From: Hypericibacter terrae
Lineage (GTDB): Bacteria; Pseudomonadota; Alphaproteobacteria; Dongiales; Dongiaceae
Assembly: GCF_008728855.1 (NCBI RefSeq)
Contig: NZ_CP042906.1
Coordinates: 2,666,001 to 2,730,000, forward strand
DNA: 64,000 bases
Direction: 5' to 3'
The position numbers and the translations under genes were made by a program. The notes under the pieces are model-generated. The model saw only the letters and a list, made by a program, of their open reading frames with translations, was not told the origin of the DNA and did no database searches. Within the stretch, counting starts at the first letter, position 1; the number at the start of each line of letters is the position of its first letter. Positions 1 through 64,000 of this stretch are shown piece after piece.

Positions 1-314
1 ATCCCTTCTTCACCACCGATACCGCCGCATCGCTGCGCGCCTCGGAGCTGGGTTGCCAGGCCCTGATGAAGGGGACCAAGGTCGACGGCGTCTACAGCGC
101 CGACCCGAAGCATCATCCCGATGCCAAGCGTTTCGATCGCCTGACCTATCTGGAGGTCCTGTCCAAGGATCTCAAAGTCATGGACGCGTCCGCGATTTCG
201 CTGGCACGGGAAAGCAAGATCCCCGTGGTGGTGTTCTCGATGCAGAAGGACGGAGCCCTTGCCGACGTCCTCGCCGGACGCGGCAAATTCACGATCATTA
301 CGGACGAGGTATAG
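1..314 (+). CDS. pyrH: Uridylate kinase, C-terminal part (gene cut by window start)
   Basis: UMP kinase phosphorylates UMP to UDP in cytoplasmic pyrimidine nucleotide synthesis. Only the last 104 codons are present; the first complete codon begins at base 3. The fragment reads PFFTTDTAA, then [13 protein letters not shown], then [13 protein letters not shown], and ends KFTIITDE-V. These are hallmark segments of the bacterial hexameric PyrH of the amino acid kinase fold. The stop codon is 2 bp before the GTG start of frr, the classic pyrH-frr pairing. The upstream part (usually with tsf and rpsB) lies outside the window. Confidence 0.95.
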
Positions 315-316
315 CC

Positions 317-874
317 GTGCCAGACGCCATGACAGCCGATCTTCAGCGCCGCATGGACAGCGCGATCGAAGCGCTGCAGCGGGAGTTTTCCGGACTGCGA
401 ACGGGCCGCGCGTCGTCCCATCTGCTCGACAAGGTGGTGGTCAAGGCCTATGGCAGCGACATGCCGATCAACCAGGTCGGCAACGTCAACGTGCCCGAGC
501 CGCGCATGATCTCGGTCCAGGTCTGGGACCGCGGCCTGGTGATCGCGGTCGAGAAGGCCATTCGCGAAGCCGGCCTCGGCCTCAATCCGGTCACCGACGG
601 CCAGCTCGTCCGCATCCCGATCCCCGAGCTCAGCCAGGAGCGCCGCCAGGAGCTCACCAAGATCGCGCATAAATATGCCGAGCAGGCGCGCGTCGCGGTG
701 CGAAATGTGCGCCGCGAGGGCATGGAAGCGCTGAAGAAGATGGAGAAGGACGGCAAGATCTCCCAGGACGATCACCGCCACCGCTCGGACGAGGTCCAGA
801 AGATGACCGACGGGCACATCAAGAAGGTGGACGAGGCGCTCGCCCAGAAGGAAAAGGAGATCATGCAGGTCTGA
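317..874 (+). CDS. frr: Ribosome recycling factor
   Basis: RRF works with EF-G to split post-termination ribosomes. The GTG at 317 is preferred over the ATG at 329: a GAGG Shine-Dalgarno lies 7 nt upstream of the GTG, nothing comparable precedes the ATG, and the GTG start gives 185 aa, the usual family length, with the RMD motif at residues 12-14 as in E. coli. Family signatures include [24 protein letters not shown], and the basic stretch [12 protein letters not shown] in the three-helix stem. It sits between pyrH and uppS, probably in one transcript. Confidence 0.96.
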
Positions 875-876
875 GG

Positions 877-1605
877 ATGGAAGCGCTGCCCAAAACGTTC
901 GGTCCTGTCGTGCCGCTCCATGTTGCGATCATCATGGACGGCAATGGCCGTTGGGCGAAGGCCCGGGGCCTGCCGCGCGCGATCGGCCATCAGCGCGGCG
1001 CCGAGGCGGCCCGGCGCACCGTGCAGGGCGCGGCCGAGCTGGGTATCGGCTATCTAACCTTGTTCGGCTTCTCCTCCGAGAATTGGAGCCGCCCGGCCAC
1101 CGAGGTGGACGACCTGATGCAGCTGCTGCGCTTCTATCTGGAGCGCGAGATCGAGGAGCTGCATCGCAACGGAATCCGGCTCTCGGTCATCGGCGATCGT
1201 CAGCGTCTCAGCCCCGCGATCGTCCGGCTGATCGAGAATGCCGAGACCATGACCAGCGCCAATGCGCGCATGCGGCTGACCATGGCCCTGTCCTATGGCG
1301 GCCGTGCCGAGATCGCGATGGCGGCGCGCCGGATCGCGATCGACGTCGCGGCGGGGCGCATCGCGGCCGATCGGGTCGACGAGGATCTGGTCCAGCGCTA
1401 TCTCTTCACCGCCGACATGCCCGATCCCGATCTCGTGATCCGGACCAGCGGCGAAAAGCGCTTCAGCAATTTCCTGCTGTGGCAGTCCGCCTATTCCGAG
1501 CTGGTGTTCGTCGAGAAGCATTGGCCGGAATTCGGCAAGGACGATCTGGCCGCGGCCATCCAGGAATTCAGCGGCCGCGAACGGCGCTACGGCCGCTCCG
1601 CGTGA
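877..1605 (+). CDS. uppS: Undecaprenyl diphosphate synthase (cis-prenyltransferase)
   Basis: Condenses isopentenyl diphosphate onto farnesyl diphosphate to give the C55 lipid carrier for peptidoglycan and O-antigen. The 242-aa length fits. The catalytic signature MDGNGRWA starts at residue 20, with D21 the Mg-binding aspartate. FSSENW follows, and RTSGEKRFSNFLLWQ starts at residue 189. The start is 2 bp after the frr stop. The stop TGA overlaps the GTG start of cdsA, implying translational coupling. Confidence 0.97.
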   Translation: MEALPKTFGPVVPLHVAIIMDGNGRWAKARGLPRAIGHQRGAEAARRTVQGAAELGIGYLTLFGFSSENWSRPATEVDDLMQLLRFYLEREIEELHRNGIRLSVIGDRQRLSPAIVRLIENAETMTSANARMRLTMALSYGGRAEIAMAARRIAIDVAAGRIAADRVDEDLVQRYLFTADMPDPDLVIRTSGEKRFSNFLLWQSAYSELVFVEKHWPEFGKDDLAAAIQEFSGRERRYGRSA

Positions 1606-2450
1606 CCTCTCCCGCCGCGCCTGGCGCCACCAGCGCCGCTCATTCGCTGGCGCGCCGGATCGTGGCTGCCCTGATCATGATGCCCGTCGTTCTGGGGGCC
1701 CTCTGGCTCGGTCATCCCTATTGGACGATCCTGGTTGCGATCGCCGCGGGCATGATGGCCTGGGAGTGGCGGCGGCTGACGGCGGCGGGCGCGGTCGGCG
1801 CCATCGGCTGGGCGATGATGGCGCTGGCGGCCCTGGCGGTGCTGCTGACGGGATTCGGCGAGGTGCGGCTGGCGCTCTGGGTCCTGGGGGTTGGGGGCTC
1901 GCTGTTGGGACTCGCGGCGGGGCTGGGAGAAAGCCCGGCCGGGGGCGGTTGGGCGTGGTTGGGCACCCTCTATGCAGGGCTTCCCAGCTTGGCGCTGGTG
2001 TGGTTGCGGGACGATCCGGCGTCGGGCCTGGCGACGCTTCTGTGGTTGCTGTTCCTGGTCTGGGCCATCGATACCGCGGCCTATGCCGCGGGGAAACTGA
2101 TCGGTGGGCCGAAACTGGTCCCGCGCATCTCGCCCAGCAAGACCTGGGCCGGCCTCGCGGGTGGTGCTGCCGGCGCCGCCATCATCGGCTATCTGGCCGC
2201 CCGCTGGACGGGGCTGCCCGACCCCTGGCTGTTGACCGGGCTGAGCCTGCTTCTGGCCCTGGCCGAGCAGGCGGGCGATCTCTTCGAATCCGCGGTCAAG
2301 CGGCGGTTCGGGGTGAAGGACAGCTCGGGCCTGATTCCCGGCCATGGCGGGATCCTGGATCGGGTCGATGGCCTCGTGGCCGTCGCCCTGATCGTCGCCG
2401 GATTCGCTCTCTGGGGCGGCGGTTCGCCCCTTGCGGTTTGGGCCCCCTGA
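1602..2450 (+). CDS. cdsA: Phosphatidate cytidylyltransferase (CDP-diacylglycerol synthase)
   Basis: Integral membrane enzyme that makes CDP-diacylglycerol from phosphatidic acid and CTP. The start is the GTG in the GTGA overlap with the uppS stop; it gives 282 aa. The chain is strongly hydrophobic, with several Ala/Leu/Gly membrane segments. The C-terminal CDS signature is at about residues 230-256 (SAVKRRFGVKDSS followed by PGHGGILDRVD). In most alphaproteobacteria dxr follows directly; here 172 non-coding bases and then rseP follow. Confidence 0.95.
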   Translation: MTSPAAPGATSAAHSLARRIVAALIMMPVVLGALWLGHPYWTILVAIAAGMMAWEWRRLTAAGAVGAIGWAMMALAALAVLLTGFGEVRLALWVLGVGGSLLGLAAGLGESPAGGGWAWLGTLYAGLPSLALVWLRDDPASGLATLLWLLFLVWAIDTAAYAAGKLIGGPKLVPRISPSKTWAGLAGGAAGAAIIGYLAARWTGLPDPWLLTGLSLLLALAEQAGDLFESAVKRRFGVKDSSGLIPGHGGILDRVDGLVAVALIVAGFALWGGGSPLAVWAP

Positions 2451-2622
2451 CCGCATATAACTGCTTGATTTGTAATATGATAGCCGTAAACCGGTCCCGT
2501 TCAGGGCTTGTCAGCGGGTTTGCGCTTATCCTAGTGTCGCTCGCGCTTAACTGATCGGCGAGCGGCCCCCGATCCGCTAGATTGGTCCCCCCGCCAACGC
2601 AACGATCCTTCGAGGTTGCTTG

Positions 2623-3762
2623 ATGCTCGATTTCCTGCCGCCGTTCCTGCAATACCCCGTGAGCTTCGTTGCCGTCCTGACCGTGGTGGTCTTCGTCCAC
2701 GAGTTGGGTCATTACCTCGTGGCCCGGTGGGCGGGGGTGAAGGTCGAGGTGTTCTCGATCGGCTTCGGTCCGCAGCTGTTCGGCTTCACCGACAGCCATG
2801 GGACCCGCTGGAAGGTCTCGGCCCTGCCGCTGGGCGGCTATGTGAAGATGTTCGGGGATCGCGAGGAGACCGATGCCGGCGGCGACCAGTCGCGGCCGAT
2901 GACGCCCCAAGAACGATCCGTATCCTTTTTCCATAAGTCGGTCTTCCGCCGCATGGCGATCGTCGTCGCCGGCCCGGCCTCGAACTACGTCTTCGCGGCC
3001 ATCGTCTTCACCATCCTTTTCGCCAGTTTCGGCCAGCAGGTCTCCTCGACCGTGGTCGGCGGCGTGACCGAGGGCAGCGCCGCGGCCGCGGCCGGTCTGG
3101 AGCCGGGCGACAAGGTGATCTCGCTGAACGGCCAGCCCGTGACGCGTTTCGAACAGATCGCCCGCACGGTCGAGATGGGCCTGAACGAGCCCCTGACCAT
3201 CGGCGTGGAGCGGGGCGGGGAGGCACTGACCTTGAAGGCCGTGCCGCAGGTGGTCGTGCTGACCGACAATTTCGGCAATCAGCACAGCGCCGGGCGCCTC
3301 GGAATCAGCAGCAGCGGCGACGCCGAAGTGATCCATTACGGCCCCGTCCAGGCCGTCGGCGCTGCGATGCGTGAGACCGCCAATGCGACATCGAACATTC
3401 TCAAGGCGGTGTGGCAAATGGTGATCGGCACACGCTCGAGCGATGAGCTCGGCGGTGTGCTCCGCATCGGCAAGATGTCCGGCGATGTCGCGAAGCTCGG
3501 ATTCCCGGCCTGGGTGACGTTCACCGCGGTGCTGTCGATCAATCTCGGACTGATCAATCTGTTCCCGGTGCCCATGCTCGATGGCGGCCATCTGGTGTTC
3601 TACATGGCCGAAGCCACGCGCGGCCGCCGGCTTTCCGCGCGGGCCGAGGAATGGGGTTTGCGGATCGGGTTGGCCATGGTATTGACCTTATTCGTCTTTG
3701 CGACCTGGAATGACCTTGTGTCGCTGGAGATATTCAAGCATTTCCGAACCCTGATTGGCTGA
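2623..3762 (+). CDS. rseP: RIP metalloprotease RseP (site-2 protease family)
   Basis: Intramembrane zinc protease that cleaves anti-sigma factors and remnant signal peptides in the inner membrane. The active site HELGH is at residues 26-30, and the third zinc ligand D320 lies in NLFPVPMLDGGH near the C terminus. A single PDZ domain lies at about 140-215 (GLEPGDKVISLNG); E. coli RseP has two. ATG 2623 is chosen because GAGG lies 7 nt upstream; a TTG just before it is an alternative. It is followed by bamA, the conserved envelope order. Confidence 0.96.
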   Translation: MLDFLPPFLQYPVSFVAVLTVVVFVHELGHYLVARWAGVKVEVFSIGFGPQLFGFTDSHGTRWKVSALPLGGYVKMFGDREETDAGGDQSRPMTPQERSVSFFHKSVFRRMAIVVAGPASNYVFAAIVFTILFASFGQQVSSTVVGGVTEGSAAAAAGLEPGDKVISLNGQPVTRFEQIARTVEMGLNEPLTIGVERGGEALTLKAVPQVVVLTDNFGNQHSAGRLGISSSGDAEVIHYGPVQAVGAAMRETANATSNILKAVWQMVIGTRSSDELGGVLRIGKMSGDVAKLGFPAWVTFTAVLSINLGLINLFPVPMLDGGHLVFYMAEATRGRRLSARAEEWGLRIGLAMVLTLFVFATWNDLVSLEIFKHFRTLIG

Positions 3763-3803
3763 CGGGGGTTTAGCCGAGGGGGTTCGCGTCTAGGGGGCAG
3801 CGC

Positions 3804-6098
3804 GTGCGGGTCTGGTGCAATGTTTTCCTGCTGGCGCTTGGATTGCTTTTGACCGGTGGCCTGCTCCAGGCGGTACATGCCCAGGAGTTCTTCACAGGCG
3901 AGCCGATTTCCGACATCCGCGTCGAAGGCAATCAGCGTATCGAGTCGGAGACGGTTCGATCCTATATGCAGATTTCGCCGGGCGATCCGTTCGAGCCGGC
4001 CCGAATCGACCGTGCCCTCAAGGCGCTGTTCGCGACCGGCCTGTTCGCCGATGTGACCTTCCAGCGCGACGGCAGCACGCTGGTGGTGGTGGTCAAAGAA
4101 AACCCGATCATCAACGAGCTCGCGTTCGAGGGTAATGACCATATCGACGACAAGCAGCTGCAGAGCGAAGTGCAGCTGCGACCGCGCACGGTCTACACCC
4201 AGACCCGTGTCCAGGAAGACACCAAGCGCATTCTCGAGCTTTATCGCCGGTCGGGGCGCTATGCCGCGACGGTCGAGCCCAAGGTCATCCCGCTCGACCA
4301 GAACCGCGTCAACCTGGTCTTCGAGATCCATGAAGGATCGCTGACGACGGTCGAGCGCATCGACTTCGTCGGCAACAAAGCCTTCAGCGACAGCACGCTG
4401 CGCGACCAGATCCTGACCAAGGAAACGGCGTTCTATCGCTTCCTCTCCAGCAGCGACATCTACGATCCCGACCGGCTCGCGGCCGACCAGGACGCGTTGA
4501 CCAAATACTACACCTCCAACGGCTATGCCGATTTCGAGGTGGTCTCGGCCGTGGCCGAGCTGTCGGCCAATCTGAAGTCCTTCTTCATCACCTTCACGGT
4601 CGACGAGGGCGACCTCTACAACTTCGGCAAGATTACGGTGGAATCCCACCTCAAGGACCTCGAGCCCGCGGCTCTGGAGCAATATCTCGAGACCAGCGAG
4701 GGCGACACCTTCGACTCCTCGGCCATCCAGAAATCGATCGACCAGATGACGACGGCGATCGGGACGCTGGGCTATGCCTTCGTCAAGATCGAGCCGAAGC
4801 TGGAGCGGACGACCGACGACAAGGGCAACAAGATCATCAACCTCACCTATCTGGTGGAGGAAGGCCCGCGCGTCTTCGTCAATCGCATCGATATCACGGG
4901 CAATGTGCGCACGCTGGACAAGGTCATCCGGCGCGAGTTCCGAATCGCCGAAGGCGACGCCTTCAACAGTGCGAAATTGCAGCGCACCCGTCAGCGCATC
5001 CAGAATCTGGGCTTCTTCAGCAAGGTCGACATTACGGCGAAGCCCGCCGACGATCCCGACAAGATCGACCTCAACGTCAATGTCGAGGAGCAGTCGACCG
5101 GCGAACTGACCTTCGGCATCGGCTACTCGACCGGCGACGGTCCTCTGGGCCAGATCAACCTGCGCGAACGAAACCTGCTCGGCCTGGGCTACGATCTGCG
5201 CCTGGATTTCACCATTTCGGGCCGCAACTCGCAGGTCAATCTGAGCTTTACCGATCCCTATTTCCTGGATCTGCCGCTGGCTGCGGGTGTCGACCTGTTC
5301 CGGACCCAGACCCAGCGCGACGAGAGCTCATTCGAGCAGAGCCAGACGGGCGGCGGTTTGCGCGCCTCATACGATATTCAGGAATATCTGCGCCAGACTT
5401 GGAAGTATCGCTACACGGTCCAGGACATCTACAACGTCGACAACGACGCCTCGATCGCGATCCAGCAGTCGAAGGGTGTCTCCTACAGTTCGCTGGTCGG
5501 TAGCGACCTGATCTATGACCGGCGCGACAGCCGATTCGATCCTCGGACCGGCTACTATCTGCAGCTCTCGAACGACTTCTCGGGCCTGGGCGGCGACGTC
5601 TATTACAGTTCCCACCAGTTTTATGCGGGCTACTACTACACCTTCGGCGGGGACTTGACCGCCAGCGTGGAAGGTCAGGCCGGCTACATCCATGGCCTCT
5701 TCGGCGACAGCGTCAAAATCATCGACTCCTTCAGCCTGGGCGGCAGCACCTTCCGCGGCTTCAAGATCGGCGGTATCGGACCGCGCGACCTTGCCACAGG
5801 CGATTTCCTGGGTGGCGACATCTACTATGTGGGGACATTCCAGCTCGCGTTCCCGTTCGGATTACCCGAGGAATATCAAATCCGTGGCCGGGTTTTCACA
5901 GATTTTGGTTCACTCTGGAATTCGGACCTCAGCACGGGCACCTCGGTCGATGAGAATGTGTTGCGCGTCTCTATCGGAACAGGCATTACTTGGCGCTCTC
6001 CGTTCGGTCCGATCGCCGTCGATCTGGCGTATCCGATCAAGAAGGAGAGTTACGACAAGGAAGAGTTCTTCCGGTTCAGCGTAGGAACGAGATTCTAG
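3804..6098 (+). CDS. bamA: Outer membrane protein assembly factor BamA
   Basis: Central Omp85 subunit of the BAM complex, which folds beta-barrel proteins into the outer membrane. The 764-aa precursor starts at a GTG with AGGGGG 6 nt upstream. The signal peptide ends after A26 (AVHA/QEFF). Five POTRA-type repeats span about residues 30-430, and a C-terminal 16-strand barrel follows. The conserved FRGF of loop 6 is at residues 650-653, and the last residue is phenylalanine, the usual barrel end signal. Skp follows after 6 bp. Confidence 0.97.
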   Translation: MRVWCNVFLLALGLLLTGGLLQAVHAQEFFTGEPISDIRVEGNQRIESETVRSYMQISPGDPFEPARIDRALKALFATGLFADVTFQRDGSTLVVVVKENPIINELAFEGNDHIDDKQLQSEVQLRPRTVYTQTRVQEDTKRILELYRRSGRYAATVEPKVIPLDQNRVNLVFEIHEGSLTTVERIDFVGNKAFSDSTLRDQILTKETAFYRFLSSSDIYDPDRLAADQDALTKYYTSNGYADFEVVSAVAELSANLKSFFITFTVDEGDLYNFGKITVESHLKDLEPAALEQYLETSEGDTFDSSAIQKSIDQMTTAIGTLGYAFVKIEPKLERTTDDKGNKIINLTYLVEEGPRVFVNRIDITGNVRTLDKVIRREFRIAEGDAFNSAKLQRTRQRIQNLGFFSKVDITAKPADDPDKIDLNVNVEEQSTGELTFGIGYSTGDGPLGQINLRERNLLGLGYDLRLDFTISGRNSQVNLSFTDPYFLDLPLAAGVDLFRTQTQRDESSFEQSQTGGGLRASYDIQEYLRQTWKYRYTVQDIYNVDNDASIAIQQSKGVSYSSLVGSDLIYDRRDSRFDPRTGYYLQLSNDFSGLGGDVYYSSHQFYAGYYYTFGGDLTASVEGQAGYIHGLFGDSVKIIDSFSLGGSTFRGFKIGGIGPRDLATGDFLGGDIYYVGTFQLAFPFGLPEEYQIRGRVFTDFGSLWNSDLSTGTSVDENVLRVSIGTGITWRSPFGPIAVDLAYPIKKESYDKEEFFRFSVGTRF

Positions 6099-6104
6099 GC
6101 ACAA

Positions 6105-6689
6105 ATGAAGCACCTCAGGTACCGCCAGGTGGCGTTGGCCATGATGGCGTTCGCCGTGTTGGCGCCCGTTGCAGCCCCCGCCGCCAGGGCTGAGACGACC
6201 CAACCCGCCCAGCAAATTCCGGTTTCCATCGCGGTCATCGACATCCAGCAGATCCTGCGGGATTCGAGCGCGGCCAAATCCGTTCGAGCCCAGGTCGACA
6301 AGCAGAAGGACGCCTATCAGGCGCAGATCGCCCAGCAGGAAAATGCCCTGCGCGACACGGACAAGAAGCTCGCCGAGCAGCGAGCGACCCTGTCGGCGGA
6401 CGATTTTGCCAAGAAGCAGGATCAGCTCCGGCAGCAGATGGACCAGCTGCGACAGAACTCCGAGAAGCTGAAGCAGCAGCTCGAAGACGCGTTCAACGCG
6501 GGCATGGGGCAGGTCAGCCAGGCGCTGGCCGGTGTCCTGACCGACATCGCGAAGCAGCGCAACCTGACCCTGATCCTCGACAAGCGCGCGGTTCCGCTGA
6601 GCGCCAACGGCTTCGACATCACCGCCGACGCACTCAAGGGCCTCAACGCCAAGCTGCCGTCGGTCACGATCCCCAAGCCCACGCAATAG
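6105..6689 (+). CDS. skp: OmpH/Skp family periplasmic chaperone
   Basis: Holdase chaperone that escorts unfolded outer-membrane proteins to BamA. The signal peptide is residues 1-29 (PAARA/E). The mature chain starts with the beta-rich SIAVIDIQQIL. A long Lys/Gln-rich coiled coil follows at about 55-135, with repeated QQ and KL heptads forming the tentacle helices. A C-terminal strand region follows (LTLILDKRAVPLS). Its 194-aa length is normal. It follows bamA directly; lpxD, which usually comes next, is not present. Confidence 0.92.
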   Translation: MKHLRYRQVALAMMAFAVLAPVAAPAARAETTQPAQQIPVSIAVIDIQQILRDSSAAKSVRAQVDKQKDAYQAQIAQQENALRDTDKKLAEQRATLSADDFAKKQDQLRQQMDQLRQNSEKLKQQLEDAFNAGMGQVSQALAGVLTDIAKQRNLTLILDKRAVPLSANGFDITADALKGLNAKLPSVTIPKPTQ

Positions 6690-6867
6690 CCTCTGCGCCT
6701 TGTTTCGCTTGCCGGAGCTGCCGCGACCACGGACGTTCCGGGTCCGGCCGCTTCGCGCTAAGATCGAGCGTCTGATCGGAAATACCGAAATTCCGACAGA
6801 GGCAGGGAAGGCGCCCGGCCGATAGGGCGGGCAGGGACGCGATGCGCGGTTTCAAGGAGTGCGAGCG

Positions 6868-7338
6868 ATGAGCGAGGGCGCGGGCGAAAGCCGGACGCTG
6901 AGCGCGATAGATGTGATGCGGGTCATGGAAATGATTCCGCATCGCTATCCCTTTCTGTTGATCGACAAGGCTGTGGAGCTGATCTCCGACGTCAGCGCCG
7001 TCGGGATCAAGAACGTCTCGATCAATGAAGGTTTTTTCCAGGGTCACTTCCAGCGCCAGCCGGTGATGCCGGGGGTGCTGATCATCGAGGCCATGGCGCA
7101 GACCGCCGCCGTGCTCGTGGCCTTCACGCTGGGCAAGGAAGCCGAAGGCAAGCTGGTCTATTTCATGTCGGTCGACGGCGCCCGTTTCCGGCGCCCGGTC
7201 GTTCCCGGCGACCAGATGCGCGTCCATGTCAGCAAGGATCGCAAGCGCGGCAACGTCTGGAAGTTCGTCGGCGAAGCCAAGGTCGACGGCAACGTCGTGG
7301 CGGAAGCCACCATCACCGCGATGATCAGGGACGATTGA
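6868..7338 (+). CDS. fabZ: 3-hydroxyacyl-[ACP] dehydratase FabZ
   Basis: Dehydrates 3-hydroxyacyl-ACP in type II fatty acid synthesis. The hot-dog fold is seen in [12 protein letters not shown] and [20 protein letters not shown]. The catalytic pair is H60 and E74, with the family spacing of 14. ATG 6868 is chosen because AAGGAG lies 8 nt upstream; a GTG at 6859 is less likely. The stop overlaps the lpxA start (TGATG). It competes with lipid A synthesis for hydroxymyristoyl-ACP, so its pairing with lpxA is functional as well as positional. Confidence 0.96.
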
Positions 7339-8141
7339 TGGGTGGCATTCATCCCACTGCCATCGTCGCCCCCGGGGCCCAAATCGCCGCCGACGTCAAG
7401 ATCGGCCCATATTGCGTCGTAGGCCCCGAGGTCGCACTCGGGCCGTCCGTCGAGCTGATGGCCCATGTGGTCGTCGAAGGCCGCACCCAGATCGGCGAGG
7501 GGACGGTCGTGCATCCTTTCGCGGCACTGGGCGGGGCGCCCCAGCATCTGCGCTATGCCGGCGAGCCGACGGAGCTGCGGATCGGGAGAAAATGCCGTAT
7601 CCGCGAATACGCGACCATCAACCGCGGAACCGCGATGGGCGGGGGGCGGACCACCGTCGGCGATGACGGATTTTTCATGACGGGCGTTCATGTCGCCCAT
7701 GACTGCCATGTCGGCCACCATGTCATCATGGCCAACCAGGCCACGCTGGGCGGGCATGTGAGCCTGGGCGATCATGTCGTGATCGGCGGGCTCACGGCGG
7801 TGCATCAGCATGTGCGGATCGGCAAGCACGCCATGATCGGCGGCATGACGCCTTGCGCCGCGGACGTGATTCCCTTCGGCATGGTCGTCGGCAATCCCGC
7901 CCATCTGTCGGGCCTCAACCTGGTCGGGCTGAAGCGGCGCGGCTTCGACCGTCAATCCATCCTCACCCTGCGCGCGGTCTACCGCAGTCTGTTCGAAGGG
8001 GCCGGCACCTTCGCCCGCCGCCTGGAGCGGACCATGACCGAATTCGCGGAGGAGCCTCTGGCGCAACCCGTGCTCGAGTTCGTTCGCGGCTGTCAGACCC
8101 GATCGCTGTGCAAGCCGGGCCAGCGCCATGGTCGCTACTGA
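7338..8141 (+). CDS. lpxA: UDP-N-acetylglucosamine O-acyltransferase LpxA
   Basis: First step of lipid A synthesis: transfers a 3-hydroxyacyl chain from ACP to UDP-GlcNAc. The protein is 267 aa with many left-handed beta-helix hexapeptide repeats ([IV]G-x4 pattern) from residue 3 to about 190 and a helical C-terminal tail (LVGLKRRGF). H121 in VAHDC matches the catalytic base of the family. The ATG overlaps the fabZ stop and the 3' end overlaps lpxI by 14 bp. Confidence 0.96.
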   Translation: MGGIHPTAIVAPGAQIAADVKIGPYCVVGPEVALGPSVELMAHVVVEGRTQIGEGTVVHPFAALGGAPQHLRYAGEPTELRIGRKCRIREYATINRGTAMGGGRTTVGDDGFFMTGVHVAHDCHVGHHVIMANQATLGGHVSLGDHVVIGGLTAVHQHVRIGKHAMIGGMTPCAADVIPFGMVVGNPAHLSGLNLVGLKRRGFDRQSILTLRAVYRSLFEGAGTFARRLERTMTEFAEEPLAQPVLEFVRGCQTRSLCKPGQRHGRY

Positions 8142-8964
8142 CCTCCCCACGCTGGGCATCATCGCCGGCGCCGGCTCGCTGCCGCGCCGCATCGCCGATC
8201 GATGTGCCGCGCAGGGACGCCACTTCCACCTGCTGCTGCTCGATGGCCATGCCGATCCCGCCCTCCATGCCGGGCTGACCTTCCAGACCGTCCGCCTGGG
8301 CGCCGCCGGCGAGATGTTCGAGAGAATGCGGGAGGCGGGGTGCCGGGAAGTGGTCTTTGCCGGGAAGGTGGAACGGCCTTCCTGGCGGGCGCTGCGGCCG
8401 GATTGGCGGGCCACCAAATTCATCGCCGAGTTCGCGTTCAGGGCCGACAAGGGCGACAACGCCCTCATGGCGGCGATCGTGGCGACCTGCGAGGCCGAAG
8501 GATTCAAGGTGCGCGCGCCGGCCGAGCTGCTCGGAGAATCCCAGATGCCACCGGGGCCGCTGGGCCGCCTGTCTCCCGACGGTCCTCAGCGTGACGATAT
8601 TCGGCTCGGCATCACGGTGGCGCGTGCGATCGGAAGGCTCGATGTCGGGCATGCGGTCGTGGTCCAGGCGGGGCTCGTGCTCGGGGTCGAGGCCGCCGAA
8701 GGCACCGACAGATTGATCGAACGCTGCGGCGCCCTGCGACGGGATGGGGTCGGCCCCATCCTGATCAAGCTACGGAAACCGCAACAGGAGATCCGCGCCG
8801 ACCCGCCGACCATCGGCCCGGCGACCGTTGCCTGCGCTGCCGCTGCCGGCTTTTCCGGCATCGCCATCGAGGCCGGCGGCACCCTCGTCATCGATCCCGA
8901 GGCCACCGTGGCCGACGCCGATCGCGCAGGCCTCTTTCTCCTGGCGGTCGAGGCGCCCGAGTGA
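8128..8964 (+). CDS. lpxI: UDP-2,3-diacylglucosamine diphosphatase LpxI (DUF1009)
   Basis: Hydrolyses UDP-2,3-diacylglucosamine to lipid X; the alphaproteobacterial replacement for LpxH. The N-terminal GIIAGAGSLPRRIAD is the family signature, the central region holds KGDNALMAAIV, and the C terminus has ATVACAAAAGFSGIAIEAGG. The length of 278 aa is typical. It overlaps lpxA by 14 bp and lpxB by 4 bp, so the three are co-translated. The overall fold is specific and no catalytic motif of LpxH type is seen. Confidence 0.92.
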   Translation: MVATDLPTLGIIAGAGSLPRRIADRCAAQGRHFHLLLLDGHADPALHAGLTFQTVRLGAAGEMFERMREAGCREVVFAGKVERPSWRALRPDWRATKFIAEFAFRADKGDNALMAAIVATCEAEGFKVRAPAELLGESQMPPGPLGRLSPDGPQRDDIRLGITVARAIGRLDVGHAVVVQAGLVLGVEAAEGTDRLIERCGALRRDGVGPILIKLRKPQQEIRADPPTIGPATVACAAAAGFSGIAIEAGGTLVIDPEATVADADRAGLFLLAVEAPE

Positions 8965-10154
8965 CGCCAGGCGCGGCCGCGCCGGCCCCGCGAGACCAGC
9001 GGCGCCCGGCTCGAATCTTTCTTGTCGCCGGGGAGCCCTCCGGCGATCGCCTGGGCGCCTCTCTCATGGCCGCGCTGCGCCGCAAGCTCGGCGATGTCGC
9101 GTTCTCCGGGATCGGTGGCGAGCACATGACAGGCGAGGGGCTGCAGAGTCTCTTCCCGATGCGCGAGTTGACTCTGATGGGCTTCGCCGAGGTGGTGCCG
9201 CATCTTCCGCGCTTGATGCGCAGGCTGCGCGAGACCGCGGCGAAGATCCGAGCGCTGCGGCCCGACCTCGTGGTGACCATCGACAGCCCGGGATTCAACG
9301 CCCGGCTCCTCGATCGGTTGCGCGGCAGCGGCATCGCGACCGCGCATTACGGGGCGCCGGCGGTCTGGGCCTGGCGACCGGGCCGCTTGCGTCATTGGGT
9401 CGGGCGGGTGGATCGCCTGCTGGCGATCCTGCCCTTCGAGCCCGCGATCTTCAGGGCCGCCGGCATCGATTGCCACTATGTCGGTCATCCGGTTCTCGAG
9501 CGGAGGACTGCGGGTCCATTGAGCAATCCGTTCCGGCAGCGCTTCCGGATTCCGCCCCAGGCGCCGCTGATCGGCCTCTTGCCGGGAAGCCGCAGAAGCG
9601 AGCTTCGCCACCTCCTGCCGGTGCTGAAAGAGGTGGCGGATCGCTTGCACCGGGCGGAGCCAGGGGCGCATTTCGTGATGCCCACCTTGCCGGGCCTGAT
9701 CGCGGAACTGAGCGCGGCGGTTGCTTCCTGGCCGCAACCGCCCCTGCTGGTGGGAGTCGAGCAAGACCGGTCCGACGCTTATGGAGCCTGCGACATCGCA
9801 CTGGCCGCTTCGGGCACGGTGACGCTGGAACTGGCGGCGGCGGGAACGCCGATGATCATCATCTATCGAAGCGGCCGCATCACGGCGGCGTTGATCCGCC
9901 GGATGGCGCTGGTCCAATTTGCCGGGCTTCCCAACCTGCTGCTGTCGCGGCCGCTCGTGCCCGAGTTGCTGCAAGAAGCCTGTGAACCTGACGGCCTCGT
10001 CAACCAGGCCTTGAGCCTGCTGCGCGATCCGCAAGCCCGGGCCGCGCAAAAGGCCGGGTTTCAGGAGATCATGGCGCAGTTGGCGATCGAAGGCAGTCCG
10101 AGCGACCGGGCTGCGACCCTCCTGGCCGAGCTGCTGGCGAGGCCGGCGGCCTGA
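8961..10154 (+). CDS. lpxB: Lipid-A-disaccharide synthase
   Basis: GT19 glycosyltransferase that joins lipid X and UDP-diacylglucosamine to give lipid A disaccharide at the inner membrane. Signatures include FLVAGEPSGDRLGA at about residues 20-33, GIGGEHM, IDSPGFN, VWAWRPGR, LLPGSRRSEL, and ALAASGTVTLELAAAGTPMIIIYR in the UDP-binding half. The start is the GTG overlapping the lpxI stop. It is the last gene of the envelope block. Confidence 0.96.
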   Translation: MTPGAAAPAPRDQRRPARIFLVAGEPSGDRLGASLMAALRRKLGDVAFSGIGGEHMTGEGLQSLFPMRELTLMGFAEVVPHLPRLMRRLRETAAKIRALRPDLVVTIDSPGFNARLLDRLRGSGIATAHYGAPAVWAWRPGRLRHWVGRVDRLLAILPFEPAIFRAAGIDCHYVGHPVLERRTAGPLSNPFRQRFRIPPQAPLIGLLPGSRRSELRHLLPVLKEVADRLHRAEPGAHFVMPTLPGLIAELSAAVASWPQPPLLVGVEQDRSDAYGACDIALAASGTVTLELAAAGTPMIIIYRSGRITAALIRRMALVQFAGLPNLLLSRPLVPELLQEACEPDGLVNQALSLLRDPQARAAQKAGFQEIMAQLAIEGSPSDRAATLLAELLARPAA

Positions 10155-10210
10155 CTGTAGGATGGAGCCCAACCCCGGACTCACGCGACTAGAGAGAGGC
10201 TACCGACGCG

Positions 10211-10627
10211 ATGACCACCGCCGCCCAAGCTGCAGAGCCGCGCTTCCTCCACACGATGCTGCGCGTGCTCGACCTCGACAAATCGATCGACTTCTATACC
10301 CGCCTGCTGGGCATGAAACTGCTGCGGCGCAAGGATTATCCCAGCGGCGAGTTCACCCTGGCCTTCGTGGGATTCGGCGAGGAGACCGAAACCGCTGTCA
10401 TCGAACTGACCCACAATTGGGGTCAGAAGGAGCCCTATCAGCTCGGCACCGCGTTCGGCCATCTGGCCATCGGTGTCGGCGATATCTACGGGACCTGCGA
10501 ACGGCTGGCGAAGGCGGGCGTGAAGATTCCGCGCCCGCCCGGCCCGATGAAACATGGCGGCAGTGTCATCGCCTTCATCGAGGATCCGGACGGCTACAAG
10601 ATCGAGCTCGTCGAGAAATCCCTCTAG
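10211..10627 (+). CDS. gloA: Lactoylglutathione lyase (glyoxalase I)
   Basis: Converts the methylglyoxal-glutathione hemithioacetal to S-lactoylglutathione. The 138-aa chain has two beta-alpha-beta-beta-beta modules. The four metal ligands are seen as H14 (FLHTMLRV), E65 (AVIELTHN), H84 (FGHLAIGV) and E132 (IELVE), with spacing like the Ni-dependent E. coli enzyme. It lies alone 56 bp after lpxB, so it may have its own promoter. Confidence 0.94.
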   Translation: MTTAAQAAEPRFLHTMLRVLDLDKSIDFYTRLLGMKLLRRKDYPSGEFTLAFVGFGEETETAVIELTHNWGQKEPYQLGTAFGHLAIGVGDIYGTCERLAKAGVKIPRPPGPMKHGGSVIAFIEDPDGYKIELVEKSL

Positions 10628-10705
10628 GGCAGCGGATCCGCTCGTGCTGACATCCCATCGCCCGGAAGGCACTGAGCGCCGGCGGCAATCGCGCGAGCCC
10701 GAAAC

Positions 10706-11824
10706 ATGGCGATGAGACCGACGAGGACCGAGTATGTGGTGGGGCTGACGCTCCTCGCGGTCCTCATCGTCGGCTGCTTCCTGGTGATGCGGCCTTTCCT
10801 GACGTCGCTGCTCTGGGCGGTCATCCTCAGCTATACGACCTGGCCGCTCTATCAGCGCCTGCTGCGGCGGCTGGGCGGGCGCGAATTCTGGGCGGCACTC
10901 CTGATGACGCTGCTGGTGGCAGCGGTCCTGGTGCTGCCGCTGGCGATCCTGGGCGCCACGCTGGCGCAGCATGTCGCCAGCGTCGCCGAAGTGGTCCGCG
11001 AGGTGCTGGCGCAGGGCGTGCCGGAGCCCGCACCCTGGGTCGACAAGATCCCGCTGATCTCGCAGGACGTCCGACGCTATTGGGAGGCTCTCGCCCAGGA
11101 GGGCTCCACCTACACCGCGGCGCTCGGCCCTTATATCGGCCAGGCGCGCCTCTGGGCGCTGCAGAGCGGCGCCACGCTGGGCCGCGGCGTGCTGGAACTG
11201 GCCTTGAGCGTCCTGGTCTGTTTCTTCGTCTATCGCGACGGCCAGTTCGCCGCCGAGCGCCTCCATGCCGCCGCCGGGCGCTTTGCCGGCGAGCGCGCGC
11301 GCCATCTGCTGAACGTCGCGGGCAGCACCACCAAGAGCGTCGTTTACGGAATCATCGGTACCGCGATCGCCCAGGCCGCCATGGCCTCGATCGGATTCTG
11401 GATCGCCGGCGTGCCCGGCACCCTGCTGCTGGGCTTCCTGACTTTCATTCTGTCGCTGGTTCCCGGCGGCCCACCCTTCGTCTGGGTCCCCGTGGCAGTC
11501 TGGCTGCTCTATACCGGCCAGCCCGGCTGGGCGCTCTTCATGGCGATCTGGGGCTTCATCAGCATCAGCGGCATCGACAATATCGTGCGGCCCTATCTGA
11601 TCAGCCGGGAGAGCCGCATGCCGCTCCTGCTGGTCTTCCTCGGCGTCATCGGCGGCGTGCTGGCCTTCGGCTTCATCGGTATCTTCCTGGGACCGACGCT
11701 GCTCGCGCTGGGCTTCACGCTGCTGATGGAATGGAGCATCGGCGGGCGCAAGCCCGTGGTCGCGACCCCTGCCGCCGCGCCGACGCCGCCCACCGACGAC
11801 AAATCGGGCGGCCCGCCGGTCTAG
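10706..11824 (+). CDS. AI-2E family membrane transporter/permease
   Basis: Multi-pass inner-membrane protein of the PF01594 family, which includes TqsA-like exporters and Na/H antiporter-like members; the substrate cannot be told from sequence. Two N-terminal membrane segments (residues 10-48) come first. A soluble helical part follows (about 85-160), then further segments. The conserved family end is seen as FLSLVPGGPP-like and GFIGIFLGPTLLALGFTLL. The tail is rich in Pro, Ala and Thr. Its TAG stop overlaps the TAG stop of the convergent kdsA-type gene in a shared CTAG. Confidence 0.85.
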   Translation: MAMRPTRTEYVVGLTLLAVLIVGCFLVMRPFLTSLLWAVILSYTTWPLYQRLLRRLGGREFWAALLMTLLVAAVLVLPLAILGATLAQHVASVAEVVREVLAQGVPEPAPWVDKIPLISQDVRRYWEALAQEGSTYTAALGPYIGQARLWALQSGATLGRGVLELALSVLVCFFVYRDGQFAAERLHAAAGRFAGERARHLLNVAGSTTKSVVYGIIGTAIAQAAMASIGFWIAGVPGTLLLGFLTFILSLVPGGPPFVWVPVAVWLLYTGQPGWALFMAIWGFISISGIDNIVRPYLISRESRMPLLLVFLGVIGGVLAFGFIGIFLGPTLLALGFTLLMEWSIGGRKPVVATPAAAPTPPTDDKSGGPPV

Positions 11825-12672
11825 GCCCGCACGGCCTGATGCACGGCCTTCAGGGTCGATAGCAATCTCGCCGCCGCATCGAGGGGCAGGCAGCTCGGCC
11901 CGTCGCACAGCGCCTTGTCGGGATCGGGATGGAATTCCAGGAACACGCCGTCGGCGCCCGCCGCCACGGCAGCCTTGGCAATGATCGGGACGCCCTCGCG
12001 CCGGCCGCCGGTCGAGCCCCCGCTGGTGCGCGGGTCGGCGCCCGGGAGCTGTACGGCATGTGTGGCGTCGATGGTCACCGGAACGCCCAGGCGCTGCATC
12101 TCGCCGATGGCCAGCATATCGACCACGAGATTGTTGTAGCCGAACGAACTGCCGCGCTCGCACAGGACGATGTCGAGATCGGGAGCCACCTCGCGCGCCT
12201 TCGTGATGATGTTCTTGCAATCCCACGGGGCCAGGAACTGCGCCTTCTTGACATGCAGCCAGCCGCCAGCCGCGGAAGTGGCTCTGGCGGCCGCGACAAC
12301 GAGGTCGGTCTGGCGGCAGAGGAAGGCAGGGATCTGCATCAGGTCCGCGATGGCCGCCACAGGCTCGGCCTGCTCGATCTCGTGGATGTCGGTGGCGATG
12401 GGGACGTTCAATCTGCGCTTGACCTCCGCCAGCATCGCCAACCCGTCTTTCAGTCCCGGGCCACGATAGCTCTTGATCGACGACCGGTTCGCCTTGTCGA
12501 AGCTGGCCTTGAACACGTAGGGCAGGCCGAGGTCGGCGGCGATCGCCTGCAGATGGCGTCCCACGCTCAGCGCCAGTTCGAGATTTTCCAGGACATTGAG
12601 GCCGGCGATGACGACCAGAGGCTGGCCGGTCCCGATCGAGAAATTCCACCGCTTCAGATGAGTGACGGCCAT
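11821..12672 (-). CDS. kdsA: 3-deoxy-8-phosphooctulonate synthase, E. coli-like (metal-independent type), copy 1
   Basis: Condenses phosphoenolpyruvate and arabinose 5-phosphate to KDO-8-phosphate. The 283-aa protein carries AGLNVLEN with N26. This is the asparagine found in metal-independent KdsA such as E. coli, where it replaces the metal-binding cysteine. The other blocks are also of E. coli type: VFKASFDKANRSS, YRGPGL, FHPDPDKALCDGPS. The start ATG has GGGAG 8 nt upstream. The second copy at 45027 is of the other class. There is no Kdo or capsule gene next to it; gltA is upstream on the same strand. Confidence 0.9.
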   Translation of the reverse strand: MAVTHLKRWNFSIGTGQPLVVIAGLNVLENLELALSVGRHLQAIAADLGLPYVFKASFDKANRSSIKSYRGPGLKDGLAMLAEVKRRLNVPIATDIHEIEQAEPVAAIADLMQIPAFLCRQTDLVVAAARATSAAGGWLHVKKAQFLAPWDCKNIITKAREVAPDLDIVLCERGSSFGYNNLVVDMLAIGEMQRLGVPVTIDATHAVQLPGADPRTSGGSTGGRREGVPIIAKAAVAAGADGVFLEFHPDPDKALCDGPSCLPLDAAARLLSTLKAVHQAVRA

Positions 12673-12840
12673 CGCATATGCTCCCAAGATAGGACTAAGT
12701 GGGGAATTCCGTTCCGCGGGGGCAGCGGTACCACCAGGCGCTGCAGGGACGCAATGCTCCAGCGATCCTGCACCGCCCGGATGCCGCTGTCCGGCCCGCC
12801 AAGTCGGCCGAAAACAAGATCGGCAGGCCCAGGAACGACG

Positions 12841-12867
12841 AAAAAGGGCGGCCCCTGGAGGCCGCCC
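12841..12867 (-). terminator. Rho-independent terminator after gltA
   Basis: On the minus strand an 8-bp perfect stem GGGCGGCC / GGCCGCCC with a 6-nt loop is followed by TTTTT. It lies 30 bp past the gltA stop. It ends gltA transcription before the downstream kdsA copy, which therefore needs its own promoter in 12673-12840. Confidence 0.88.
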
Positions 12868-12896
12868 TGTCTGGTCGCGATCGGCAGGAGATCCGA

Positions 12897-14225
12897 TCAG
12901 CGCTTGTTCATGGCCACATAGGCGCGTTTGTCGTGGCCGGTATAGAGCTGCCGCGGCCGGCTGATACGCTGCTCCGGATCCTCGATCATCTCGTTCCACT
13001 GCGCGACCCAACCGACGGTGCGGGCGACCGCGAAGAGGACGGTGAACATCGAAGTCGGGAAGCCCACCGCCTGCAGGATGATGCCCGAATAGAAATCGAC
13101 ATTCGGGAACAGCTTGCGCTCGACGAAGTAGGGATCCTCGAGCGCGATGCGCTCCAGCTCCATGGCGAGGTCGAGCAGGGGCTCGTCGCGGATGCCGAGC
13201 GCGTCCAGCACCTCGTGGCAGGACTTGCGGATCACGGCCGCGCGCGGATCGTAGTTCTTATAGACGCGGTGGCCGAAGCCCATCAGGCGGAACGGGTCGT
13301 CCTTGTCCTTCGCGCGCTTGATGAATTCGGGGATGCGGTCCTTGTGGCCGATCTGGTGCAGCATCGCCAGCACCGCCTCGTTGGCGCCGCCATGAGCCGG
13401 ACCCCAGAGCGAGGCGATACCCGCCGCGATGCAGGCGAAGGGATTGGCGCCGCTCGAGCCGGCGACACGAACCGTCGAGGTCGAGGCGTTCTGCTCGTGG
13501 TCGGCATGGAGGATGAAGATCTTGTCCATCGCCTTGGCGATGACCGGGTTGACCTTGTACTCCTCGGCCGGCACGGCGAAGGTCATGCGCAGGAAATTCT
13601 CGGCGAAGGCCAGATCGTTGCGCGGATAAACGAAGGGCTGGCCGACCGAGTATTTATAGGCCATGGCCGCGATCGTCGGCAGCTTCGCGATCAGGCGGTG
13701 CGAGGCGATCTCGCGCTGGCGCGCGTCCGAGATGTCGAGGCTGTCATGGTAGAAGGCCGAGAGCGCGCCGACCACGCCCACCAGCAGCGCCATCGGATGC
13801 GCATCGCGGCGGAATCCGCGAAAGATGGCGTGAATCTGCTCGTGCAGCATCGTGTGATAGGTGATGTTGTGCTCGAACTTCGCTTTCTCCTTGGCGGTGG
13901 GCAACTCGCCATGGAGCAGGAGATAGCAGACCTCCATGAAGTCGCTATGCTCGGCCAGCTCCTCGATCGGATAGCCGCGATGGAGCAGGACGCCGTTCTC
14001 GCCGTCGATATAGGTGATCTTCGACTGGCAGCTGCCGGTCGAGGTGAAGCCCGGGTCGTAGGTGAAATAGCCCTGATCGCCATAGAGCTTGCGCACATCG
14101 ATGACCGACGGCCCCAAGGTGCCGTCGAGGACCGGCAGGTCGAAGCTCTTGCCGCTGCGATGGTCGGTGACTGTGACCCAATCCTTCGACTGGGGTTCCG
14201 TCTTTGCGCCAGACTTTGAGGCCAT
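12897..14225 (-). CDS. gltA: Citrate synthase (type II)
   Basis: Condenses oxaloacetate and acetyl-CoA at the entry of the TCA cycle. The 442-aa protein has the large hexameric Gram-negative form with an extended N-terminal domain (TFTYDPGF-like and [13 protein letters not shown]). Catalytic residues are visible in [11 protein letters not shown] (His), [13 protein letters not shown] (His) and [10 protein letters not shown] (Asp). ATG 14225 is preceded by AAGGGA at 6 nt; an ATG 24 bp further upstream is less favoured. A terminator follows. Confidence 0.97.
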
Positions 14226-14353
14226 CTCAGATCCCTTTCGGCTGCTCATGCGGGTTTCGGCCGCGGCACTTCCCCGGGGCGGCCGGACGAAACTAGTGCC
14301 TATCCTCGACCCGATCAATTAACCATTGGTGACAAGGGGATCAGGGGTCGGGA

Positions 14354-15754
14354 TCAGGCGGCGATGTCCTTGATTCGTGCAAGGGTTTCGGCCCGGCCGA
14401 ACACCGTGGCCACCTCGAAGATGGGCGGCGAGGTGGTCTGCCCGGTCAGAGCCGCGCGCAACGGCTGGGCGATATCGCCCAGCTTGATGCCGGCCTCCTG
14501 GGCATAGGCCCGGGTGGTTTCCTCGAGCGTCGCGGCGTTCCAGTCCGAGAGCCCCTCGAACCGGTTCAAAAGCCCGGCCAGCGCCGTTCGTGCGGCCGGA
14601 TGCAGCAGCGCCGAGGCCTTGGGCTCGAATTCCAGCGGCCTGGACTTGAAGAAGAACACGGCGCTGTCGGCCAGCTGCTCGAGGGTCTTGGCGCGCTCCT
14701 TGAGGCCGCTCATGCCGGCCAGCAGCCGCTGCTTCCCCTCGGCGCTCGCAGCGCCGCCGATCCGCTTCTCGATGCGCGGCAGCACCAGATCGACCAGCCG
14801 TGCGTTGTCGGCGAGGCGCAGATAATGGCCGTTGAGATTGTCGAGCTTGGCGAAGTCGAAGCGGGCCGGCGAACGGCCGACCGCACCGAGATCGAACCAC
14901 TCGATCGCCTGCTCGGTCGAGATGATCTCGTCGTCGCCATGGGCCCAGCCCAGCCGCAGGAGATAGTTGCGCAGGGCTTCGGGCAGATAGCCCATCTCGC
15001 GATAGGCGTCGACGCCGAGCGCCCCATGCCGCTTGGACAGCTTGGCCCCGTCCGGCCCATGGATGAGCGGGATATGCGCGAAGGAGGGGATGTTCCATTC
15101 CAGCGCCTGGTAGAGCTGCACCTGGCGGAAGGTGTTGGTCAGATGGTCGTCGCCGCGGATCACATGCGTGATCGCCATGTCGTGATCGTCGACCACGACC
15201 GAGAGCATGTAGGTCGGCGTCCCGTCGCCGCGCAGCAGCACCATGTCGTCGAGCTGCTCGTTTCCGACCCGGACCTCGCCCTGGACCTGGTCCTTCACCA
15301 CGGTCTCGCCGGTCTGCGGTGCCTTGAGCCGGATGACCGGCGCCACGCCGGCCGGCGCTTCGCGGGGATCGCGATCGCGCCAATAGCCGTTGTAGCGCAT
15401 CGGCTTGCCCTCGGCCTTGGCCTTGTCGCGCATCGCCTGGAGCTCTTCGGGCGTGCAGTAGCAGTAATAGGCGCGGCCCTTGTCGAGCAGGGACCGGGCG
15501 ACTTCCGCATGGCGGGGCGCACGGGCGAACTGGAACACCGGGGGAGCGTCGAAATCGAGCCCCAGCCAATTCAAGCCTTCGATGATCGCGTCGATCGCGC
15601 CCTGGGTCGAACGCTGGCGATCGGTGTCCTCGATCCGCAGCAGGATCTTGCCCTTGTGGTGGCGGGAATAGAGCCAGTTGAACAGCGCCGTGCGGGCGCC
15701 GCCGATATGGAGGTAGCCGGTGGGCGAGGGCGCAAAGCGGGTAATCACGGTCAT
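14354..15754 (-). CDS. gltX: Glutamate--tRNA ligase
   Basis: Class I aminoacyl-tRNA synthetase charging tRNA-Glu (possibly also tRNA-Gln where an amidotransferase exists). The N terminus reads [17 protein letters not shown], with HIGG (residues 16-19) as the HIGH motif. KLSKR is at 238-242. The anticodon-binding helical domain follows to residue 466. It lies upstream of gltA on the same strand with a 128-bp gap. The gltX-gltA pairing next to a divergent comEC is common in alphaproteobacteria. Confidence 0.97.
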
Positions 15755-15786
15755 TCAGTCTCTGATGCTGGAAGTTGGAGAGCGGT

Positions 15787-16668
15787 TCAGGCACGGCCCC
15801 CGGCCGAAGCCGAGCGCTGTCCCTGAACGGCGAAGAAGGAGGCCTGCTTATAGGCGATCGGCAGTTCGATGTCGCGCGCCACGAGCCGCGCCGTGCGGGT
15901 CGGGTGGCCGCGCAGGATCATGCCTTCGTTGGGATTGGCCATGACGTTCTTGGAAAGCGGGAAGGCATCGGCGGCGCTCAGCACGCAGATATAGAGCCCG
16001 CGCGATTTGTCGGAGCGGTTCGCATCCGAGCCATGCAGCAGGCAGGTATGCATGAAGCAGACGCTGCCAGCACGGCCTGTGACCGCGATCTCGGCCGGCT
16101 TGAACTGCCGCTCGACCGCCGGCGCCACCGCGCCGGTGAAACGCTCGCCGTCATAGAGCGAATAGAGCGGGCCTTTGTGGCTGCCCGGGATGACCTTCAG
16201 ACAGCCATTATCCAGGGTCATGTCGTCCAGCATCAGCAGGCAGGTGACGAGATCGTCGTTGGTATGCGGCGTATAGGCGAAATCCTGGTGATAGCCGACC
16301 TCGGTGTTGCTGCCGGGCAGTTTCAGATTGATCTTGCAATGATGGAACTTGAGGTCGGGCCCGACCAGGTCCGCTACCATGTCGGTCATGGCCGAGCTCT
16401 TCACCACCTCCATATAGGCGGCCGAAATATCGGAGGGATTGTTGATCCGGCGCAGTGCCGGATGCGCCGCGGAATGCTCCTCCCCCATGTCGAAGCGCGG
16501 CCGGCCGTCGAGGGTGGGCGGGCCGAAGGGTGCCGAATGATGGCGGCTTTCCTCGACCCAGCCCGCCACGTCCCGGCGCAGCGCATCGAGTTGCGCCGGC
16601 GTCACCGCGTCGGGCGCCACCAGATAGCCGTCGCGCCAGAAGTCGTTGATCTGTGTGTCGCTCAGCAT
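15787..16668 (-). CDS. Phytanoyl-CoA dioxygenase (PhyH) family protein
   Basis: Fe(II)/2-oxoglutarate-dependent hydroxylase family; the substrate is unknown. The double-stranded beta-helix iron triad is visible as H127 and D129 (GYHQDF) and H212 (LLHGSDANRS). R223 (KSRGLY) is the likely 2-oxoglutarate anchor. The start at MLSDTQINDF has AGAGGA 6 nt upstream; a longer reading frame exists but its extra 30 residues are unlike the family. The stop is 32 bp before gltX. Plausible substrates are small metabolites or secondary products. Confidence 0.85.
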   Translation of the reverse strand: MLSDTQINDFWRDGYLVAPDAVTPAQLDALRRDVAGWVEESRHHSAPFGPPTLDGRPRFDMGEEHSAAHPALRRINNPSDISAAYMEVVKSSAMTDMVADLVGPDLKFHHCKINLKLPGSNTEVGYHQDFAYTPHTNDDLVTCLLMLDDMTLDNGCLKVIPGSHKGPLYSLYDGERFTGAVAPAVERQFKPAEIAVTGRAGSVCFMHTCLLHGSDANRSDKSRGLYICVLSAADAFPLSKNVMANPNEGMILRGHPTRTARLVARDIELPIAYKQASFFAVQGQRSASAGGRA

Positions 16669-16818
16669 CGCCGTTCCTCTCCCTGACCGCCGCGGCCGGG
16701 CCCATTCCCGCCGAACCCCCGCATTTTCGGTAATTCTGGCTGAATCCGGCAGCGCCAACCAGGGCCCCTTTCAGGACCCGTCGTCCCGGTGGGATAATCG
16801 GCCGCAGGGGGAACCGGC

Positions 16819-18963
16819 ATGACGGCGGCCGCTTTGGCCATCCCGATCCGCGGGCTGGACTGGGTCAGCGAGCGCTTCGGCGGCCTGCTGGCGGCGGAGC
16901 GCGATCAATGGCTGCTCTGGGCCCCGGTGGGGCTGGGCGTCGGGGTGGCCGTCTATTTCGGCCTGCCGAGCGAACCGCCGCTCTGGTTCGGGCCGATCCT
17001 TGCCGTCCTTGCGCTGCTGCTGGCCTGGCTCTGCCGGCGGCGCGGAGGGATCGCGGCCTTGGCCGTCATGGCGGTGCTCGTGGCCCTGGGCTTCGGCGCC
17101 GCCGGCCTGCGCACGGCTTTCGTCGAAGCACCCATCCTGCCGCGGGATGTCGGGCCGGTGCGGATCGAAGGCCGCATCCTCTCGATCGATCCCCTGCCAT
17201 CGGGCGAGCGGGTGGTCTTGCAGGATCCGGTCATCGCCGGCATCGCGCCGGAGGCGACCCCGGCGCGGCTGCGGATCAAGCTGATGCGCGAGGTGCCGGA
17301 ACTGCAGCTCGGCGATCGCATCTCGGTCCTCGGCAAGCTCTCGCCGCCGGCACCGCCCTTTGCGCCGGACGGATTCGATTTCCAGCGCGACGCCTTCTTC
17401 GACGGCATCGGCGCGATCGGCTTCGCCTTCGGCGCGCCCAAGGTCGTCGCGAGCGCCGATAGCGGGCCCGGGCAATTTGGCATGATCTTCAGCGATCTTC
17501 GCCGCACAATCTCGGCGCGCATCCTGGCCGTGCTTCCGGGCCCCGAGGGCGCCATGGCCGTGGCTCTCATCGCCGGCACCCAGACCGGGATCGACAAGCC
17601 GACCATGACGGCCATGCGCGATTCCGGGCTGGCGCATCTCCTGTCGATCTCGGGTCTCCATGTCGGCTTCGTCGCCGCGATCCTGTTCTTCTGTGCCCGC
17701 ACGCTGCTGGCCTTGTGGCCCGCCTTGGCGCTGCGCCATCCGATCAAGAAATGGGCGGCCTTCGCCGCCCTGCTCGGCGCCGGCTTCTATACGCTGCTCG
17801 CCGGCAGTCCCATTCCGACGCAGCGCGCCTTCCTGATGACCGGTCTCGTCCTGCTGGCGGTCCTCGTGGATCGCGTCGCCTTTTCCATGCGGCTGATCGC
17901 ATGGGCCGCCTTCGTCGTGCTGCTGCTGCGGCCCGACGCGATGATCGGGCCCAGCTTCCAGATGTCCTTCGCGGCGGTCATGGCCCTGATCGCCGCCTAC
18001 GAGGGCAGTCGCGAATGGCGCGCGCGCCTGCGCGCCGAGGCCGGCCCCTTGCGCCGCGCTCTGCTCTATCTCGGGGGCCTCATTGCCACCAGCCTCATCG
18101 CCGGTATCGCGACGGCGCCCTTCGCGATCTACCACTTCAACCGCTTCAGCGAATACAGCATCGTCGCCAATCTGCTGGCGATTCCGCTCACCGGCTTCTG
18201 GGTCATGCCCTGGGCCGTTGCCGCCTGCCTGCTGATGCCATTCGGCCTCGACGGACTGGCGCTCGTTCCGATGGGCTGGGGCATCGAAGGTGTGATCTGG
18301 ATCGCGAAGACCGTGGCGAGTTGGCCCGGCGCCGTGCTGCTGTTGCCGGCCATGTCCCTCACCGGACTGATCCTCGCGACATTGGGTGGGCTCTGGCTTT
18401 GCCTGTGGCACCAACCCTGGCGCTATGCGGGCGTCCTGGCGATCGTTCTCGGCATGAGCTCCATGTTGTTCACGGAGACTCCGGACATTCTGGTCTCCGA
18501 CGACGGCAAGCTTCTCGCGGTCAAGGGCGCGGACGGAAGGCTGGTTCTCAATACCCAGCGCGACAGCCTCGCCGCCGAGACCTGGATGCGGCGGGCAGGG
18601 CAGGGCGAGAGCGATCTCTGGCCGCGGCAGGGAGCCGGCGCGGGTGGATTGCTGACCTGCGACAGCCTGGGCTGCTTCTATCGGCGCGACCGGCATGTCG
18701 TGGCGCTGGCCTGGACCACGGAAGCGCTGGTCGACGATTGCAGCGAGGCTGACCTCGTGATCTCGCTCGAGCCGGTCAGGAAGCCTTGCCCCTCGGCGCA
18801 ACGCGTGATCGACCGGTTCGATCTCTGGCGCCAGGGCGGCCATGCGATCTGGCTGGAGCCCGGTCGGATCGAGATCGAAACCGTGGCCGAGCGGCGCGGC
18901 AACCGTCCCTGGGTCGCCGGGCTTCCCGACGGTTCGGAAAATGCCGGGGATTCGGACGACTAG
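16819..18963 (+). CDS. comEC: ComEC/Rec2 family competence membrane protein
   Basis: Inner-membrane channel for DNA uptake. The 714-aa protein has an N-terminal DUF4131-type region with membrane segments (residues 30-110) and a soluble OB-like part (about 110-215). The Competence domain follows, with SISGLHVG near residues 276-283 and many membrane helices to about 560. The last 150 residues form a soluble domain with no HxHxDH-type metal site, so the nuclease-like beta-lactamase domain of B. subtilis ComEC is absent or inactive. No pilus genes lie nearby. It is divergent from the PhyH gene. Confidence 0.9.
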   Translation: MTAAALAIPIRGLDWVSERFGGLLAAERDQWLLWAPVGLGVGVAVYFGLPSEPPLWFGPILAVLALLLAWLCRRRGGIAALAVMAVLVALGFGAAGLRTAFVEAPILPRDVGPVRIEGRILSIDPLPSGERVVLQDPVIAGIAPEATPARLRIKLMREVPELQLGDRISVLGKLSPPAPPFAPDGFDFQRDAFFDGIGAIGFAFGAPKVVASADSGPGQFGMIFSDLRRTISARILAVLPGPEGAMAVALIAGTQTGIDKPTMTAMRDSGLAHLLSISGLHVGFVAAILFFCARTLLALWPALALRHPIKKWAAFAALLGAGFYTLLAGSPIPTQRAFLMTGLVLLAVLVDRVAFSMRLIAWAAFVVLLLRPDAMIGPSFQMSFAAVMALIAAYEGSREWRARLRAEAGPLRRALLYLGGLIATSLIAGIATAPFAIYHFNRFSEYSIVANLLAIPLTGFWVMPWAVAACLLMPFGLDGLALVPMGWGIEGVIWIAKTVASWPGAVLLLPAMSLTGLILATLGGLWLCLWHQPWRYAGVLAIVLGMSSMLFTETPDILVSDDGKLLAVKGADGRLVLNTQRDSLAAETWMRRAGQGESDLWPRQGAGAGGLLTCDSLGCFYRRDRHVVALAWTTEALVDDCSEADLVISLEPVRKPCPSAQRVIDRFDLWRQGGHAIWLEPGRIEIETVAERRGNRPWVAGLPDGSENAGDSDD

Positions 18964-19007
18964 ATCGGCTGGCCCGGGCGGAAATCGCCCGATAGACTGC
19001 GCCCGCC

Positions 19008-21146
19008 ATGACCCAGACCTCCGAAAAATCGGATCCGCAGCTCGCCAAGGCCATGACCCTGCACAAGGCCGGCCGGCCGGCCGAGGCCGAGCCGCTCTAT
19101 CGCAAGGCCGCCGCCGCCCATCCCAAGGACGGCCGCTACCTTTACCTGCTGGGGCTTTGCCTGCTCGATCAGGGAAAGCTCGCGGAGGGCCGCAAAGTGA
19201 TGGCGGATACCGTGGCCTTGGCACCGCTTCATGCCGGCGCCCATTACACCTTGGGACGCTTGCTGGCCCATGCCGGCGAGGACGCCGCCGCCAAGGCTCA
19301 TTTCTGCCAGGCGGTGACGCTGGGCCCGACGGTGGCCGAGCATCATCTGGAACTGGGCAATCTCGCCGCGAAGATGAACGAGTTCGGCGATGCGGTCGCG
19401 TCCTTCAAGGCCGGTTTGCGCATGGCGCCGCAACATGCGGGGCTCAAGGCCAATCTCGGGACGGCGCTCTATCTCCTCGGCGACCGCAGCGAAGCGATCA
19501 CGCTTTGGCGCGAAGCGCTGGCGCGCGCGCCGAAGCTTTCCGTCGCGCGCCTCGGGCTCGCCAACGATCTGCGCAACCGCGGCGATCTCGCCGGCGCCGA
19601 GCGCGAGCTGCGCCAGGCCGCCGCGGCAGATCCCAAGAATCCGCAGATCCGCTACAGCCTCGGCGTCACCTTGCGCCATCGCGGCGATCCCGCGGCCGCG
19701 ATCGTCGAGCTGGAACAAGCCAGGGCGCTCGATCCGTCCATGGTCGAATGCAAGGTGGAGTTGGCGCGCTGCTATCAGCAGATCTGCGCCTGGAACGAGC
19801 TGGAGCAGTTGAAGCCGGCCCTGAAGGCTGAGTTCGACAAGGCCATGGCCGGGAAACCCTCGGCCATTTCCGCCTTCTTCGCCTTGTCCCTGCCGGCCAC
19901 GCATGAGGAGCGGGCCGCCGTGGCCCGCGAGCATGTGGCCCGGGCCAAGACGCGGGCCGCGATCGAGGCGCGGGGCGCGGCGCCCTTCGCGTTCGACCGC
20001 ACGCCGCGCGAACGGCTGACCGTCGGCTATCTTTCGTCCGATCTGCGCGACCATCCCGGCGGCCATCTGATCGCAGGGTTGTTCAAGGCCCACGACCGCA
20101 GCCGCGTGATCGTCCACGCCTACTCGATCGGCCCCGACGATGGCAGCGGTTATCGCCGCCAGTTCGAGCAGGATGCCGACAAGTTCGTCGATCTGGGCCC
20201 GGTCGGCAATCTCGAGGCCGCGCGACGCATTCATCAGGATCGCGTCGATATCCTGGTCGATCACAACGGCTTGACGCGGCTCGCCCGCCCCGAGATCTCC
20301 GCCCTGCGCCCGGCGCCGATCCACGCCACCTGGTTGGGGTTCCCGGGAACGACCGGCGCGGATTTCTTCGATTACGCGATCGTCGATGCGATCGTGGCAC
20401 CGCCGGGCGTGGAACCGCTCTATAGCGAGCGGTTGTGTCGCCTGCCGCACAGCTACCAGGTCAACGATCATTGGCCGCCGACGATCGGGCCCGCGACCAG
20501 CCGCGAAGCCGAAGGTTTGCCGGCGACCGGCACCGTCTATTGCTGCTTCTGCGCGTCCTACAAGATCGAGCGCGCGATCTTCCTGCGCTGGATGGAGATC
20601 GTCCGCGCCGTTCCCGATGCGGTGCTATGGCTGCTGTCCGGGCCGCCAGCCATGCAGCACCGCCTGCAGGCGGCGGCGAAGGGAGCGGGCATCGACCCCG
20701 CGCGCGTGATCTTCGGCGCGCGCAAGCCCAAGCCCGATCATCTGGCGCGGCTGGCGCTGGCGGACCTGATGCTGGACACCGACACCTATGGCGGCCATAC
20801 CACGCTGAGCGACGCGCTCCTCGCGGGCGTTCCCGCCGTCACCAGACTGGGCGACGATTTTCCGAGCCGCGTCGGTGCGAGCCTGCTCACGACCGTCGGG
20901 CTGGACGACCTCATCCTGCCGGACTTCGACGGCTATCAGCGGCTGGCGATCGAGCTCGGCCGGAATCGCGACGCGCTCGCGGCGATCAAGGCCAGGCTTG
21001 CCGCTGCGCAGCCGACGACGCCGCTCTTCAGCCCCAAGCAGTTCGCGCACAGCCTCGAACGCGCCTATGCCGAGATGTGGCGCATCTACAGCAAAGGCGG
21101 AGCGCCCCGGACGATCGATCTCTCGCCCGACGACGTCGCGCGCTAG
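19008..21146 (+). CDS. TPR protein with O-GlcNAc transferase-like (SPINDLY/OGT) domain
   Basis: Predicted cytoplasmic GT41-family glycosyltransferase. Residues 1 to about 280 are tetratricopeptide repeats (for example YLLGLCLLDQGKLAEG, YTLGRLLAHAGED, LGTALYLLGDRSEAI). The catalytic half begins near 335 with VGYLSSDLRDHPGGHL. It continues with WLGFPGTTGA and YKIERAIFLRWMEI, and ends with DTYGGHTTLSDALLAGVP, the UDP-sugar binding signature. The typical family HPVSY/HPTSH segment reads HPGGH here. The start is 44 bp after comEC. Acceptor proteins are unknown. The stop TAG falls inside a repeat shared with the neighbouring IS remnant. Confidence 0.85.
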   Translation: MTQTSEKSDPQLAKAMTLHKAGRPAEAEPLYRKAAAAHPKDGRYLYLLGLCLLDQGKLAEGRKVMADTVALAPLHAGAHYTLGRLLAHAGEDAAAKAHFCQAVTLGPTVAEHHLELGNLAAKMNEFGDAVASFKAGLRMAPQHAGLKANLGTALYLLGDRSEAITLWREALARAPKLSVARLGLANDLRNRGDLAGAERELRQAAAADPKNPQIRYSLGVTLRHRGDPAAAIVELEQARALDPSMVECKVELARCYQQICAWNELEQLKPALKAEFDKAMAGKPSAISAFFALSLPATHEERAAVAREHVARAKTRAAIEARGAAPFAFDRTPRERLTVGYLSSDLRDHPGGHLIAGLFKAHDRSRVIVHAYSIGPDDGSGYRRQFEQDADKFVDLGPVGNLEAARRIHQDRVDILVDHNGLTRLARPEISALRPAPIHATWLGFPGTTGADFFDYAIVDAIVAPPGVEPLYSERLCRLPHSYQVNDHWPPTIGPATSREAEGLPATGTVYCCFCASYKIERAIFLRWMEIVRAVPDAVLWLLSGPPAMQHRLQAAAKGAGIDPARVIFGARKPKPDHLARLALADLMLDTDTYGGHTTLSDALLAGVPAVTRLGDDFPSRVGASLLTTVGLDDLILPDFDGYQRLAIELGRNRDALAAIKARLAAAQPTTPLFSPKQFAHSLERAYAEMWRIYSKGGAPRTIDLSPDDVAR

Positions 21147-21168
21147 TGGTCAGAATCACACGCTTGGT
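21141..21168 (+). repeat. 28-bp imperfect direct repeat, left copy
   Basis: Matches 21945-21972 in the same orientation at 23 of 28 positions. Both begin CGCTAG and end ACGCTTGGT. The left copy includes the stop codon of the glycosyltransferase gene. The two copies bracket the dihydrofolate-reductase-like gene. IS630 elements are known to target TA, preferring CTAG, so these may be old IS630 ends. Confidence 0.6.
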
Positions 21169-21236
21169 ACACAACAGCGATATGACGTGAATCGACCCCA
21201 AGCGGATCTGACGCATCGGCGCAGTCCGTCGCGCGA

Positions 21237-21767
21237 TCAAGCAGGAACATACGTCAACCTGATCACATCCTCGCCAATTAGATCGCTGGCCACAAGGCGG
21301 AGCGGTGGCCGGGGGCCGGCGAAGAATGGCTTGCCGCGACCGAGCGCGACGGGGTGAAGGTAGAGGCGATACTCATCAATAAGACCAAGGTCGGTTAGGC
21401 TTTGTGCCAAGTCTGGTCCGCCAACCTGAATCTCCCCAACGAGCTGAGCCTTGAGCCCGCTTATCGCTGCCTCGATGTCATTGTTGACAAGTGTGGCTTT
21501 GGGGCCGACTGACTTCAAAGAGCGTGACACGACCCACTTCGGTTGGCTCCGCCATGCAGCCGCGAAGTCGCGCCGTGCCGCGTCCCACTCGGGATGATCC
21601 TCGTCCCAATAACACATGACCTCGTATAAGCGGCGACCGTATATGCTACCCACCTGGTCGCGCGCCTGCTCGATGAAGTGACGGAAGAGCGTTGGACTGG
21701 GCGCAAACGCCATGTGGTCGACATAGCCGTCCAAGGACTGGTTCATTCCAAAGACGAGCTTCGCCAT
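21237..21767 (-). CDS. Dihydrofolate reductase / RibD C-terminal-domain family protein
   Basis: Member of the RibD_C family, which covers many uncharacterised NADPH reductases; true folate reduction is not shown. The 176-aa protein starts MAKLVFGMNQSLDGYVD. It continues with YGRRLYEVM and WVVSRSL, and ends with IQVGGPDLAQSLTDLGLIDEYRLYLHPVALG, the family NADPH-binding signature. The start has AGAGGA 9 nt upstream. Base composition is visibly less G+C-rich than its neighbours. It is flanked by the 28-bp direct repeats and an IS630 remnant, suggesting horizontal arrival. Confidence 0.85.
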   Translation of the reverse strand: MAKLVFGMNQSLDGYVDHMAFAPSPTLFRHFIEQARDQVGSIYGRRLYEVMCYWDEDHPEWDAARRDFAAAWRSQPKWVVSRSLKSVGPKATLVNNDIEAAISGLKAQLVGEIQVGGPDLAQSLTDLGLIDEYRLYLHPVALGRGKPFFAGPRPPLRLVASDLIGEDVIRLTYVPA

Positions 21768-21944
21768 GATGCAAATCCTCTGCCCTCGCTCTTTTAGAAT
21801 AGCTTGAACCGACGGTGCGTAGAACCGTGGTTGGAGCAATCTGCGTGCCGCTTTGTCGGTGTGGCCAACGACCAGAGATCCGCTTTCTACCGGTCCTCTG
21901 TCAGTCCTAATCGTCCGTGCGCATACCAAGCGCATGATTTTTAT

Positions 21945-21972
21945 CGCTAGTTGACAGATTCCAACGCTTGGT
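21945..21972 (+). repeat. 28-bp imperfect direct repeat, right copy
   Basis: Second copy of the repeat at 21141-21168 (CGCTAG followed by TTGACAGATT and ending ACGCTTGGT). It lies directly beside the 3' side of the IS630 transposase remnant and so may be that element's end. Confidence 0.6.
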
Positions 21973-22009
21973 GCCCAGGTTTGACGGCGGTGATAATTTT
22001 GTCGGGTCG

Positions 22010-22240
22010 GCGGTTCAGTGCGTCGTCTTGCCGGGCGGGTCCGAGAGTGTCAGCGCGACCACCCACCCGGCGACTTCGGGTCCGAGCGGCACAATGCGCG
22101 GGGCCGCGTCTTGTCGCGCAGCAACCCCTCGAAGGCCTCCGCGGCGAAGCGCTCTTGTCAGCGCCACACACAGGTCTTGGACTTGCCGGTCCGCGGCATG
22201 ATCTCGACAGTGCCAACGCCGTCAGCTACTGGCGATCGCC
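22010..22240 (-). pseudogene. IS630-family transposase remnant
   Basis: On the minus strand a decayed helix-turn-helix part of an IS630 transposase can be read. It runs ADGVGTVEIM, then TGKSKTCVWR, a stop (TGA at 22158-22160 where the family has TGG, Trp), then QERFAAEAFEGLLRDKTRP. After a frameshift it continues RIVPLGPEVAGWVVALTLS and DPPGKTTH, with a second TGA in place of the Trp of the family THW-T motif. The DDE catalytic domain is gone. The remnant is non-functional and marks the right side of a small accessory island. Confidence 0.85.
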
Positions 22241-22339
22241 AGGCGAAACCGCAAAAGCGATTCCTCTCGCATGCGCCTGACTCGCACGCGCACTCGCCAA
22301 AGGGAATCCCATGCGGACTCTTATGTTAGACGGGATCCA

Positions 22340-23140
22340 CTAGCTCTCGGTCAATTCGGGGGATCGGGTGCCGCTGACAGGACGGTGGCGCGCGCGGCTG
22401 CCGCGGAACCGCATCTGCTCGAGCTCGGCGGCGATGGCGTCGGCCTCGATCGTCGGCATGATGAGGGGCGAGGGGGGCTGCAGGGACTGGACCGGCCCGC
22501 CCATCACGATGACATTGCGCACGATCCGACCCGGCAGGTCGAGCAGCCGCACCGGAAATCCGGCCTCGGCCATGCGGCCGGCGATCCGGTCGGCATCGGC
22601 GTCGAGATCGTGGGCCACGAAGATATTGAGGAAGAGGCTGCCCGAAGCGGTGAGACGGCTTCGTGCCAGCTTGAAGAAGGCCGCCGAACAGAGATTGGCC
22701 GGAATCTTGTCGCCGGAGAAGGCGTCGACGACGATCGCGTCGTAGAGCTTCGGATTGTCTTCAAGGAAGCACTGGCCGTCGTCGACATGACAATCGATCT
22801 GCGGCGGAAGCCCGAAATATTCCTGGGCGAGGGCGATCGATTCCGGATTGATGTCGACGATCGTGACCCGCTGCCCGGTGGTGGTCAGCATCGTGCCCAG
22901 GGTGCCGCCGCCGCAGCCGATCATCAGCACGTCTTGCGCGCTTGTCTGGGCCACCAGCGCATGGAGCGCATGGATGTAGCCCGCCAGACTGATCCCGTTG
23001 GGATCCGCCTCGCTCTGATAGTGGTCGCCATGGCAATAGGCCACCGCGCCCGTGGCGCGGCTCCGCAGGATGGTGATTTCGCCGAACTCGGTGTTCTTCC
23101 TGGCAAGCGTGATCATGGGGTGGCCATTAATCCGGTTCAT
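22340..23140 (-). CDS. Spermidine synthase-like (SpeE-fold) methyltransferase-superfamily protein
   Basis: The 266-aa protein has the Rossmann-like aminopropyltransferase fold: VLMIGCGGGTLGTML (nucleotide-type binding loop), VTIVDINPESIALAQEYFG, DDGQCFL and YDAIVVDAFSGDKIP. True spermidine synthases carry DSSD or DSTD at the last motif; here it is DAFS, so the diamine-binding second Asp is missing. Polyamine synthesis is therefore doubtful and the substrate is unknown. An in-frame ATG 24 bp downstream is an alternative start. The TAG stop lies in a CTAG at the edge of the IS630 remnant region. It is divergent from the hyf-like operon. Confidence 0.7.
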   Translation of the reverse strand: MNRINGHPMITLARKNTEFGEITILRSRATGAVAYCHGDHYQSEADPNGISLAGYIHALHALVAQTSAQDVLMIGCGGGTLGTMLTTTGQRVTIVDINPESIALAQEYFGLPPQIDCHVDDGQCFLEDNPKLYDAIVVDAFSGDKIPANLCSAAFFKLARSRLTASGSLFLNIFVAHDLDADADRIAGRMAEAGFPVRLLDLPGRIVRNVIVMGGPVQSLQPPSPLIMPTIEADAIAAELEQMRFRGSRARHRPVSGTRSPELTES

Positions 23141-23453
23141 CCTTGATCCATATCATCCGCCAATTACGCCTTTGTTGGGATGCTGGCGGTCACAGGTACC
23201 TTGGGTGCTATCGTCGGGAGGGAATGAGTCATTCGTCGCCGATCGCCTGCCAATTGCTGGGCGCAACGCTGCCATCGCCGATCGTGACATCTCGGCCGCC
23301 CCTGTCTCCTGGACAGGAAACAACATATCATATATGTGAAATGCCACAGCCGATGCGTGGATTGACTGACGCGACCCAGTAGCAGGGGCCACCCCCTGAG
23401 CCGCCAAGACGCCCGCAAGTGACGAAGGCTCGGACAGAGTAATGGGAGTTGCG
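23141..23453. other. Intergenic region upstream of the hyf-like operon
   Basis: 313 bases between the divergent spermidine-synthase-like gene and hyfB without a convincing gene. It must hold both promoters. Two dyads are seen: CCTGTC-N5-GACAGG at 23301-23317 and ACATAT-N3-ATATGT at 23323-23337. No clear -24/-12 (sigma-54) promoter was recognised. Confidence 0.6.
23323..23337. promoter_or_regulatory. AT-rich dyad ACATAT-N3-ATATGT, possible operator
   Basis: Perfect 6-bp inverted arms about 117 bp upstream of the hyfB start in otherwise G+C-rich DNA. The size and symmetry suit a dimeric regulator site, but no regulator gene sits beside it. This is inference only. Confidence 0.3.
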
Positions 23454-25457
23454 ATGCCGCCCGTCATGGGGCTGGGCTGTGTGGCTGTCCTGATGGGCGT
23501 CGCCGTTCTGGCCGTCATTCTCGGCCGCTCGAAAGCGGCCACGCCGCTCGTCTATGGCGCGTGCCTGGTCGCCTCGGGCCTTGCCTGCGCCGCTGCTCTG
23601 TTCCAGATCGCCGTGGAACCCTGGGCGACGGTGCTGCCGCTGGGGCTCCCCTGGGTCGGTGCGCATTTCCGCATCGACGCGCTCGCCGCTTTCTTCCTGA
23701 TCGTCGTCAATCTCGGGGGCGCCGCCGCCAGTCTCTATTCGATCGGCTATGGGCGCCACGAGTTGGTACCCCTGCGGGTCCTCCCTTTCTTCCCGGCCTT
23801 TCTGGCCGGCATGAACCTTGTGGTGATGGCCGATGACGCCTTCACCTTCCTCCTTGCCTGGGAGTTCATGTCATTGACCTCCTGGGCCCTGGTCATGGCC
23901 CATCATCACGACCCGGAGAACCGGCGCGCCGGCGTCATCTATCTGGTGATGGCCAGCTTCGGCACGCTGCTTCTGCTGCTGGCCTTCGGTTTGCTGGCGG
24001 GGCCGGACGGCCACTACGCCTTCGCGTCGATCCGGGAGGGCCTGCGGTCGCCGCTGATCGCCGCGCTCGTCCTGATTCTCGCGCTCGTCGGCACCGGCTC
24101 GAAGGCCGGGCTCGTTCCGCTTCATGTCTGGCTGCCGCTGGCCCATCCGGCGGCGCCCACGCCGGTCTCCGCGCTGATGAGCGGCGTCATGACCAAGGTC
24201 GCGATCTATGGCTTCCTGCGCATCGCGCTCGACCTCCTCGGACCTCCGGCATGGTGGTGGAGCCTGCCGGTCATCGCGCTGGGCGGCGTGAGCGCGGCCA
24301 TGGGCGTGCTCTATGCGCTGATGCAGCAGGATCTGAAGCGCCTGCTGGCCTACAGCACGGTCGAGAACATCGGGATCATCTTCATCGGCGTCGGGCTCGC
24401 GATCGCCTTCCGCGCCAACAACATGGGCTGGGCGGCCGCGCTGGCCCTGACCGCAGCGCTGCTCCACGTCCTCAACCACATGCTCTTCAAGAGCCTGCTC
24501 TTCTTCGGCGCCGGCGCGGTCCTGTCGGCAACCGGCCTGCGCGATATCGAACAGCTCGGCGGCCTGATCCGGCGAATGCCCGCGACCAGTTTCACCTTCC
24601 TGGTGGGAGCGGCCGCGATCGCGGCATTGCCGCCGCTCAACGGCTTCGTCTCCGAGTGGCTGACCTTCCAGGCCATTCTCTTGAGTCCCCAGATTCCGCA
24701 ATGGGGCCTCAAGCTCATCGTTCCCGCCGTCGGCGCCCTCTTGGCATTGTCGGCGACACTGGCAGGCGCCTGTTTCGTCCGCGCCTTCGGCATCGTCTTT
24801 CTCGGCCGCCCGCGTTCGCCGGCGGCCGAAGCCGCCACCGAGGTCGATCGTTTCTCGCTCGTCGCCATGGCAACGCTGGCGGGGCTCTGTCTCCTGACGG
24901 GCGTGCTGCCGGGGCTGGTGATCGACGGTATTGCTCCCGCCGTCAAACTGCTCGTGGGCGAGGTCATGCCGCGGCAGCTCGGGGTGGCCTGGCTCTCGAT
25001 CGTGCCGATCGCCGAGAGCCGGAGCTCCTATAACGGCCTGCTGGTGTTCCTGTTCGTCGCCCTATCGACCGGGATCGCGGTCCTGGGAATCCACCGGCTG
25101 GCGTCGCGCGCGGTCCGGCGTTCCGCGATCTGGGATTGCGGCTTCCCGATCACGAGCGCCAACACCCAATACAGCGCCAGCAGCTTCGCGCAGCCCATTC
25201 GCCGGGTCTTCGGTTCGATCGTCTTCCAGGCCCGCGAGCGGATCGACATGCCGCCGCCCGGCGACGCGCGCCCGGCGCGGTTTCAGGTGGAGATCAAGGA
25301 TCTCATCTGGCAGTTCCTCTACGCGCCTGTCGGCGACGCCGTCTGGGAAGCTGCAAACCGGCTCAATCGCCTGCAGTTTCTGACGATCCGCCGCTATCTC
25401 AGCCTGGTCTTCCTGGCGCTCATCGTCCTGTTGCTGGTGGTCGCGATATGGACGTGA
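23454..25457 (+). CDS. hyfB: Hydrogenase-4 component B-like (NuoL/M-type antiporter subunit)
   Basis: Large membrane subunit homologous to HyfB/HycC and to the complex I proton-pumping subunits. It is 667 aa from ATG 23454, chosen because GGGAG lies 5 nt upstream; ATG 23442 is an alternative. Antiporter hallmarks are the Glu in LLAWEFMSLTSW, the Lys in GTGSKAGLVPLHVWLP and the block HPAAPTPVSALMSGVMTKV. A C-terminal extension (SFAQPIRRVFG and a final membrane helix) is typical of HyfB rather than NuoM. It overlaps hyfC by 10 bp. Confidence 0.9.
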   Translation: MPPVMGLGCVAVLMGVAVLAVILGRSKAATPLVYGACLVASGLACAAALFQIAVEPWATVLPLGLPWVGAHFRIDALAAFFLIVVNLGGAAASLYSIGYGRHELVPLRVLPFFPAFLAGMNLVVMADDAFTFLLAWEFMSLTSWALVMAHHHDPENRRAGVIYLVMASFGTLLLLLAFGLLAGPDGHYAFASIREGLRSPLIAALVLILALVGTGSKAGLVPLHVWLPLAHPAAPTPVSALMSGVMTKVAIYGFLRIALDLLGPPAWWWSLPVIALGGVSAAMGVLYALMQQDLKRLLAYSTVENIGIIFIGVGLAIAFRANNMGWAAALALTAALLHVLNHMLFKSLLFFGAGAVLSATGLRDIEQLGGLIRRMPATSFTFLVGAAAIAALPPLNGFVSEWLTFQAILLSPQIPQWGLKLIVPAVGALLALSATLAGACFVRAFGIVFLGRPRSPAAEAATEVDRFSLVAMATLAGLCLLTGVLPGLVIDGIAPAVKLLVGEVMPRQLGVAWLSIVPIAESRSSYNGLLVFLFVALSTGIAVLGIHRLASRAVRRSAIWDCGFPITSANTQYSASSFAQPIRRVFGSIVFQARERIDMPPPGDARPARFQVEIKDLIWQFLYAPVGDAVWEAANRLNRLQFLTIRRYLSLVFLALIVLLLVVAIWT

Positions 25458-26404
25458 TCGCCGACCTCACCGTGCAGGGCGTGCAGATGGCGCTGGTCCT
25501 GCTGCTGGCGCCGCTGCTCACGGGTTTCGTGCGGAAGCTGAAGGCGCATCTGGTTCGCCGCCAGGGTCCCTCGGTCTTCCAGCCCTACCGCGATCTGTTG
25601 CGCCTCCTGCGCAAGGAGGTGGTGCTGGCCGAGAATGCGTCATGGCTGTTCCGCGTGGCGCCTTACCTGATTTTCGCCGCCACCTGGGTCGCCGCTGCCC
25701 TGGTGCCGACCTTCGCCACCGGCCTCGTCTTCAGCTGGTCGGCCGATCTAATCGCGATCATCGCGCTCCTCGGCAGCGCCCGTTTCTTCCTGGCGCTCGC
25801 GGGTCTCGATGTCGGCACCAGCTTCGGCGGGATCGGCTCGAGCCGCGAGATGCTGATCGGCACGCTCGCCGAGCCGGCGATGATCATGATCGTCTTTACG
25901 CTCGCCCTCATCGCCGGCTCGACCCAGCTGGCGACGATGGCCGACTACATGCTGTCGCCCGCGGTGGGCCTTCGCGTCTCGCTCGGACTGTCGTTGATCG
26001 CGCTCATCATGGTCGCGATCGCCGAGAACGCCCGCATCCCGGTCGACAATCCGGCCACCCATCTCGAGCTCACCATGGTTCACGAGGCGATGGTGCTGGA
26101 ATATTCCGGCCGGCATCTGGCCATGATCGAGCTCGCGGCGGCCTTGAAGCTTCAGCTCTACATCTCGCTCATCGCCTGCCTGTTCGCACCCTGGGGGCTG
26201 GCGCGGGACGGAGGAGGGATTGCGGCCTACGCGGTCGGCATCGCCTTTTTCATCGTGAAGCTCGCCGTCGGCGGCCTGCTCCTGGCCCTGTTCGAGACGG
26301 CCATCGCCAAGATGCGGGTGTTCCGCGTTCCGGAGTTCCTCGGCGCTGCCCTCATGCTGGGTCTTCTCGGCACGCTGCTGCTGTTCGTTTCGAAAGGCCT
26401 CTAG
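25448..26404 (+). CDS. hyfC: Hydrogenase-4 component C-like (NuoH-type membrane anchor)
   Basis: 318-aa NuoH/HycD homologue that links the membrane arm to the peripheral redox subunits. Hallmarks are GPSVFQPYRDLLRLLRKE near the N terminus, SFGGIGSSREM, and ENARIPVDNPATHLELTMVHEAM, which holds the acidic residues of the quinone/proton-channel region. Eight or so membrane segments are seen. Its start overlaps the hyfB stop, and its stop TAG is immediately followed by the hyfE ATG with no gap. Confidence 0.92.
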   Translation: MDVIADLTVQGVQMALVLLLAPLLTGFVRKLKAHLVRRQGPSVFQPYRDLLRLLRKEVVLAENASWLFRVAPYLIFAATWVAAALVPTFATGLVFSWSADLIAIIALLGSARFFLALAGLDVGTSFGGIGSSREMLIGTLAEPAMIMIVFTLALIAGSTQLATMADYMLSPAVGLRVSLGLSLIALIMVAIAENARIPVDNPATHLELTMVHEAMVLEYSGRHLAMIELAAALKLQLYISLIACLFAPWGLARDGGGIAAYAVGIAFFIVKLAVGGLLLALFETAIAKMRVFRVPEFLGAALMLGLLGTLLLFVSKGL

Positions 26405-27067
26405 ATGGGCACCTTATCCTTCGACGTCGCTCATCTGCTGGCCGGTGGCCTGGTTCTGGTGAGCTTCATGATGCTCTACCAGGACCGTCTTTACGCGCTG
26501 CTGAATGTCTTCGCACTGCACGCCGTCGTGCTCGCCCTTTCGGTGGCCTGGCAGGCCTATGTCCAGCATGCGCCGCATCTCTATGTGACGGCCGCGATCG
26601 CGCTGCTGTTCAAGGGAATGGTCATCCCTTTCGCCCTGCATCGCATGGTGATACGCCTCGGCATCCATCGCGAGATCGAGACCGTGGTCGGCGTCGGCAT
26701 GACCATGCTCGCCGGGATGGGGCTGGTGGCGCTGTCGATGGTGGTCATGCTGCGGGTGACGCCCACCGCCGACCCGCTCGCGCGCGAGGATCTGGCCTTT
26801 GCGCTCTCCGTGCTGCTGCTGGGCCTTCTCATCATGGTGACCCGGCGCAACGCGGTCAGCCAGGTCGTGGGGTTCATGTCGCTCGAGAACGGGCTCGTTC
26901 TGGCGGCGACCGGCGCCAAGGGCATGCCGCTCGTGGTCGAGATCAGCGTCGCATTCTCGATCCTGATCGCCTTCATCGTCATCGGTATCTTCCTGTTCCG
27001 CATCCGCGAGCGGTTCGACACCGTGGACATCGGCGCACTCGACGATTTCCGAGGCGAGCGCCGATGA
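26405..27067 (+). CDS. hyfE: Hydrogenase-4 component E-like (NuoK-type) membrane subunit
   Basis: Small membrane protein of 220 aa with about seven hydrophobic segments and the NuoK-like GFMSLENGLVLAATG motif. The conserved membrane Glu (SLENG) lies in that motif. The C terminus is charged (RIRERFDTVDIGALDD), as in HyfE. It starts directly after hyfC and ends in an ATGA overlap with hyfF. HyfE homologues are specific to Hyf-type rather than Hyc-type complexes. Confidence 0.88.
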   Translation: MGTLSFDVAHLLAGGLVLVSFMMLYQDRLYALLNVFALHAVVLALSVAWQAYVQHAPHLYVTAAIALLFKGMVIPFALHRMVIRLGIHREIETVVGVGMTMLAGMGLVALSMVVMLRVTPTADPLAREDLAFALSVLLLGLLIMVTRRNAVSQVVGFMSLENGLVLAATGAKGMPLVVEISVAFSILIAFIVIGIFLFRIRERFDTVDIGALDDFRGERR

Positions 27068-28512
27068 CTTCGCTTCCGTTCGACGTGGTCACCGCGATCC
27101 TCCTGATACCGATCTGTTCGGCAGGCCTGCTGGCCCTGTTGCCGGGCTATCGGCTTTCCGCCCTCCTCAACGTCCTGGCCAGCCTGCTCACGTTCCTGGC
27201 TGCTTTGCTTCTGTTCACGAACCGGCCCGAGGCCAATCAGTACGTTTTCATCGACGATCTCAACATCGTCTTCATCGTCCTCAACACCTTCGTCGGCTTC
27301 ACCACCAGCGTCTTCAGCGCCAGCTACATCGCCCACGAGCTGGAGACCGGCCGGTTGACGCCGACCTATCTCCGATTCTACCACGCGATCTACCAAGTCA
27401 TGATGTTCGGCATGAACCTGGCGCTGCTCTCGAACAATCTTGGCCTCATGTGGGTGGCCGTGGAGCTGGCGACCCTCAGCACCGTCATCATGGTCGGCAT
27501 CTACCGGACGCACGAAGCGCTCGAGGCCGCCTGGAAATATTTCATTCTCGGCAGCGTCGGCATCGCGCTGGCACTGTTCGGCACGATCCTGGTCTATATG
27601 GCCGCGCGGCCCGTGGTGGGCGAGGGGATCGACGCCATGGTCTGGACGGTCGTGATCGAGCGGGTCGCGAAGTTCGATCCGGCGCTGCTCAATGTCGCCT
27701 TCATCTTCCTTCTGCTCGGCTATGGCACGAAGGTCGGCCTGGCGCCGTTGCATGCCTGGCTGCCCGATGCGCATGCGGAAGGCCCCACGCCGATCTCGGC
27801 CGTGCTGTCGGGCCTGCTCCTCAATGTCGCGCTCTATGCGGTGCTGCGCTTCAAGATGCTGCTCGCCGCCAACCCCGACGCGATCAACCCCGGTCCCCTG
27901 ATGATCACCATGGGGCTGACCTCGCTCGTCTTCGCCGCCTTCATGCTCTATCGCCGGCGCGACATCAAACGCATGTTCGCCTATTCTTCGATCGAGCATA
28001 TGGGCATCATCGCCTTCGCCTTCGGGATGGGTGGGCCGCTCGCCAACTTCGCCGGGCTCCTGCATATGACCATGCACAGCCTCACCAAATCGGCGATCTT
28101 CTTCGCCGTCGGCCATATCGCCCAGGTCAAGGGCACGCAGAAGATCGCCGATATTCGCGGGCTCACGGAGAGCCACCCGGTCCTCGGCTGGGGGCTGGTG
28201 CTCGGCGTGGTGGCTATCGCCGGCATGCCGCCGCTCGGGATCTTCATGAGCGAGTTCCTGGTGGTGAGCTCGACCTTCGCCCGCGAGCCGTTGCTCGCCA
28301 TACCGCTGGTCCTGGGGCTGCTGGTCGCCTTCGGCGCCCTGTTCCTGCGGCTGGGCGGCATCGCCTTCGGCCCGCCGACGGGGAGCCTTGCGCCGGTCCA
28401 GGCCTCCTATGTTCCCATGTTTGCGCATCTGACCCTGGTCTGCATCGCCGGCGTCTATCTGCCGGCCCCGCTGGTCGTCTGGTTCCAGCATGTCGCGCAT
28501 CTGCTGGGATAG
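27064..28512 (+). CDS. hyfF: Hydrogenase-4 component F-like (NuoN/M-type antiporter subunit)
   Basis: 482-aa proton-antiporter-type membrane protein, the second such pump in the operon. Signatures are VAVELATLSTVIMVG with the membrane Glu, LGYGTKVGLAPLHAWLPDAHAEGPTPISAVLSG with the Lys and the loop helix, and RRRDIKRMFAYSSIEHMG. The ATG overlaps the hyfE stop. HyfD, a third antiporter-like protein in E. coli hyf, has no counterpart here. Confidence 0.92.
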   Translation: MTSLPFDVVTAILLIPICSAGLLALLPGYRLSALLNVLASLLTFLAALLLFTNRPEANQYVFIDDLNIVFIVLNTFVGFTTSVFSASYIAHELETGRLTPTYLRFYHAIYQVMMFGMNLALLSNNLGLMWVAVELATLSTVIMVGIYRTHEALEAAWKYFILGSVGIALALFGTILVYMAARPVVGEGIDAMVWTVVIERVAKFDPALLNVAFIFLLLGYGTKVGLAPLHAWLPDAHAEGPTPISAVLSGLLLNVALYAVLRFKMLLAANPDAINPGPLMITMGLTSLVFAAFMLYRRRDIKRMFAYSSIEHMGIIAFAFGMGGPLANFAGLLHMTMHSLTKSAIFFAVGHIAQVKGTQKIADIRGLTESHPVLGWGLVLGVVAIAGMPPLGIFMSEFLVVSSTFAREPLLAIPLVLGLLVAFGALFLRLGGIAFGPPTGSLAPVQASYVPMFAHLTLVCIAGVYLPAPLVVWFQHVAHLLG

Positions 28513-28527
28513 AGAGGAGGGGCCGCC

Positions 28528-30048
28528 ATGCCGACACTTGCCGAGCTGATGCAACGGGGCCGCGCCGTGCCGGGCGCTCGCCCCTGGCCACGCGTCCAGG
28601 TCGATGCGGAGCTGTGGCAGACAGCCGGGCAGTTGCTCGCCGAAGGGCATTGGACCTTGCTCGGTCTTTGGGCCGACAGCGGCGCCGTCCATATGGCTTT
28701 GCTCGCGGAGCCGCAGGCCGGTCCCGGAATTCTGAGTCTCGATTGCGCGAACGGAAAATTTCCGTCGATCGGCCGGCTGCATCCGCCGACGGTACGCCTC
28801 GAACGGACGATCCAGGATTTGTACGGGCTCGAGGCGGAAGGTGCCTCGGATTCGCGACCCTGGCTGGATCATGGGAGCTGGGGCGTCCGCCATCCGCTCG
28901 GCGAATGGACCCCATCTCCTGTTGCGCCCATGCCCGCCTACAATTTCCTGGAGGCGGAGGGCGAAGGGCTTCACCGGATCGCCGTGGGCCCGGTCCATGC
29001 CAGCGTCATCGAGCCCGGTCATTTCCGCTTCACCGTGAATGGCGAGGCCGTCGTCCGGCTGGAGGAACGGCTGGGCTACGCCCACAAGGGCATCGACGGG
29101 CTGATGCGGGAGGCGGGCCTGGAGCAGGCCGTCAAGCTCGCGGGCCGGACGTCCGGCGACAGCACGGTGGCCTATGCCTTGGCCTTCTCGCGCGCGGCGG
29201 AAACGGCGCTGCAGATCGAGGTTCCCGCAAGGGCCGTCTGGCTCCGGGCCCTGATGGCCGAGATGGAGCGCCTCGCCAATCACTTCGGCGATATCGGCGC
29301 CATCTGCAACGACGCCTCCTTCGTCGTGATGCATGCGCAATGCGGCACCTTGCGCGAGCGTGTGTTGCGCGCGGCGGAGGCCTGCTTCGGCCACCGTCTG
29401 ATGCGGGACCGCATCCTGCCGGGCGGCGTCGCAGCCGATCTTGGCGCAGACGGGATCGCCGCCTTGCGCGGCCTTCTGCAGGAGGCGCGCCGGCATTTCC
29501 CCACCCTGATCAAGCTCTACGACAACACCGCCTCGCTGCAGGACCGCACCGTCGGCACCGGCCGGCTCACGCCCGAACTGGCGCGCCAGTTCGGCTGCGG
29601 CGGCTATGTCGGCCGGGCGTCGGGCCGGGACTTCGACGCCCGCCGCGCGTTCCCCTATGCGCCCTACGACCAGCTGCAATTCGACGTGCGGGTCGCGACC
29701 GAAGGCGATGTGAACGCCCGCGTCTGGATCCGAATCTGGGAGGTGGAGCAAAGCCTGGCGCTGGTCGAGCAGATCCTCGACCGCCTGCCCGCGGGCCCGG
29801 TCCGCGTCGGCCTCAACCAGGGTTCAGGCAACGCCACCGAGGGCATGGCGATCGTCGAGGGGTTCCGGGGCGATATCCTCGTCTGGCTGCGCCTCGACGC
29901 CGACGGCAAGGTGGCGCGCTGCCATATGCGCGATCCGTCCTGGTTCCAATGGCCGGTGCTGGAGGCCGCGATCGAGGGCAACATCGTCGCCGACTTCCCG
30001 CTCTGCAATAAGTCCTTCAACTGCTCCTATTCCGGCCAGGACCTCTAG
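28528..30048 (+). CDS. hyfG: Hydrogenase-4 component G-like large subunit lacking Ni-binding cysteines
   Basis: 506-aa fusion of a NuoC-like (30-kDa) part (about residues 1-130) and a NuoD/[NiFe]-large-subunit part. [NiFe] enzymes have RxCGxC; here residues 207-212 read RTSGDS, with serine for both cysteines. The C-terminal CxxC aligns with C499-S-Y-S502, and the chain ends four residues later (GQDL), so no cleavable maturation tail exists. The protein cannot hold the NiFe site in the usual way and resembles Ehr/complex I subunits, possibly with a quinone pocket. A strong GGAGGGG ribosome site precedes it. Confidence 0.88.
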   Translation: MPTLAELMQRGRAVPGARPWPRVQVDAELWQTAGQLLAEGHWTLLGLWADSGAVHMALLAEPQAGPGILSLDCANGKFPSIGRLHPPTVRLERTIQDLYGLEAEGASDSRPWLDHGSWGVRHPLGEWTPSPVAPMPAYNFLEAEGEGLHRIAVGPVHASVIEPGHFRFTVNGEAVVRLEERLGYAHKGIDGLMREAGLEQAVKLAGRTSGDSTVAYALAFSRAAETALQIEVPARAVWLRALMAEMERLANHFGDIGAICNDASFVVMHAQCGTLRERVLRAAEACFGHRLMRDRILPGGVAADLGADGIAALRGLLQEARRHFPTLIKLYDNTASLQDRTVGTGRLTPELARQFGCGGYVGRASGRDFDARRAFPYAPYDQLQFDVRVATEGDVNARVWIRIWEVEQSLALVEQILDRLPAGPVRVGLNQGSGNATEGMAIVEGFRGDILVWLRLDADGKVARCHMRDPSWFQWPVLEAAIEGNIVADFPLCNKSFNCSYSGQDL

Positions 30049-30058
30049 GGAGACCGGC

Positions 30059-30580
30059 ATGCACAGGATCCTGTTCGACAATCTCGCGAAGGGCACGCTG
30101 ACCGAGCCGCCGCCCGCGCCGGACGAGAGCGCCCTGGCCGAGCTGGCGGCGGCGCTCGAACGCAACGCGCGCCGCAAGCTGGGGCGCAGCCTTTCGATCC
30201 GACAGGTCGATGCGGGCTCCTGCAATGGCTGCGAGCTGGAGATCAACGCCCTCGGCAACCCATTCTACGATCTTGAGCGCTTCGGCCTGCGCTTCGTCGC
30301 CTCGCCGCGGCATGCGGACGTGCTGCTGGTCACGGGACCCGTGACCCGGAACATGCAGATCGCCCTCGAACGCACCTACCGCGCGACGCCCGACCCGAAA
30401 TGGGTCGTGGCCGCGGGCGATTGCGCGCTCGATGGCGGCATGTTCGCGGGGAGCTATGCGTGCCTGGGCGGGGTATCGGCCGCCATTCCGGTCGACCTGC
30501 ATATCCGGGGCTGTCCGCCGAGCCCGACGCAGCTTCTCAAAGGATTGCTGGCGCTGCTGCAGGTGGACAAGGCCCGGTGA
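30059..30580 (+). CDS. hyfI: Hydrogenase-4 component I-like small subunit (NuoB type, N2 cluster)
   Basis: 173-aa NuoB/HycG homologue. All four ligands of the N2-type [4Fe-4S] cluster are present: C55 and C58 (GSCNGCELE), C122 (AAGDCALDG) and C152 (RGCPPSP). Redox function therefore seems retained even though the partner large subunit lacks Ni ligands. It is the last gene of the six-gene operon. No HyfH/NuoI-type or HyfA-type ferredoxin subunit, maturation protease or hyp gene is found in the window. Confidence 0.93.
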   Translation: MHRILFDNLAKGTLTEPPPAPDESALAELAAALERNARRKLGRSLSIRQVDAGSCNGCELEINALGNPFYDLERFGLRFVASPRHADVLLVTGPVTRNMQIALERTYRATPDPKWVVAAGDCALDGGMFAGSYACLGGVSAAIPVDLHIRGCPPSPTQLLKGLLALLQVDKAR

Positions 30581-30603
30581 GGCCCGCGCGGTCGCGCGGG
30601 CCT
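30580..30603. terminator. Bidirectional hairpin between hyfI and lexA
   Basis: An 11-bp perfect G+C-rich inverted repeat (arms AGGCCCGCGCG and its complement, with a 2-nt centre) starts at the last base of the hyfI stop and ends 9 bp before the lexA stop. It has no U tract, but its place between convergent genes suits a two-way terminator or an RNA end-stabilising structure. Confidence 0.7.
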
Positions 30604-30612
30604 AGCCGGCGG

Positions 30613-31320
30613 TCAGTAGCGGCGCAGCAGGCCGATAAGCCGGCCCTGAACGCGGACCCGGTCGGGCCCAAAGATTCGCGTCTCATAGGCCGGGTTCGCG
30701 GGCTCGAGGGCGATCGAATCGCCCTTCCGGCGCAGCCGCTTCAAGGTCGCCTCGTTGTTGTCGACCAGGGCCACCACGATGGTGCCGTTGTCGGCATTGT
30801 CGACCCGCTCGATCACGACCGTGTCGCCGTCGAGGATGCCGGCGTTGATCATCGAATCGCCGTCGACCTCGAGCGCGTAATACTCGCCCCGGCCCAGGAG
30901 GCCGGCCGGCACGTCGACGAAGCTGGAGCTGTCGCGCAGCGCCTCGATCGGGGTACCGGCGGCGATCCGGCCATAAAGGGGAAGTTGAACCGCCTCGACG
31001 TCGCGGGCGAGGGGGGCGCCGGGGAGGGCGCCCGCGAAATCGCCGCGGATGACGGTCGGGGCGAAGCCCGTGGCCGTGGGCCGGGTCGAGGTGGTGATTC
31101 CCACGGCATCGGGCAGCTTCAGGACCTCCAGCGCCCGGGCCCGGTGGGGCAGGCGGCGGATGAAGCCGCGCTCCTCGAGGCCGGTGATCAGGCGGTGGAT
31201 GCCGGACTTGGATTTCAGTCCCAGCGCTTCCTTCATCTCGTCGAACGAAGGCGAAACGCCCGCGTCGGTCAGGCGCTTATTGATGAAATGCAGGAGCTCG
31301 TTCTGCTTGCGCGTGAGCAT
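30613..31320 (-). CDS. lexA: LexA SOS repressor
   Basis: Represses DNA damage genes and is self-cleaved when RecA filaments form. The 235-aa protein has an N-terminal winged helix ([17 protein letters not shown], then [22 protein letters not shown]). The cleavage bond A121-G122 lies in GRIAAGTP. The catalytic dyad is S156 (DGDSM) and K194 (ATLKRL). Its promoter carries an alphaproteobacterial SOS box, so it is autoregulated. It lies downstream of moeA on the same strand but has its own 168-bp promoter region. Confidence 0.97.
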
Positions 31321-31366
31321 TGATGGCTTTCCTCGCGGCCGGACGAACCGGCACCCCCAAGATATG

Positions 31367-31381
31367 GAACAAAACCTAAAC
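31367..31381 (-). promoter_or_regulatory. Degenerate second SOS-like box upstream of lexA
   Basis: GAAC-N7-AAAC on the plus strand (GTTT-N7-GTTC on the minus strand) differs by one base from the GTTC-N7-GTTC consensus. It lies 46 bp upstream of the lexA start and just downstream of the main box. It may be a weak auxiliary LexA site or chance. Confidence 0.35.
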
Positions 31382-31391
31382 GACGACACAC

Positions 31392-31406
31392 GTTCTAGTT
31401 TGGTTC
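31392..31406 (-). promoter_or_regulatory. SOS box (LexA operator), GTTC-N7-GTTC
   Basis: Exact match to the alphaproteobacterial LexA site: direct repeats GTTC at 31392-31395 and 31403-31406 with a 7-nt spacer. It covers the -10 hexamer of the predicted lexA promoter, so LexA binding would block RNA polymerase directly. Confidence 0.9.
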
Positions 31407-31420
31407 CCGGAAGGGGTCAA
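31392..31420 (-). promoter_or_regulatory. lexA: Predicted sigma-70-type promoter of lexA
   Basis: On the minus strand -35 TTGACC (31415-31420) is followed after exactly 17 nt by -10 TAGAAC (31392-31397). The expected start site is near 31385, about 65 nt upstream of the lexA ATG. The overlap with the SOS box supports both calls. Confidence 0.7.
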
Positions 31421-31488
31421 GGTTTTTCCACAGGCTGGGTAAGGCCCAGAGTCGCGGAGGCCGGTTGCACCGGCGAATCAGACTCGGC

Positions 31489-32700
31489 CTAGAGCCCCAT
31501 CAAATCCCGGTGGAATCGCAGAACCCGCACAGCGTCGCCCACCTTGGCAGCGGGCGCATGGGGGGCGCGGATGAGCAACCCATCGGCCTGGGCCAGGAAG
31601 GCCATCATTGCGCTGTCCTGCCGCTCCATCGGCACCGCCACCAGGGCGCCCTGTGCGTTGAGGGTGAGACGCGCCCGCAAATAGTCCTGGCGCTGGTCGT
31701 TCGCCTTGAGGTCGCTGCCCAGGATGGCGGTTTCGCTTTCATCCTCGACCTCACGACCCTCCATCACGGCGAAGGCCGGTTTCACGAACAGCAGCGAGCA
31801 GACCAGGGCCGAGACGGGGTTGCCCGGCAGGCCCAGCACGGGCGTGTTGCCGAGCCGGCCGAACATGACCGGTTTGCCGGGCCGCATGGCGATCTTCCAG
31901 AAGGCGAGTTTCATGCCCTGTCCGGCAAGCGCCTCCTGGACCAGATCGTGGTCGCCGACCGAGGCGCCGCCGGTGGTGATCAGCAGGTCGGCACCGGCCG
32001 CGCCGGCCAGCATCTCGGCCAGCACGCCCGAATCGTCCCGGGCGATGCCGAGATCGACGGGATCGCCGCCGCAAGCCCGCACGAAGGCCGCCAGCGCCAG
32101 ACCGTTGGACCCGACGATGCCCGCGGGCCCGATCGGCTCCCCGGGCATCGACAACTCGTCGCCGGTGCTGAGGATGGCCACGCGCGGGCGGCGGCGCACC
32201 TTGAGCCAGGGCCGGTTGGCGGCGGCCGCCAATCCGATGTCGCGCGCCGTCAGCCGGGCGCCCGCGCGGAACAGGACGCGCCCTTCCTCGAAATCCTGGC
32301 CCTTGGCGCGGATATGGCGCCCAGGCTCGGCCGCCGCGGTCAGCTCGACGCTGTCGCCGTCGCGCTTGGCGTTCTCCTGGATGACGATGCTGTCGGCCCC
32401 GTGGGGCAGGGGACCGCCAGTCAGAATCCGCACCGCCTCGCCGGGGCCGACGTGGCCTTCATAGTGTCCGCCGGCCGGCGCGGTACCGACCAGCTTCAGC
32501 CTCACCGGTGCCTTCGTCACGTCGGCGGCGCGCACCGCATAGCCGTCCATCGCCGAGACGGCAAAGGGCGGGTGGCTCACGCGCGCCGTCACATCCTCGG
32601 CCAGCACCCGGCCCAGCGCGTCGGCGAGACCGACCTGCTCGGCCGGCAGCGGCCGGAAGGCCGCGCAGATCTCAGCTTGCGCCTGTTCGACCGGAATCAT
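31489..32700 (-). CDS. moeA: Molybdopterin molybdenumtransferase
   Basis: Inserts molybdate into adenylylated molybdopterin. The 403-aa protein has the N-terminal [13 protein letters not shown]. The central MPT-binding region shows [17 protein letters not shown] and GKPVMFG, then [11 protein letters not shown]. The C-terminal beta domain follows from about 330. The start is in an ATGA overlap with the moaC stop, so both cofactor genes are coupled and lie at the end of the trp operon, as in many alphaproteobacteria. Confidence 0.96.
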
Positions 32701-33203
32701 CGCCCGCGCTCGTAGGTACCGGATTTTCCGCCGCTCTTATGCTCGAGCCGGATATCGCCCAGCACCATGCCGCGATCGACCGCCTTGCACATGTCATAGA
32801 CGGTGAGGGCCGCGACCGAGACCGCTGTCAGCGCTTCCATTTCGACGCCGGTGGGACCGGTGGTCTTGACCGTCGCCGTGATGTCGATCCGGCTCTGGCG
32901 GAGATTCGGCTTCAGCACGACCGAGAGAGCGCTCAGCGCCAGCGGATGGCAGAGCGGGATGAGCTCATGGGTGCGCTTCGCCCCCATGATGCCGGCGAGC
33001 TCGGCGACCGACAGCACGTCGCCCTTCTTCACCTGGCCGGCACGGATGAGTCGCATCGTCTGTCTGGCGACCGTGACATGGCCCGAGGCCACGGCGATGC
33101 GCTCGGTCGCGGGCTTGGCCGAGACATCGACCATCTGCGCGCGGCCCGCCTCGTCGAAATGGGTGAGGCGAGACGGCTTCGTCTTCCGGGATTTTCGTGC
33201 CAT
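32697..33203 (-). CDS. moaC: Cyclic pyranopterin monophosphate synthase
   Basis: Second step of molybdenum cofactor synthesis, acting with MoaA on GTP. The 168-aa protein shows [32 protein letters not shown] and [28 protein letters not shown], the family active-site segment. It lies 11 bp after trpC and overlaps moeA by 4 bp. The partner moaA is not in the window. Confidence 0.97.
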
Positions 33204-33214
33204 CGCCCGCTGTC

Positions 33215-34030
33215 TCAGGCGGAGCGGCGCGCGAGCGCGGCGCGCGACAGCAGCATCGCCGTGGCGCCCGCGACGTCAGGCTGGCGCATCAGAGATTCGC
33301 CGATCAGGAAGATCGAGGCGCCGACCCTGCTCATGCGCACCAGATCCTCGGGCGATTCCAGGCCGCTCTCGGCCACGATGAGCCGGTCCTTCGGCACCCG
33401 TGGCGCCAGCGCCTCGGTGGTCGCAAGATCGACCTTCAAGGTCTTGAGATTGCGATTATTGATCCCGAGCAGCCGGGCCTTCAGCTTCAGCGCGCGCTCG
33501 AGCTCGACCTGATCGTGAACTTCAACAAGCACGTCCATCTTCCAATATTGCGCGACGGCCTCGAGCTCGGCCGCCTGCGCATCGGAGAGCGCCGCCATGA
33601 TCAGCAGCACGCAATCGGCGCCCAGTGCCCGCGCCTCCGCGATCTGGTAGGGATCAAGCATGAAGTCCTTGCGCAGGGCCGGCAGATCGCAAGCGGCGCG
33701 TGCCGCCGTCAGATACTCGTCGCGACCCTGGAAATAGGGCTCGTCGGTCAGGACCGACAGGCAGGTTGCCCCGCCCACGGCATAGGACCTCGCCAGGTTC
33801 GCCGGGTGGAAGTCCTCCCGGATCAGGCCCTTGCTGGGCGACGCCTTCTTGATCTCGGCAATCAGGCCGAAACGGCCGGCAGCGACCGCGGCCGCCAGGC
33901 GATCGCCGAAGCCGCGGGTCGGGCTCTGCGCCTTCGCCGCCGCCTCGACCGCGACCAGCGGGCGCTCGGTCTTGCGGCGCGCCACATGGACGAGCTTGTC
34001 GGCGCAGATTTTCTGCAGCACGTCGCTCAT
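33215..34030 (-). CDS. trpC: Indole-3-glycerol phosphate synthase
   Basis: Closes the indole ring in tryptophan synthesis. The monofunctional TIM barrel is 271 aa. Motifs are [13 protein letters not shown] (catalytic Lys), [40 protein letters not shown] and IVAESGL. The start is in an ATGA overlap with the trpD stop. trpF is not fused, unlike the enterobacterial enzyme. Confidence 0.97.
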
Positions 34031-35079
34031 GCCGGCACCGGTCCGTTGGTGATGGTAACGAGCTTCTCCAGCACCGCCCGCGCCTTGCCGGAATCGATCG
34101 CGGCCTCCGCCAGGGCCTTGCCGGCCTTCAGGTCGGCTGCTTTGCCGGCCAGCATCAAGGCCGCGGCGGCGTTGAACAGCACCACGTCGCGATAGGGACC
34201 CGGATGCCCGTCGAGCAGGGCCGTGAGCGCCAGCGCATTGGTCGCGGAATCGCCGCCCTTGAGGTCGGCCGCGCTGGCGCGGCGCAGCCCGATATCCTCG
34301 GGTTTCACCTCGAAGCTCCGCACCTTGCCGCCCTTGAGCTCGGCCACATGGGTGGGGCCGGTCGTGGTGATCTCGTCCATGCCGTCGGAGCCATGGACGA
34401 CCCAGGCGCTCTCGGTGCCGAGCCGGCCCAGCACCGTCGCCATGGTCTCGATCCAGTCGCGTGAGAACACGCCGATGAGCTGCCGCTTGGCGCCGGCGGG
34501 GTTGGAGAGCGGACCCATGAGGTTGAAAATGGTGCGGGTGCCGAGCTCGACACGGGTCGGGCCGACATGCCGCATCGCGCTGTGATGGCGCGGCGCCAGC
34601 ATCAGGCAGATGCCGGCCTCCCACAGGGCCTTCTTCACCAGGCTCATATCGGCTTCGATATTGACGCCGAGCGCCTGCAGCACGTCGGCGGTGCCGGTCT
34701 TGGACGACATGGCGCGGTTGCCATGCTTGGCGACGGGCACGCCCGCGGCCGCCACGACCAGGGCCGCCCCGGTCGAGATGTTCCAGCTGCCGGATTGATC
34801 GCCGCCGGTGCCGCAGGTGTCGATCGCCCCGGCCGGCGCCTCGATGCGGGTCATCTTGGCGCGCATGGCGCGCACGGCGCCGGTGATCTCCTCGACCGTC
34901 TCGCCGCGCACCCGCAAGCCCATCAGGAACGCGCCCAGCTGCGAGGGCGTCGCGTTGCCCGACATCATGATGTCGAAGGCCTGCTCCGCCTCGCTCTCGC
35001 TGAGTTTCCGGCCGGACGCGACCGCACCGATCAGCGGCTTCAGATCGCCAGCCGGAGCCGGCGCGGGCGCAGCGGTCAT
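34027..35079 (-). CDS. trpD: Anthranilate phosphoribosyltransferase
   Basis: Transfers phosphoribosyl to anthranilate. The 350-aa protein carries [20 protein letters not shown] for PRPP binding, [33 protein letters not shown] and [14 protein letters not shown]. It overlaps trpG upstream and trpC downstream by 4 bp each, so trpG-trpD-trpC-moaC-moeA is a tightly coupled operon. Confidence 0.97.
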
Positions 35080-35675
35080 GCCGACAGCCTCATGGCCTGC
35101 GCATTATGGCCGCAGCGGCGCAGGAAATTGGCGAGCAGCCGATGGCCATGCTCCGAGGCGATGCTCTCGGGATGGAACTGCACGCCGAAGATCGGCAGTT
35201 CGCGATGGGCGAGGCCCATCACGATGCCGTCCTCGGTCTCGGCCGTGATCTCCAACTCCTGAGGGAAGCCGTCGCGCTCGACGATGAGCGAGTGATAGCG
35301 CGTGCCGGTGAAGGGGCTCGGGATGTCGGCGAAGATGTCGGTGCCGCGATGGATCACGCGGCTGACCTTGCCATGCATCGGCAGGGGGGCCCGGACCACC
35401 TTGCCGCCGAAAGCCTGGCCGATCGCCTGATGACCGAGGCAGACGCCGAGGATCGGGATCTTGCCCTTGGCGGCGCCGATCAGGTCGAGGCAGATGCCGG
35501 CGCGATCGGGGTCGCAGGGCCCCGGCGAGATGATGATGCCCTGCGGCTTCAGCGCCATCGCTTCGGCCACGGCGATCTTGTCATTACGCCGCACCACCAT
35601 CTCGGCGCCAAGCTCGCCCAGATAGTGATAGAGGTTGTAGGTAAAGCTGTCGTAGTTGTCGATTAACAGAAACAT
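35076..35675 (-). CDS. trpG: Anthranilate synthase component II (glutamine amidotransferase)
   Basis: Supplies ammonia from glutamine to TrpE. The 199-aa class I amidotransferase has C79 in [15 protein letters not shown] and H168/E170 in VQFHPES. The N terminus [15 protein letters not shown] is typical. Its leader holds a small GC hairpin at 35689-35708 (6-bp arms), 14 bp upstream of the ATG; no Trp-rich leader peptide was recognised. trpE lies about 2.5 kb away on the same strand, past two other genes. Confidence 0.96.
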
Positions 35676-35838
35676 TTCAAATCCTTGGGGGCGCCTGCTG
35701 CAGCGCCCTGCGAATGGCCTCAGGGTTGGTTATAGCAGGGCCGGGAAGGCCGGTCCAAGGCCGGCAGCGGCCCTCGGACTCGGGGTCAGATATGATAGAA
35801 GCGCGGGCATTCTTCCAGGATAGGACAGGCATTCCAGC

Positions 35839-37080
35839 ATGACGGCACGCCGGCGCAACGGCCGCGGGGCAGGGAGCAAGAAGCGTTCCTCGGGTCGCGG
35901 GTCCGCGCGTTCGTCGATCTTCCCGATCGGCCCGCGGCGGCGCGGCCGGGCGCCGAAACCCAGCTGGCGCCGGTCGCTGCTGCGGCTGGCGGGCCCGCCG
36001 CTCTGGCTGTTGCTGGCCCTGCTGCTGGGCGTCGTGGCCGTGGGTTTCAGCCAGGGCTGGTTCGCATCCTCGAAGCCGCATCCGGTCGTGGCGTCGGCGC
36101 CGGCCCCGAGTTCCTCGACCGCTGTCCTCTCCACCTTCATTCCCGAGCCGTTGGCGAAGCCCCCGGTGCCGCCGACCGACGCGGTGGCACCGCCGCCGAC
36201 GCCCACTGCCCCCGTCTACGAGGAATCCTCGAGCGCGCCCGCCGTGCTCGACTCCAGCAACGAGCCGGACGAGGTCGCGGCCCTGATCGCCCGGCCCGCG
36301 CCCGCGACGTCAGCCACCGGTGCGGCGCCGAGCCTGCCCAGCGTCGGCGGCTCGGCGACCTGGCTCGCCTATGCCGTGCCGGTGCCCGACACGCGAGGCC
36401 GGCCGATGATCGCCATCGTCATCGACGATGTCGGGCTCGATCGCGCCAACTCGGCCCGCGCCATCGCCCTGCCGGGGCCATTGACGATCTCCTTCATGAC
36501 CTATGCGGAGCATCTCGACCAGCAGTCGGCGCTGGCGCGCGAGCATGGCCACGAGCTGATGCTCCATGTCCCGATGGAGCCGATGGATCCGAGCCTCGAT
36601 GCAGGCCCGGACGCGCTGCGCACCGACCTCGCGCCCGGGGAGCTGAAGCGCCGGCTCGATTGGGACCTGACGCGGCTCTCGGGCATCGTCGGCATCAACA
36701 ACCATATGGGCAGCAAGTTCAGCCGCTCGACCGAGGGCATGAACCTGGTGATGCAGGCATTGCGCGAGCGCGGACTGCTGTTCCTCGACTCCCGCACCAT
36801 CGCGGACAGCGTCGGCTCGAAGGAGGCGGCCGCCTATGGCGTGCCCCATGCCGACCGCGACGTGTTCCTCGACGACGACCAGAGCCCGGCCAAGATCGAC
36901 CAGATGCTGGCCGAGCTCGAGCGCATCGCCCGCAAGCGCGGCTATGCGGTGGGCATCGGCCATCCGCATCCGGCGACGATCGCGGCGCTCCAGCGCTGGC
37001 TGCCGACGGCGGCACAACGCGGCTTCGTGCTGGTACCGATCAGCGCCATCGTGCGCCGCATGAATGGCGTGACGGGATGA
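35839..37080 (+). CDS. Divergent polysaccharide deacetylase family protein (YibQ-like, DUF610)
   Basis: 413-aa membrane-anchored protein. It has a very basic cytoplasmic N terminus (residues 1-50), one membrane helix at about 54-71, and a Pro/Ala/Ser/Thr-rich linker to about 190. The NodB-like barrel fold starts at IAIVIDDVGLD. Visible motifs are the paired Asp (IDD), HVPMEP, GINNHMGSKFS and GIGHPHPAT. The periplasmic domain probably acts on envelope glycan, but activity of this divergent branch is unproven. It is transcribed against the trp genes and sits between trpG and trpE. Confidence 0.88.
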   Translation: MTARRRNGRGAGSKKRSSGRGSARSSIFPIGPRRRGRAPKPSWRRSLLRLAGPPLWLLLALLLGVVAVGFSQGWFASSKPHPVVASAPAPSSSTAVLSTFIPEPLAKPPVPPTDAVAPPPTPTAPVYEESSSAPAVLDSSNEPDEVAALIARPAPATSATGAAPSLPSVGGSATWLAYAVPVPDTRGRPMIAIVIDDVGLDRANSARAIALPGPLTISFMTYAEHLDQQSALAREHGHELMLHVPMEPMDPSLDAGPDALRTDLAPGELKRRLDWDLTRLSGIVGINNHMGSKFSRSTEGMNLVMQALRERGLLFLDSRTIADSVGSKEAAAYGVPHADRDVFLDDDQSPAKIDQMLAELERIARKRGYAVGIGHPHPATIAALQRWLPTAAQRGFVLVPISAIVRRMNGVTG

Positions 37081-37099
37081 CGGCCGAGCGGGTTGCGCG

Positions 37100-38032
37100 T
37101 CAGGAGGCCTTCGCCCGGCTGTTCGACCAGGTCACCGCGATGCCGCTGGCGACGATGACGGCGATCCCAAGCCAGACGATCGGGTCCGGCAGATCGCCGA
37201 AGACGATGAAGCCGAACAGGATGGCGGCAACGATCTCCGTATAGCCATAGGGCGCCAGTTGAGAGGCGGTCGCCATGCGGTGTGCGGCGATGATCAGGAA
37301 ATGCCCCGCAGTCGCGATCACGCCGATCAGCGCCAGCAGGGGCCAATCCTCGAGGTCGGGCGTTTTCCAGACGAAGGGGACGAGGAGGGAGAAGACGACG
37401 GCGCCCAAGACGGCCGAGATCGTCGCCGTCACCAGCGCAGGGTCGTGCGAGGCGAGCTTGCGCGTCGCGACAAGGGCCGAGCCGTACGCCGTGCCGGAGG
37501 CGAGCGCGAAGAGCACGCCCGGCGACACGCCATGGATCGAGGGCCGGATCACCAGGATCGCGCCGACGAAACCGAGCAGGACCAGCAGCCATCGCTGCCA
37601 GCCGATCGCTTCGCCCATGAACAGGGCAGAGATGACGAGGATGAGCAGCGGATAGACGAAGAAGACCGACATCGCATCCGCCAGCGGAATCCGGGCGACG
37701 GCCGAGAAGAACATCATGGCCGAGAGCGCCATCAGTCCGCCGCGCAGAAGCTGCCACAGCGGGCGCCGGGGCCGGAAGAGAGCGAGCCCATGCCGACGGA
37801 GGGCCGCCGGCAGGAGCAGCAACGCATAGACCACGTAGCGCGCCCAGACGATTTCGAGCACCGGCAGATGGCCGGACAGAAGCTTCGCGATCGCATCCAT
37901 GCCCGGCAGGATCGCCAGCGCACCCACCATGGTCAGGGCGCCGATCACAGGCCGGTCCTCGATGGCCCGCCGGGTGCTGTCGGTGCTCGTCAATACGGGC
38001 CTCTGCGCGCGTTGCGGCGTTTGCGGCAGCAT
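37100..38032 (-). CDS. EamA-family (DMT) membrane transporter
   Basis: 310-aa protein with ten hydrophobic segments in two EamA repeats, for example GALTMVGALAILPGMDAIAKLL and the second-half SPGVLFALASGTAYGSALVATRK, with the conserved PYGYTEIVAAILFGFIVFGD near the end. The family exports amino acids and other small metabolites; the substrate is unknown here. Its stop is 20 bp from the convergent deacetylase stop. It may be transcribed from beyond trpE or from its own promoter. Confidence 0.88.
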   Translation of the reverse strand: MLPQTPQRAQRPVLTSTDSTRRAIEDRPVIGALTMVGALAILPGMDAIAKLLSGHLPVLEIVWARYVVYALLLLPAALRRHGLALFRPRRPLWQLLRGGLMALSAMMFFSAVARIPLADAMSVFFVYPLLILVISALFMGEAIGWQRWLLVLLGFVGAILVIRPSIHGVSPGVLFALASGTAYGSALVATRKLASHDPALVTATISAVLGAVVFSLLVPFVWKTPDLEDWPLLALIGVIATAGHFLIIAAHRMATASQLAPYGYTEIVAAILFGFIVFGDLPDPIVWLGIAVIVASGIAVTWSNSRAKAS

Positions 38033-38127
38033 CTAGATAATGCGGGCAGGGTGCAATGTCGGGCGGAGTGTCGCTGCGGAGCCAAGATTGGAAAGCGACA
38101 TTCTCGATGGTTGCCACCGCCCCCATC

Positions 38128-38207
38128 GTCATCCCCGCGAAAGCGGGGACCTAAGGCTCAGCTGGACGCGTTGGATCGAAATGGGCCCCCGCTTTCGCGG
38201 GAGTGAC
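38128..38207. repeat. REP-like palindromic element downstream of trpE
   Basis: 80-bp unit bounded by inverted GTCA...TGAC ends, each end itself a hairpin built on CCCCGCGAAAGCGGGG. The left and right ends match as roughly 24-bp imperfect inverted repeats. Such extragenic palindromes are common in alphaproteobacteria. It lies 8 bp beyond the trpE stop and may also terminate or stabilise that transcript. Confidence 0.8.
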
Positions 38208-38215
38208 CCTACCGG

Positions 38216-39730
38216 CTACCGGTTCCGCCCGCCCGACGCGAAGCGCACCGCTTCCTGCGCGGCGCGCACCAGCGCCTTGGCCTTGTTGACGCTCTCCTGG
38301 AACTCGCCGTCGGGGGAACTGTCATAGACGATGCCGCCGCCGGCCTGCACATACATGACGCCGTCCTTCACGACGGCGGTCCTGAGCGCGATGCAGGTGT
38401 CCATCGCGCCATCGGCCGCGAAATAGCCGACCGCACCGCCATAGAGGCCGCGGCGCTCGGGCTCCAGCTCCTCGATAATCTCCATCGCGCGCACCTTGGG
38501 CGCGCCCGAGACCGTGCCGGCGGGGAAGCCCGCGATCAGCGCATCCATCGCGTCATGCTGGGGATCGATCTCGCCCTCGACGTTCGAGACGATATGCATG
38601 ACATGCGAGTAGTACTCGATGGTGTATTTTTCCGTGACCTTGACGCTGCCGATCTTGGCGACGCGGCCGACATCGTTGCGGCCGAGATCGAGCAGCATGA
38701 GATGTTCGGCGCGTTCCTTGGGATCACCCAGGAGGTCTTCCGCCAGCGCCTTGTCCTCGACCGCGCTGGCACCGCGGCGGCGCGTGCCGGCGATGGGGCG
38801 GATCGTGACTTTCTTGTCGCGCAGCCGCACCAGGATCTCGGGGCTCGATCCGACGACGGAGAAGCCGCCGAAATCGAGGAAGAAGAGGAAGGGCGAGGGG
38901 TTGAGGCGGCGCAGCGAGCGATAGAGCGCGAAGGGCGACAGCTTGAAGGGCAGGCTGAAGCGCTGCGACAGCACCACCTGGAAGATGTCGCCGGCGAGGA
39001 TGTATTCCTTCGCCTTCTGCACCATGGCGTGGAACTTCGACGAGGCCATGTTGGAGCTGGGCTCGGGCAGCTCGGCAGGGCCGCCGGCAGCCTCGCGCTG
39101 CTGCGGCAGGTTGCGGTCGAAATGCTCGACCGCAGCCGCCAGCCGCTCGCAGGCGAGGTTATAGGCGGCGCGCGCATCGAGCCCGGTCTGCGGGCGCACC
39201 GGCGTCACCACCGTGACGATGTCCTCGACATTGTCGAACACCGCCATGATCGTCGGCCGCAGGAAGACGCCGTCCGGCAGGCCCAGCCTGTCGGGCTGGA
39301 TGTCGGGCAGCTTCTCCATCAGCCGCACCATGTCGTAGCCGAGATAGCCGAACAGGCCCGCCGCCATCGGCGGCAGGCCTTCGGGCAGCTCGATCTTCGA
39401 TTCCTCGATCAGCGCGCGCAGCGAGGCGATCGCCCCGCCGGTAACGGGTTCGAAGCGGTTGGCATCGAAGCGCGCCTTGCGATTGATCTCGGCCTTGTCG
39501 CCATGGCAGCGCCAGATCAGGTCCGGCTGCAGGCCGATGAGCGAATAGCGCCCGCGAACGGCGCCGCCTTCGACGGATTCGAGCAGGAAGCTGTTCGGCT
39601 TGCCGTCGCAGAGCTTCAGCATCGCCGAGACCGGCGTTTCCAGGTCGGCGACCAGCCGGGTCCAGACGACGGTGGGGTGGCCGGCGCGATAGCGGGCTTC
39701 GACGTCTTCCAGGCTTGGCTCGACGCGCAT
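38216..39730 (-). CDS. trpE: Anthranilate synthase component I
   Basis: Makes anthranilate from chorismate with TrpG. The 504-aa protein carries the Trp feedback site NSFLLESVEGG, then GLFGYLGYDMVR. The catalytic half has FQVVLSQRF, IRPIAGTRRRG, LLDLGRNDVGRVA, GFPAGTVSGAPKVRAM and YGGAVGYF. It lies 3 bp downstream of ppiD on the same strand, so both are one transcript. It is separated from trpGDC by the EamA and deacetylase genes. Confidence 0.97.
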   Translation of the reverse strand: MRVEPSLEDVEARYRAGHPTVVWTRLVADLETPVSAMLKLCDGKPNSFLLESVEGGAVRGRYSLIGLQPDLIWRCHGDKAEINRKARFDANRFEPVTGGAIASLRALIEESKIELPEGLPPMAAGLFGYLGYDMVRLMEKLPDIQPDRLGLPDGVFLRPTIMAVFDNVEDIVTVVTPVRPQTGLDARAAYNLACERLAAAVEHFDRNLPQQREAAGGPAELPEPSSNMASSKFHAMVQKAKEYILAGDIFQVVLSQRFSLPFKLSPFALYRSLRRLNPSPFLFFLDFGGFSVVGSSPEILVRLRDKKVTIRPIAGTRRRGASAVEDKALAEDLLGDPKERAEHLMLLDLGRNDVGRVAKIGSVKVTEKYTIEYYSHVMHIVSNVEGEIDPQHDAMDALIAGFPAGTVSGAPKVRAMEIIEELEPERRGLYGGAVGYFAADGAMDTCIALRTAVVKDGVMYVQAGGGIVYDSSPDGEFQESVNKAKALVRAAQEAVRFASGGRNR

Positions 39731-39733
39731 GGC

Positions 39734-41620
39734 TCAGAACATCGCGTCGATGGCGGGCTGGTTGATCGTCACCCCGATCTCGCGGCGGAGCGAATCACCG
39801 AACTGCTGCACCACGTCGCCCTGATAGGCGGCGTCGAGTTCCTTCTGCAGCGCGTCGACGCCGGCCGGATCGGTCGCGGGGTTGGCCTCGTTGATCGTCG
39901 TCAGCCGCGCGACCACATGGCCGCCCTGGACCGGGACCGTCGCGGTCTGGCCCGTCTGCAGCGAGAACAGCTTGGTCACGAGATCCGGCGTCACATGCGC
40001 CTCGGCGTCGTTGGCGCTGCGCGTGACCGGCTTTGAGGTCGCGACCGTGCCCTGGACCTCGGCGGCGAGGGCCTGGATATCGCCATTCAGCCCCAACTTG
40101 CCGGCGAGCTCGCCGGCGCGGGCTGCGGCGGCCTTGTCGCGCTCGGCGGCCTTCCAGGCCGCCACGACCTGCGTGCGGACCTGATCGAGCGGACGCGTCG
40201 CCGCCGGGGTCGAGCCGTCGACCTTCACGATCACATAGCCGCCATTCGGGTCCTCGGTGAGGCTGGAGGTCGTCCCGACTTCCGTTGCGGTGGCGAGGCC
40301 GAGGACGAGCTGATTGCCGGCGACGTCGGCGACCGGCTGGCCGTCGGGGGCCAGGCCCTGCGCATCGACCTGGTCGATCTTGGTGACGGGGAGCCCGAGG
40401 GTCTTGGCCGCATCCTCGAGATTGGCGCCGCCGGCCAGCGCATCGTCGAGCTGGTTGGCGGTGTCGATCATCTTGTTGATGGCCAGCTCCTTGACCAGCT
40501 CCTTCTCGAGTTGGGGACGGGCCTGCTCGAAGGTCGACTTCACTTCGGGCTCGACCGTCATCACATGGATCACATGCCATCCCAGCGGCGTCTGGATCGG
40601 GCCCGCGGTCTTGCCGGCATCGGTCGCGAAGGCGGCATCAGTCAGGGCCTGGAGGTCGGTGACGAAGCTGCTCTTCTCGAGCTTGCCCAGCGGCACCGGC
40701 GGCGCGCCCGTCATTTCCTGCGCGACCTGCGCGAAATCGCCGCCCGCGGCCAGCTTGGCCACGGCTTCCTGCGCCTTGCCCTGATCCGAGAACACCATCT
40801 GCTCGACGTCGCGGCGCTCGGGCTGGTCGAACTCCTTCGCGCGCTGTTGATAGGCTTCCTGGAGCTTGTCGTCCGCCACCGTCAGGCCGGCCGCAAACTG
40901 GTCGGGCGTCAGCCGGACCATCGCCAGGCTGCGATATTCCGGGGCCTGGAACTGGTCCGGGTGGGCGTCATAGAAGGCCTTGGCCTCGTCATCGGTCGGC
41001 TCGGCCGGCTCCGGCATCGCGTTGTCGGCGACGACGAAGGTTTCCGCGACGCGCGTCTCGTTGCGATAGCGATAGAGCCGGTCGGTCAGGGGCTTCGGCG
41101 CGACCGCCCCGACGGAGACGGCCGACACGATCTCCTGGCGCAGCATTTCCTTGCGCTGGGCGGCCACATACTGGCCCTCACTGTTGCGCACCTCCTGCAG
41201 GAAGGCGGCAAAGCGGCCGAGGTCGAACTCGCCGACGCTGTTCTTGAACATCGGGTCGGTCTTGATCTGCTCGCGGACCTGCGCGTCGCTGACCGTCAGA
41301 TGGAGGCGCTGCGCATAAGTGTCGTAAAGGGCGCGGACGACCAGGCCTGCCATGACCCGGTCGACCAGTCCCAGCTGCTTCGCCTGCTCGTTGGTAAAAT
41401 TCTCGCCGAACACCTGGCGGTACTGGCGCATCTGGTGGTCGAACTCGTCCTGCAGCTCCGGACTGGTGATCTTGATACTGCCGATCGTCGCCAGATTGGG
41501 GGCCTGGACGCGCTGCCGCAGCATGTCGCCGATGCCCCAGACGCCGAAGGAGAGGACCAAGAAGGCGAAAAGGATCTTGATGACCCAGTTGGCGGCCTTG
41601 CTGCGAAGCGCGATGAGCAT
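39734..41620 (-). CDS. ppiD: SurA/PpiD-type membrane-anchored peptidyl-prolyl isomerase
   Basis: 628-aa periplasmic folding helper anchored in the inner membrane. The N-terminal membrane helix is at about residues 13-33 (WVIKILFAFLVLSFGVWGIGD). SurA-N-like helical regions follow. The parvulin domain is at about 245-365 (VEQMVFSD, then GPIQTPLGWHVIHV), and a C-terminal helical region completes the protein. It lies immediately upstream of trpE, an arrangement seen in other alphaproteobacteria, and is divergent from tpiA. Confidence 0.9.
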   Translation of the reverse strand: MLIALRSKAANWVIKILFAFLVLSFGVWGIGDMLRQRVQAPNLATIGSIKITSPELQDEFDHQMRQYRQVFGENFTNEQAKQLGLVDRVMAGLVVRALYDTYAQRLHLTVSDAQVREQIKTDPMFKNSVGEFDLGRFAAFLQEVRNSEGQYVAAQRKEMLRQEIVSAVSVGAVAPKPLTDRLYRYRNETRVAETFVVADNAMPEPAEPTDDEAKAFYDAHPDQFQAPEYRSLAMVRLTPDQFAAGLTVADDKLQEAYQQRAKEFDQPERRDVEQMVFSDQGKAQEAVAKLAAGGDFAQVAQEMTGAPPVPLGKLEKSSFVTDLQALTDAAFATDAGKTAGPIQTPLGWHVIHVMTVEPEVKSTFEQARPQLEKELVKELAINKMIDTANQLDDALAGGANLEDAAKTLGLPVTKIDQVDAQGLAPDGQPVADVAGNQLVLGLATATEVGTTSSLTEDPNGGYVIVKVDGSTPAATRPLDQVRTQVVAAWKAAERDKAAAARAGELAGKLGLNGDIQALAAEVQGTVATSKPVTRSANDAEAHVTPDLVTKLFSLQTGQTATVPVQGGHVVARLTTINEANPATDPAGVDALQKELDAAYQGDVVQQFGDSLRREIGVTINQPAIDAMF

Positions 41621-41807
41621 GAGGATGGGATCCGAAGGCGCCGAAAGGGCGCGGAAAAACGGCGGGCATCATAGGGTCGGCCCCCCGGCCCGGCAACAGG
41701 GGAAAGCCCACCGAAAGCCCCGGGGGCAGGGCGGTGGCGTCCGGGTCCTGCCTCATGCTACCACCCGCGGCCACACGCTGCTTTCGCGCTGCTGAAGAGG
41801 GTAAACC

Positions 41808-42572
41808 ATGACCGACCGCGCCGGACGCCGACCCCTGGTCGCCGGGAACTGGAAGATGAACGGGCTCAAGGCCGACGGCCTGGCATTGACCGATGCGGTG
41901 CTGGCCGGCGTGCGGGGCGGGGCCTGGCGCTGCGAATTGCTGGTCTGTCCGCCGGCCACGCTGCTCTCTCTGGTCGGCGACCGTCTCAAGGGCTCGCCGG
42001 TGCGTCTGGGGGCGCAGGACTGCCATCACAAGCCGAGCGGCGCCCACACCGGCGATCTGGCCGCGCCGATGCTGGCCGATATCGGCTGCCGCTTCGTCAT
42101 CGTCGGTCATTCCGAACGGCGTGCCGATCACGGCGAAACCGACGCCGAGGTGAAGGCCAAGGCCGAGGCGGCGATGGCGGCGACCCTCATTCCTATTGTC
42201 TGCGTCGGCGAAACTCTGGCCATGCGCGAGCGCGGCGACGCCCTGAAGGTCGTGGCGGCGCAACTCGCCGGCTCCCTGCCGGTGGGCGCCAGCGCCGATG
42301 GCTTGGTCGTGGCCTATGAGCCGGTTTGGGCGATCGGCACGGGCCGCACGCCGACCACGGCCGATATCGGCGCGATGCATCAGGCTCTCAGAGCCGAGCT
42401 GAAGCGTCATCTGGGCGCCGAATCCGATCGCATGCGGATCCTCTATGGCGGCTCCGTCAAAAGCAGCAATGCCGCGGAGATCCTGGCCATCGATGGCGTC
42501 GACGGGGCGCTCGTGGGCGGCGCCAGCCTCAAGGCCGAGGATTTCCTCACCATCGCGCGCGCCTGCGCCTGA
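41808..42572 (+). CDS. tpiA: Triosephosphate isomerase
   Basis: Interconverts dihydroxyacetone phosphate and glyceraldehyde 3-phosphate. The 254-aa TIM barrel has N14 and K16 in AGNWKMNG, the electrophilic His in VIVGHSERR, the catalytic Glu in VAYEPVWAIGTG and the phosphate loop YGGSVKSSNA. GAGGG lies upstream of the ATG. It starts the tpiA-secG-pyrG-kdsA run and is divergent from ppiD. Confidence 0.97.
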   Translation: MTDRAGRRPLVAGNWKMNGLKADGLALTDAVLAGVRGGAWRCELLVCPPATLLSLVGDRLKGSPVRLGAQDCHHKPSGAHTGDLAAPMLADIGCRFVIVGHSERRADHGETDAEVKAKAEAAMAATLIPIVCVGETLAMRERGDALKVVAAQLAGSLPVGASADGLVVAYEPVWAIGTGRTPTTADIGAMHQALRAELKRHLGAESDRMRILYGGSVKSSNAAEILAIDGVDGALVGGASLKAEDFLTIARACA

Positions 42573-42775
42573 TCGGGCGCCGCGCCGCGAAAGGGCTCCA
42601 AAACCGGTCCTAACCCCTTGCTCGACCGCGTCAAACTTGCCACTGGCATCGGACGCGGGAAGCGGGTAGAACGGCGCGCGTTTGACGGTCGCCCGGCGCC
42701 TTCCGGCGCTACCCGATCCGGATCGTCCGGAATCAGGACCGATCGCTTCCGACTGACAGAACCCAGGGTTCCCCG

Positions 42776-43153
42776 ATGCAACAGGTCGTGCTGGTGATTC
42801 ACTTGATGCTCGCGGTCGCGCTCATCGCCGTCGTGCTGATGCAACGCAGCGAGGGCGGTGGCATCGGTCTCGGCACCGCCGGCAGCGGCGGCATGGGCGG
42901 GTTCCTCTCCGGTCGCGGCCAGGCGAACCTGCTGACGCGCACCACGGCGATCATCGCCGCCTGCTTCATCGCCACCAGCATCCTGCTGGCGCTGCTCGCG
43001 CGCCATGGCACCGGGCCGGTCTCGATCTTCGATCAGGCCACGCCGCCGCCCGCGCAGGAGCAGCCGCTGCAGCCGAGCGACTCGGGCACCGGCACGGGCA
43101 CCACCGCGCCGACGACTCCAACGGCGCCCAGCGTCCCGCTCGGACAGCAGTAG
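42776..43153 (+). CDS. secG: Preprotein translocase subunit SecG
   Basis: Auxiliary subunit of the SecYEG channel. The 125-aa protein has two membrane helices (residues 3-22 and 55-75). The signature between them is VVLMQRSEGGGIGLG, followed by GGMGGFLSGRGQANLLTRTTAI. A Pro/Thr/Gly-rich low-complexity tail makes it longer than E. coli SecG. The place between tpiA and pyrG is conserved in alphaproteobacteria. Confidence 0.94.
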   Translation: MQQVVLVIHLMLAVALIAVVLMQRSEGGGIGLGTAGSGGMGGFLSGRGQANLLTRTTAIIAACFIATSILLALLARHGTGPVSIFDQATPPPAQEQPLQPSDSGTGTGTTAPTTPTAPSVPLGQQ

Positions 43154-43248
43154 CCGGTTCAGGAATTCAAGGGTTTCTGCGGCTCGCGCGCTGCATGGGC
43201 GCCATGCGCGCGGCTGTGCTTGCGGCGCGGGTTCAAATCGAGGGATAA

Positions 43249-44883
<1,635 letters not shown>

Positions 44884-44907
44884 GCACCGCGCGAGCCCTC
44901 TCTGCTT

Positions 44908-44996
44908 GTCATGCCCGGGCTTGACCCGGGCATCCAGGGGACGACCCGCAAACCGTGGCACTGCCCCTGGACCCTCGGGTCAAGCCCGAGGGTGAC
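44908..44996. repeat. REP-like palindromic element between pyrG and kdsA
   Basis: 89-bp unit with inverted GTCA...TGAC ends. The left arm holds CCCGGGCTTGACCCGGG and the right arm CTCGGGTCAAGCCCGAG. The two ends match over about 33 bp with a few changes, so the whole folds into one long hairpin or two small ones. It differs in sequence from the element at 38128 and may form the pyrG transcript end. Confidence 0.82.
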
Positions 44997-45026
44997 AGAA
45001 CGAAACGAATGATCGGACACACCCCC

Positions 45027-45860
45027 ATGACCCAGCAACGCCACGTTCATGTCGGCCAGGTAACCTTCGGCAACGACAAGCCCCTGTCGCTGATCGCGGG
45101 GCCCTGCCAGCTCGAATCCCGCGCCCATGCGCATGAGATGTGCCAGGCGCTGTCGGAGCTGACGGCCAGGCTCGGCATCGGCCTCGTCTACAAGACCTCG
45201 TTCGACAAGGCCAACCGCACCAGCCTCAAGGGCGAGCGGGGCTTGGGCATGGCGAAGAGCCTGCCGATCATGGCCGAGCTGCGCGAGACCTATGGCTGCC
45301 CGATCCTCACCGACATCCATTCGGTCGAGCAATGCGAACCGGTCGCCGAAGCGGTGGACATCCTGCAGATCCCGGCCTTCCTCTGCCGCCAGACCGACCT
45401 GCTGCTGGCCGCGGCCGAGACCGGCAAGACCATCAATGTGAAGAAGGGCCAGTTCCTGGCGCCCTGGGACATGAAGAACGTCGTGGCCAAGATCGCCTCG
45501 ACCGGCAACCAGAACATCCTCCAGACCGAGCGCGGCGCTTCCTTCGGCTACAACACGCTGGTCTCCGACATGCGCAGCCTGCCGATCATGGCCGAGAGCG
45601 GCTATCCGGTCGTGTTCGACGCCACCCATTCGGTGCAGCAGCCGGGCGGGCAGGGGACCTCGACGGGCGGACAGCGCGAGTTCGTGCCGGTGCTGGCGCG
45701 CGCGGCGGTCGCGGTCGGCGTCGCCGGCGTCTTCATGGAGACCCACCAGGACCCCGACCATGCGCCCTCGGACGGTCCCAACATGGTGCATTTGAAGCAG
45801 ATGCCGGAACTGCTACGGCGGCTGATGGCGTTCGACAAGGTCGCCAAGGCCGCGGCTTGA
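45027..45860 (+). CDS. kdsA: 3-deoxy-8-phosphooctulonate synthase, metal-dependent type, copy 2
   Basis: Same reaction as the gene at 11821 but of the other class. AGPCQLES holds C27, the metal-binding cysteine. The remaining metal ligands are expected in DATHSVQQ (His), METHQDPD (Glu) and the DGPN region (Asp). It is 277 aa from ATG 45027; ATG 45009, in frame, is possible, and neither has a good ribosome site. Its place after pyrG is the usual alphaproteobacterial kdsA position, so this is probably the ancestral copy for lipopolysaccharide Kdo. Confidence 0.95.
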
Positions 45861-45953
45861 AGACACCGGCCCCGACGGGTCTGTCCCGACTGTAATTTGC
45901 GATTGACGTCACGGCGCCTCTAGCATCGGGGAAATCCAAAAGGGGATTTCTCG

Positions 45954-46736
45954 ATGCGATGGGCCTCGCTGTTATCGGCGTTTTTCGTGATTCTGATTGT
46001 CGCCACGCCTGCGCCTGCGGCTGATCGCATCGGCTTGGTGCTGATGCACGGCAAGACCGGCATGCCGACGCAGCTCGCCAAGCTCGCCGCAGCGTTGAGG
46101 ACTTCGGGTTACATCGTCGACACGCCCGAGATGTGCTGGTCGAAGACCCGGATCTTCGACAAATCGCTAGCGGATTGCGTGGCCGAGATCGACAAGGCCA
46201 TCGCCGGCTTGAAGGTCCAAGGCGCCACGAGGATCGTCGTCACCGGCATGAGCCTGGGCGGCACGGTCGCACTCTATTATGGCGCCGACCACACCGGGCT
46301 CGCCGGCATCATCGCGTTGGCGCCAGCCGCCGATCCGGTCAACCCGTCGCCCTTTCCCAAGTTCGTCCTGAGCCGCGAGACCGCGCAACATATGGTGGAA
46401 GCCGGACAAGAACGGACGATCGTCGCGTTCTCCGACATCGTGTCAGGCAAGCTCGTCCTCGTTCGAGCCAGCGCCGCCAACTTCCTGAGCTTTCATGGCC
46501 CCCACAGCCCGATAATCACGATCAAATCCATGATGCGGACCGTGCTCCCGAGCCTGACGATCCCGCTGCTGTGGGTTTCGGGGACGCGCGACAACAGCCA
46601 GAGCATCGCCAACGAGGCCTTCGCATCCGTGTACCGCAATCCCCTCGATCGCCATGTCGCGGTCGATGCCGACCATGTGGGAACGCCCGATGCCTCGATC
46701 GCCGCGGTGGAGGATTGGCTGAAGACGCTGCAGTGA
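45954..46736 (+). CDS. Secreted alpha/beta hydrolase
   Basis: 260-aa protein with a signal peptide (residues 1-23, ending PAPAA). The alpha/beta-hydrolase fold follows: IGLVLMHGKTG near the N terminus, nucleophile S100 in TGMSLGGT, and the probable acid D213 (SGTRDN) and base H241 (DADHVGTP). It is predicted to be periplasmic. The substrate is unknown; the family includes esterases and dienelactone-hydrolase-like proteins. It lies between kdsA and a convergent acetyltransferase and is not obviously part of an operon. Confidence 0.78.
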   Translation: MRWASLLSAFFVILIVATPAPAADRIGLVLMHGKTGMPTQLAKLAAALRTSGYIVDTPEMCWSKTRIFDKSLADCVAEIDKAIAGLKVQGATRIVVTGMSLGGTVALYYGADHTGLAGIIALAPAADPVNPSPFPKFVLSRETAQHMVEAGQERTIVAFSDIVSGKLVLVRASAANFLSFHGPHSPIITIKSMMRTVLPSLTIPLLWVSGTRDNSQSIANEAFASVYRNPLDRHVAVDADHVGTPDASIAAVEDWLKTLQ

Positions 46737-46751
46737 CCCGAGAGCGACCTC

Positions 46752-47465
46752 TCAGCCACCCTGGCTTTCGCCGGTCAGCCTGCGATTGGCCTCGCCCAGC
46801 GAGCTCTTCTGCCGGCCGGCCGCATCGAAGTTCGACGGCTCCAGCCAGCGCTCGAAATTCTCGCGGATCGCGGGCCATTCATGGTCCATGATCGCGTACC
46901 ACGCTGTGTCGCGGTTGCGATTCTTGTAGACAATGTGCTGGCGGAAGATCCCTTCGAAACGGAAGCCGAAGCGAAAGGCTGCCGAGCGCGAGGGCGCGTT
47001 GAGCGAATCGCATTTCCATTCGAGCCGGCGATAACCCAGCTCGTCGAACACATGGCGGAACATGAGATACATGGCCTCGACCGTGAGGCGCGTGCGCTGG
47101 GTCTTCGGCTCGTACCAGATATGGCCGACCTCGATCACGCCCTGGCTGGGGCGGATATTGAGGAAGCTCAGCATGCCCTTGGGATCGCCGGTCGCGATAT
47201 CCACCACGGTATAGAATTGCGGCTCGGTCAGCGGCGCCTGGGATTCGAGCCAGGTCATGAAGGCGGCTTCGCTGTCCCAGGGCCCGTAGGGCATGTAGGT
47301 CCAAAGTCGTTTGGTCGCCTCGTCAACATGGCTCTGCACATAGAGTCGATGTCCGTGACGCTTCGGATCCACCAGCTCGAGCCGCACATAACGGCCTTCG
47401 AGCGTTCCGTGGATCGGCGGCTTGCCGGAGGGAAATTTCGTCAGGGTCGGGCCTACGGGCAACAT
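46752..47465 (-). CDS. GNAT-family N-acetyltransferase (RimJ/RimL-like)
   Basis: 237-aa acetyltransferase of the RimJ/RimL-like branch. LEGRYVRLELVD is at the N terminus, and GMLSFLNIRPSQGVIEVGHIWYEP covers the central strands. TRLTVEAMYLMFRHVFDELGYRRLEWKCDSLNAPSRSAAFRFGF is split across the acetyl-CoA-binding motif and the last strand. Proteins of this branch acetylate ribosomal N termini or small molecules; the target here is unknown. The stop is 15 bp from the convergent hydrolase stop. Confidence 0.85.
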   Translation of the reverse strand: MLPVGPTLTKFPSGKPPIHGTLEGRYVRLELVDPKRHGHRLYVQSHVDEATKRLWTYMPYGPWDSEAAFMTWLESQAPLTEPQFYTVVDIATGDPKGMLSFLNIRPSQGVIEVGHIWYEPKTQRTRLTVEAMYLMFRHVFDELGYRRLEWKCDSLNAPSRSAAFRFGFRFEGIFRQHIVYKNRNRDTAWYAIMDHEWPAIRENFERWLEPSNFDAAGRQKSSLGEANRRLTGESQGG

Positions 47466-47629
47466 CGGGTCTTTTTCTCCGGTTCGGGCGCGGCATGGGT
47501 TGCGGTGGCGACAAACTAGCGCGAGGCTGAGGCCTCTGTCGAACCGGCTGGAAAAGGCGACAACGCAGGCCCCGGGAATCGTCGTCTCCGCCGCCCCCGA
47601 CCCGCCGCATCGAAGAGAGGAAATCGAGC

Positions 47630-48169
47630 ATGGAGATGGTCCAGCATTTTCGGTCCATGGCCCGGAACAACGCCTGGTCGAACTATCGGCTGCACAAGGC
47701 CTGCGCCGGTTTGACCGAGGCGGAGTTCAACCAGAAGCGGGTGAGCTTCTTTCCGTCGCTGCCACTGACCCTGCTGCATATCCTGGAGGTGGACTGGCTC
47801 TATCTGGATCAGCTCGAGGCGACGCCGACGGACCGCGACGCCATGGATTACAACCTGCCCTACAGGACGCTGGCCGAGCTGACCCCCGCGCAGCAGGCGA
47901 TGGACCTTCGGTTGATCGCCTATTGCGAGCGGCTGACCCCGCAGACTGTCGATGCGCCCGTGGTCATTCGCAGAGCGGACGGATATCGGCCGGTCAACCC
48001 CGCCTCGGCGGTTCTGAGCCACCTCTTCGTCCATCAAATCCATCACCGCGGTCAGGTTCACGCCATGCTGGCGGGAACCTCGGTGCCGCCGCCGCAGCTC
48101 GACGAGTTCTTCCTGATCGAGGATCAGCCCCTGCGCGCGCCCGATCTGGCCGCGCTTGAGTTGCCCTGA
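47630..48169 (+). CDS. DinB-family metal-binding four-helix protein
   Basis: 179-aa protein with a DinB/YfiT-like four-helix bundle. The metal-binding triad is probably H50 (LLHILEVDW) plus H135 and H139 in HQIHHRGQ. In some bacteria DinB-type proteins act as thiol-dependent S-transferases; despite the name this is unrelated to DNA polymerase IV. It is divergent from the acetyltransferase and lies 99 bp before eno. The function here is unknown. Confidence 0.85.
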   Translation: MEMVQHFRSMARNNAWSNYRLHKACAGLTEAEFNQKRVSFFPSLPLTLLHILEVDWLYLDQLEATPTDRDAMDYNLPYRTLAELTPAQQAMDLRLIAYCERLTPQTVDAPVVIRRADGYRPVNPASAVLSHLFVHQIHHRGQVHAMLAGTSVPPPQLDEFFLIEDQPLRAPDLAALELP

Positions 48170-49549
<1,380 letters not shown>

Positions 49550-49551
49550 CC

Positions 49552-50931
49552 ATGATCAAGGTCGTTCAAGCCTACGACGGCGCACTCATCACGGAGGTGC
49601 CGTCCGACGATGCGAACGCCTTGGAAACCAAGCTCGCGACGGCGCGGCGAACCTTCCTCGATCGGGACGGCTGGCTGGCGCCGCATGAGCGCATTGCCAT
49701 TCTCCACCGGCTGGCGGACCTGCTGGCCGGCAAGGTCGGTCATTTTGCGAAGCTGATCGCGCGGGAAGGCGGTAAGCCGCTGACCGATGCGAAGGCCGAG
49801 GCCTTGCGCGCGGTCGACGGCGTCCGCAACGGCGCGGACGAGCTGCGCAACTTCGCCGGCCGCGAAATCCCCATGGGCCTGACCCCCGCCAGCACGCGGC
49901 GCATGGCCTTCACCATCAAGGAGCCGATCGGCGTCGTCGCCGCGATCTCGGCCTTCAATCATCCCCTGAACCTGATCGTCCATCAGGTGGTGCCGGCGAT
50001 CGCAGTGGGATGCCCGATCATCGTCAAGCCCGCCTCGAGCACGCCGCTCAGCTGTCTCGAGTTCGTCGGGCTGGTGCGGGAGTCGGGGCTGCCGGAGCCC
50101 TGGTGCCAGACCTTCCTGCCCGAGCACACCGCCCTGGCGGAAGCCTTCGCGACGGATTCGCGCGTGGCGTTCCTGAGCTTCATCGGCTCGGCCGCGGTGG
50201 GTTGGCGCCTGCGCAGCAAGCTCGCCCCGGGCACGCGCTGCGCGCTCGAGCATGGCGGAGCGGCACCTGTCATCGTCGACCGCAGCGCGGATCTCGATCT
50301 GACCGTCCCCTCGCTGGTGAAGGGCGGTTATTACCATGCGGGCCAGGTCTGCGTGTCGACGCAGCGCATCTATGTCCATAACGCCATCAAGGCGGAGTTC
50401 GTGGCCCGCTTCACCGAGGCCGTGAAGGCGCTGAAGGTCGGCGATCCGACCCTGCCCACGACCGAGGTCGGACCGCTGATCCTGCCGAAGGAAGCCGACC
50501 GGGTCATGGCCTGGATCGAGGAAGCGAAGGCTGCCGGCGCCGAAATCACCACGGGCGGCGAAAGATTGTCCGAGCGGGTGATCAGCCCCGCAGTGCTGGT
50601 CGAGCCGCCGGCCGATGTCCGCATCTCACGCGAGGAAGTGTTCGGGCCGGTGACCTGCGTCTACGGCTTCGACATGGTCGAGACGGCGATCCAGTCGGCC
50701 AACAGCCTGCCGCTCGCCTTTCAGGCCTCGATCTACACGCAGGATCTCAACTTCGCGCTCGAGGTGGCGCCGCGCCTGGACGGCTCGGCCGTGATGATCA
50801 ACGACCACACGGCCTTCCGCGTCGACTGGATGCCCTTCGCCGGCCACCGCCATTCCGGCTACGGCATCGGCGGCATCCCCTGGACGATGCGCGAGATGAC
50901 GCACGAGAAGATGATGGTGTTCAAGTCGTAG
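49552..50931 (+). CDS. Aldehyde dehydrogenase family protein
   Basis: 459-aa NAD(P)-dependent dehydrogenase. Visible are AFNHPLNLIVHQVVPA, VKPASSTPLS, FIGSAAVGW, E233 in LEHGGAAP and the catalytic C267 in GQVCVSTQRIYV, then EEVFGPV and FAGHRHSGYGIGG. The family is closest to broad-range or succinate-semialdehyde/phosphonoacetaldehyde-like members; the substrate is not clear. The start has GAGGATAACC directly upstream and is 2 bp after eno, so the two are probably co-transcribed, an uncommon pairing. Confidence 0.88.
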   Translation: MIKVVQAYDGALITEVPSDDANALETKLATARRTFLDRDGWLAPHERIAILHRLADLLAGKVGHFAKLIAREGGKPLTDAKAEALRAVDGVRNGADELRNFAGREIPMGLTPASTRRMAFTIKEPIGVVAAISAFNHPLNLIVHQVVPAIAVGCPIIVKPASSTPLSCLEFVGLVRESGLPEPWCQTFLPEHTALAEAFATDSRVAFLSFIGSAAVGWRLRSKLAPGTRCALEHGGAAPVIVDRSADLDLTVPSLVKGGYYHAGQVCVSTQRIYVHNAIKAEFVARFTEAVKALKVGDPTLPTTEVGPLILPKEADRVMAWIEEAKAAGAEITTGGERLSERVISPAVLVEPPADVRISREEVFGPVTCVYGFDMVETAIQSANSLPLAFQASIYTQDLNFALEVAPRLDGSAVMINDHTAFRVDWMPFAGHRHSGYGIGGIPWTMREMTHEKMMVFKS

Positions 50932-50944
50932 GGCTGGACTCGTT

Positions 50945-51191
50945 GTCATGCCGGCGAAGGAGCGTGTGAAAGAATCGGGCGGAGCATAGAAACTCCATGC
51001 CCCCTCCCGCAAGGGGAGGGGGCGAGAGAATTTCTGACGCCCTCTTACGGCATCATTCGTTTTCTTCACACGCTCGAAGGCCGGCATCCTGAACACCCAT
51101 CGAGCAAAAACTGGCGAAGGCCTGTGTTCAGGACCCCGGCCGGAGCCTGTCCTCGTGCGCGCCTATGGCGCGACACGGGGGCCGGGGTGAC
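50945..51191. repeat. Compound palindromic repeat interrupted by a MITE-like insertion
   Basis: Starts GTCATGCCGGCGAAGG and ends GGGGCCGGGGTGAC, the inverted GTCA...TGAC ends of an REP-like unit. Inside, CTGAACAC and GTGTTCAG form further inverted arms (around 51088 and 51125). Removing 50961-51080 restores the palindrome GCCGGCGAAGGCCGGC. It fills most of the gap between the aldehyde dehydrogenase and the antiporter genes. Confidence 0.8.
50961..51074. mobile_element. 114-bp MITE-like element with terminal inverted repeats
   Basis: Ends are perfect 10-bp inverted repeats, AGCGTGTGAA and TTCACACGCT. It is flanked on both sides by CGAAGG (50955-50960 and 51075-51080), a 6-bp target duplication. 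It has no coding capacity. The centre holds a 9-bp stem hairpin at 51000-51022 (CCCCCTCCC and its complement) that may act as a terminator-like structure. The mobilising transposase is not in the window. Confidence 0.75.
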
Positions 51192-51215
51192 GAATGAGCG
51201 CATTGCGGCGCTCTC

Positions 51216-53021
51216 CTAATCTTCGTTACGCCCGCGACGCCCACCCATCTTCCGTCGCATGCGTTCGATCCAGCGCAGCAGCGGCAAGCGCGCGCGGGCT
51301 TCCTCAAGCTCGAGGCCCACGAGGGTGATGCGGTCGCCTTCGGTCGCGCGCACGGTGAGCTCGACCGGTGCCAGCTTCACGCGGTCGCCGACAACCGGCA
51401 GCCGGCCGATCCGGCGCGCGAGCCAGTCGCCGACCGTGAGGCCCTTGGCGTCGGCGGGCAGGGGCAGGCCGTATTCCTTCGCGATGAGCTCGAAAGAGGC
51501 GGTGGGATCGAACATGAATTCGCCCAGGCCTTCGATCTGGTCGCCTTCGCTGCCGCCGGCGGCAAAGAGCTTGTCGACCGCGTGGCGCTGTTCGGGCGGC
51601 ACCAGCAGAATCACATAATCGTCGGCCTCGAGCTTGCCGGGCTCCGTCGGCGGCAGGATGCGGCCCTCTCGCACCACGCCGAGGCTGCCGGTGCGCGGCG
51701 GCAGCGGCAGGGTCGAGGGCGAATAGTCGAGCGCGTTGCTGCCCTCGGGGATGCGCCAGCCGAGAATGTCGCGATCGGCCGCATCCGGCAGCTCGAACAA
51801 CCGGCTCGCCTCGGGCTCCGGTTCCGCCGGCACCTCGAGGCCCAGCGCCTTCGCCAAAGCCGGCGCGGTCCAGCCCTGGACCACCAGCGACAGCAGCACC
51901 ATGACGAAGGCCACGTCGAAATAGGTGCGGCCATTGGGCAGGCCCGCCAGCACCGGCAGACAGCCCAGGAAGATCGGCACCGCGCCGCGCAATCCCACCG
52001 AGCTGATGAAGGCGAGGGAAGGGCGGTCGAACCTGAAGGGCAGCAATGACACCAGCACGGCCAGCGGCCGCGCCACGAATATCAGCGCGAAAGCGATCAC
52101 CAGCGACGGAATGGTCAGGGGCAGGAACTCGGTCGGCGTGACCAAGAGCCCTAGCAGCAGGAACATCACGACCTGCGCCAGCCAGACCAGCCCGTCATGG
52201 AACCGGATCACCATCTGCTGGGCGCGGAAGGGCTTGCTGCCCATGACGATGCCGGCGAGATAGACCGCGAGGAACCCGCTGGCGCCGACCGCGTTGGCGG
52301 CGGCGAACAGCACCAGCGCGCCCGCGGCCACCAGGATCGGATAGAGCCCGACCGCGAGCTCGATGCGATCGATGAGCCAGCGCAAGGCCCAGCCGCCGAG
52401 CAGCCCGAAGGCGGCACCGCCGGCCATCTGCAGCACCAGCGACAGTGCCACCATCAGCGGCCCCGTTTCGCCGGCATGGAGCAGCCATTCGACGCAGGAG
52501 ATGGTGAGGAACACCGCCATGGGATCGTTCATGCCGGATTCCGCCTCGAGCGTGGCCTGGACCCGCATGTTCAACGCTCGATTGCCGCGCGAGAGCAGCA
52601 GGAACACGGCAGCAGCATCGGTCGAGGCCAGGATCGCCCCCAGCAGCAGCCCCTCGACCGTGCCGAAACTCAGGACCTCATAGGCGACGAAGGCGACGAT
52701 GACCGCCGTGATGAGAACGCCCACCGTTGCCAGGGACAAGCCTGGCCAAAGGGCCAGGCGGAACACCGTGCGGGTCGTGCGCAGGCCACCATCGAACAGG
52801 ATCAGCGCCAGCGCGACGCTGCCCACCATGTAGGTCAGGTGGAAATCGTTGAAGACGATGCCACCGGGCCCGTCCTGGCCCGCCAGCATGCCCAGGATCA
52901 GGAAGATCAACAGCACCGGCGCGCCGAGCCGCGTGGCATAGGCGCTCGCCAGGATACTGAGCACCACCAGCCCGGCGCCAACCAGCAATGTGACCGAGAT
53001 CGATTCCATGAGAATCAACAT
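51216..53021 (-). CDS. Potassium/proton antiporter, CvrA/NhaP2 type
   Basis: 601-aa CPA1-family cation/proton antiporter. About 12-13 membrane helices span residues 1-390, with GAILASTDAAAVF and ATLEAESGMNDPMAVFLT carrying the ion-binding Asp and Glu residues. A TrkA-C-like domain follows (about 405-490, LGVVREGRILPP). A CorC/HlyC-like C-terminal domain starts at about 500 (LTVGDWLARRIGRLPVVGD). This is the YcgO/CvrA architecture linked to K+ and osmotic or pH balance. ATG 53009 is an alternative start. It lies downstream of the GntR gene on the same strand. Confidence 0.92.
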   Translation of the reverse strand: MLILMESISVTLLVGAGLVVLSILASAYATRLGAPVLLIFLILGMLAGQDGPGGIVFNDFHLTYMVGSVALALILFDGGLRTTRTVFRLALWPGLSLATVGVLITAVIVAFVAYEVLSFGTVEGLLLGAILASTDAAAVFLLLSRGNRALNMRVQATLEAESGMNDPMAVFLTISCVEWLLHAGETGPLMVALSLVLQMAGGAAFGLLGGWALRWLIDRIELAVGLYPILVAAGALVLFAAANAVGASGFLAVYLAGIVMGSKPFRAQQMVIRFHDGLVWLAQVVMFLLLGLLVTPTEFLPLTIPSLVIAFALIFVARPLAVLVSLLPFRFDRPSLAFISSVGLRGAVPIFLGCLPVLAGLPNGRTYFDVAFVMVLLSLVVQGWTAPALAKALGLEVPAEPEPEASRLFELPDAADRDILGWRIPEGSNALDYSPSTLPLPPRTGSLGVVREGRILPPTEPGKLEADDYVILLVPPEQRHAVDKLFAAGGSEGDQIEGLGEFMFDPTASFELIAKEYGLPLPADAKGLTVGDWLARRIGRLPVVGDRVKLAPVELTVRATEGDRITLVGLELEEARARLPLLRWIERMRRKMGGRRGRNED

Positions 53022-53108
53022 AACCGATACGCGTCCGAGCGCGAGACTTCGCGTTCGGTGCGGTTGATTTTTTTCGATCGGGAGGAGGTCGCGGCGATCC
53101 GCGCGGGA

Positions 53109-53789
53109 TCAGCGGTCGCGACCTTCCAGAAATTCCTGCAGCGTCCGTTCGGCCGTGCCGATATGCGCGACCAGGATCCGGCAGGCGAGGGCGGGCTTGC
53201 GGGCCTGCGCCGCCTCGAGCATGGCGCGATGCTCGCCCTGCGAAATGTGATGCCGGCCCATCGCGGCGAGGTGGAAGCGCAAATAGCGATCCGCCTGCGC
53301 CAGATGCTGCTCGATCAGGGAGAGAAGGCGGGGGCGCCCGGCGCGGGCATAGAGCGTCATATGGAAACGCTGGTTGAGTTCGCCCAACCGGTTTTGATCC
53401 GGCTCGCCATCCATCTCCGCCAGGATCTCGCCGGCGCGATCGAGATCGGCGCCGCTGAGCTTCGGGAAAGAGAGGCGCAGGGCGACGGGCTCGAGCGCCA
53501 GGCGGATGGTGTAGTTGTCGGCCGCGTCCTCGGCCGAGATCTCCGCCACGACGGCGCCGCGATGCGGATAGAAATCGACCAGCGCCTGCGCTTCGAGTTG
53601 GCGCAGCGCTTCGCGGATCGGCATCCGGCTGACGCCGAAGGTCGCGGCCAGTTCCTCCTGGCGGAGGGCTGAGCCCGCGGCCAGCGCGCCGCTCAGGATC
53701 GCCTGCTTGAGGGTCGCCTCGACGAACTCGGTCGCGGTCCGGAAGCGGGGCCGGGAACGGTCGATGAGCTGGGCGAGGTTGTCCGCCAT
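53109..53789 (-). CDS. GntR-family (FadR/VanR subfamily, FCD domain) regulator
   Basis: 226-aa transcription factor with an N-terminal winged helix (RQEELAATFGVSRMPIREALRQLEAQALVDF in two halves) and a C-terminal FCD ligand domain (LNQRFHMTLY, then EHRAMLEAAQ) with likely metal-binding His residues. MADNLAQ (53789) is chosen as start. The longer frame from 53822 would put the operator and the predicted start site inside the gene. It is divergent from the BenE transporter, with the operator ATTGGATCCAAT between them, so it probably represses both. Confidence 0.88.
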   Translation of the reverse strand: MADNLAQLIDRSRPRFRTATEFVEATLKQAILSGALAAGSALRQEELAATFGVSRMPIREALRQLEAQALVDFYPHRGAVVAEISAEDAADNYTIRLALEPVALRLSFPKLSGADLDRAGEILAEMDGEPDQNRLGELNQRFHMTLYARAGRPRLLSLIEQHLAQADRYLRFHLAAMGRHHISQGEHRAMLEAAQARKPALACRILVAHIGTAERTLQEFLEGRDR

Positions 53790-53800
53790 GCGGTCCCGGA

Positions 53801-53829
53801 TTGTCGATTGGATCCAATTCAACTATAGA
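53801..53829 (+). promoter_or_regulatory. Predicted sigma-70-type promoter of the BenE-type gene
   Basis: -35 TTGTCG (53801-53806), exactly 17 nt, then -10 TATAGA (53824-53829). The 12-bp palindrome fills most of the spacer, so a bound regulator would block RNA polymerase. The expected start is near 53836, about 58 nt before the transporter ATG. Confidence 0.6.
53807..53818. promoter_or_regulatory. Perfect 12-bp palindrome ATTGGATCCAAT, likely GntR/VanR-type operator
   Basis: Fully symmetric site between the divergent GntR and BenE-type genes, 18 bp upstream of the regulator start codon. It has the form known for VanR-type FCD regulators (ATTGGATCCAAT in Caulobacter). It lies in the spacer of the rightward promoter and at the predicted start site of the leftward one. 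Confidence 0.75.
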
Positions 53830-53850
53830 GATCCCAGGAGAGGCTGCCAA
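53822..53850 (-). promoter_or_regulatory. Predicted promoter of the GntR-family gene
   Basis: On the minus strand -35 TTGGCA (53845-53850), 17 nt, then -10 TATAGT (53822-53827). The -10 overlaps the -10 of the opposite promoter (53824-53829). The start site near 53815 falls in the palindrome, giving a 5' leader of about 26 nt and supporting ATG 53789. Confidence 0.55.
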
Positions 53851-53894
53851 GCGCAGGCGAAGGCGGTCCTCGCCACGGGGGAAATATCGACGCC

Positions 53895-55082
53895 ATGGAT
53901 GCCGACCGCGCGACCGATCTGCCGGTGAAAGCCGCCCGCGGCCAGGCCATCACGACCGGGTTGCTGGCCGCCTTCGTCGGTTTCGGCAGCTCGTTTGCGG
54001 TGGTGGTCCAGGGCCTGGTCGGCGTGGGCGCGAGCCCGGCGCAATCGGCTTCCGGTCTACTGGTGCTCAGCGTCGGCATGGGACTGCTCGGCATTCTGCT
54101 GAGCCTGCGCTACCGCATGCCCATCAGCGTCGCCTGGTCCACGCCCGGAGCCGCCCTCCTGGCGACGACCGGGGCGCCGGAAGGCGGGTTCGCGGCCGCC
54201 GTGGGGGCCTTCCTGGCGGTCGGCGCGCTCATCGTGCTGGCGGGACTGTGGAAGCCGCTGGGCCGCCTCGTCGCCGCCATTCCATCCTCGATCGCGAACG
54301 CGATGCTGGCGGGCGTGCTGTTCCATCTCTGCATCGCGCCTTTTCTCGCCATCGCCGAGATTCCGATGCTGGCGCTGCCCGTGGTGCTGCTCTGGGCCGT
54401 CGTCGCGCGCTTCTGGCGGCTCTATGCCGTGCCAGCCGCCGTGATCCTGGCCGTGGCGCTGATGTTCTGGAACGGGGCAGGGCCGTTGCCGCCGGTCGAC
54501 CAGCTCTGGCCGCAACTGACGTTCGTTCCGCCGGTCTTCTCCTGGAGCGCCATGGTCAGCATCGCGCTGCCGCTGTTCCTGGTGACGATGGCCTCGCAGA
54601 ACATTCCGGGCTTCGCCGTATTGCAGGCCAACGATTTCCATCCGCCTTCGCGGCCGCTGATCGTCACCACCGGCATCGGCACCATGATCGTGGCGCCCTT
54701 CGGCGGCCATGCCGTCAATCTCGCGGCGATCACGGCCGCGCTCTGCGCCGGGCCCGATGCGCATCCCGATCCCAGCCGCCGCTACATCGCCGCGGTGACG
54801 ACCGGCGTCGGCTATATCGGTTTCGGCATGTTGGCGGTGGCCGCCACGGCCTGGATCAGCGCGTCGCCGCCCTTGCTGATCGAAGCGGTGGCGGGGCTGG
54901 CCTTGCTCGGCGCCTTCGGCTCGGCGCTGGGCAATGCACTGCTACAGCCGGGCGAACGCGACGCCGCCCTGGTGACCCTGATCGCGACCGCGTCAGGTAT
55001 GTCATTCGCGGGCATCGGCTCTGCCTTCTGGGGATTGCTCGCGGGCGGGATCATGCTGGCACTGCGCCGGCTGAAGCCGTAA
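53895..55082 (+). CDS. benE: BenE-family benzoate/H+ symporter-like transporter
   Basis: 395-aa membrane protein with about twelve hydrophobic segments. BenE hallmarks are ISVAWSTPGAALLA, IPSSIANAMLAGVLF, MASQNIPGFAVLQ, APFGGHAVNLAAITAALCAG and ASGMSFAGIGSAFWGLLAG. The family takes up benzoate or related aromatic acids by proton symport. No aromatic degradation gene lies nearby, so the substrate is inferred only from the family and from the VanR-like operator in front of it. Confidence 0.88.
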   Translation: MDADRATDLPVKAARGQAITTGLLAAFVGFGSSFAVVVQGLVGVGASPAQSASGLLVLSVGMGLLGILLSLRYRMPISVAWSTPGAALLATTGAPEGGFAAAVGAFLAVGALIVLAGLWKPLGRLVAAIPSSIANAMLAGVLFHLCIAPFLAIAEIPMLALPVVLLWAVVARFWRLYAVPAAVILAVALMFWNGAGPLPPVDQLWPQLTFVPPVFSWSAMVSIALPLFLVTMASQNIPGFAVLQANDFHPPSRPLIVTTGIGTMIVAPFGGHAVNLAAITAALCAGPDAHPDPSRRYIAAVTTGVGYIGFGMLAVAATAWISASPPLLIEAVAGLALLGAFGSALGNALLQPGERDAALVTLIATASGMSFAGIGSAFWGLLAGGIMLALRRLKP

Positions 55083-55171
55083 TTCTTGAGACCTCGATCG
55101 CGCGCGGACCCTGACTCACGCGCGAGACAAAAGCTCCCGACATGCTGCAGTGAAAGGCCGAGCGCAACGCC

Positions 55172-56083
55172 ATGACTGATGTCGCCCTGGCGGCCGGCGA
55201 GGCGCGGGCACGCCACCGTCTGGGCCTGGTGATGGTCACGGCCTCGGCCATCTTCTGGAGCAGCGGCGGCTTCTTCACCCGGCTGATCACGCTCGATCTC
55301 TGGACCATGCTGGCCTGGCGCGGGCTGTTCGGCGGGCTCTTCATCCTGCTGTTCATGATCTGGGACGCGAAGTCCCAGAAGCGCCGGCTGTTCCGCCCGA
55401 TGGGCTGGCCCGGACTCATCGTCACGATGCTGAACACCGGCGGCATGATGGCCTTCGTCGGCTCGCTGCGGCTGACCGCGGTGGCCGACGTCACCGTGAT
55501 CTATGCGACCTTGCCCTTCATGACCGCGCCGATCGTCTGGCTCTGGTTCAAGGAGCGGCCCTCGGTCCGCACGCTGCTGGCGGGGGTCGTGGCAGTCGGT
55601 GGCGTCGCCATCATGGTCGGCGGCGCCTCGCGCGGCAGCGACAGCAGCCTCGCGGGCTGCACTCTGGCTTTCCTCATGACAATGACCATGGCGGTCACCA
55701 CCAGCATCACGCGGCGCTATCCGGGCGTGCCGATGATCCAGGCGGCCGGGCTCTCATGCTTCATCGGCTCGGCGATCTGTTTCACCATGGCAGGACCGGT
55801 GGACGCCATCACGCCGGTCGACTTCGTGAACCTGGCGCTGTTCGGGCTGTTCAATATGGGGCTGGGCCTGGCGCTCTACATGATGGGTGCCAAATACATT
55901 CCCGCGGCCGAGGCGGCGCTGCTCAGCATCCTCGAGACGCCCTTGGCGCCGCTCTGGGTCTGGATCTTCTTTGCGGAGGTGCCGCGCGATGCGACGCTCT
56001 GGGGCGGGGCCGTGGTGCTCGCGGCCGTCCTGTGGCAGATCCTCGGCGACGCGCAGCGAAGCCGGGCTCGAGGGGGATCCTGA
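55172..56083 (+). CDS. EamA-family (DMT) membrane transporter
   Basis: 303-aa ten-helix exporter with two EamA domains (MVTASAIFWSSGGFFTRLI at the start; GLALYMMGAKYIPAAEAALLSILETPLAPLWVW near the end, with the conserved E-x-P). It differs clearly from the EamA protein at 37100. The start lies 90 bp after the BenE-type gene, so co-transcription is possible. The substrate is unknown. Confidence 0.88.
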   Translation: MTDVALAAGEARARHRLGLVMVTASAIFWSSGGFFTRLITLDLWTMLAWRGLFGGLFILLFMIWDAKSQKRRLFRPMGWPGLIVTMLNTGGMMAFVGSLRLTAVADVTVIYATLPFMTAPIVWLWFKERPSVRTLLAGVVAVGGVAIMVGGASRGSDSSLAGCTLAFLMTMTMAVTTSITRRYPGVPMIQAAGLSCFIGSAICFTMAGPVDAITPVDFVNLALFGLFNMGLGLALYMMGAKYIPAAEAALLSILETPLAPLWVWIFFAEVPRDATLWGGAVVLAAVLWQILGDAQRSRARGGS

Positions 56084-56103
56084 GAAACCCATCCAGTATT
56101 TTA

Positions 56104-56119
56104 CATAATATACATTATG
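56104..56119. promoter_or_regulatory. AT-rich dyad CATAAT-N4-ATTATG upstream of the Fsr-like gene
   Basis: Perfect 6-bp inverted arms 91 bp before the GTG start of the MFS gene, in a short AT-rich stretch unlike the surrounding DNA. It is a possible promoter/operator region. A related ATAAT-N2-ATTAT dyad overlaps the start of the acetyltransferase gene at 58929. Confidence 0.35.
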
Positions 56120-56210
56120 CGACTCAAGGATAGCAACGCCTGGGCCCGCAAGGGCTTATGAAGCACTGACCCCGCCTCCCACCGGCCTGCTCATCGAAAG
56201 GTTCGTTCCC

Positions 56211-57428
56211 GTGACGGAAGCCATCACCACGCCGCCCAAAGCCAGCACCACCGCGTTCCCGATCCTGGGCGCGATCAGCTTCTGCCACATGCTGAACGAC
56301 ATGATGCAGTCGCTGCTGCCGGCGATCTATCCGATCCTCAAGGGCGGCTTCGATCTGAGCTTCGGGCAGATCGGCCTGCTGACGCTGACCTACCAGATCA
56401 CGGCCTCGCTGCTGCAGCCTCTGATCGGCCTCTTCACCGACCGCCGGCCGCAGCCCTACTCGCTGCCCTTCGGCATGGGCTCGACCCTGGTCGGGCTGGT
56501 CACGCTGGCTTTCGCCGTGAACTACCCGATGCTGCTGCTGGGCGCCGCCTTCCTCGGGGTCGGTTCCTCGATCTTCCATCCGGAATCCTCGCGCCTGGCG
56601 CGGCTGGCTTCGGGCGGCGCCCATGGGCTGGCGCAGTCGCTGTTCCAGGTCGGCGGCAATCTGGGGTCCGCGCTGGGGCCGCTCCTGGCGGCCTTCTTCA
56701 TCCTGCCGCGCGGCCAGAGCAGCCTTGCCTGGTTCGCGCTGGCGGCGCTGGGCGGCATGGCCGTGCTGACGCTGCTGGGGCACTGGTACAAGAGCCAGGG
56801 CCATGCCCGCCCGCCCGGCCGCCGTGTTCATGTCGGACATGCCACGCTCTCGGGCGTCCAGGTGAAGCGCGCGGTGCTGGTGCTGATCGCGCTGATCTTC
56901 TCCAAATATTTCTATCTGGCGAGCATCTTCAGCTACTACACCTTCTACCTGATGCATCGCTTCGCCCTGGAGACGCGCGACGCACAGATCTATCTCTTCG
57001 TCTTCCTGGCAGCGGCCGCGGTGGGCACCGTCGTTGGCGGTCCGGTCGGCGACCGGATCGGCCGCAAGAAGGTCATCTGGGCCTCGATCGTGGGGATACT
57101 GCCCTTCACGCTGGTGCTGCCCTATGTCGGGCTGACGGCGACCGTGGCCCTCAGCGTGGTGATCGGGCTGGTGCTGTCCTCGGCCTTCTCGGCGATCGTC
57201 GTCTATGCGCAGGAGCTGATGCCCGGCCGGGTCGGCATGGTATCCGGCCTGTTCTTCGGCTTCGCCTTCGGCATGGGCGGCATCGGCGCGGCGGCGCTGG
57301 GGGCGCTCGCCGACTGGACCAGCATCGAATTCGTCTACCGGGTCTGCGCCTTCCTGCCCGTGATCGGGCTGCTCACGGCGCTGCTTCCCGACATGGAGGG
57401 CGGCAGGCCGAAGGAGGTTTCGCGATGA
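56211..57428 (+). CDS. MFS transporter, fosmidomycin-resistance (Fsr) type
   Basis: 405-aa 12-helix major facilitator. The Fsr-like N terminus is SFCHMLNDMMQSLLPAIYPILK, split by residues typical of that branch. LLQPLIGLFTDRRPQPY, GVGSSIFHPESSRLARLASGG and GPVGDRIGRKKVIW (MFS signature) follow. Homologues export fosmidomycin, an inhibitor of Dxr, but natural substrates are uncertain. The start is a GTG; the stop overlaps the mazG ATG (ATGA). Confidence 0.88.
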   Translation: MTEAITTPPKASTTAFPILGAISFCHMLNDMMQSLLPAIYPILKGGFDLSFGQIGLLTLTYQITASLLQPLIGLFTDRRPQPYSLPFGMGSTLVGLVTLAFAVNYPMLLLGAAFLGVGSSIFHPESSRLARLASGGAHGLAQSLFQVGGNLGSALGPLLAAFFILPRGQSSLAWFALAALGGMAVLTLLGHWYKSQGHARPPGRRVHVGHATLSGVQVKRAVLVLIALIFSKYFYLASIFSYYTFYLMHRFALETRDAQIYLFVFLAAAAVGTVVGGPVGDRIGRKKVIWASIVGILPFTLVLPYVGLTATVALSVVIGLVLSSAFSAIVVYAQELMPGRVGMVSGLFFGFAFGMGGIGAAALGALADWTSIEFVYRVCAFLPVIGLLTALLPDMEGGRPKEVSR

Positions 57429-58315
57429 CCCAGCCGAAGCCCAAGGCGGCCCCGCCCGAGAGCCTCGCGCCGATCGACCGCCTGCTCGCCATCATGGCGC
57501 GGCTGCGCGATCCCGACGCCGGCTGTCCCTGGGACCTCGAGCAGGATTTCCCGACCATCGTCCCGCATACGATCGAGGAAGCCTATGAGGTCGCCGACGC
57601 CATCGAGCGCGGCCAGATGGAGGAGCTCAAGAGCGAGCTGGGCGACTTGATGTTCCAGGTCGTGTTCTACGCCCAGATGGCCCGCGAGCGCGGCCTCTAT
57701 GGCTTCGACGACATCGTGCGGGCGGTCAACGACAAGATGATCCGCCGGCATCCCCACGTGTTCGCCGACGCGGCCATCGATAGCGCCGGCGCCCAGACGG
57801 TGGCCTGGGAGGAGCAGAAGGCCGGCGAGCGCGCCGCGGAGGCCGCCGCCAAGGGCGCCGCCCCCAGCCAGCTCGACGGCTTGCCGCTCGCCCTGCCCGC
57901 CCTGACCCGGGCCGCCAAGCTGCAGAGGCGCGCCGCGCGCATCGGCTTCGACTGGCCCGAAGCGGCTCAGGTGCTCGACAAGATCGTCGAGGAAATCGCC
58001 GAGGTCAGAGCGGAGATGGTCGATGGCGCGGGCAAGGACCGGCTGGCGGACGAGGTCGGCGATCTGCTCTTCGCGGTGACCAATCTGGCGCGCCATCTGG
58101 AGCTCGATCCCGAGCAGACCTTGCGCGGCGCCAACGCCAAATTCGAGCGCCGCTTCCGCCGCGTGGAAGCCCTCGCCGCCGCGGAGCATGGCGCCGGCGC
58201 CCGCCCCGGCCTGGACGCGCTCGAGGCGCTCTGGCAGCGAGTCAAGCAGGAAGAGCGCGAGCTTCGCCGCCGTCCGAAGACGGATCGCCCGCGTCGGCCC
58301 GATGCGAGCGCCTAG
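57425..58315 (+). CDS. mazG: Nucleoside triphosphate pyrophosphohydrolase MazG
   Basis: House-cleaning NTP pyrophosphatase. The 296-aa protein has two MazG domains. The first shows CPWDLEQDFPTIVPHTIEEAYEVADAIE and LKSELGDLMFQVVF; the second shows ILDKIVEEIAEVRAE-type acidic helices (EEIAEV) and ADEVGDLLFAVTNLARHL. The EExxD metal motifs are present in both. The C terminus is basic and Arg/Pro-rich. The start overlaps the MFS stop. The stop TAG overlaps the stop of the convergent acetyltransferase in CTAG. Confidence 0.95.
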   Translation: MTQPKPKAAPPESLAPIDRLLAIMARLRDPDAGCPWDLEQDFPTIVPHTIEEAYEVADAIERGQMEELKSELGDLMFQVVFYAQMARERGLYGFDDIVRAVNDKMIRRHPHVFADAAIDSAGAQTVAWEEQKAGERAAEAAAKGAAPSQLDGLPLALPALTRAAKLQRRAARIGFDWPEAAQVLDKIVEEIAEVRAEMVDGAGKDRLADEVGDLLFAVTNLARHLELDPEQTLRGANAKFERRFRRVEALAAAEHGAGARPGLDALEALWQRVKQEERELRRRPKTDRPRRPDASA

Positions 58316-58929
58316 GGCTCGATCAGCGGGATGTGAGGTGCCGCCGTCCGCGGCAGATGTCCGGTCAGCCGCGGGTCGTCATGCACCTCGACGGCATAGG
58401 CATAGGGCCGGAAGCCGGAGCGGCGATAGAACGCCAATGCTGAGGGATGATCGAAGCTACAGGTATGGACCCAGAAGCGGCGGATCGGGTGGGCCCAGGC
58501 CAATGCGATCGCCTGGTCCATGAGAAAGCGGCCGGCGCCCCGCCCGATCGCCTCGGGCACCACGCCGAAGAACGCCAGCTCGCATTGGCCCTCTTCGCGG
58601 AAGTCGAGCTCCAGCAGGCCGATTTCGGCGCCGCCGTCACGGAGCGTGTAGACCTCGACTTTCGGGTCGGTGAGGATCCGGCGCAGCCGCTCGTCGGGCA
58701 TCACCAGCCGCGAGAACCACATCCAGTCCTGCCCGATGCGGCGAAACAGAGCGCGATAGCTGTGGAGGTCGGGCTGCGCGATCCGCTGCAGCGACAGGGC
58801 GCTGCGCGTCGAGGGTTGCGGTTTCGGCGCCGGCCTCTCGGTCATCTCGAGGCAGGTCACCAGATTGGCGAGCTTGCCGGGAGACAGCACCGAGTAGCCA
58901 TCTTGAAGCGATGATTTATTATTATCCAT
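58312..58929 (-). CDS. GNAT-family N-acetyltransferase
   Basis: 205-aa acetyltransferase. After a short leader with SPGKLANLVTCLEM come the strands VYTLRDGGAEIGLLELDF and CELAFFGVVPEAIGRGAGRFLM, the last holding the acetyl-CoA pyrophosphate loop (GRGAG). ALAFYRRSGFRPY is near the end. The target is unknown. The upstream region is unusually AT-rich and has an ATAAT-N2-ATTAT dyad over the start codon. It is convergent with mazG. Confidence 0.85.
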   Translation of the reverse strand: MDNNKSSLQDGYSVLSPGKLANLVTCLEMTERPAPKPQPSTRSALSLQRIAQPDLHSYRALFRRIGQDWMWFSRLVMPDERLRRILTDPKVEVYTLRDGGAEIGLLELDFREEGQCELAFFGVVPEAIGRGAGRFLMDQAIALAWAHPIRRFWVHTCSFDHPSALAFYRRSGFRPYAYAVEVHDDPRLTGHLPRTAAPHIPLIEP

Positions 58930-58969
58930 AATAGATTATCGGACGTTCCTGATGTTATAAATTAAACTC

Positions 58970-59842
58970 TCAATCCTTCATCAGCAACTGGATCAGGCTC
59001 GAGGTATCCCAGCGACCGCCGCCCCGCGCCTGGACCGCGGCGTAGAACTGATCGACCAGAGCGGTCACCGGAAGGCGCGCGCCGTTACGCTTCGCCTCTG
59101 TCAGACATATATCAAGATCCTTCCGCATCCAATTGACAGCGAAGCCGAAATTGAACTTGCCCTCCGCCATCGTCAGGGCCCGGTTCTCCATCTGCCAGGA
59201 CTGGGCGGCCCCTTTCGAGATGGTGTCGATCACGAGCTTTGGATCGAGGCCGGCCTTGAGGGCGAAATTGACGCCTTCGGACAGTCCCTGCACCAGCCCG
59301 GCGATGCAGATCTGGTTGACCATCTTGGTGAGCTGCCCGGCGCCGACCGGCCCCAGCAGGGTGCAGGCCCGGGCATAGGCGTCGATGACGGGCTTCACCC
59401 GGTCGAATTGCGCCGGATCGCCCCCGACCATGACCGTGAGCTTGCCGTTCTCGGCCCCCGCCTGCCCGCCCGAGACGGGCGCGTCGAGGAAGCCGAGCCC
59501 GAGGCCTGACGCGGTCTCGGCGCTCTCCCGCGCGACCTCCGCCGAGGCGGTGGTGTGATCGACGAAGACGCTGCCCTTCGCCATGCCGGCGAAAGCGCCA
59601 TCGGGGCCCTTGAGGATCGAGCGCAGGTCGTCGTCATTGCCGACGCAGGCAAACACGATTTCGGCCCCTTTGGCCGCCGCCGCCGGGGTCGGCGCGGACT
59701 TGCCGCCATGCTTGGCGACCCAATCCTGGGCGCGGGCCGCCGTGCGGTTGAAGACGGTCACCTTGTGGCCGGCCTTGGCCAGATGGCCCGCCATCGGAAA
59801 GCCCATGACCCCGAGGCCAAGGAAAGCGACGTTCTGCGACAT
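58970..59842 (-). CDS. NAD(P)-dependent beta-hydroxyacid dehydrogenase (3-hydroxyisobutyrate dehydrogenase family)
   Basis: 290-aa enzyme with an N-terminal Rossmann fold (LGLGVMGFPMAGHLAKAGHKVTVFNRT, in parts). The substrate motif is FLDAPVSGGQAGAENG and the catalytic lysine lies in GQLTKMVNQIC. The C-terminal helical domain has FAVNWMRKDLDI. The family includes 3-hydroxyisobutyrate, tartronate semialdehyde and glyoxylate/succinic semialdehyde reductases; the exact substrate cannot be read. It is divergent from the old yellow enzyme gene. Confidence 0.9.
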   Translation of the reverse strand: MSQNVAFLGLGVMGFPMAGHLAKAGHKVTVFNRTAARAQDWVAKHGGKSAPTPAAAAKGAEIVFACVGNDDDLRSILKGPDGAFAGMAKGSVFVDHTTASAEVARESAETASGLGLGFLDAPVSGGQAGAENGKLTVMVGGDPAQFDRVKPVIDAYARACTLLGPVGAGQLTKMVNQICIAGLVQGLSEGVNFALKAGLDPKLVIDTISKGAAQSWQMENRALTMAEGKFNFGFAVNWMRKDLDICLTEAKRNGARLPVTALVDQFYAAVQARGGGRWDTSSLIQLLMKD

Positions 59843-60013
59843 GAGTGCGGCTCCGATTTTCGGGTGACGGCCGGCATCTTAGCGGCGAGCCATGGCGCTG
59901 CAAGCGACGCATTCCTGCGGTCACCGCGAGGTAAGCCGCTGTCACTGCGGTGGGTTGAAGCGCCGGCGGCGCTGTGGCTCCATGCGGCGCGCCCCACTCA
60001 CGCCAGAGGCATC

Positions 60014-61102
60014 ATGAAACTGTTCGAGCCCATCAAGATCGGCCGCCTTACCCTGCCCAACCGCGTCGTCATGGCCCCCATGACCCGCAACCGCGCCGTG
60101 GCCGGCCATGTCCCGACCGCGCTCAACGCGGTCTATTACCGGCAGCGCGCGAGCGCCGGCCTCATCATCACCGAAGGCTCGCAGGTTTCGCCGCAGGGCA
60201 TCGGCTACCCCAACACGCCGGGGATCCATACCGCCGAGCAGGTGAAGGGCTGGCGCGCCGTCACCGATGCGGTGCATCAGGCCGGCGGCCGCATCTTCCT
60301 GCAGCTCTGGCATGTGGGCCGGACCTCGCATCCCAGCATGCAGCCCAACGGCGACTTGCCGGTGTCCTCTTCCGCGATCGCGCCCGAGGGCGAGATCTAC
60401 ACCGACAGCGGGATGAAGCCCTATGTGGCGCCCCGCGCGCTCGGCACCGCCGAGGTGAAGAAGGTGGTCGAGGATTTCCGGCATGGCGCGCGCTGCTCGC
60501 TCGAGGCCGGCTTCGACGGCGTCGAGATCCATGGCGCCAACGGCTATATCGTCGAGCAGTTCCTGGTGAACGGCACCAACAAGCGCGACGATGTCTATGG
60601 CGGCTCGGTCGAGAACCGCACCCGCTTCCTTGCCGAGGTGACGCAGGCCGCCTGCGATGTCTGGGGCCCGGACCGCGTCGGCGTCAGATTGTCGCCCAAT
60701 GGCGTCTTCGGCAGCTCGGCCGACAGCGACCGGCGCGCGATCTTCCATCATGCGGCCAAAGTGCTGGATGGCTTCGGCCTCGCCTATCTCCATCTGATCG
60801 ATTTCTACCCGGACGATCCCGAGCCCGCCGGCGGCTATATCCTGCCGCGCGAGATGCGGGCCTTCTTCCACGGGCCGATCATGACCAACGGCGGCTATAC
60901 GCACGAGAAGGCGGAGGCGACCTTGCAGCGGGGCGACGCCGACCTGATCTCGTTCGGCGCGAGCTTCATCGCCAATCCCGATTTGCCGGAGCGGCTGCGC
61001 CGCAACCTGCCGCTCAATCCGCCCGATCCCGATAGCTTCTATGGCGGCGACGCCAAGGGCTATACCGACTATCCGGCGCTCGAGAAGACCGCGGCCAACT
61101 AG
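60014..61102 (+). CDS. Alkene reductase (old yellow enzyme, NemA-like)
   Basis: 362-aa FMN-dependent TIM-barrel reductase of activated C=C bonds. LFEPIKIGRLTLPNRVVMAPMTRNRA starts the chain in parts, and LWHVGRTSHP and the H173/N176 pair in EIHGANGYIVEQFL bind the substrate carbonyl. GGSVENRTRF and FGASFIANPDLPERL (FMN phosphate side) follow. AGAGGC lies just upstream of the ATG. It is likely cytoplasmic and acts on electrophiles or nitro esters. Confidence 0.92.
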   Translation: MKLFEPIKIGRLTLPNRVVMAPMTRNRAVAGHVPTALNAVYYRQRASAGLIITEGSQVSPQGIGYPNTPGIHTAEQVKGWRAVTDAVHQAGGRIFLQLWHVGRTSHPSMQPNGDLPVSSSAIAPEGEIYTDSGMKPYVAPRALGTAEVKKVVEDFRHGARCSLEAGFDGVEIHGANGYIVEQFLVNGTNKRDDVYGGSVENRTRFLAEVTQAACDVWGPDRVGVRLSPNGVFGSSADSDRRAIFHHAAKVLDGFGLAYLHLIDFYPDDPEPAGGYILPREMRAFFHGPIMTNGGYTHEKAEATLQRGDADLISFGASFIANPDLPERLRRNLPLNPPDPDSFYGGDAKGYTDYPALEKTAAN

Positions 61103-61109
61103 GCCGGGA

Positions 61110-61934
61110 TCACTCGTCCTCGAGCAGCAGGCGGTGCAGGGCGACCCAGCTGGTTTCGTCGGGCGCCATCAGCAGCCCCACGGCCTGCGTCAGGGCAGCG
61201 CGATAGGGGCTGCGGTCGAGATAGCGGCCGGTGCCGCCGGCTTCCCGATGGATCAGGACGCCGGGCGCGTGGTCCCAGGGCATCAGCTTGGTGAAGAGCG
61301 TGAAATCCGCCTCGCCCTTGGCAAGGCGCAGATATTCATGGGCCGCCGCCCGCAGCGACTTGACCGGACGCACCCGGTCGCGGCGCGACTGCACGCGTCG
61401 GCCGAGCGCCGGATCGCCGAAGAATCCGGCGTTCAGCGTTCCCCTCAGATCGCCCGGATCGGCAGGCGGCGCGGCGACGGCCAGCCGGCGACCCGTGCCA
61501 TGGCCATCGAGCCAGGCCCCCTCGCCCTTCGCGGCGGTCGCCGTGCTCTGGGCGACGGGATCGTGAATCCAGGCGGCGACCGGCTCGCCGCGATCGAGCA
61601 GCGCCACCATCACGCCGAAGAGCGGGCGACCCTCGGCGAAGTTGCTGGTGCCGTCGATCGGGTCGATCACCCAGGCCGATCGGGCGGCGGCGAGTTGCTC
61701 CAGCAATCCCGGATCGGCCGCCGCGGCCTCCTCGCCCACCACCAGGGCTTCCGGCATCAGCGCGGCCAGGATCGGTGTCAGGCGACGCTCCATGGCCTCG
61801 TCGGCGACGGTGACGAGATCGCCGGGCCCCTTCTCGCGCACGTCGGCGGAGCTCAGCTTGGTGAAGCGCGGCATGACCTCCTCGGCCGCCGCTTGCGCGA
61901 TCAGGACCGAGACCTTGTCGATGTCGAGCTTCAT
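61110..61934 (-). CDS. Inositol monophosphatase family protein
   Basis: 274-aa Mg-dependent phosphatase. Metal-site motifs are GDLVTVADEAMERRL, VGEEAAA (the Glu of the GEE box) and WVIDPIDGTSNFAEGRPLFG; the C-terminal motif is KLMPWDHAPGVLIHREAGG. Family members hydrolyse inositol phosphate, histidinol phosphate or PAP; the substrate is not clear. The start is in an ATGA overlap with the hflX stop, so it belongs to the hfq-hflX operon. Confidence 0.9.
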   Translation of the reverse strand: MKLDIDKVSVLIAQAAAEEVMPRFTKLSSADVREKGPGDLVTVADEAMERRLTPILAALMPEALVVGEEAAAADPGLLEQLAAARSAWVIDPIDGTSNFAEGRPLFGVMVALLDRGEPVAAWIHDPVAQSTATAAKGEGAWLDGHGTGRRLAVAAPPADPGDLRGTLNAGFFGDPALGRRVQSRRDRVRPVKSLRAAAHEYLRLAKGEADFTLFTKLMPWDHAPGVLIHREAGGTGRYLDRSPYRAALTQAVGLLMAPDETSWVALHRLLLEDE

Positions 61935-63253
61935 GCCGGTGCTACGGGATAGAGGCGCTGATAGCGGCCGACGTCGGCCGGATCGAGCCGGACGTCGAGA
62001 TAGGCGAACGCCTCGTCGTCGCGCCGGGTCAGGACCTCGCCATGGCTGTAGAGCCAGGCCAAAGCCGCGCCCTCGCCATGCGGCACCTTGAAATGCCCGA
62101 TCTGGCGCTGCGAGGCGAGGCGCTGGTCGATGTCCGCCAGCAACCGGTCGGTACCCTCGCCGGTCAGGGCCGAGAGCGCCACCGCATGGGCCTGACGCTC
62201 GGCCTGCTCCAGCACGGTCTCGCGGTCTCCCGGTTCCAGGAGATCGATCTTGTTCAGGACCTCGATCATGTCGCCGTCGAGGCGCGTCTCGAGGCCCAGT
62301 TCCTTGAGCACCTTGATCACTTCCTGCTGCTGCAGCGTGGTCTCGGGATGGGCCACGTCGCGCACATGAAGGATGATGTCGGCGGCGCTGACCTCTTCGA
62401 GCGTAGCGCGGAAGGCCGCCACCAGATCGGTCGGCAGATCGGAAATGAATCCGACCGTGTCCGAGAGGATGATATCGCGGCCCGATGGCAGCTTCACCAC
62501 CCGCATGGTCGGGTCGAGGGTGGCGAACAGCAGGTCCTTCGCCATCACCGTGGCGTTGGTGAGGCGATTGAACAGCGTCGATTTTCCGGCGTTGGTGTAG
62601 CCCACCAGCGCCACCACCGGATAAGGCACGCGCTTGCGCGCCTCGCGATGGAGCCCGCGCGTGCGCTTGACCTCGGCTAGCTCCTTCTTGAGGCGGGCGA
62701 TCCGTTCGCCGATCAGGCGGCGGTCGATCTCGAGCTGGGATTCGCCGGGGCCGCCGATGAATCCGAAGCCGCCGCGCTGGCGTTCCAGATGGGTCCAGGA
62801 TCGCACCAGCCGGCTGCGCTGATAGCTGAGCGCGGCGAGCTCGACCTGGAGCTGGCCCTCGCGCGTCCGCGCGCGCGCGCCGAAGATCTCGAGGATCAGG
62901 CCGGTCCGGTCGATGACCTTGCAGCTCCAGGCGCGCTCGAGATTGCGCTGCTGCACCGGCGACAGCGGCCAATCGACGATCGCGAGCTTGATGTCCTGTT
63001 CCTCGATCAGGCCATGCAGCCGCTCGACCGCGCCCGAACCGATCAGGGTCGCGGGCTTCGGTTCGGCGACCCGGACCGTTTCCGCATGCACCACATCGAG
63101 GTCGATCGCGCGGGCAAGGCCCTCGGCCTCGGCCAATCGCGCTTCGGGTTCGCGGCCCGGGGCCACGGGACCCCGCATGACCGGCGTCAGGACGGTGCAG
63201 CGCTCGCCGCGGACCACTCCATCGCCGCTACCGCCATTGGGACGTGCCTCCAC
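61931..63253 (-). CDS. hflX: Ribosome-associated GTPase HflX
   Basis: Splits stalled ribosomes under stress. The 440-aa protein has an N-terminal HflX domain with LIGSGAVERL-type and LAIVDWPLSPVQQRNLE, then the glycine-rich RQRGGFGFIGGPGESQLE. The GTPase domain follows: G1 GYTNAGKST, G3 DTVGF, G4 NKID. The start codon is GTG directly abutting the hfq TAA stop. The hfq-hflX coupling is conserved in proteobacteria. Confidence 0.96.
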   Translation of the reverse strand: MEARPNGGSGDGVVRGERCTVLTPVMRGPVAPGREPEARLAEAEGLARAIDLDVVHAETVRVAEPKPATLIGSGAVERLHGLIEEQDIKLAIVDWPLSPVQQRNLERAWSCKVIDRTGLILEIFGARARTREGQLQVELAALSYQRSRLVRSWTHLERQRGGFGFIGGPGESQLEIDRRLIGERIARLKKELAEVKRTRGLHREARKRVPYPVVALVGYTNAGKSTLFNRLTNATVMAKDLLFATLDPTMRVVKLPSGRDIILSDTVGFISDLPTDLVAAFRATLEEVSAADIILHVRDVAHPETTLQQQEVIKVLKELGLETRLDGDMIEVLNKIDLLEPGDRETVLEQAERQAHAVALSALTGEGTDRLLADIDQRLASQRQIGHFKVPHGEGAALAWLYSHGEVLTRRDDEAFAYLDVRLDPADVGRYQRLYPVAPA

Positions 63254-63505
63254 TTACTCTTCTTCGCCCTCCTTGGCGCCTTCGAAGAGCTGCACGGGCT
63301 GGGCCGGCATGATGGTGGAGATGGCGTGCTTGTAGACGAGCTGCGAATGCGCGTCACGGCGCAGCAGCACCGAAAAATTATCGAACCAGGTGACGATGCC
63401 CTGCAGCTTCACGCCGTTCACCAGGAACACGGTGACCGGCACCTTGCCCTTCCGAATGTGATTCAGGAAAACGTCCTGAACGTTCTGCGATTTTTCCGTA
63501 GCCAT
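63254..63505 (-). CDS. hfq: RNA chaperone Hfq
   Basis: Hexameric Sm-like protein that pairs small RNAs with mRNAs. The 83-aa chain has the Sm1 motif [19 protein letters not shown], the Sm2 motif YKHAIST and a short acidic tail (EGAKEGEEE). GAGG lies 6 nt before the ATG. The 5' leader has a GCCGGC-N5-GCCGGC hairpin around 63560. Translation runs into hflX. Confidence 0.97.
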
Positions 63506-63674
63506 TGGCTCCCTCTTTTTCTGAAGTGTTCTCGGGGCCCGGTCTTGTTGGGACCTGGAGCCGGCGCGGAGCCGGCGTGGGGTCCATGGACAATCCCTAT
63601 TGGGCGTCGGGACGGAGGCAAACGCGTCCCGGAATTGCCGACTTGCTAGCACAAAACGGCAATTTCAGGAAACT

Positions 63675-64000
63675 CTAAAGTTTGTCAACGAGTTGGCGCA
63701 GTTCGTCACAACTTTGAAAATGCAGCATTTCCGCGATTGTGACGAATTCGCCGGACTGCGGCGGCTCGGCGCGGATCAGAAGCGGGACACAGCCGCTGTC
63801 GCGCGCGCAGATCATGTCGAGGTCGGTGTCCCCCACGAACCAGACATCGGCTCCCGGCGGCACCGGGCCGCCTTCGAGCGCCATTAAAACCGGTTCAGGT
63901 GCCGGCTTGTCGCGCGCCGCGTCCCCGGCCCCGACCACCCGGCCGAAGAAACGGTTCCAATCGAGATGATCGGCTTCCTTGCGCAAGAAGGGGCCGCGCT
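63675..64000 (-). CDS. HAD-superfamily phosphatase, C-terminal part (cut by window end)
   Basis: The last 108 codons or so of a haloacid-dehalogenase-type phosphatase. DKPAPEPVLMAL has the conserved motif III Lys, and VWFVGDTDLDMICARDSGC the motif IV acidic residues of the phosphoglycolate-phosphatase-like branch. The nucleophile DxD lies outside the window. It is upstream of hfq on the same strand with a 169-bp gap, where the hfq promoter probably lies. Confidence 0.85.
   Translation of the reverse strand, partial: RGPFLRKEADHLDWNRFFGRVVGAGDAARDKPAPEPVLMALEGGPVPPGADVWFVGDTDLDMICARDSGCVPLLIRAEPPQSGEFVTIAEMLHFQSCDELRQLVDKL

What the first reader, a model, noticed from the sequence alone, without database searches (positions are those of the whole stretch)
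23454..30580. Six-gene Hyf-like operon that is not a hydrogenase: probable Ehr-type ion-pumping complex with unknown redox partner
Seen: hyfB, C, E, F, G, I homologues are packed with overlaps or short gaps. The large subunit has RTSGDS (residues 207-212) where [NiFe] enzymes have RxCGxC, C499-S-Y-S502 where they have CxxC, and no cleavable C-terminal tail. The small subunit keeps all four N2-cluster cysteines (55, 58, 122, 152). No HyfH/NuoI or HyfA ferredoxin subunit, HyfD, maturation protease, hyp or formate dehydrogenase gene is in the window. Known: complexes with this pattern are called energy-converting-hydrogenase-related (Ehr), between group 4 hydrogenases and complex I. Inference: the N2 cluster hands electrons to or from an unknown partner such as a quinone or a separately encoded protein, coupled to ion pumping by two antiporter-type subunits.
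Basis: partly seen in the sequence, partly recalled or inferred. Interest (0 to 1): 0.78.

Follow-up and report, generated by a model that had tools for sequence, protein, structure and literature searches.

The report
Nickel-free relative of a hydrogen-making pump
This bacterium carries an intact six-gene membrane complex that looks like an ion-pumping hydrogenase but has lost the nickel site, a known but still unexplained kind of complex that probably pumps ions using some other electron-carrying molecule.

Summary
The operon is real: hyfB-C-E-F-G-I lie on one strand at 23442/23454-30580, with overlaps or gaps of 15 bases at most. It is not a hydrogenase. None of the four nickel-ligand cysteines survives in HyfG; searches of the genome found no other [NiFe] large subunit, no HycI-type protease and no HypD. 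HyfI keeps its four cluster cysteines (76 of 76 sequences) and the pump residues are intact. One correction: the C-terminal ligand positions are S500 and G503, not C499/S502. A new aspartate, D211, is present in all 151 loci counted, but not in two strongly diverged copies. The same six genes are in print for Cupriavidus, Nitrospira and Acidithiobacillus, and such complexes are called Ehr, function unknown: a new member of a known kind. New leads: a small XRE regulator upstream in many relatives, and a spermidine-synthase-like enzyme beside the operon here; in genomes with the operon, close copies of both lie mostly beside it. Formate and CO dehydrogenases are not general partners. Best mechanism: a redox-driven ion pump whose single iron-sulphur cluster exchanges electrons with a small molecule, perhaps a quinone, in the former nickel pocket. 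Substrate, direction and ion are inferred.

The parts
23442..25457 (+). hyfB: antiporter-like pump subunit (671 aa; the start at 23454 gives 667 aa)
   Evidence: NCBIfam PRK06521 hydrogenase 4 subunit B 868.6 bits, cut-off 667; E141, K221, K299, K350, E405 invariant in 67 sequences
25448..26404 (+). hyfC: NuoH/HycD-like membrane subunit (318 aa)
   Evidence: Pfam NADHdh 9.5e-39; 33% identical to HycD of two Hyc/Hyf loci, no BLAST hit at E<=0.01 to the genome's own nuo locus; E134, E142, E193 invariant
26405..27067 (+). hyfE: small membrane subunit (220 aa)
   Evidence: NCBIfam hydrogenase 4 membrane subunit 81 bits, below its cut-off 136
27064..28512 (+). hyfF: second antiporter-like pump subunit (482 aa)
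   Evidence: NCBIfam PRK06458 hydrogenase 4 subunit F 899.5 bits, cut-off 533; E134, K223, K264, E397 invariant in 75 sequences
28528..30048 (+). hyfG: NuoC+NuoD / HycE-like large subunit without Ni ligands (506 aa)
29146..29163 (+). HyfG residues 207-212, RTSGDS, in place of RxCGxC; Asp at 211 in 151 of 151 loci counted (diverged copies L161, L162 were dropped before the count and have Val there)
30007..30045 (+). HyfG residues 494-506, NKSFNCSYSGQDL: mature C-terminus in place of the Ni-binding CxxC and the cleaved tail
   Evidence: 148 of 151 loci match the motif; of the other three, two look cut short and one reads KSFNPSHAGCDL
30059..30580 (+). hyfI: NuoB/HycG-like small subunit with one [4Fe-4S] (N2-type) site (173 aa)
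   Evidence: Pfam Oxidored_q6 7e-33; C55, C58, C122, C152 invariant in 76 of 76
22340..23140 (-). divergent gene for a spermidine-synthase-like SAM-dependent enzyme (266 aa), candidate accessory protein
   Evidence: NF037959 50.7 bits over its cut-off 40, PRK04457 79.7 bits below its cut-off 304; only match in the genome at E<=1e-8; relatives within about 1.5 kb of the operon in 18 of 149 loci, this one included

Best explanation
The operon encodes a six-subunit, nickel-free energy-converting-hydrogenase-related (Ehr) complex that works like a small complex I. One [4Fe-4S] cluster in HyfI faces the pocket in HyfG that holds the NiFe centre in hydrogenases. There a small redox molecule, most likely a quinone (my estimate about one in two, given the rest), is reduced or oxidised. 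Because no NuoI/HyfH-type subunit is encoded, a soluble carrier must hand electrons straight to (or take them from) HyfI. The reaction drives charge shifts through the acidic residues of HyfC into two antiporter-type channels, HyfF and HyfB, which move ions. Shown: composition, order, loss of all Ni ligands, absence of NiFe maturation genes, intact cluster and pump residues, conserved new pocket residues. Inferred: the substrate, the electron carrier, the direction, the ion and the pumping.
For: Ni ligands replaced by S209, S212, S500, G503; no HypD, HycI-type protease or other NiFe large subunit in the genome and no HypD in 36 of 61 genomes with the operon. HyfI cysteines invariant in 76 of 76. 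R207, G210, D211, D262, N498, Y501, G503, D505 invariant in 77 of 77 HyfG sequences, so the site seems kept for a purpose. D262 aligns with an Asp of the genome's NuoD and with Phe in HycE; from recall this is an Asp of the quinone pocket of complex I. Charged residues of the pump subunits invariant. A paralogous complex beside the first in Variovorax has a ferredoxin domain fused to the HyfI-like subunit, which suggests where electrons enter in that relative. Formate dehydrogenase-like genes were not found in 12 of 61 genomes; a CO dehydrogenase over the cut-off in only 6 of 64.
Against: The quinone-pocket Tyr of complex I is Gly or Ala here and the pocket His is not found in register (residue roles recalled). 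The beta1-beta2 loop is of hydrogenase type (GPVHASVIEPGHF) and the subunits resemble Hyc/Hyf more than complex I. The pocket residues are not universal: two loci of 151 have Ala for G210, one reads His at the Y501 position, and the diverged copies L161/L162 lose D211 and most of the C-terminal motif. No electron donor gene is linked. The C-terminus and residues 146-185 of the model are of low confidence, and no coordinates were available to me, so the pocket itself was not inspected.
Confidence: 0.6

Rival explanations
1. Same architecture, but the pocket reduces a non-quinone small molecule directly at the iron-sulphur cluster, as proposed for the archaeal sulphane-sulphur reductase MBS/Mbx (recalled), with electrons from ferredoxin.
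For: 6u8y_L, listed as NADH dehydrogenase subunit D and from recall the MBS large subunit, is among the solved relatives (105 bits); the quinone ligands of complex I are not conserved while a different polar set is; in a relative the HyfI-like subunit carries a ferredoxin domain.
Against: HycE scores far higher (211.9 bits) than 6u8y_L. I noted no sulphur gene among the recurrent neighbours, but most of those clusters were not annotated.
Confidence: 0.22
2. The complex is the membrane half of a formate- or CO-driven machine whose dehydrogenase is encoded elsewhere (FHL-like, with a quinone or other acceptor in place of protons).
For: The genome has two formate dehydrogenase alpha matches over the cut-off, at C1:160384 and C1:3950647, and a CO dehydrogenase large subunit over the cut-off at C1:2893528. 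Geobacter Ehr proteins are more abundant with formate than with hydrogen-containing conditions (passages of PMC7894505). An FDH-Ehr complex was proposed for lineages sibling to Cyanobacteria (passages of PMC6349859).
Against: 12 of 61 genomes with the operon have no match to the formate dehydrogenase model even at E<=1e-30; only 6 of 64 have a CO dehydrogenase over the cut-off. Of three small genomes with a diverged version, G042 has a single molybdopterin oxidoreductase, about 3 kb from nuoD and so probably NuoG; G294 and G362 have one more each, of unknown kind. No fdh or cox gene was found in the window.
Confidence: 0.1
3. Not a redox enzyme: an ion or CO2/bicarbonate transporter that kept the redox arm as a scaffold or sensor.
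For: Electron donor and acceptor are both unidentified; antiporter-type subunits serve in DAB and Mrp systems without redox chemistry (recalled).
Against: Four cluster cysteines invariant in 76 of 76; pocket residues invariant in 77 of 77.
Confidence: 0.06
4. A decaying or cryptic [NiFe] hydrogenase, or a sequencing artefact.
For: High similarity to hydrogenase-4 subunits.
Against: Open frames throughout; the same kind of substitutions in 151 loci; no NiFe maturation genes found.
Confidence: 0.02

Closest known systems
Six-gene hyfBCEFGI operons of Cupriavidus metallidurans CH34 and C. necator H16 (PMC2864759), Nitrospira (PMC5596200) and Acidithiobacillus ferrooxidans (PMC7735108); Nitrospira complexes of this sort are called Ehr in PMC10284858 (passages seen of all four)
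   Same: Same six gene names; the Cupriavidus CH34 copy (L118) is in my set, with HyfG 47% identical over the matched part. Judged non-hydrogenase in PMC7735108 and, as Ehr, in PMC10284858
   Different: Nitrospira and Acidithiobacillus sequences were not compared here; PMC5596200 calls the operon a putative group 4 hydrogenase. L118 also has a spermidine-synthase-like neighbour, by eye of the Burkholderiales subgroup
E. coli formate hydrogenlyase / hydrogenase 4 (HycE 7z0s, Hyf)
   Same: Best sequence and structural match of HyfG; all six subunits match those of a Hyf-type locus, L163
   Different: Lacks all four Ni ligands and the cleaved tail; no HycF/HyfH, HycB/HyfA, HyfD or linked formate dehydrogenase
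Respiratory complex I (Nuo)
   Same: NuoB, NuoC/D, NuoH and NuoL/M/N homologues; one pocket Asp shared with NuoD
   Different: No NuoE/F/G/I in the operon; pocket Tyr and His absent; the genome has a separate nuo locus, its nuoD about 61 kb from hyfG
Mycobacterium tuberculosis Rv0082-Rv0087 hyc locus (passages of PMC3087520, PMC6901956)
   Same: Six genes annotated as two oxidoreductases, hycD, hycP, hycQ, hycE; from recall this is the I-B-C-E-F-G order of Rhodococcus L123, whose HyfG has the Ni-free motifs
   Different: Sequence not compared here; papers call it a formate hydrogenlyase or putative [NiFe] hydrogenase; other regulator
Geobacter sulfurreducens Ehr (GSU0739-45)
   Same: Named Ech-hydrogenase-related (passages of PMC7894505, PMC8691401)
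   Different: Sequence not compared here

Membership tests
[quoted passage not shown]
   S209, S212, S500, G503 at the ligand positions
[quoted passage not shown]
   four Cys invariant in 76 of 76
[quoted passage not shown]
[quoted passage not shown]
   the defining paper (Marreiros 2013; recalled, its reference seen in PMC12361115) was not read and its sequences were not used; the homologues fetched here form one clade apart from HycE and NuoD
[quoted passage not shown]
   needs biochemistry
Group 4 [NiFe] hydrogenase | RxCGxC and DPCxxC ligands | tested here: not met
   none of 151 loci has both cysteines of the first motif
Group 4 [NiFe] hydrogenase | Hyp maturation and endopeptidase genes in the genome | tested here: not met
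   no HypD, no PF01750
Complex I (NDH-1) | NADH module and NuoI in the operon | tested here: not met
   six genes only; no ferredoxin motif in the window
Complex I (NDH-1) | Quinone-pocket Tyr and His of NuoD (recalled) | tested here: not met
   Gly/Ala at the Tyr position; no His in register
MBS/Mbx sulphane-sulphur reductase | Cluster-catalysed sulphane-sulphur reduction | not testable with these tools
   only a sequence match to 6u8y_L

The most novel reading that the evidence does not exclude
The Ehr complex is the core of a larger self-regulated module: its own XRE repressor family (with an operator built on TGATGTTT / AAACATCA, inferred from word enrichment only) and a dedicated spermidine-synthase-like SAM enzyme that makes or modifies the molecule turned over in the former NiFe pocket. 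The unknown partner of Ehr would then be an alkylated (aminopropyl- or methyl-) redox compound rather than ordinary ubiquinone.
Probability: 0.12. Interest if true: 0.78.

Novelty: new member of a known kind. Interest (0 to 1): 0.46.

Why it matters
Their redox partner is an open question. The conserved pocket residues, the absence of NiFe maturation, the evidence against formate and CO dehydrogenase as general partners, and two gene families that travel with the operon make that question testable in culturable, harmless hosts.

Tried and rejected
Degenerate hydrogenase: rejected.

Ni ligands in another register: C499 is the only cysteine in the C-terminal motif itself (C493 lies just before it) and is not conserved; four of 151 loci have a Cys at 209 and two at 212, none both.

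Formate dehydrogenase or CO dehydrogenase as general partner: not supported. The 49 of 61 genomes that match the formate dehydrogenase model at E<=1e-30 (31 over the cut-off) probably include other molybdopterin enzymes, so 49 is an upper bound.

FNR-type regulation: a one-mismatch box TTGATCCATATCAT lies at 23143 between the two divergent genes, but regions upstream of the operon have such a box (one mismatch allowed) in only 3 of 127 loci; shuffles give a mean of 1.78, random stretches 2.12, and 3.1% of 954 regions upstream of other genes have one. No exact box was found in the 127.

Electron-transfer gene as conserved neighbour: I identified none among the larger neighbour clusters; most clusters were not annotated.

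Literature: and one search returned mostly unrelated papers (EHR also means health record). A link of spermidine synthase with hyf was looked for: 27 papers hold two or more of the four terms; none of the 15 listed holds 'spermidine synthase'; the other 12 were not seen. Locus tags of the C. necator and C. metallidurans operons led only to PMC2864759.

Limits: homologue counts include related species and a few duplicates (before I dropped L027, L032 and L161-L164; before one search also L160 and L114). Gene calls around the loci came from a simple script and include some antisense frames.
Full report
OBSERVATION. The six genes were re-read from the DNA. Coordinates agree with the finding except that hyfB may start at 23442 rather than 23454. 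The proteins match the hydrogenase-4 subunit models for HyfB and HyfF well over their cut-offs and the NuoH, NuoD and NuoB families for HyfC, HyfG and HyfI. The operon stands between a divergent spermidine-synthase-like gene (22340-23140) and lexA, moeA, moaC, trpC. The window holds no ferredoxin motif in any frame.

CONSERVED ANATOMY. In 77 HyfG sequences R207, G210, D211, D262, N498, Y501, G503 and D505 never vary; C499 does. In the wider set two loci have Ala for G210 and one reads His where Y501 stands. The four HyfI cysteines never vary in 76. In HyfB and HyfF several Glu and Lys residues of the antiporter type never vary, nor do E134, E142 and E193 of HyfC. D262 aligns with an Asp of the genome's own NuoD and with Phe in HycE. 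From recall, this Asp lies in the quinone pocket of complex I, whose Tyr and His are missing here.

DISTRIBUTION. In 397 Pseudomonadota genomes the HyfG model scored over 440 bits in 55 (counted from the list; the next scores are about 270 bits and lower). Relatives also occur on plasmids (84 records with a tblastn match at 1e-30, some of them probably true hydrogenases). Gene order B-C-E-F-G-I holds in 127 of 151 loci; 23 show a shorter set and one, in Rhodococcus, reads I-B-C-E-F-G. In an unrooted tree of 57 large subunits the 48 homologues form a clade (95/99) apart from two HycE and seven NuoD; long branches are present and the tool warns about them.

TRAVELLING COMPANIONS. (a) A small XRE regulator on the same strand within 300 bases upstream of hyfB in 40 of 123 loci that have hyfB and at least 1 kb upstream. 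I searched 21 of the 61 genomes for it: 29 matches at E<=1e-10; of the 22 at E<=1e-25, 19 lie within about 10 kb of hyfG; of the seven weaker ones, one does (positions compared by hand). Six of the 21 genomes have none, the window's genome among them. Upstream of this regulator the word TGATGTTT is found in 15 of 41 regions against 3 of 317 control regions (one of the best of many words tested, and loci are related). In the 61 genomes there are 24 matches at E<=1e-8, in 18 genomes; 10 lie within about 2 kb of the operon and 14 do not; of the 8 best (E<=1e-20) 6 do, in four families (positions compared by hand). In 397 Pseudomonadota genomes 11 have a match at E<=1e-15 and 5 at E<=1e-30; four of these five have the operon, each with the gene beside it, and one (G354) has no operon. 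So close relatives of the protein are mostly Ehr neighbours, though most Ehr operons lack it.

PARTNER. Formate dehydrogenase alpha: 49 of 61 genomes match at E<=1e-30, 31 over the cut-off, 12 not at all; the window's genome has two over the cut-off. CO dehydrogenase large subunit over the cut-off: 6 of 64, the window's genome among them; 25 of 64 match at E<=1e-100. Of three small genomes with a diverged copy of the operon, G042 has one molybdopterin oxidoreductase, about 3 kb from nuoD, and G294 and G362 have two. So neither dehydrogenase is a general partner, though either could serve in this organism. In Variovorax and in genome G447 a second, paralogous large subunit lies close to the first, with the related motifs GDS and NKSFDLSYCGNDL; in Variovorax, where I looked, the gene after it encodes a HyfI-like subunit with an N-terminal ferredoxin domain. 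That supports electron entry through HyfI from a soluble carrier.

MECHANISM. I take the complex to be a redox-driven ion pump in which the HyfI cluster exchanges electrons with a small molecule in the former NiFe pocket, and HyfC, HyfF and HyfB turn this into ion movement. Only the parts list, the conservation and the absence of NiFe are shown. A quinone is my first choice, because such hosts respire with quinones (general knowledge, not tested) and D262 is kept; the missing Tyr and His and the hydrogenase-type loop speak against it, and an MBS-like direct reduction at the cluster is the main rival.

KNOWN OR NEW. The same six genes were noted in Cupriavidus as 'very unlikely' to serve lithotrophy (passages of PMC2864759), in Nitrospira as hyfBCEFGI (PMC5596200), and in Acidithiobacillus as non-hydrogenase (PMC7735108); comammox Nitrospira complexes are called Ehr of unknown function (PMC10284858), and ammonia-oxidising archaea are reported to have Ehr (PMC10432482). 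I saw passages, not the whole of these papers. So this is a new member of a known kind. I found no paper that links the spermidine-synthase-like gene to it (15 of 27 listed).

Noticed in passing
L119:1-3416 (Variovorax plasmid) and L160:6762-8348 (G447): A second, paralogous Ehr large subunit near the first; in Variovorax it is followed by a NuoB-like subunit fused to a two-cluster ferredoxin domain (not looked for in G447).
   Followed up: partly
L161 and L162 (G042, G362), around 5300-12300 on the minus strand: Extremely fast-evolving copies of what looks like the whole six-gene operon in small genomes (2.0-2.5 Mb) of one family; motif RINAVDS and a C-terminus ending TGVDL; they fall inside the Ehr clade on a very long branch.
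   Followed up: partly
L123:5990-13278 (Rhodococcus plasmid): Order I-B-C-E-F-G; from recall the same as M. tuberculosis Rv0082-Rv0087, which papers call a formate hydrogenlyase or putative [NiFe] hydrogenase locus; Rhodococcus HyfG has the Ni-free motifs.
   Followed up: partly
L139, L034, L045 and other loci, just upstream of hyfB: A small XRE regulator family whose close copies lie mostly beside Ehr operons, with an enriched TGATGTTT / AAACATCA word upstream.
   Followed up: partly
window 23143-23156: One-mismatch FNR-type box between the two divergent genes; not enriched across loci.
   Followed up: yes
G000:C1:2893528-2895840: The window's genome has a CO dehydrogenase large subunit over the cut-off of TIGR02416 (1472 bits), about 200 kb from the operon.
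   Followed up: no
window 11821-12672 and 45009-45860: Two genes of the DAHP/KDO8P synthase family in one window; the first is KDO8P synthase over the cut-off, the second was only matched to PF00793.
   Followed up: no
L120, L121, L187 (Burkholderiales plasmids): HPr-type phosphocarrier, YoaK, CopG-type regulator and spermidine-synthase-like genes recur around the operon.
   Followed up: no
L047: A MAG labelled Terriglobia carries the operon with HyfG 67% identical to the window's; transfer or misbinned contig.
   Followed up: no
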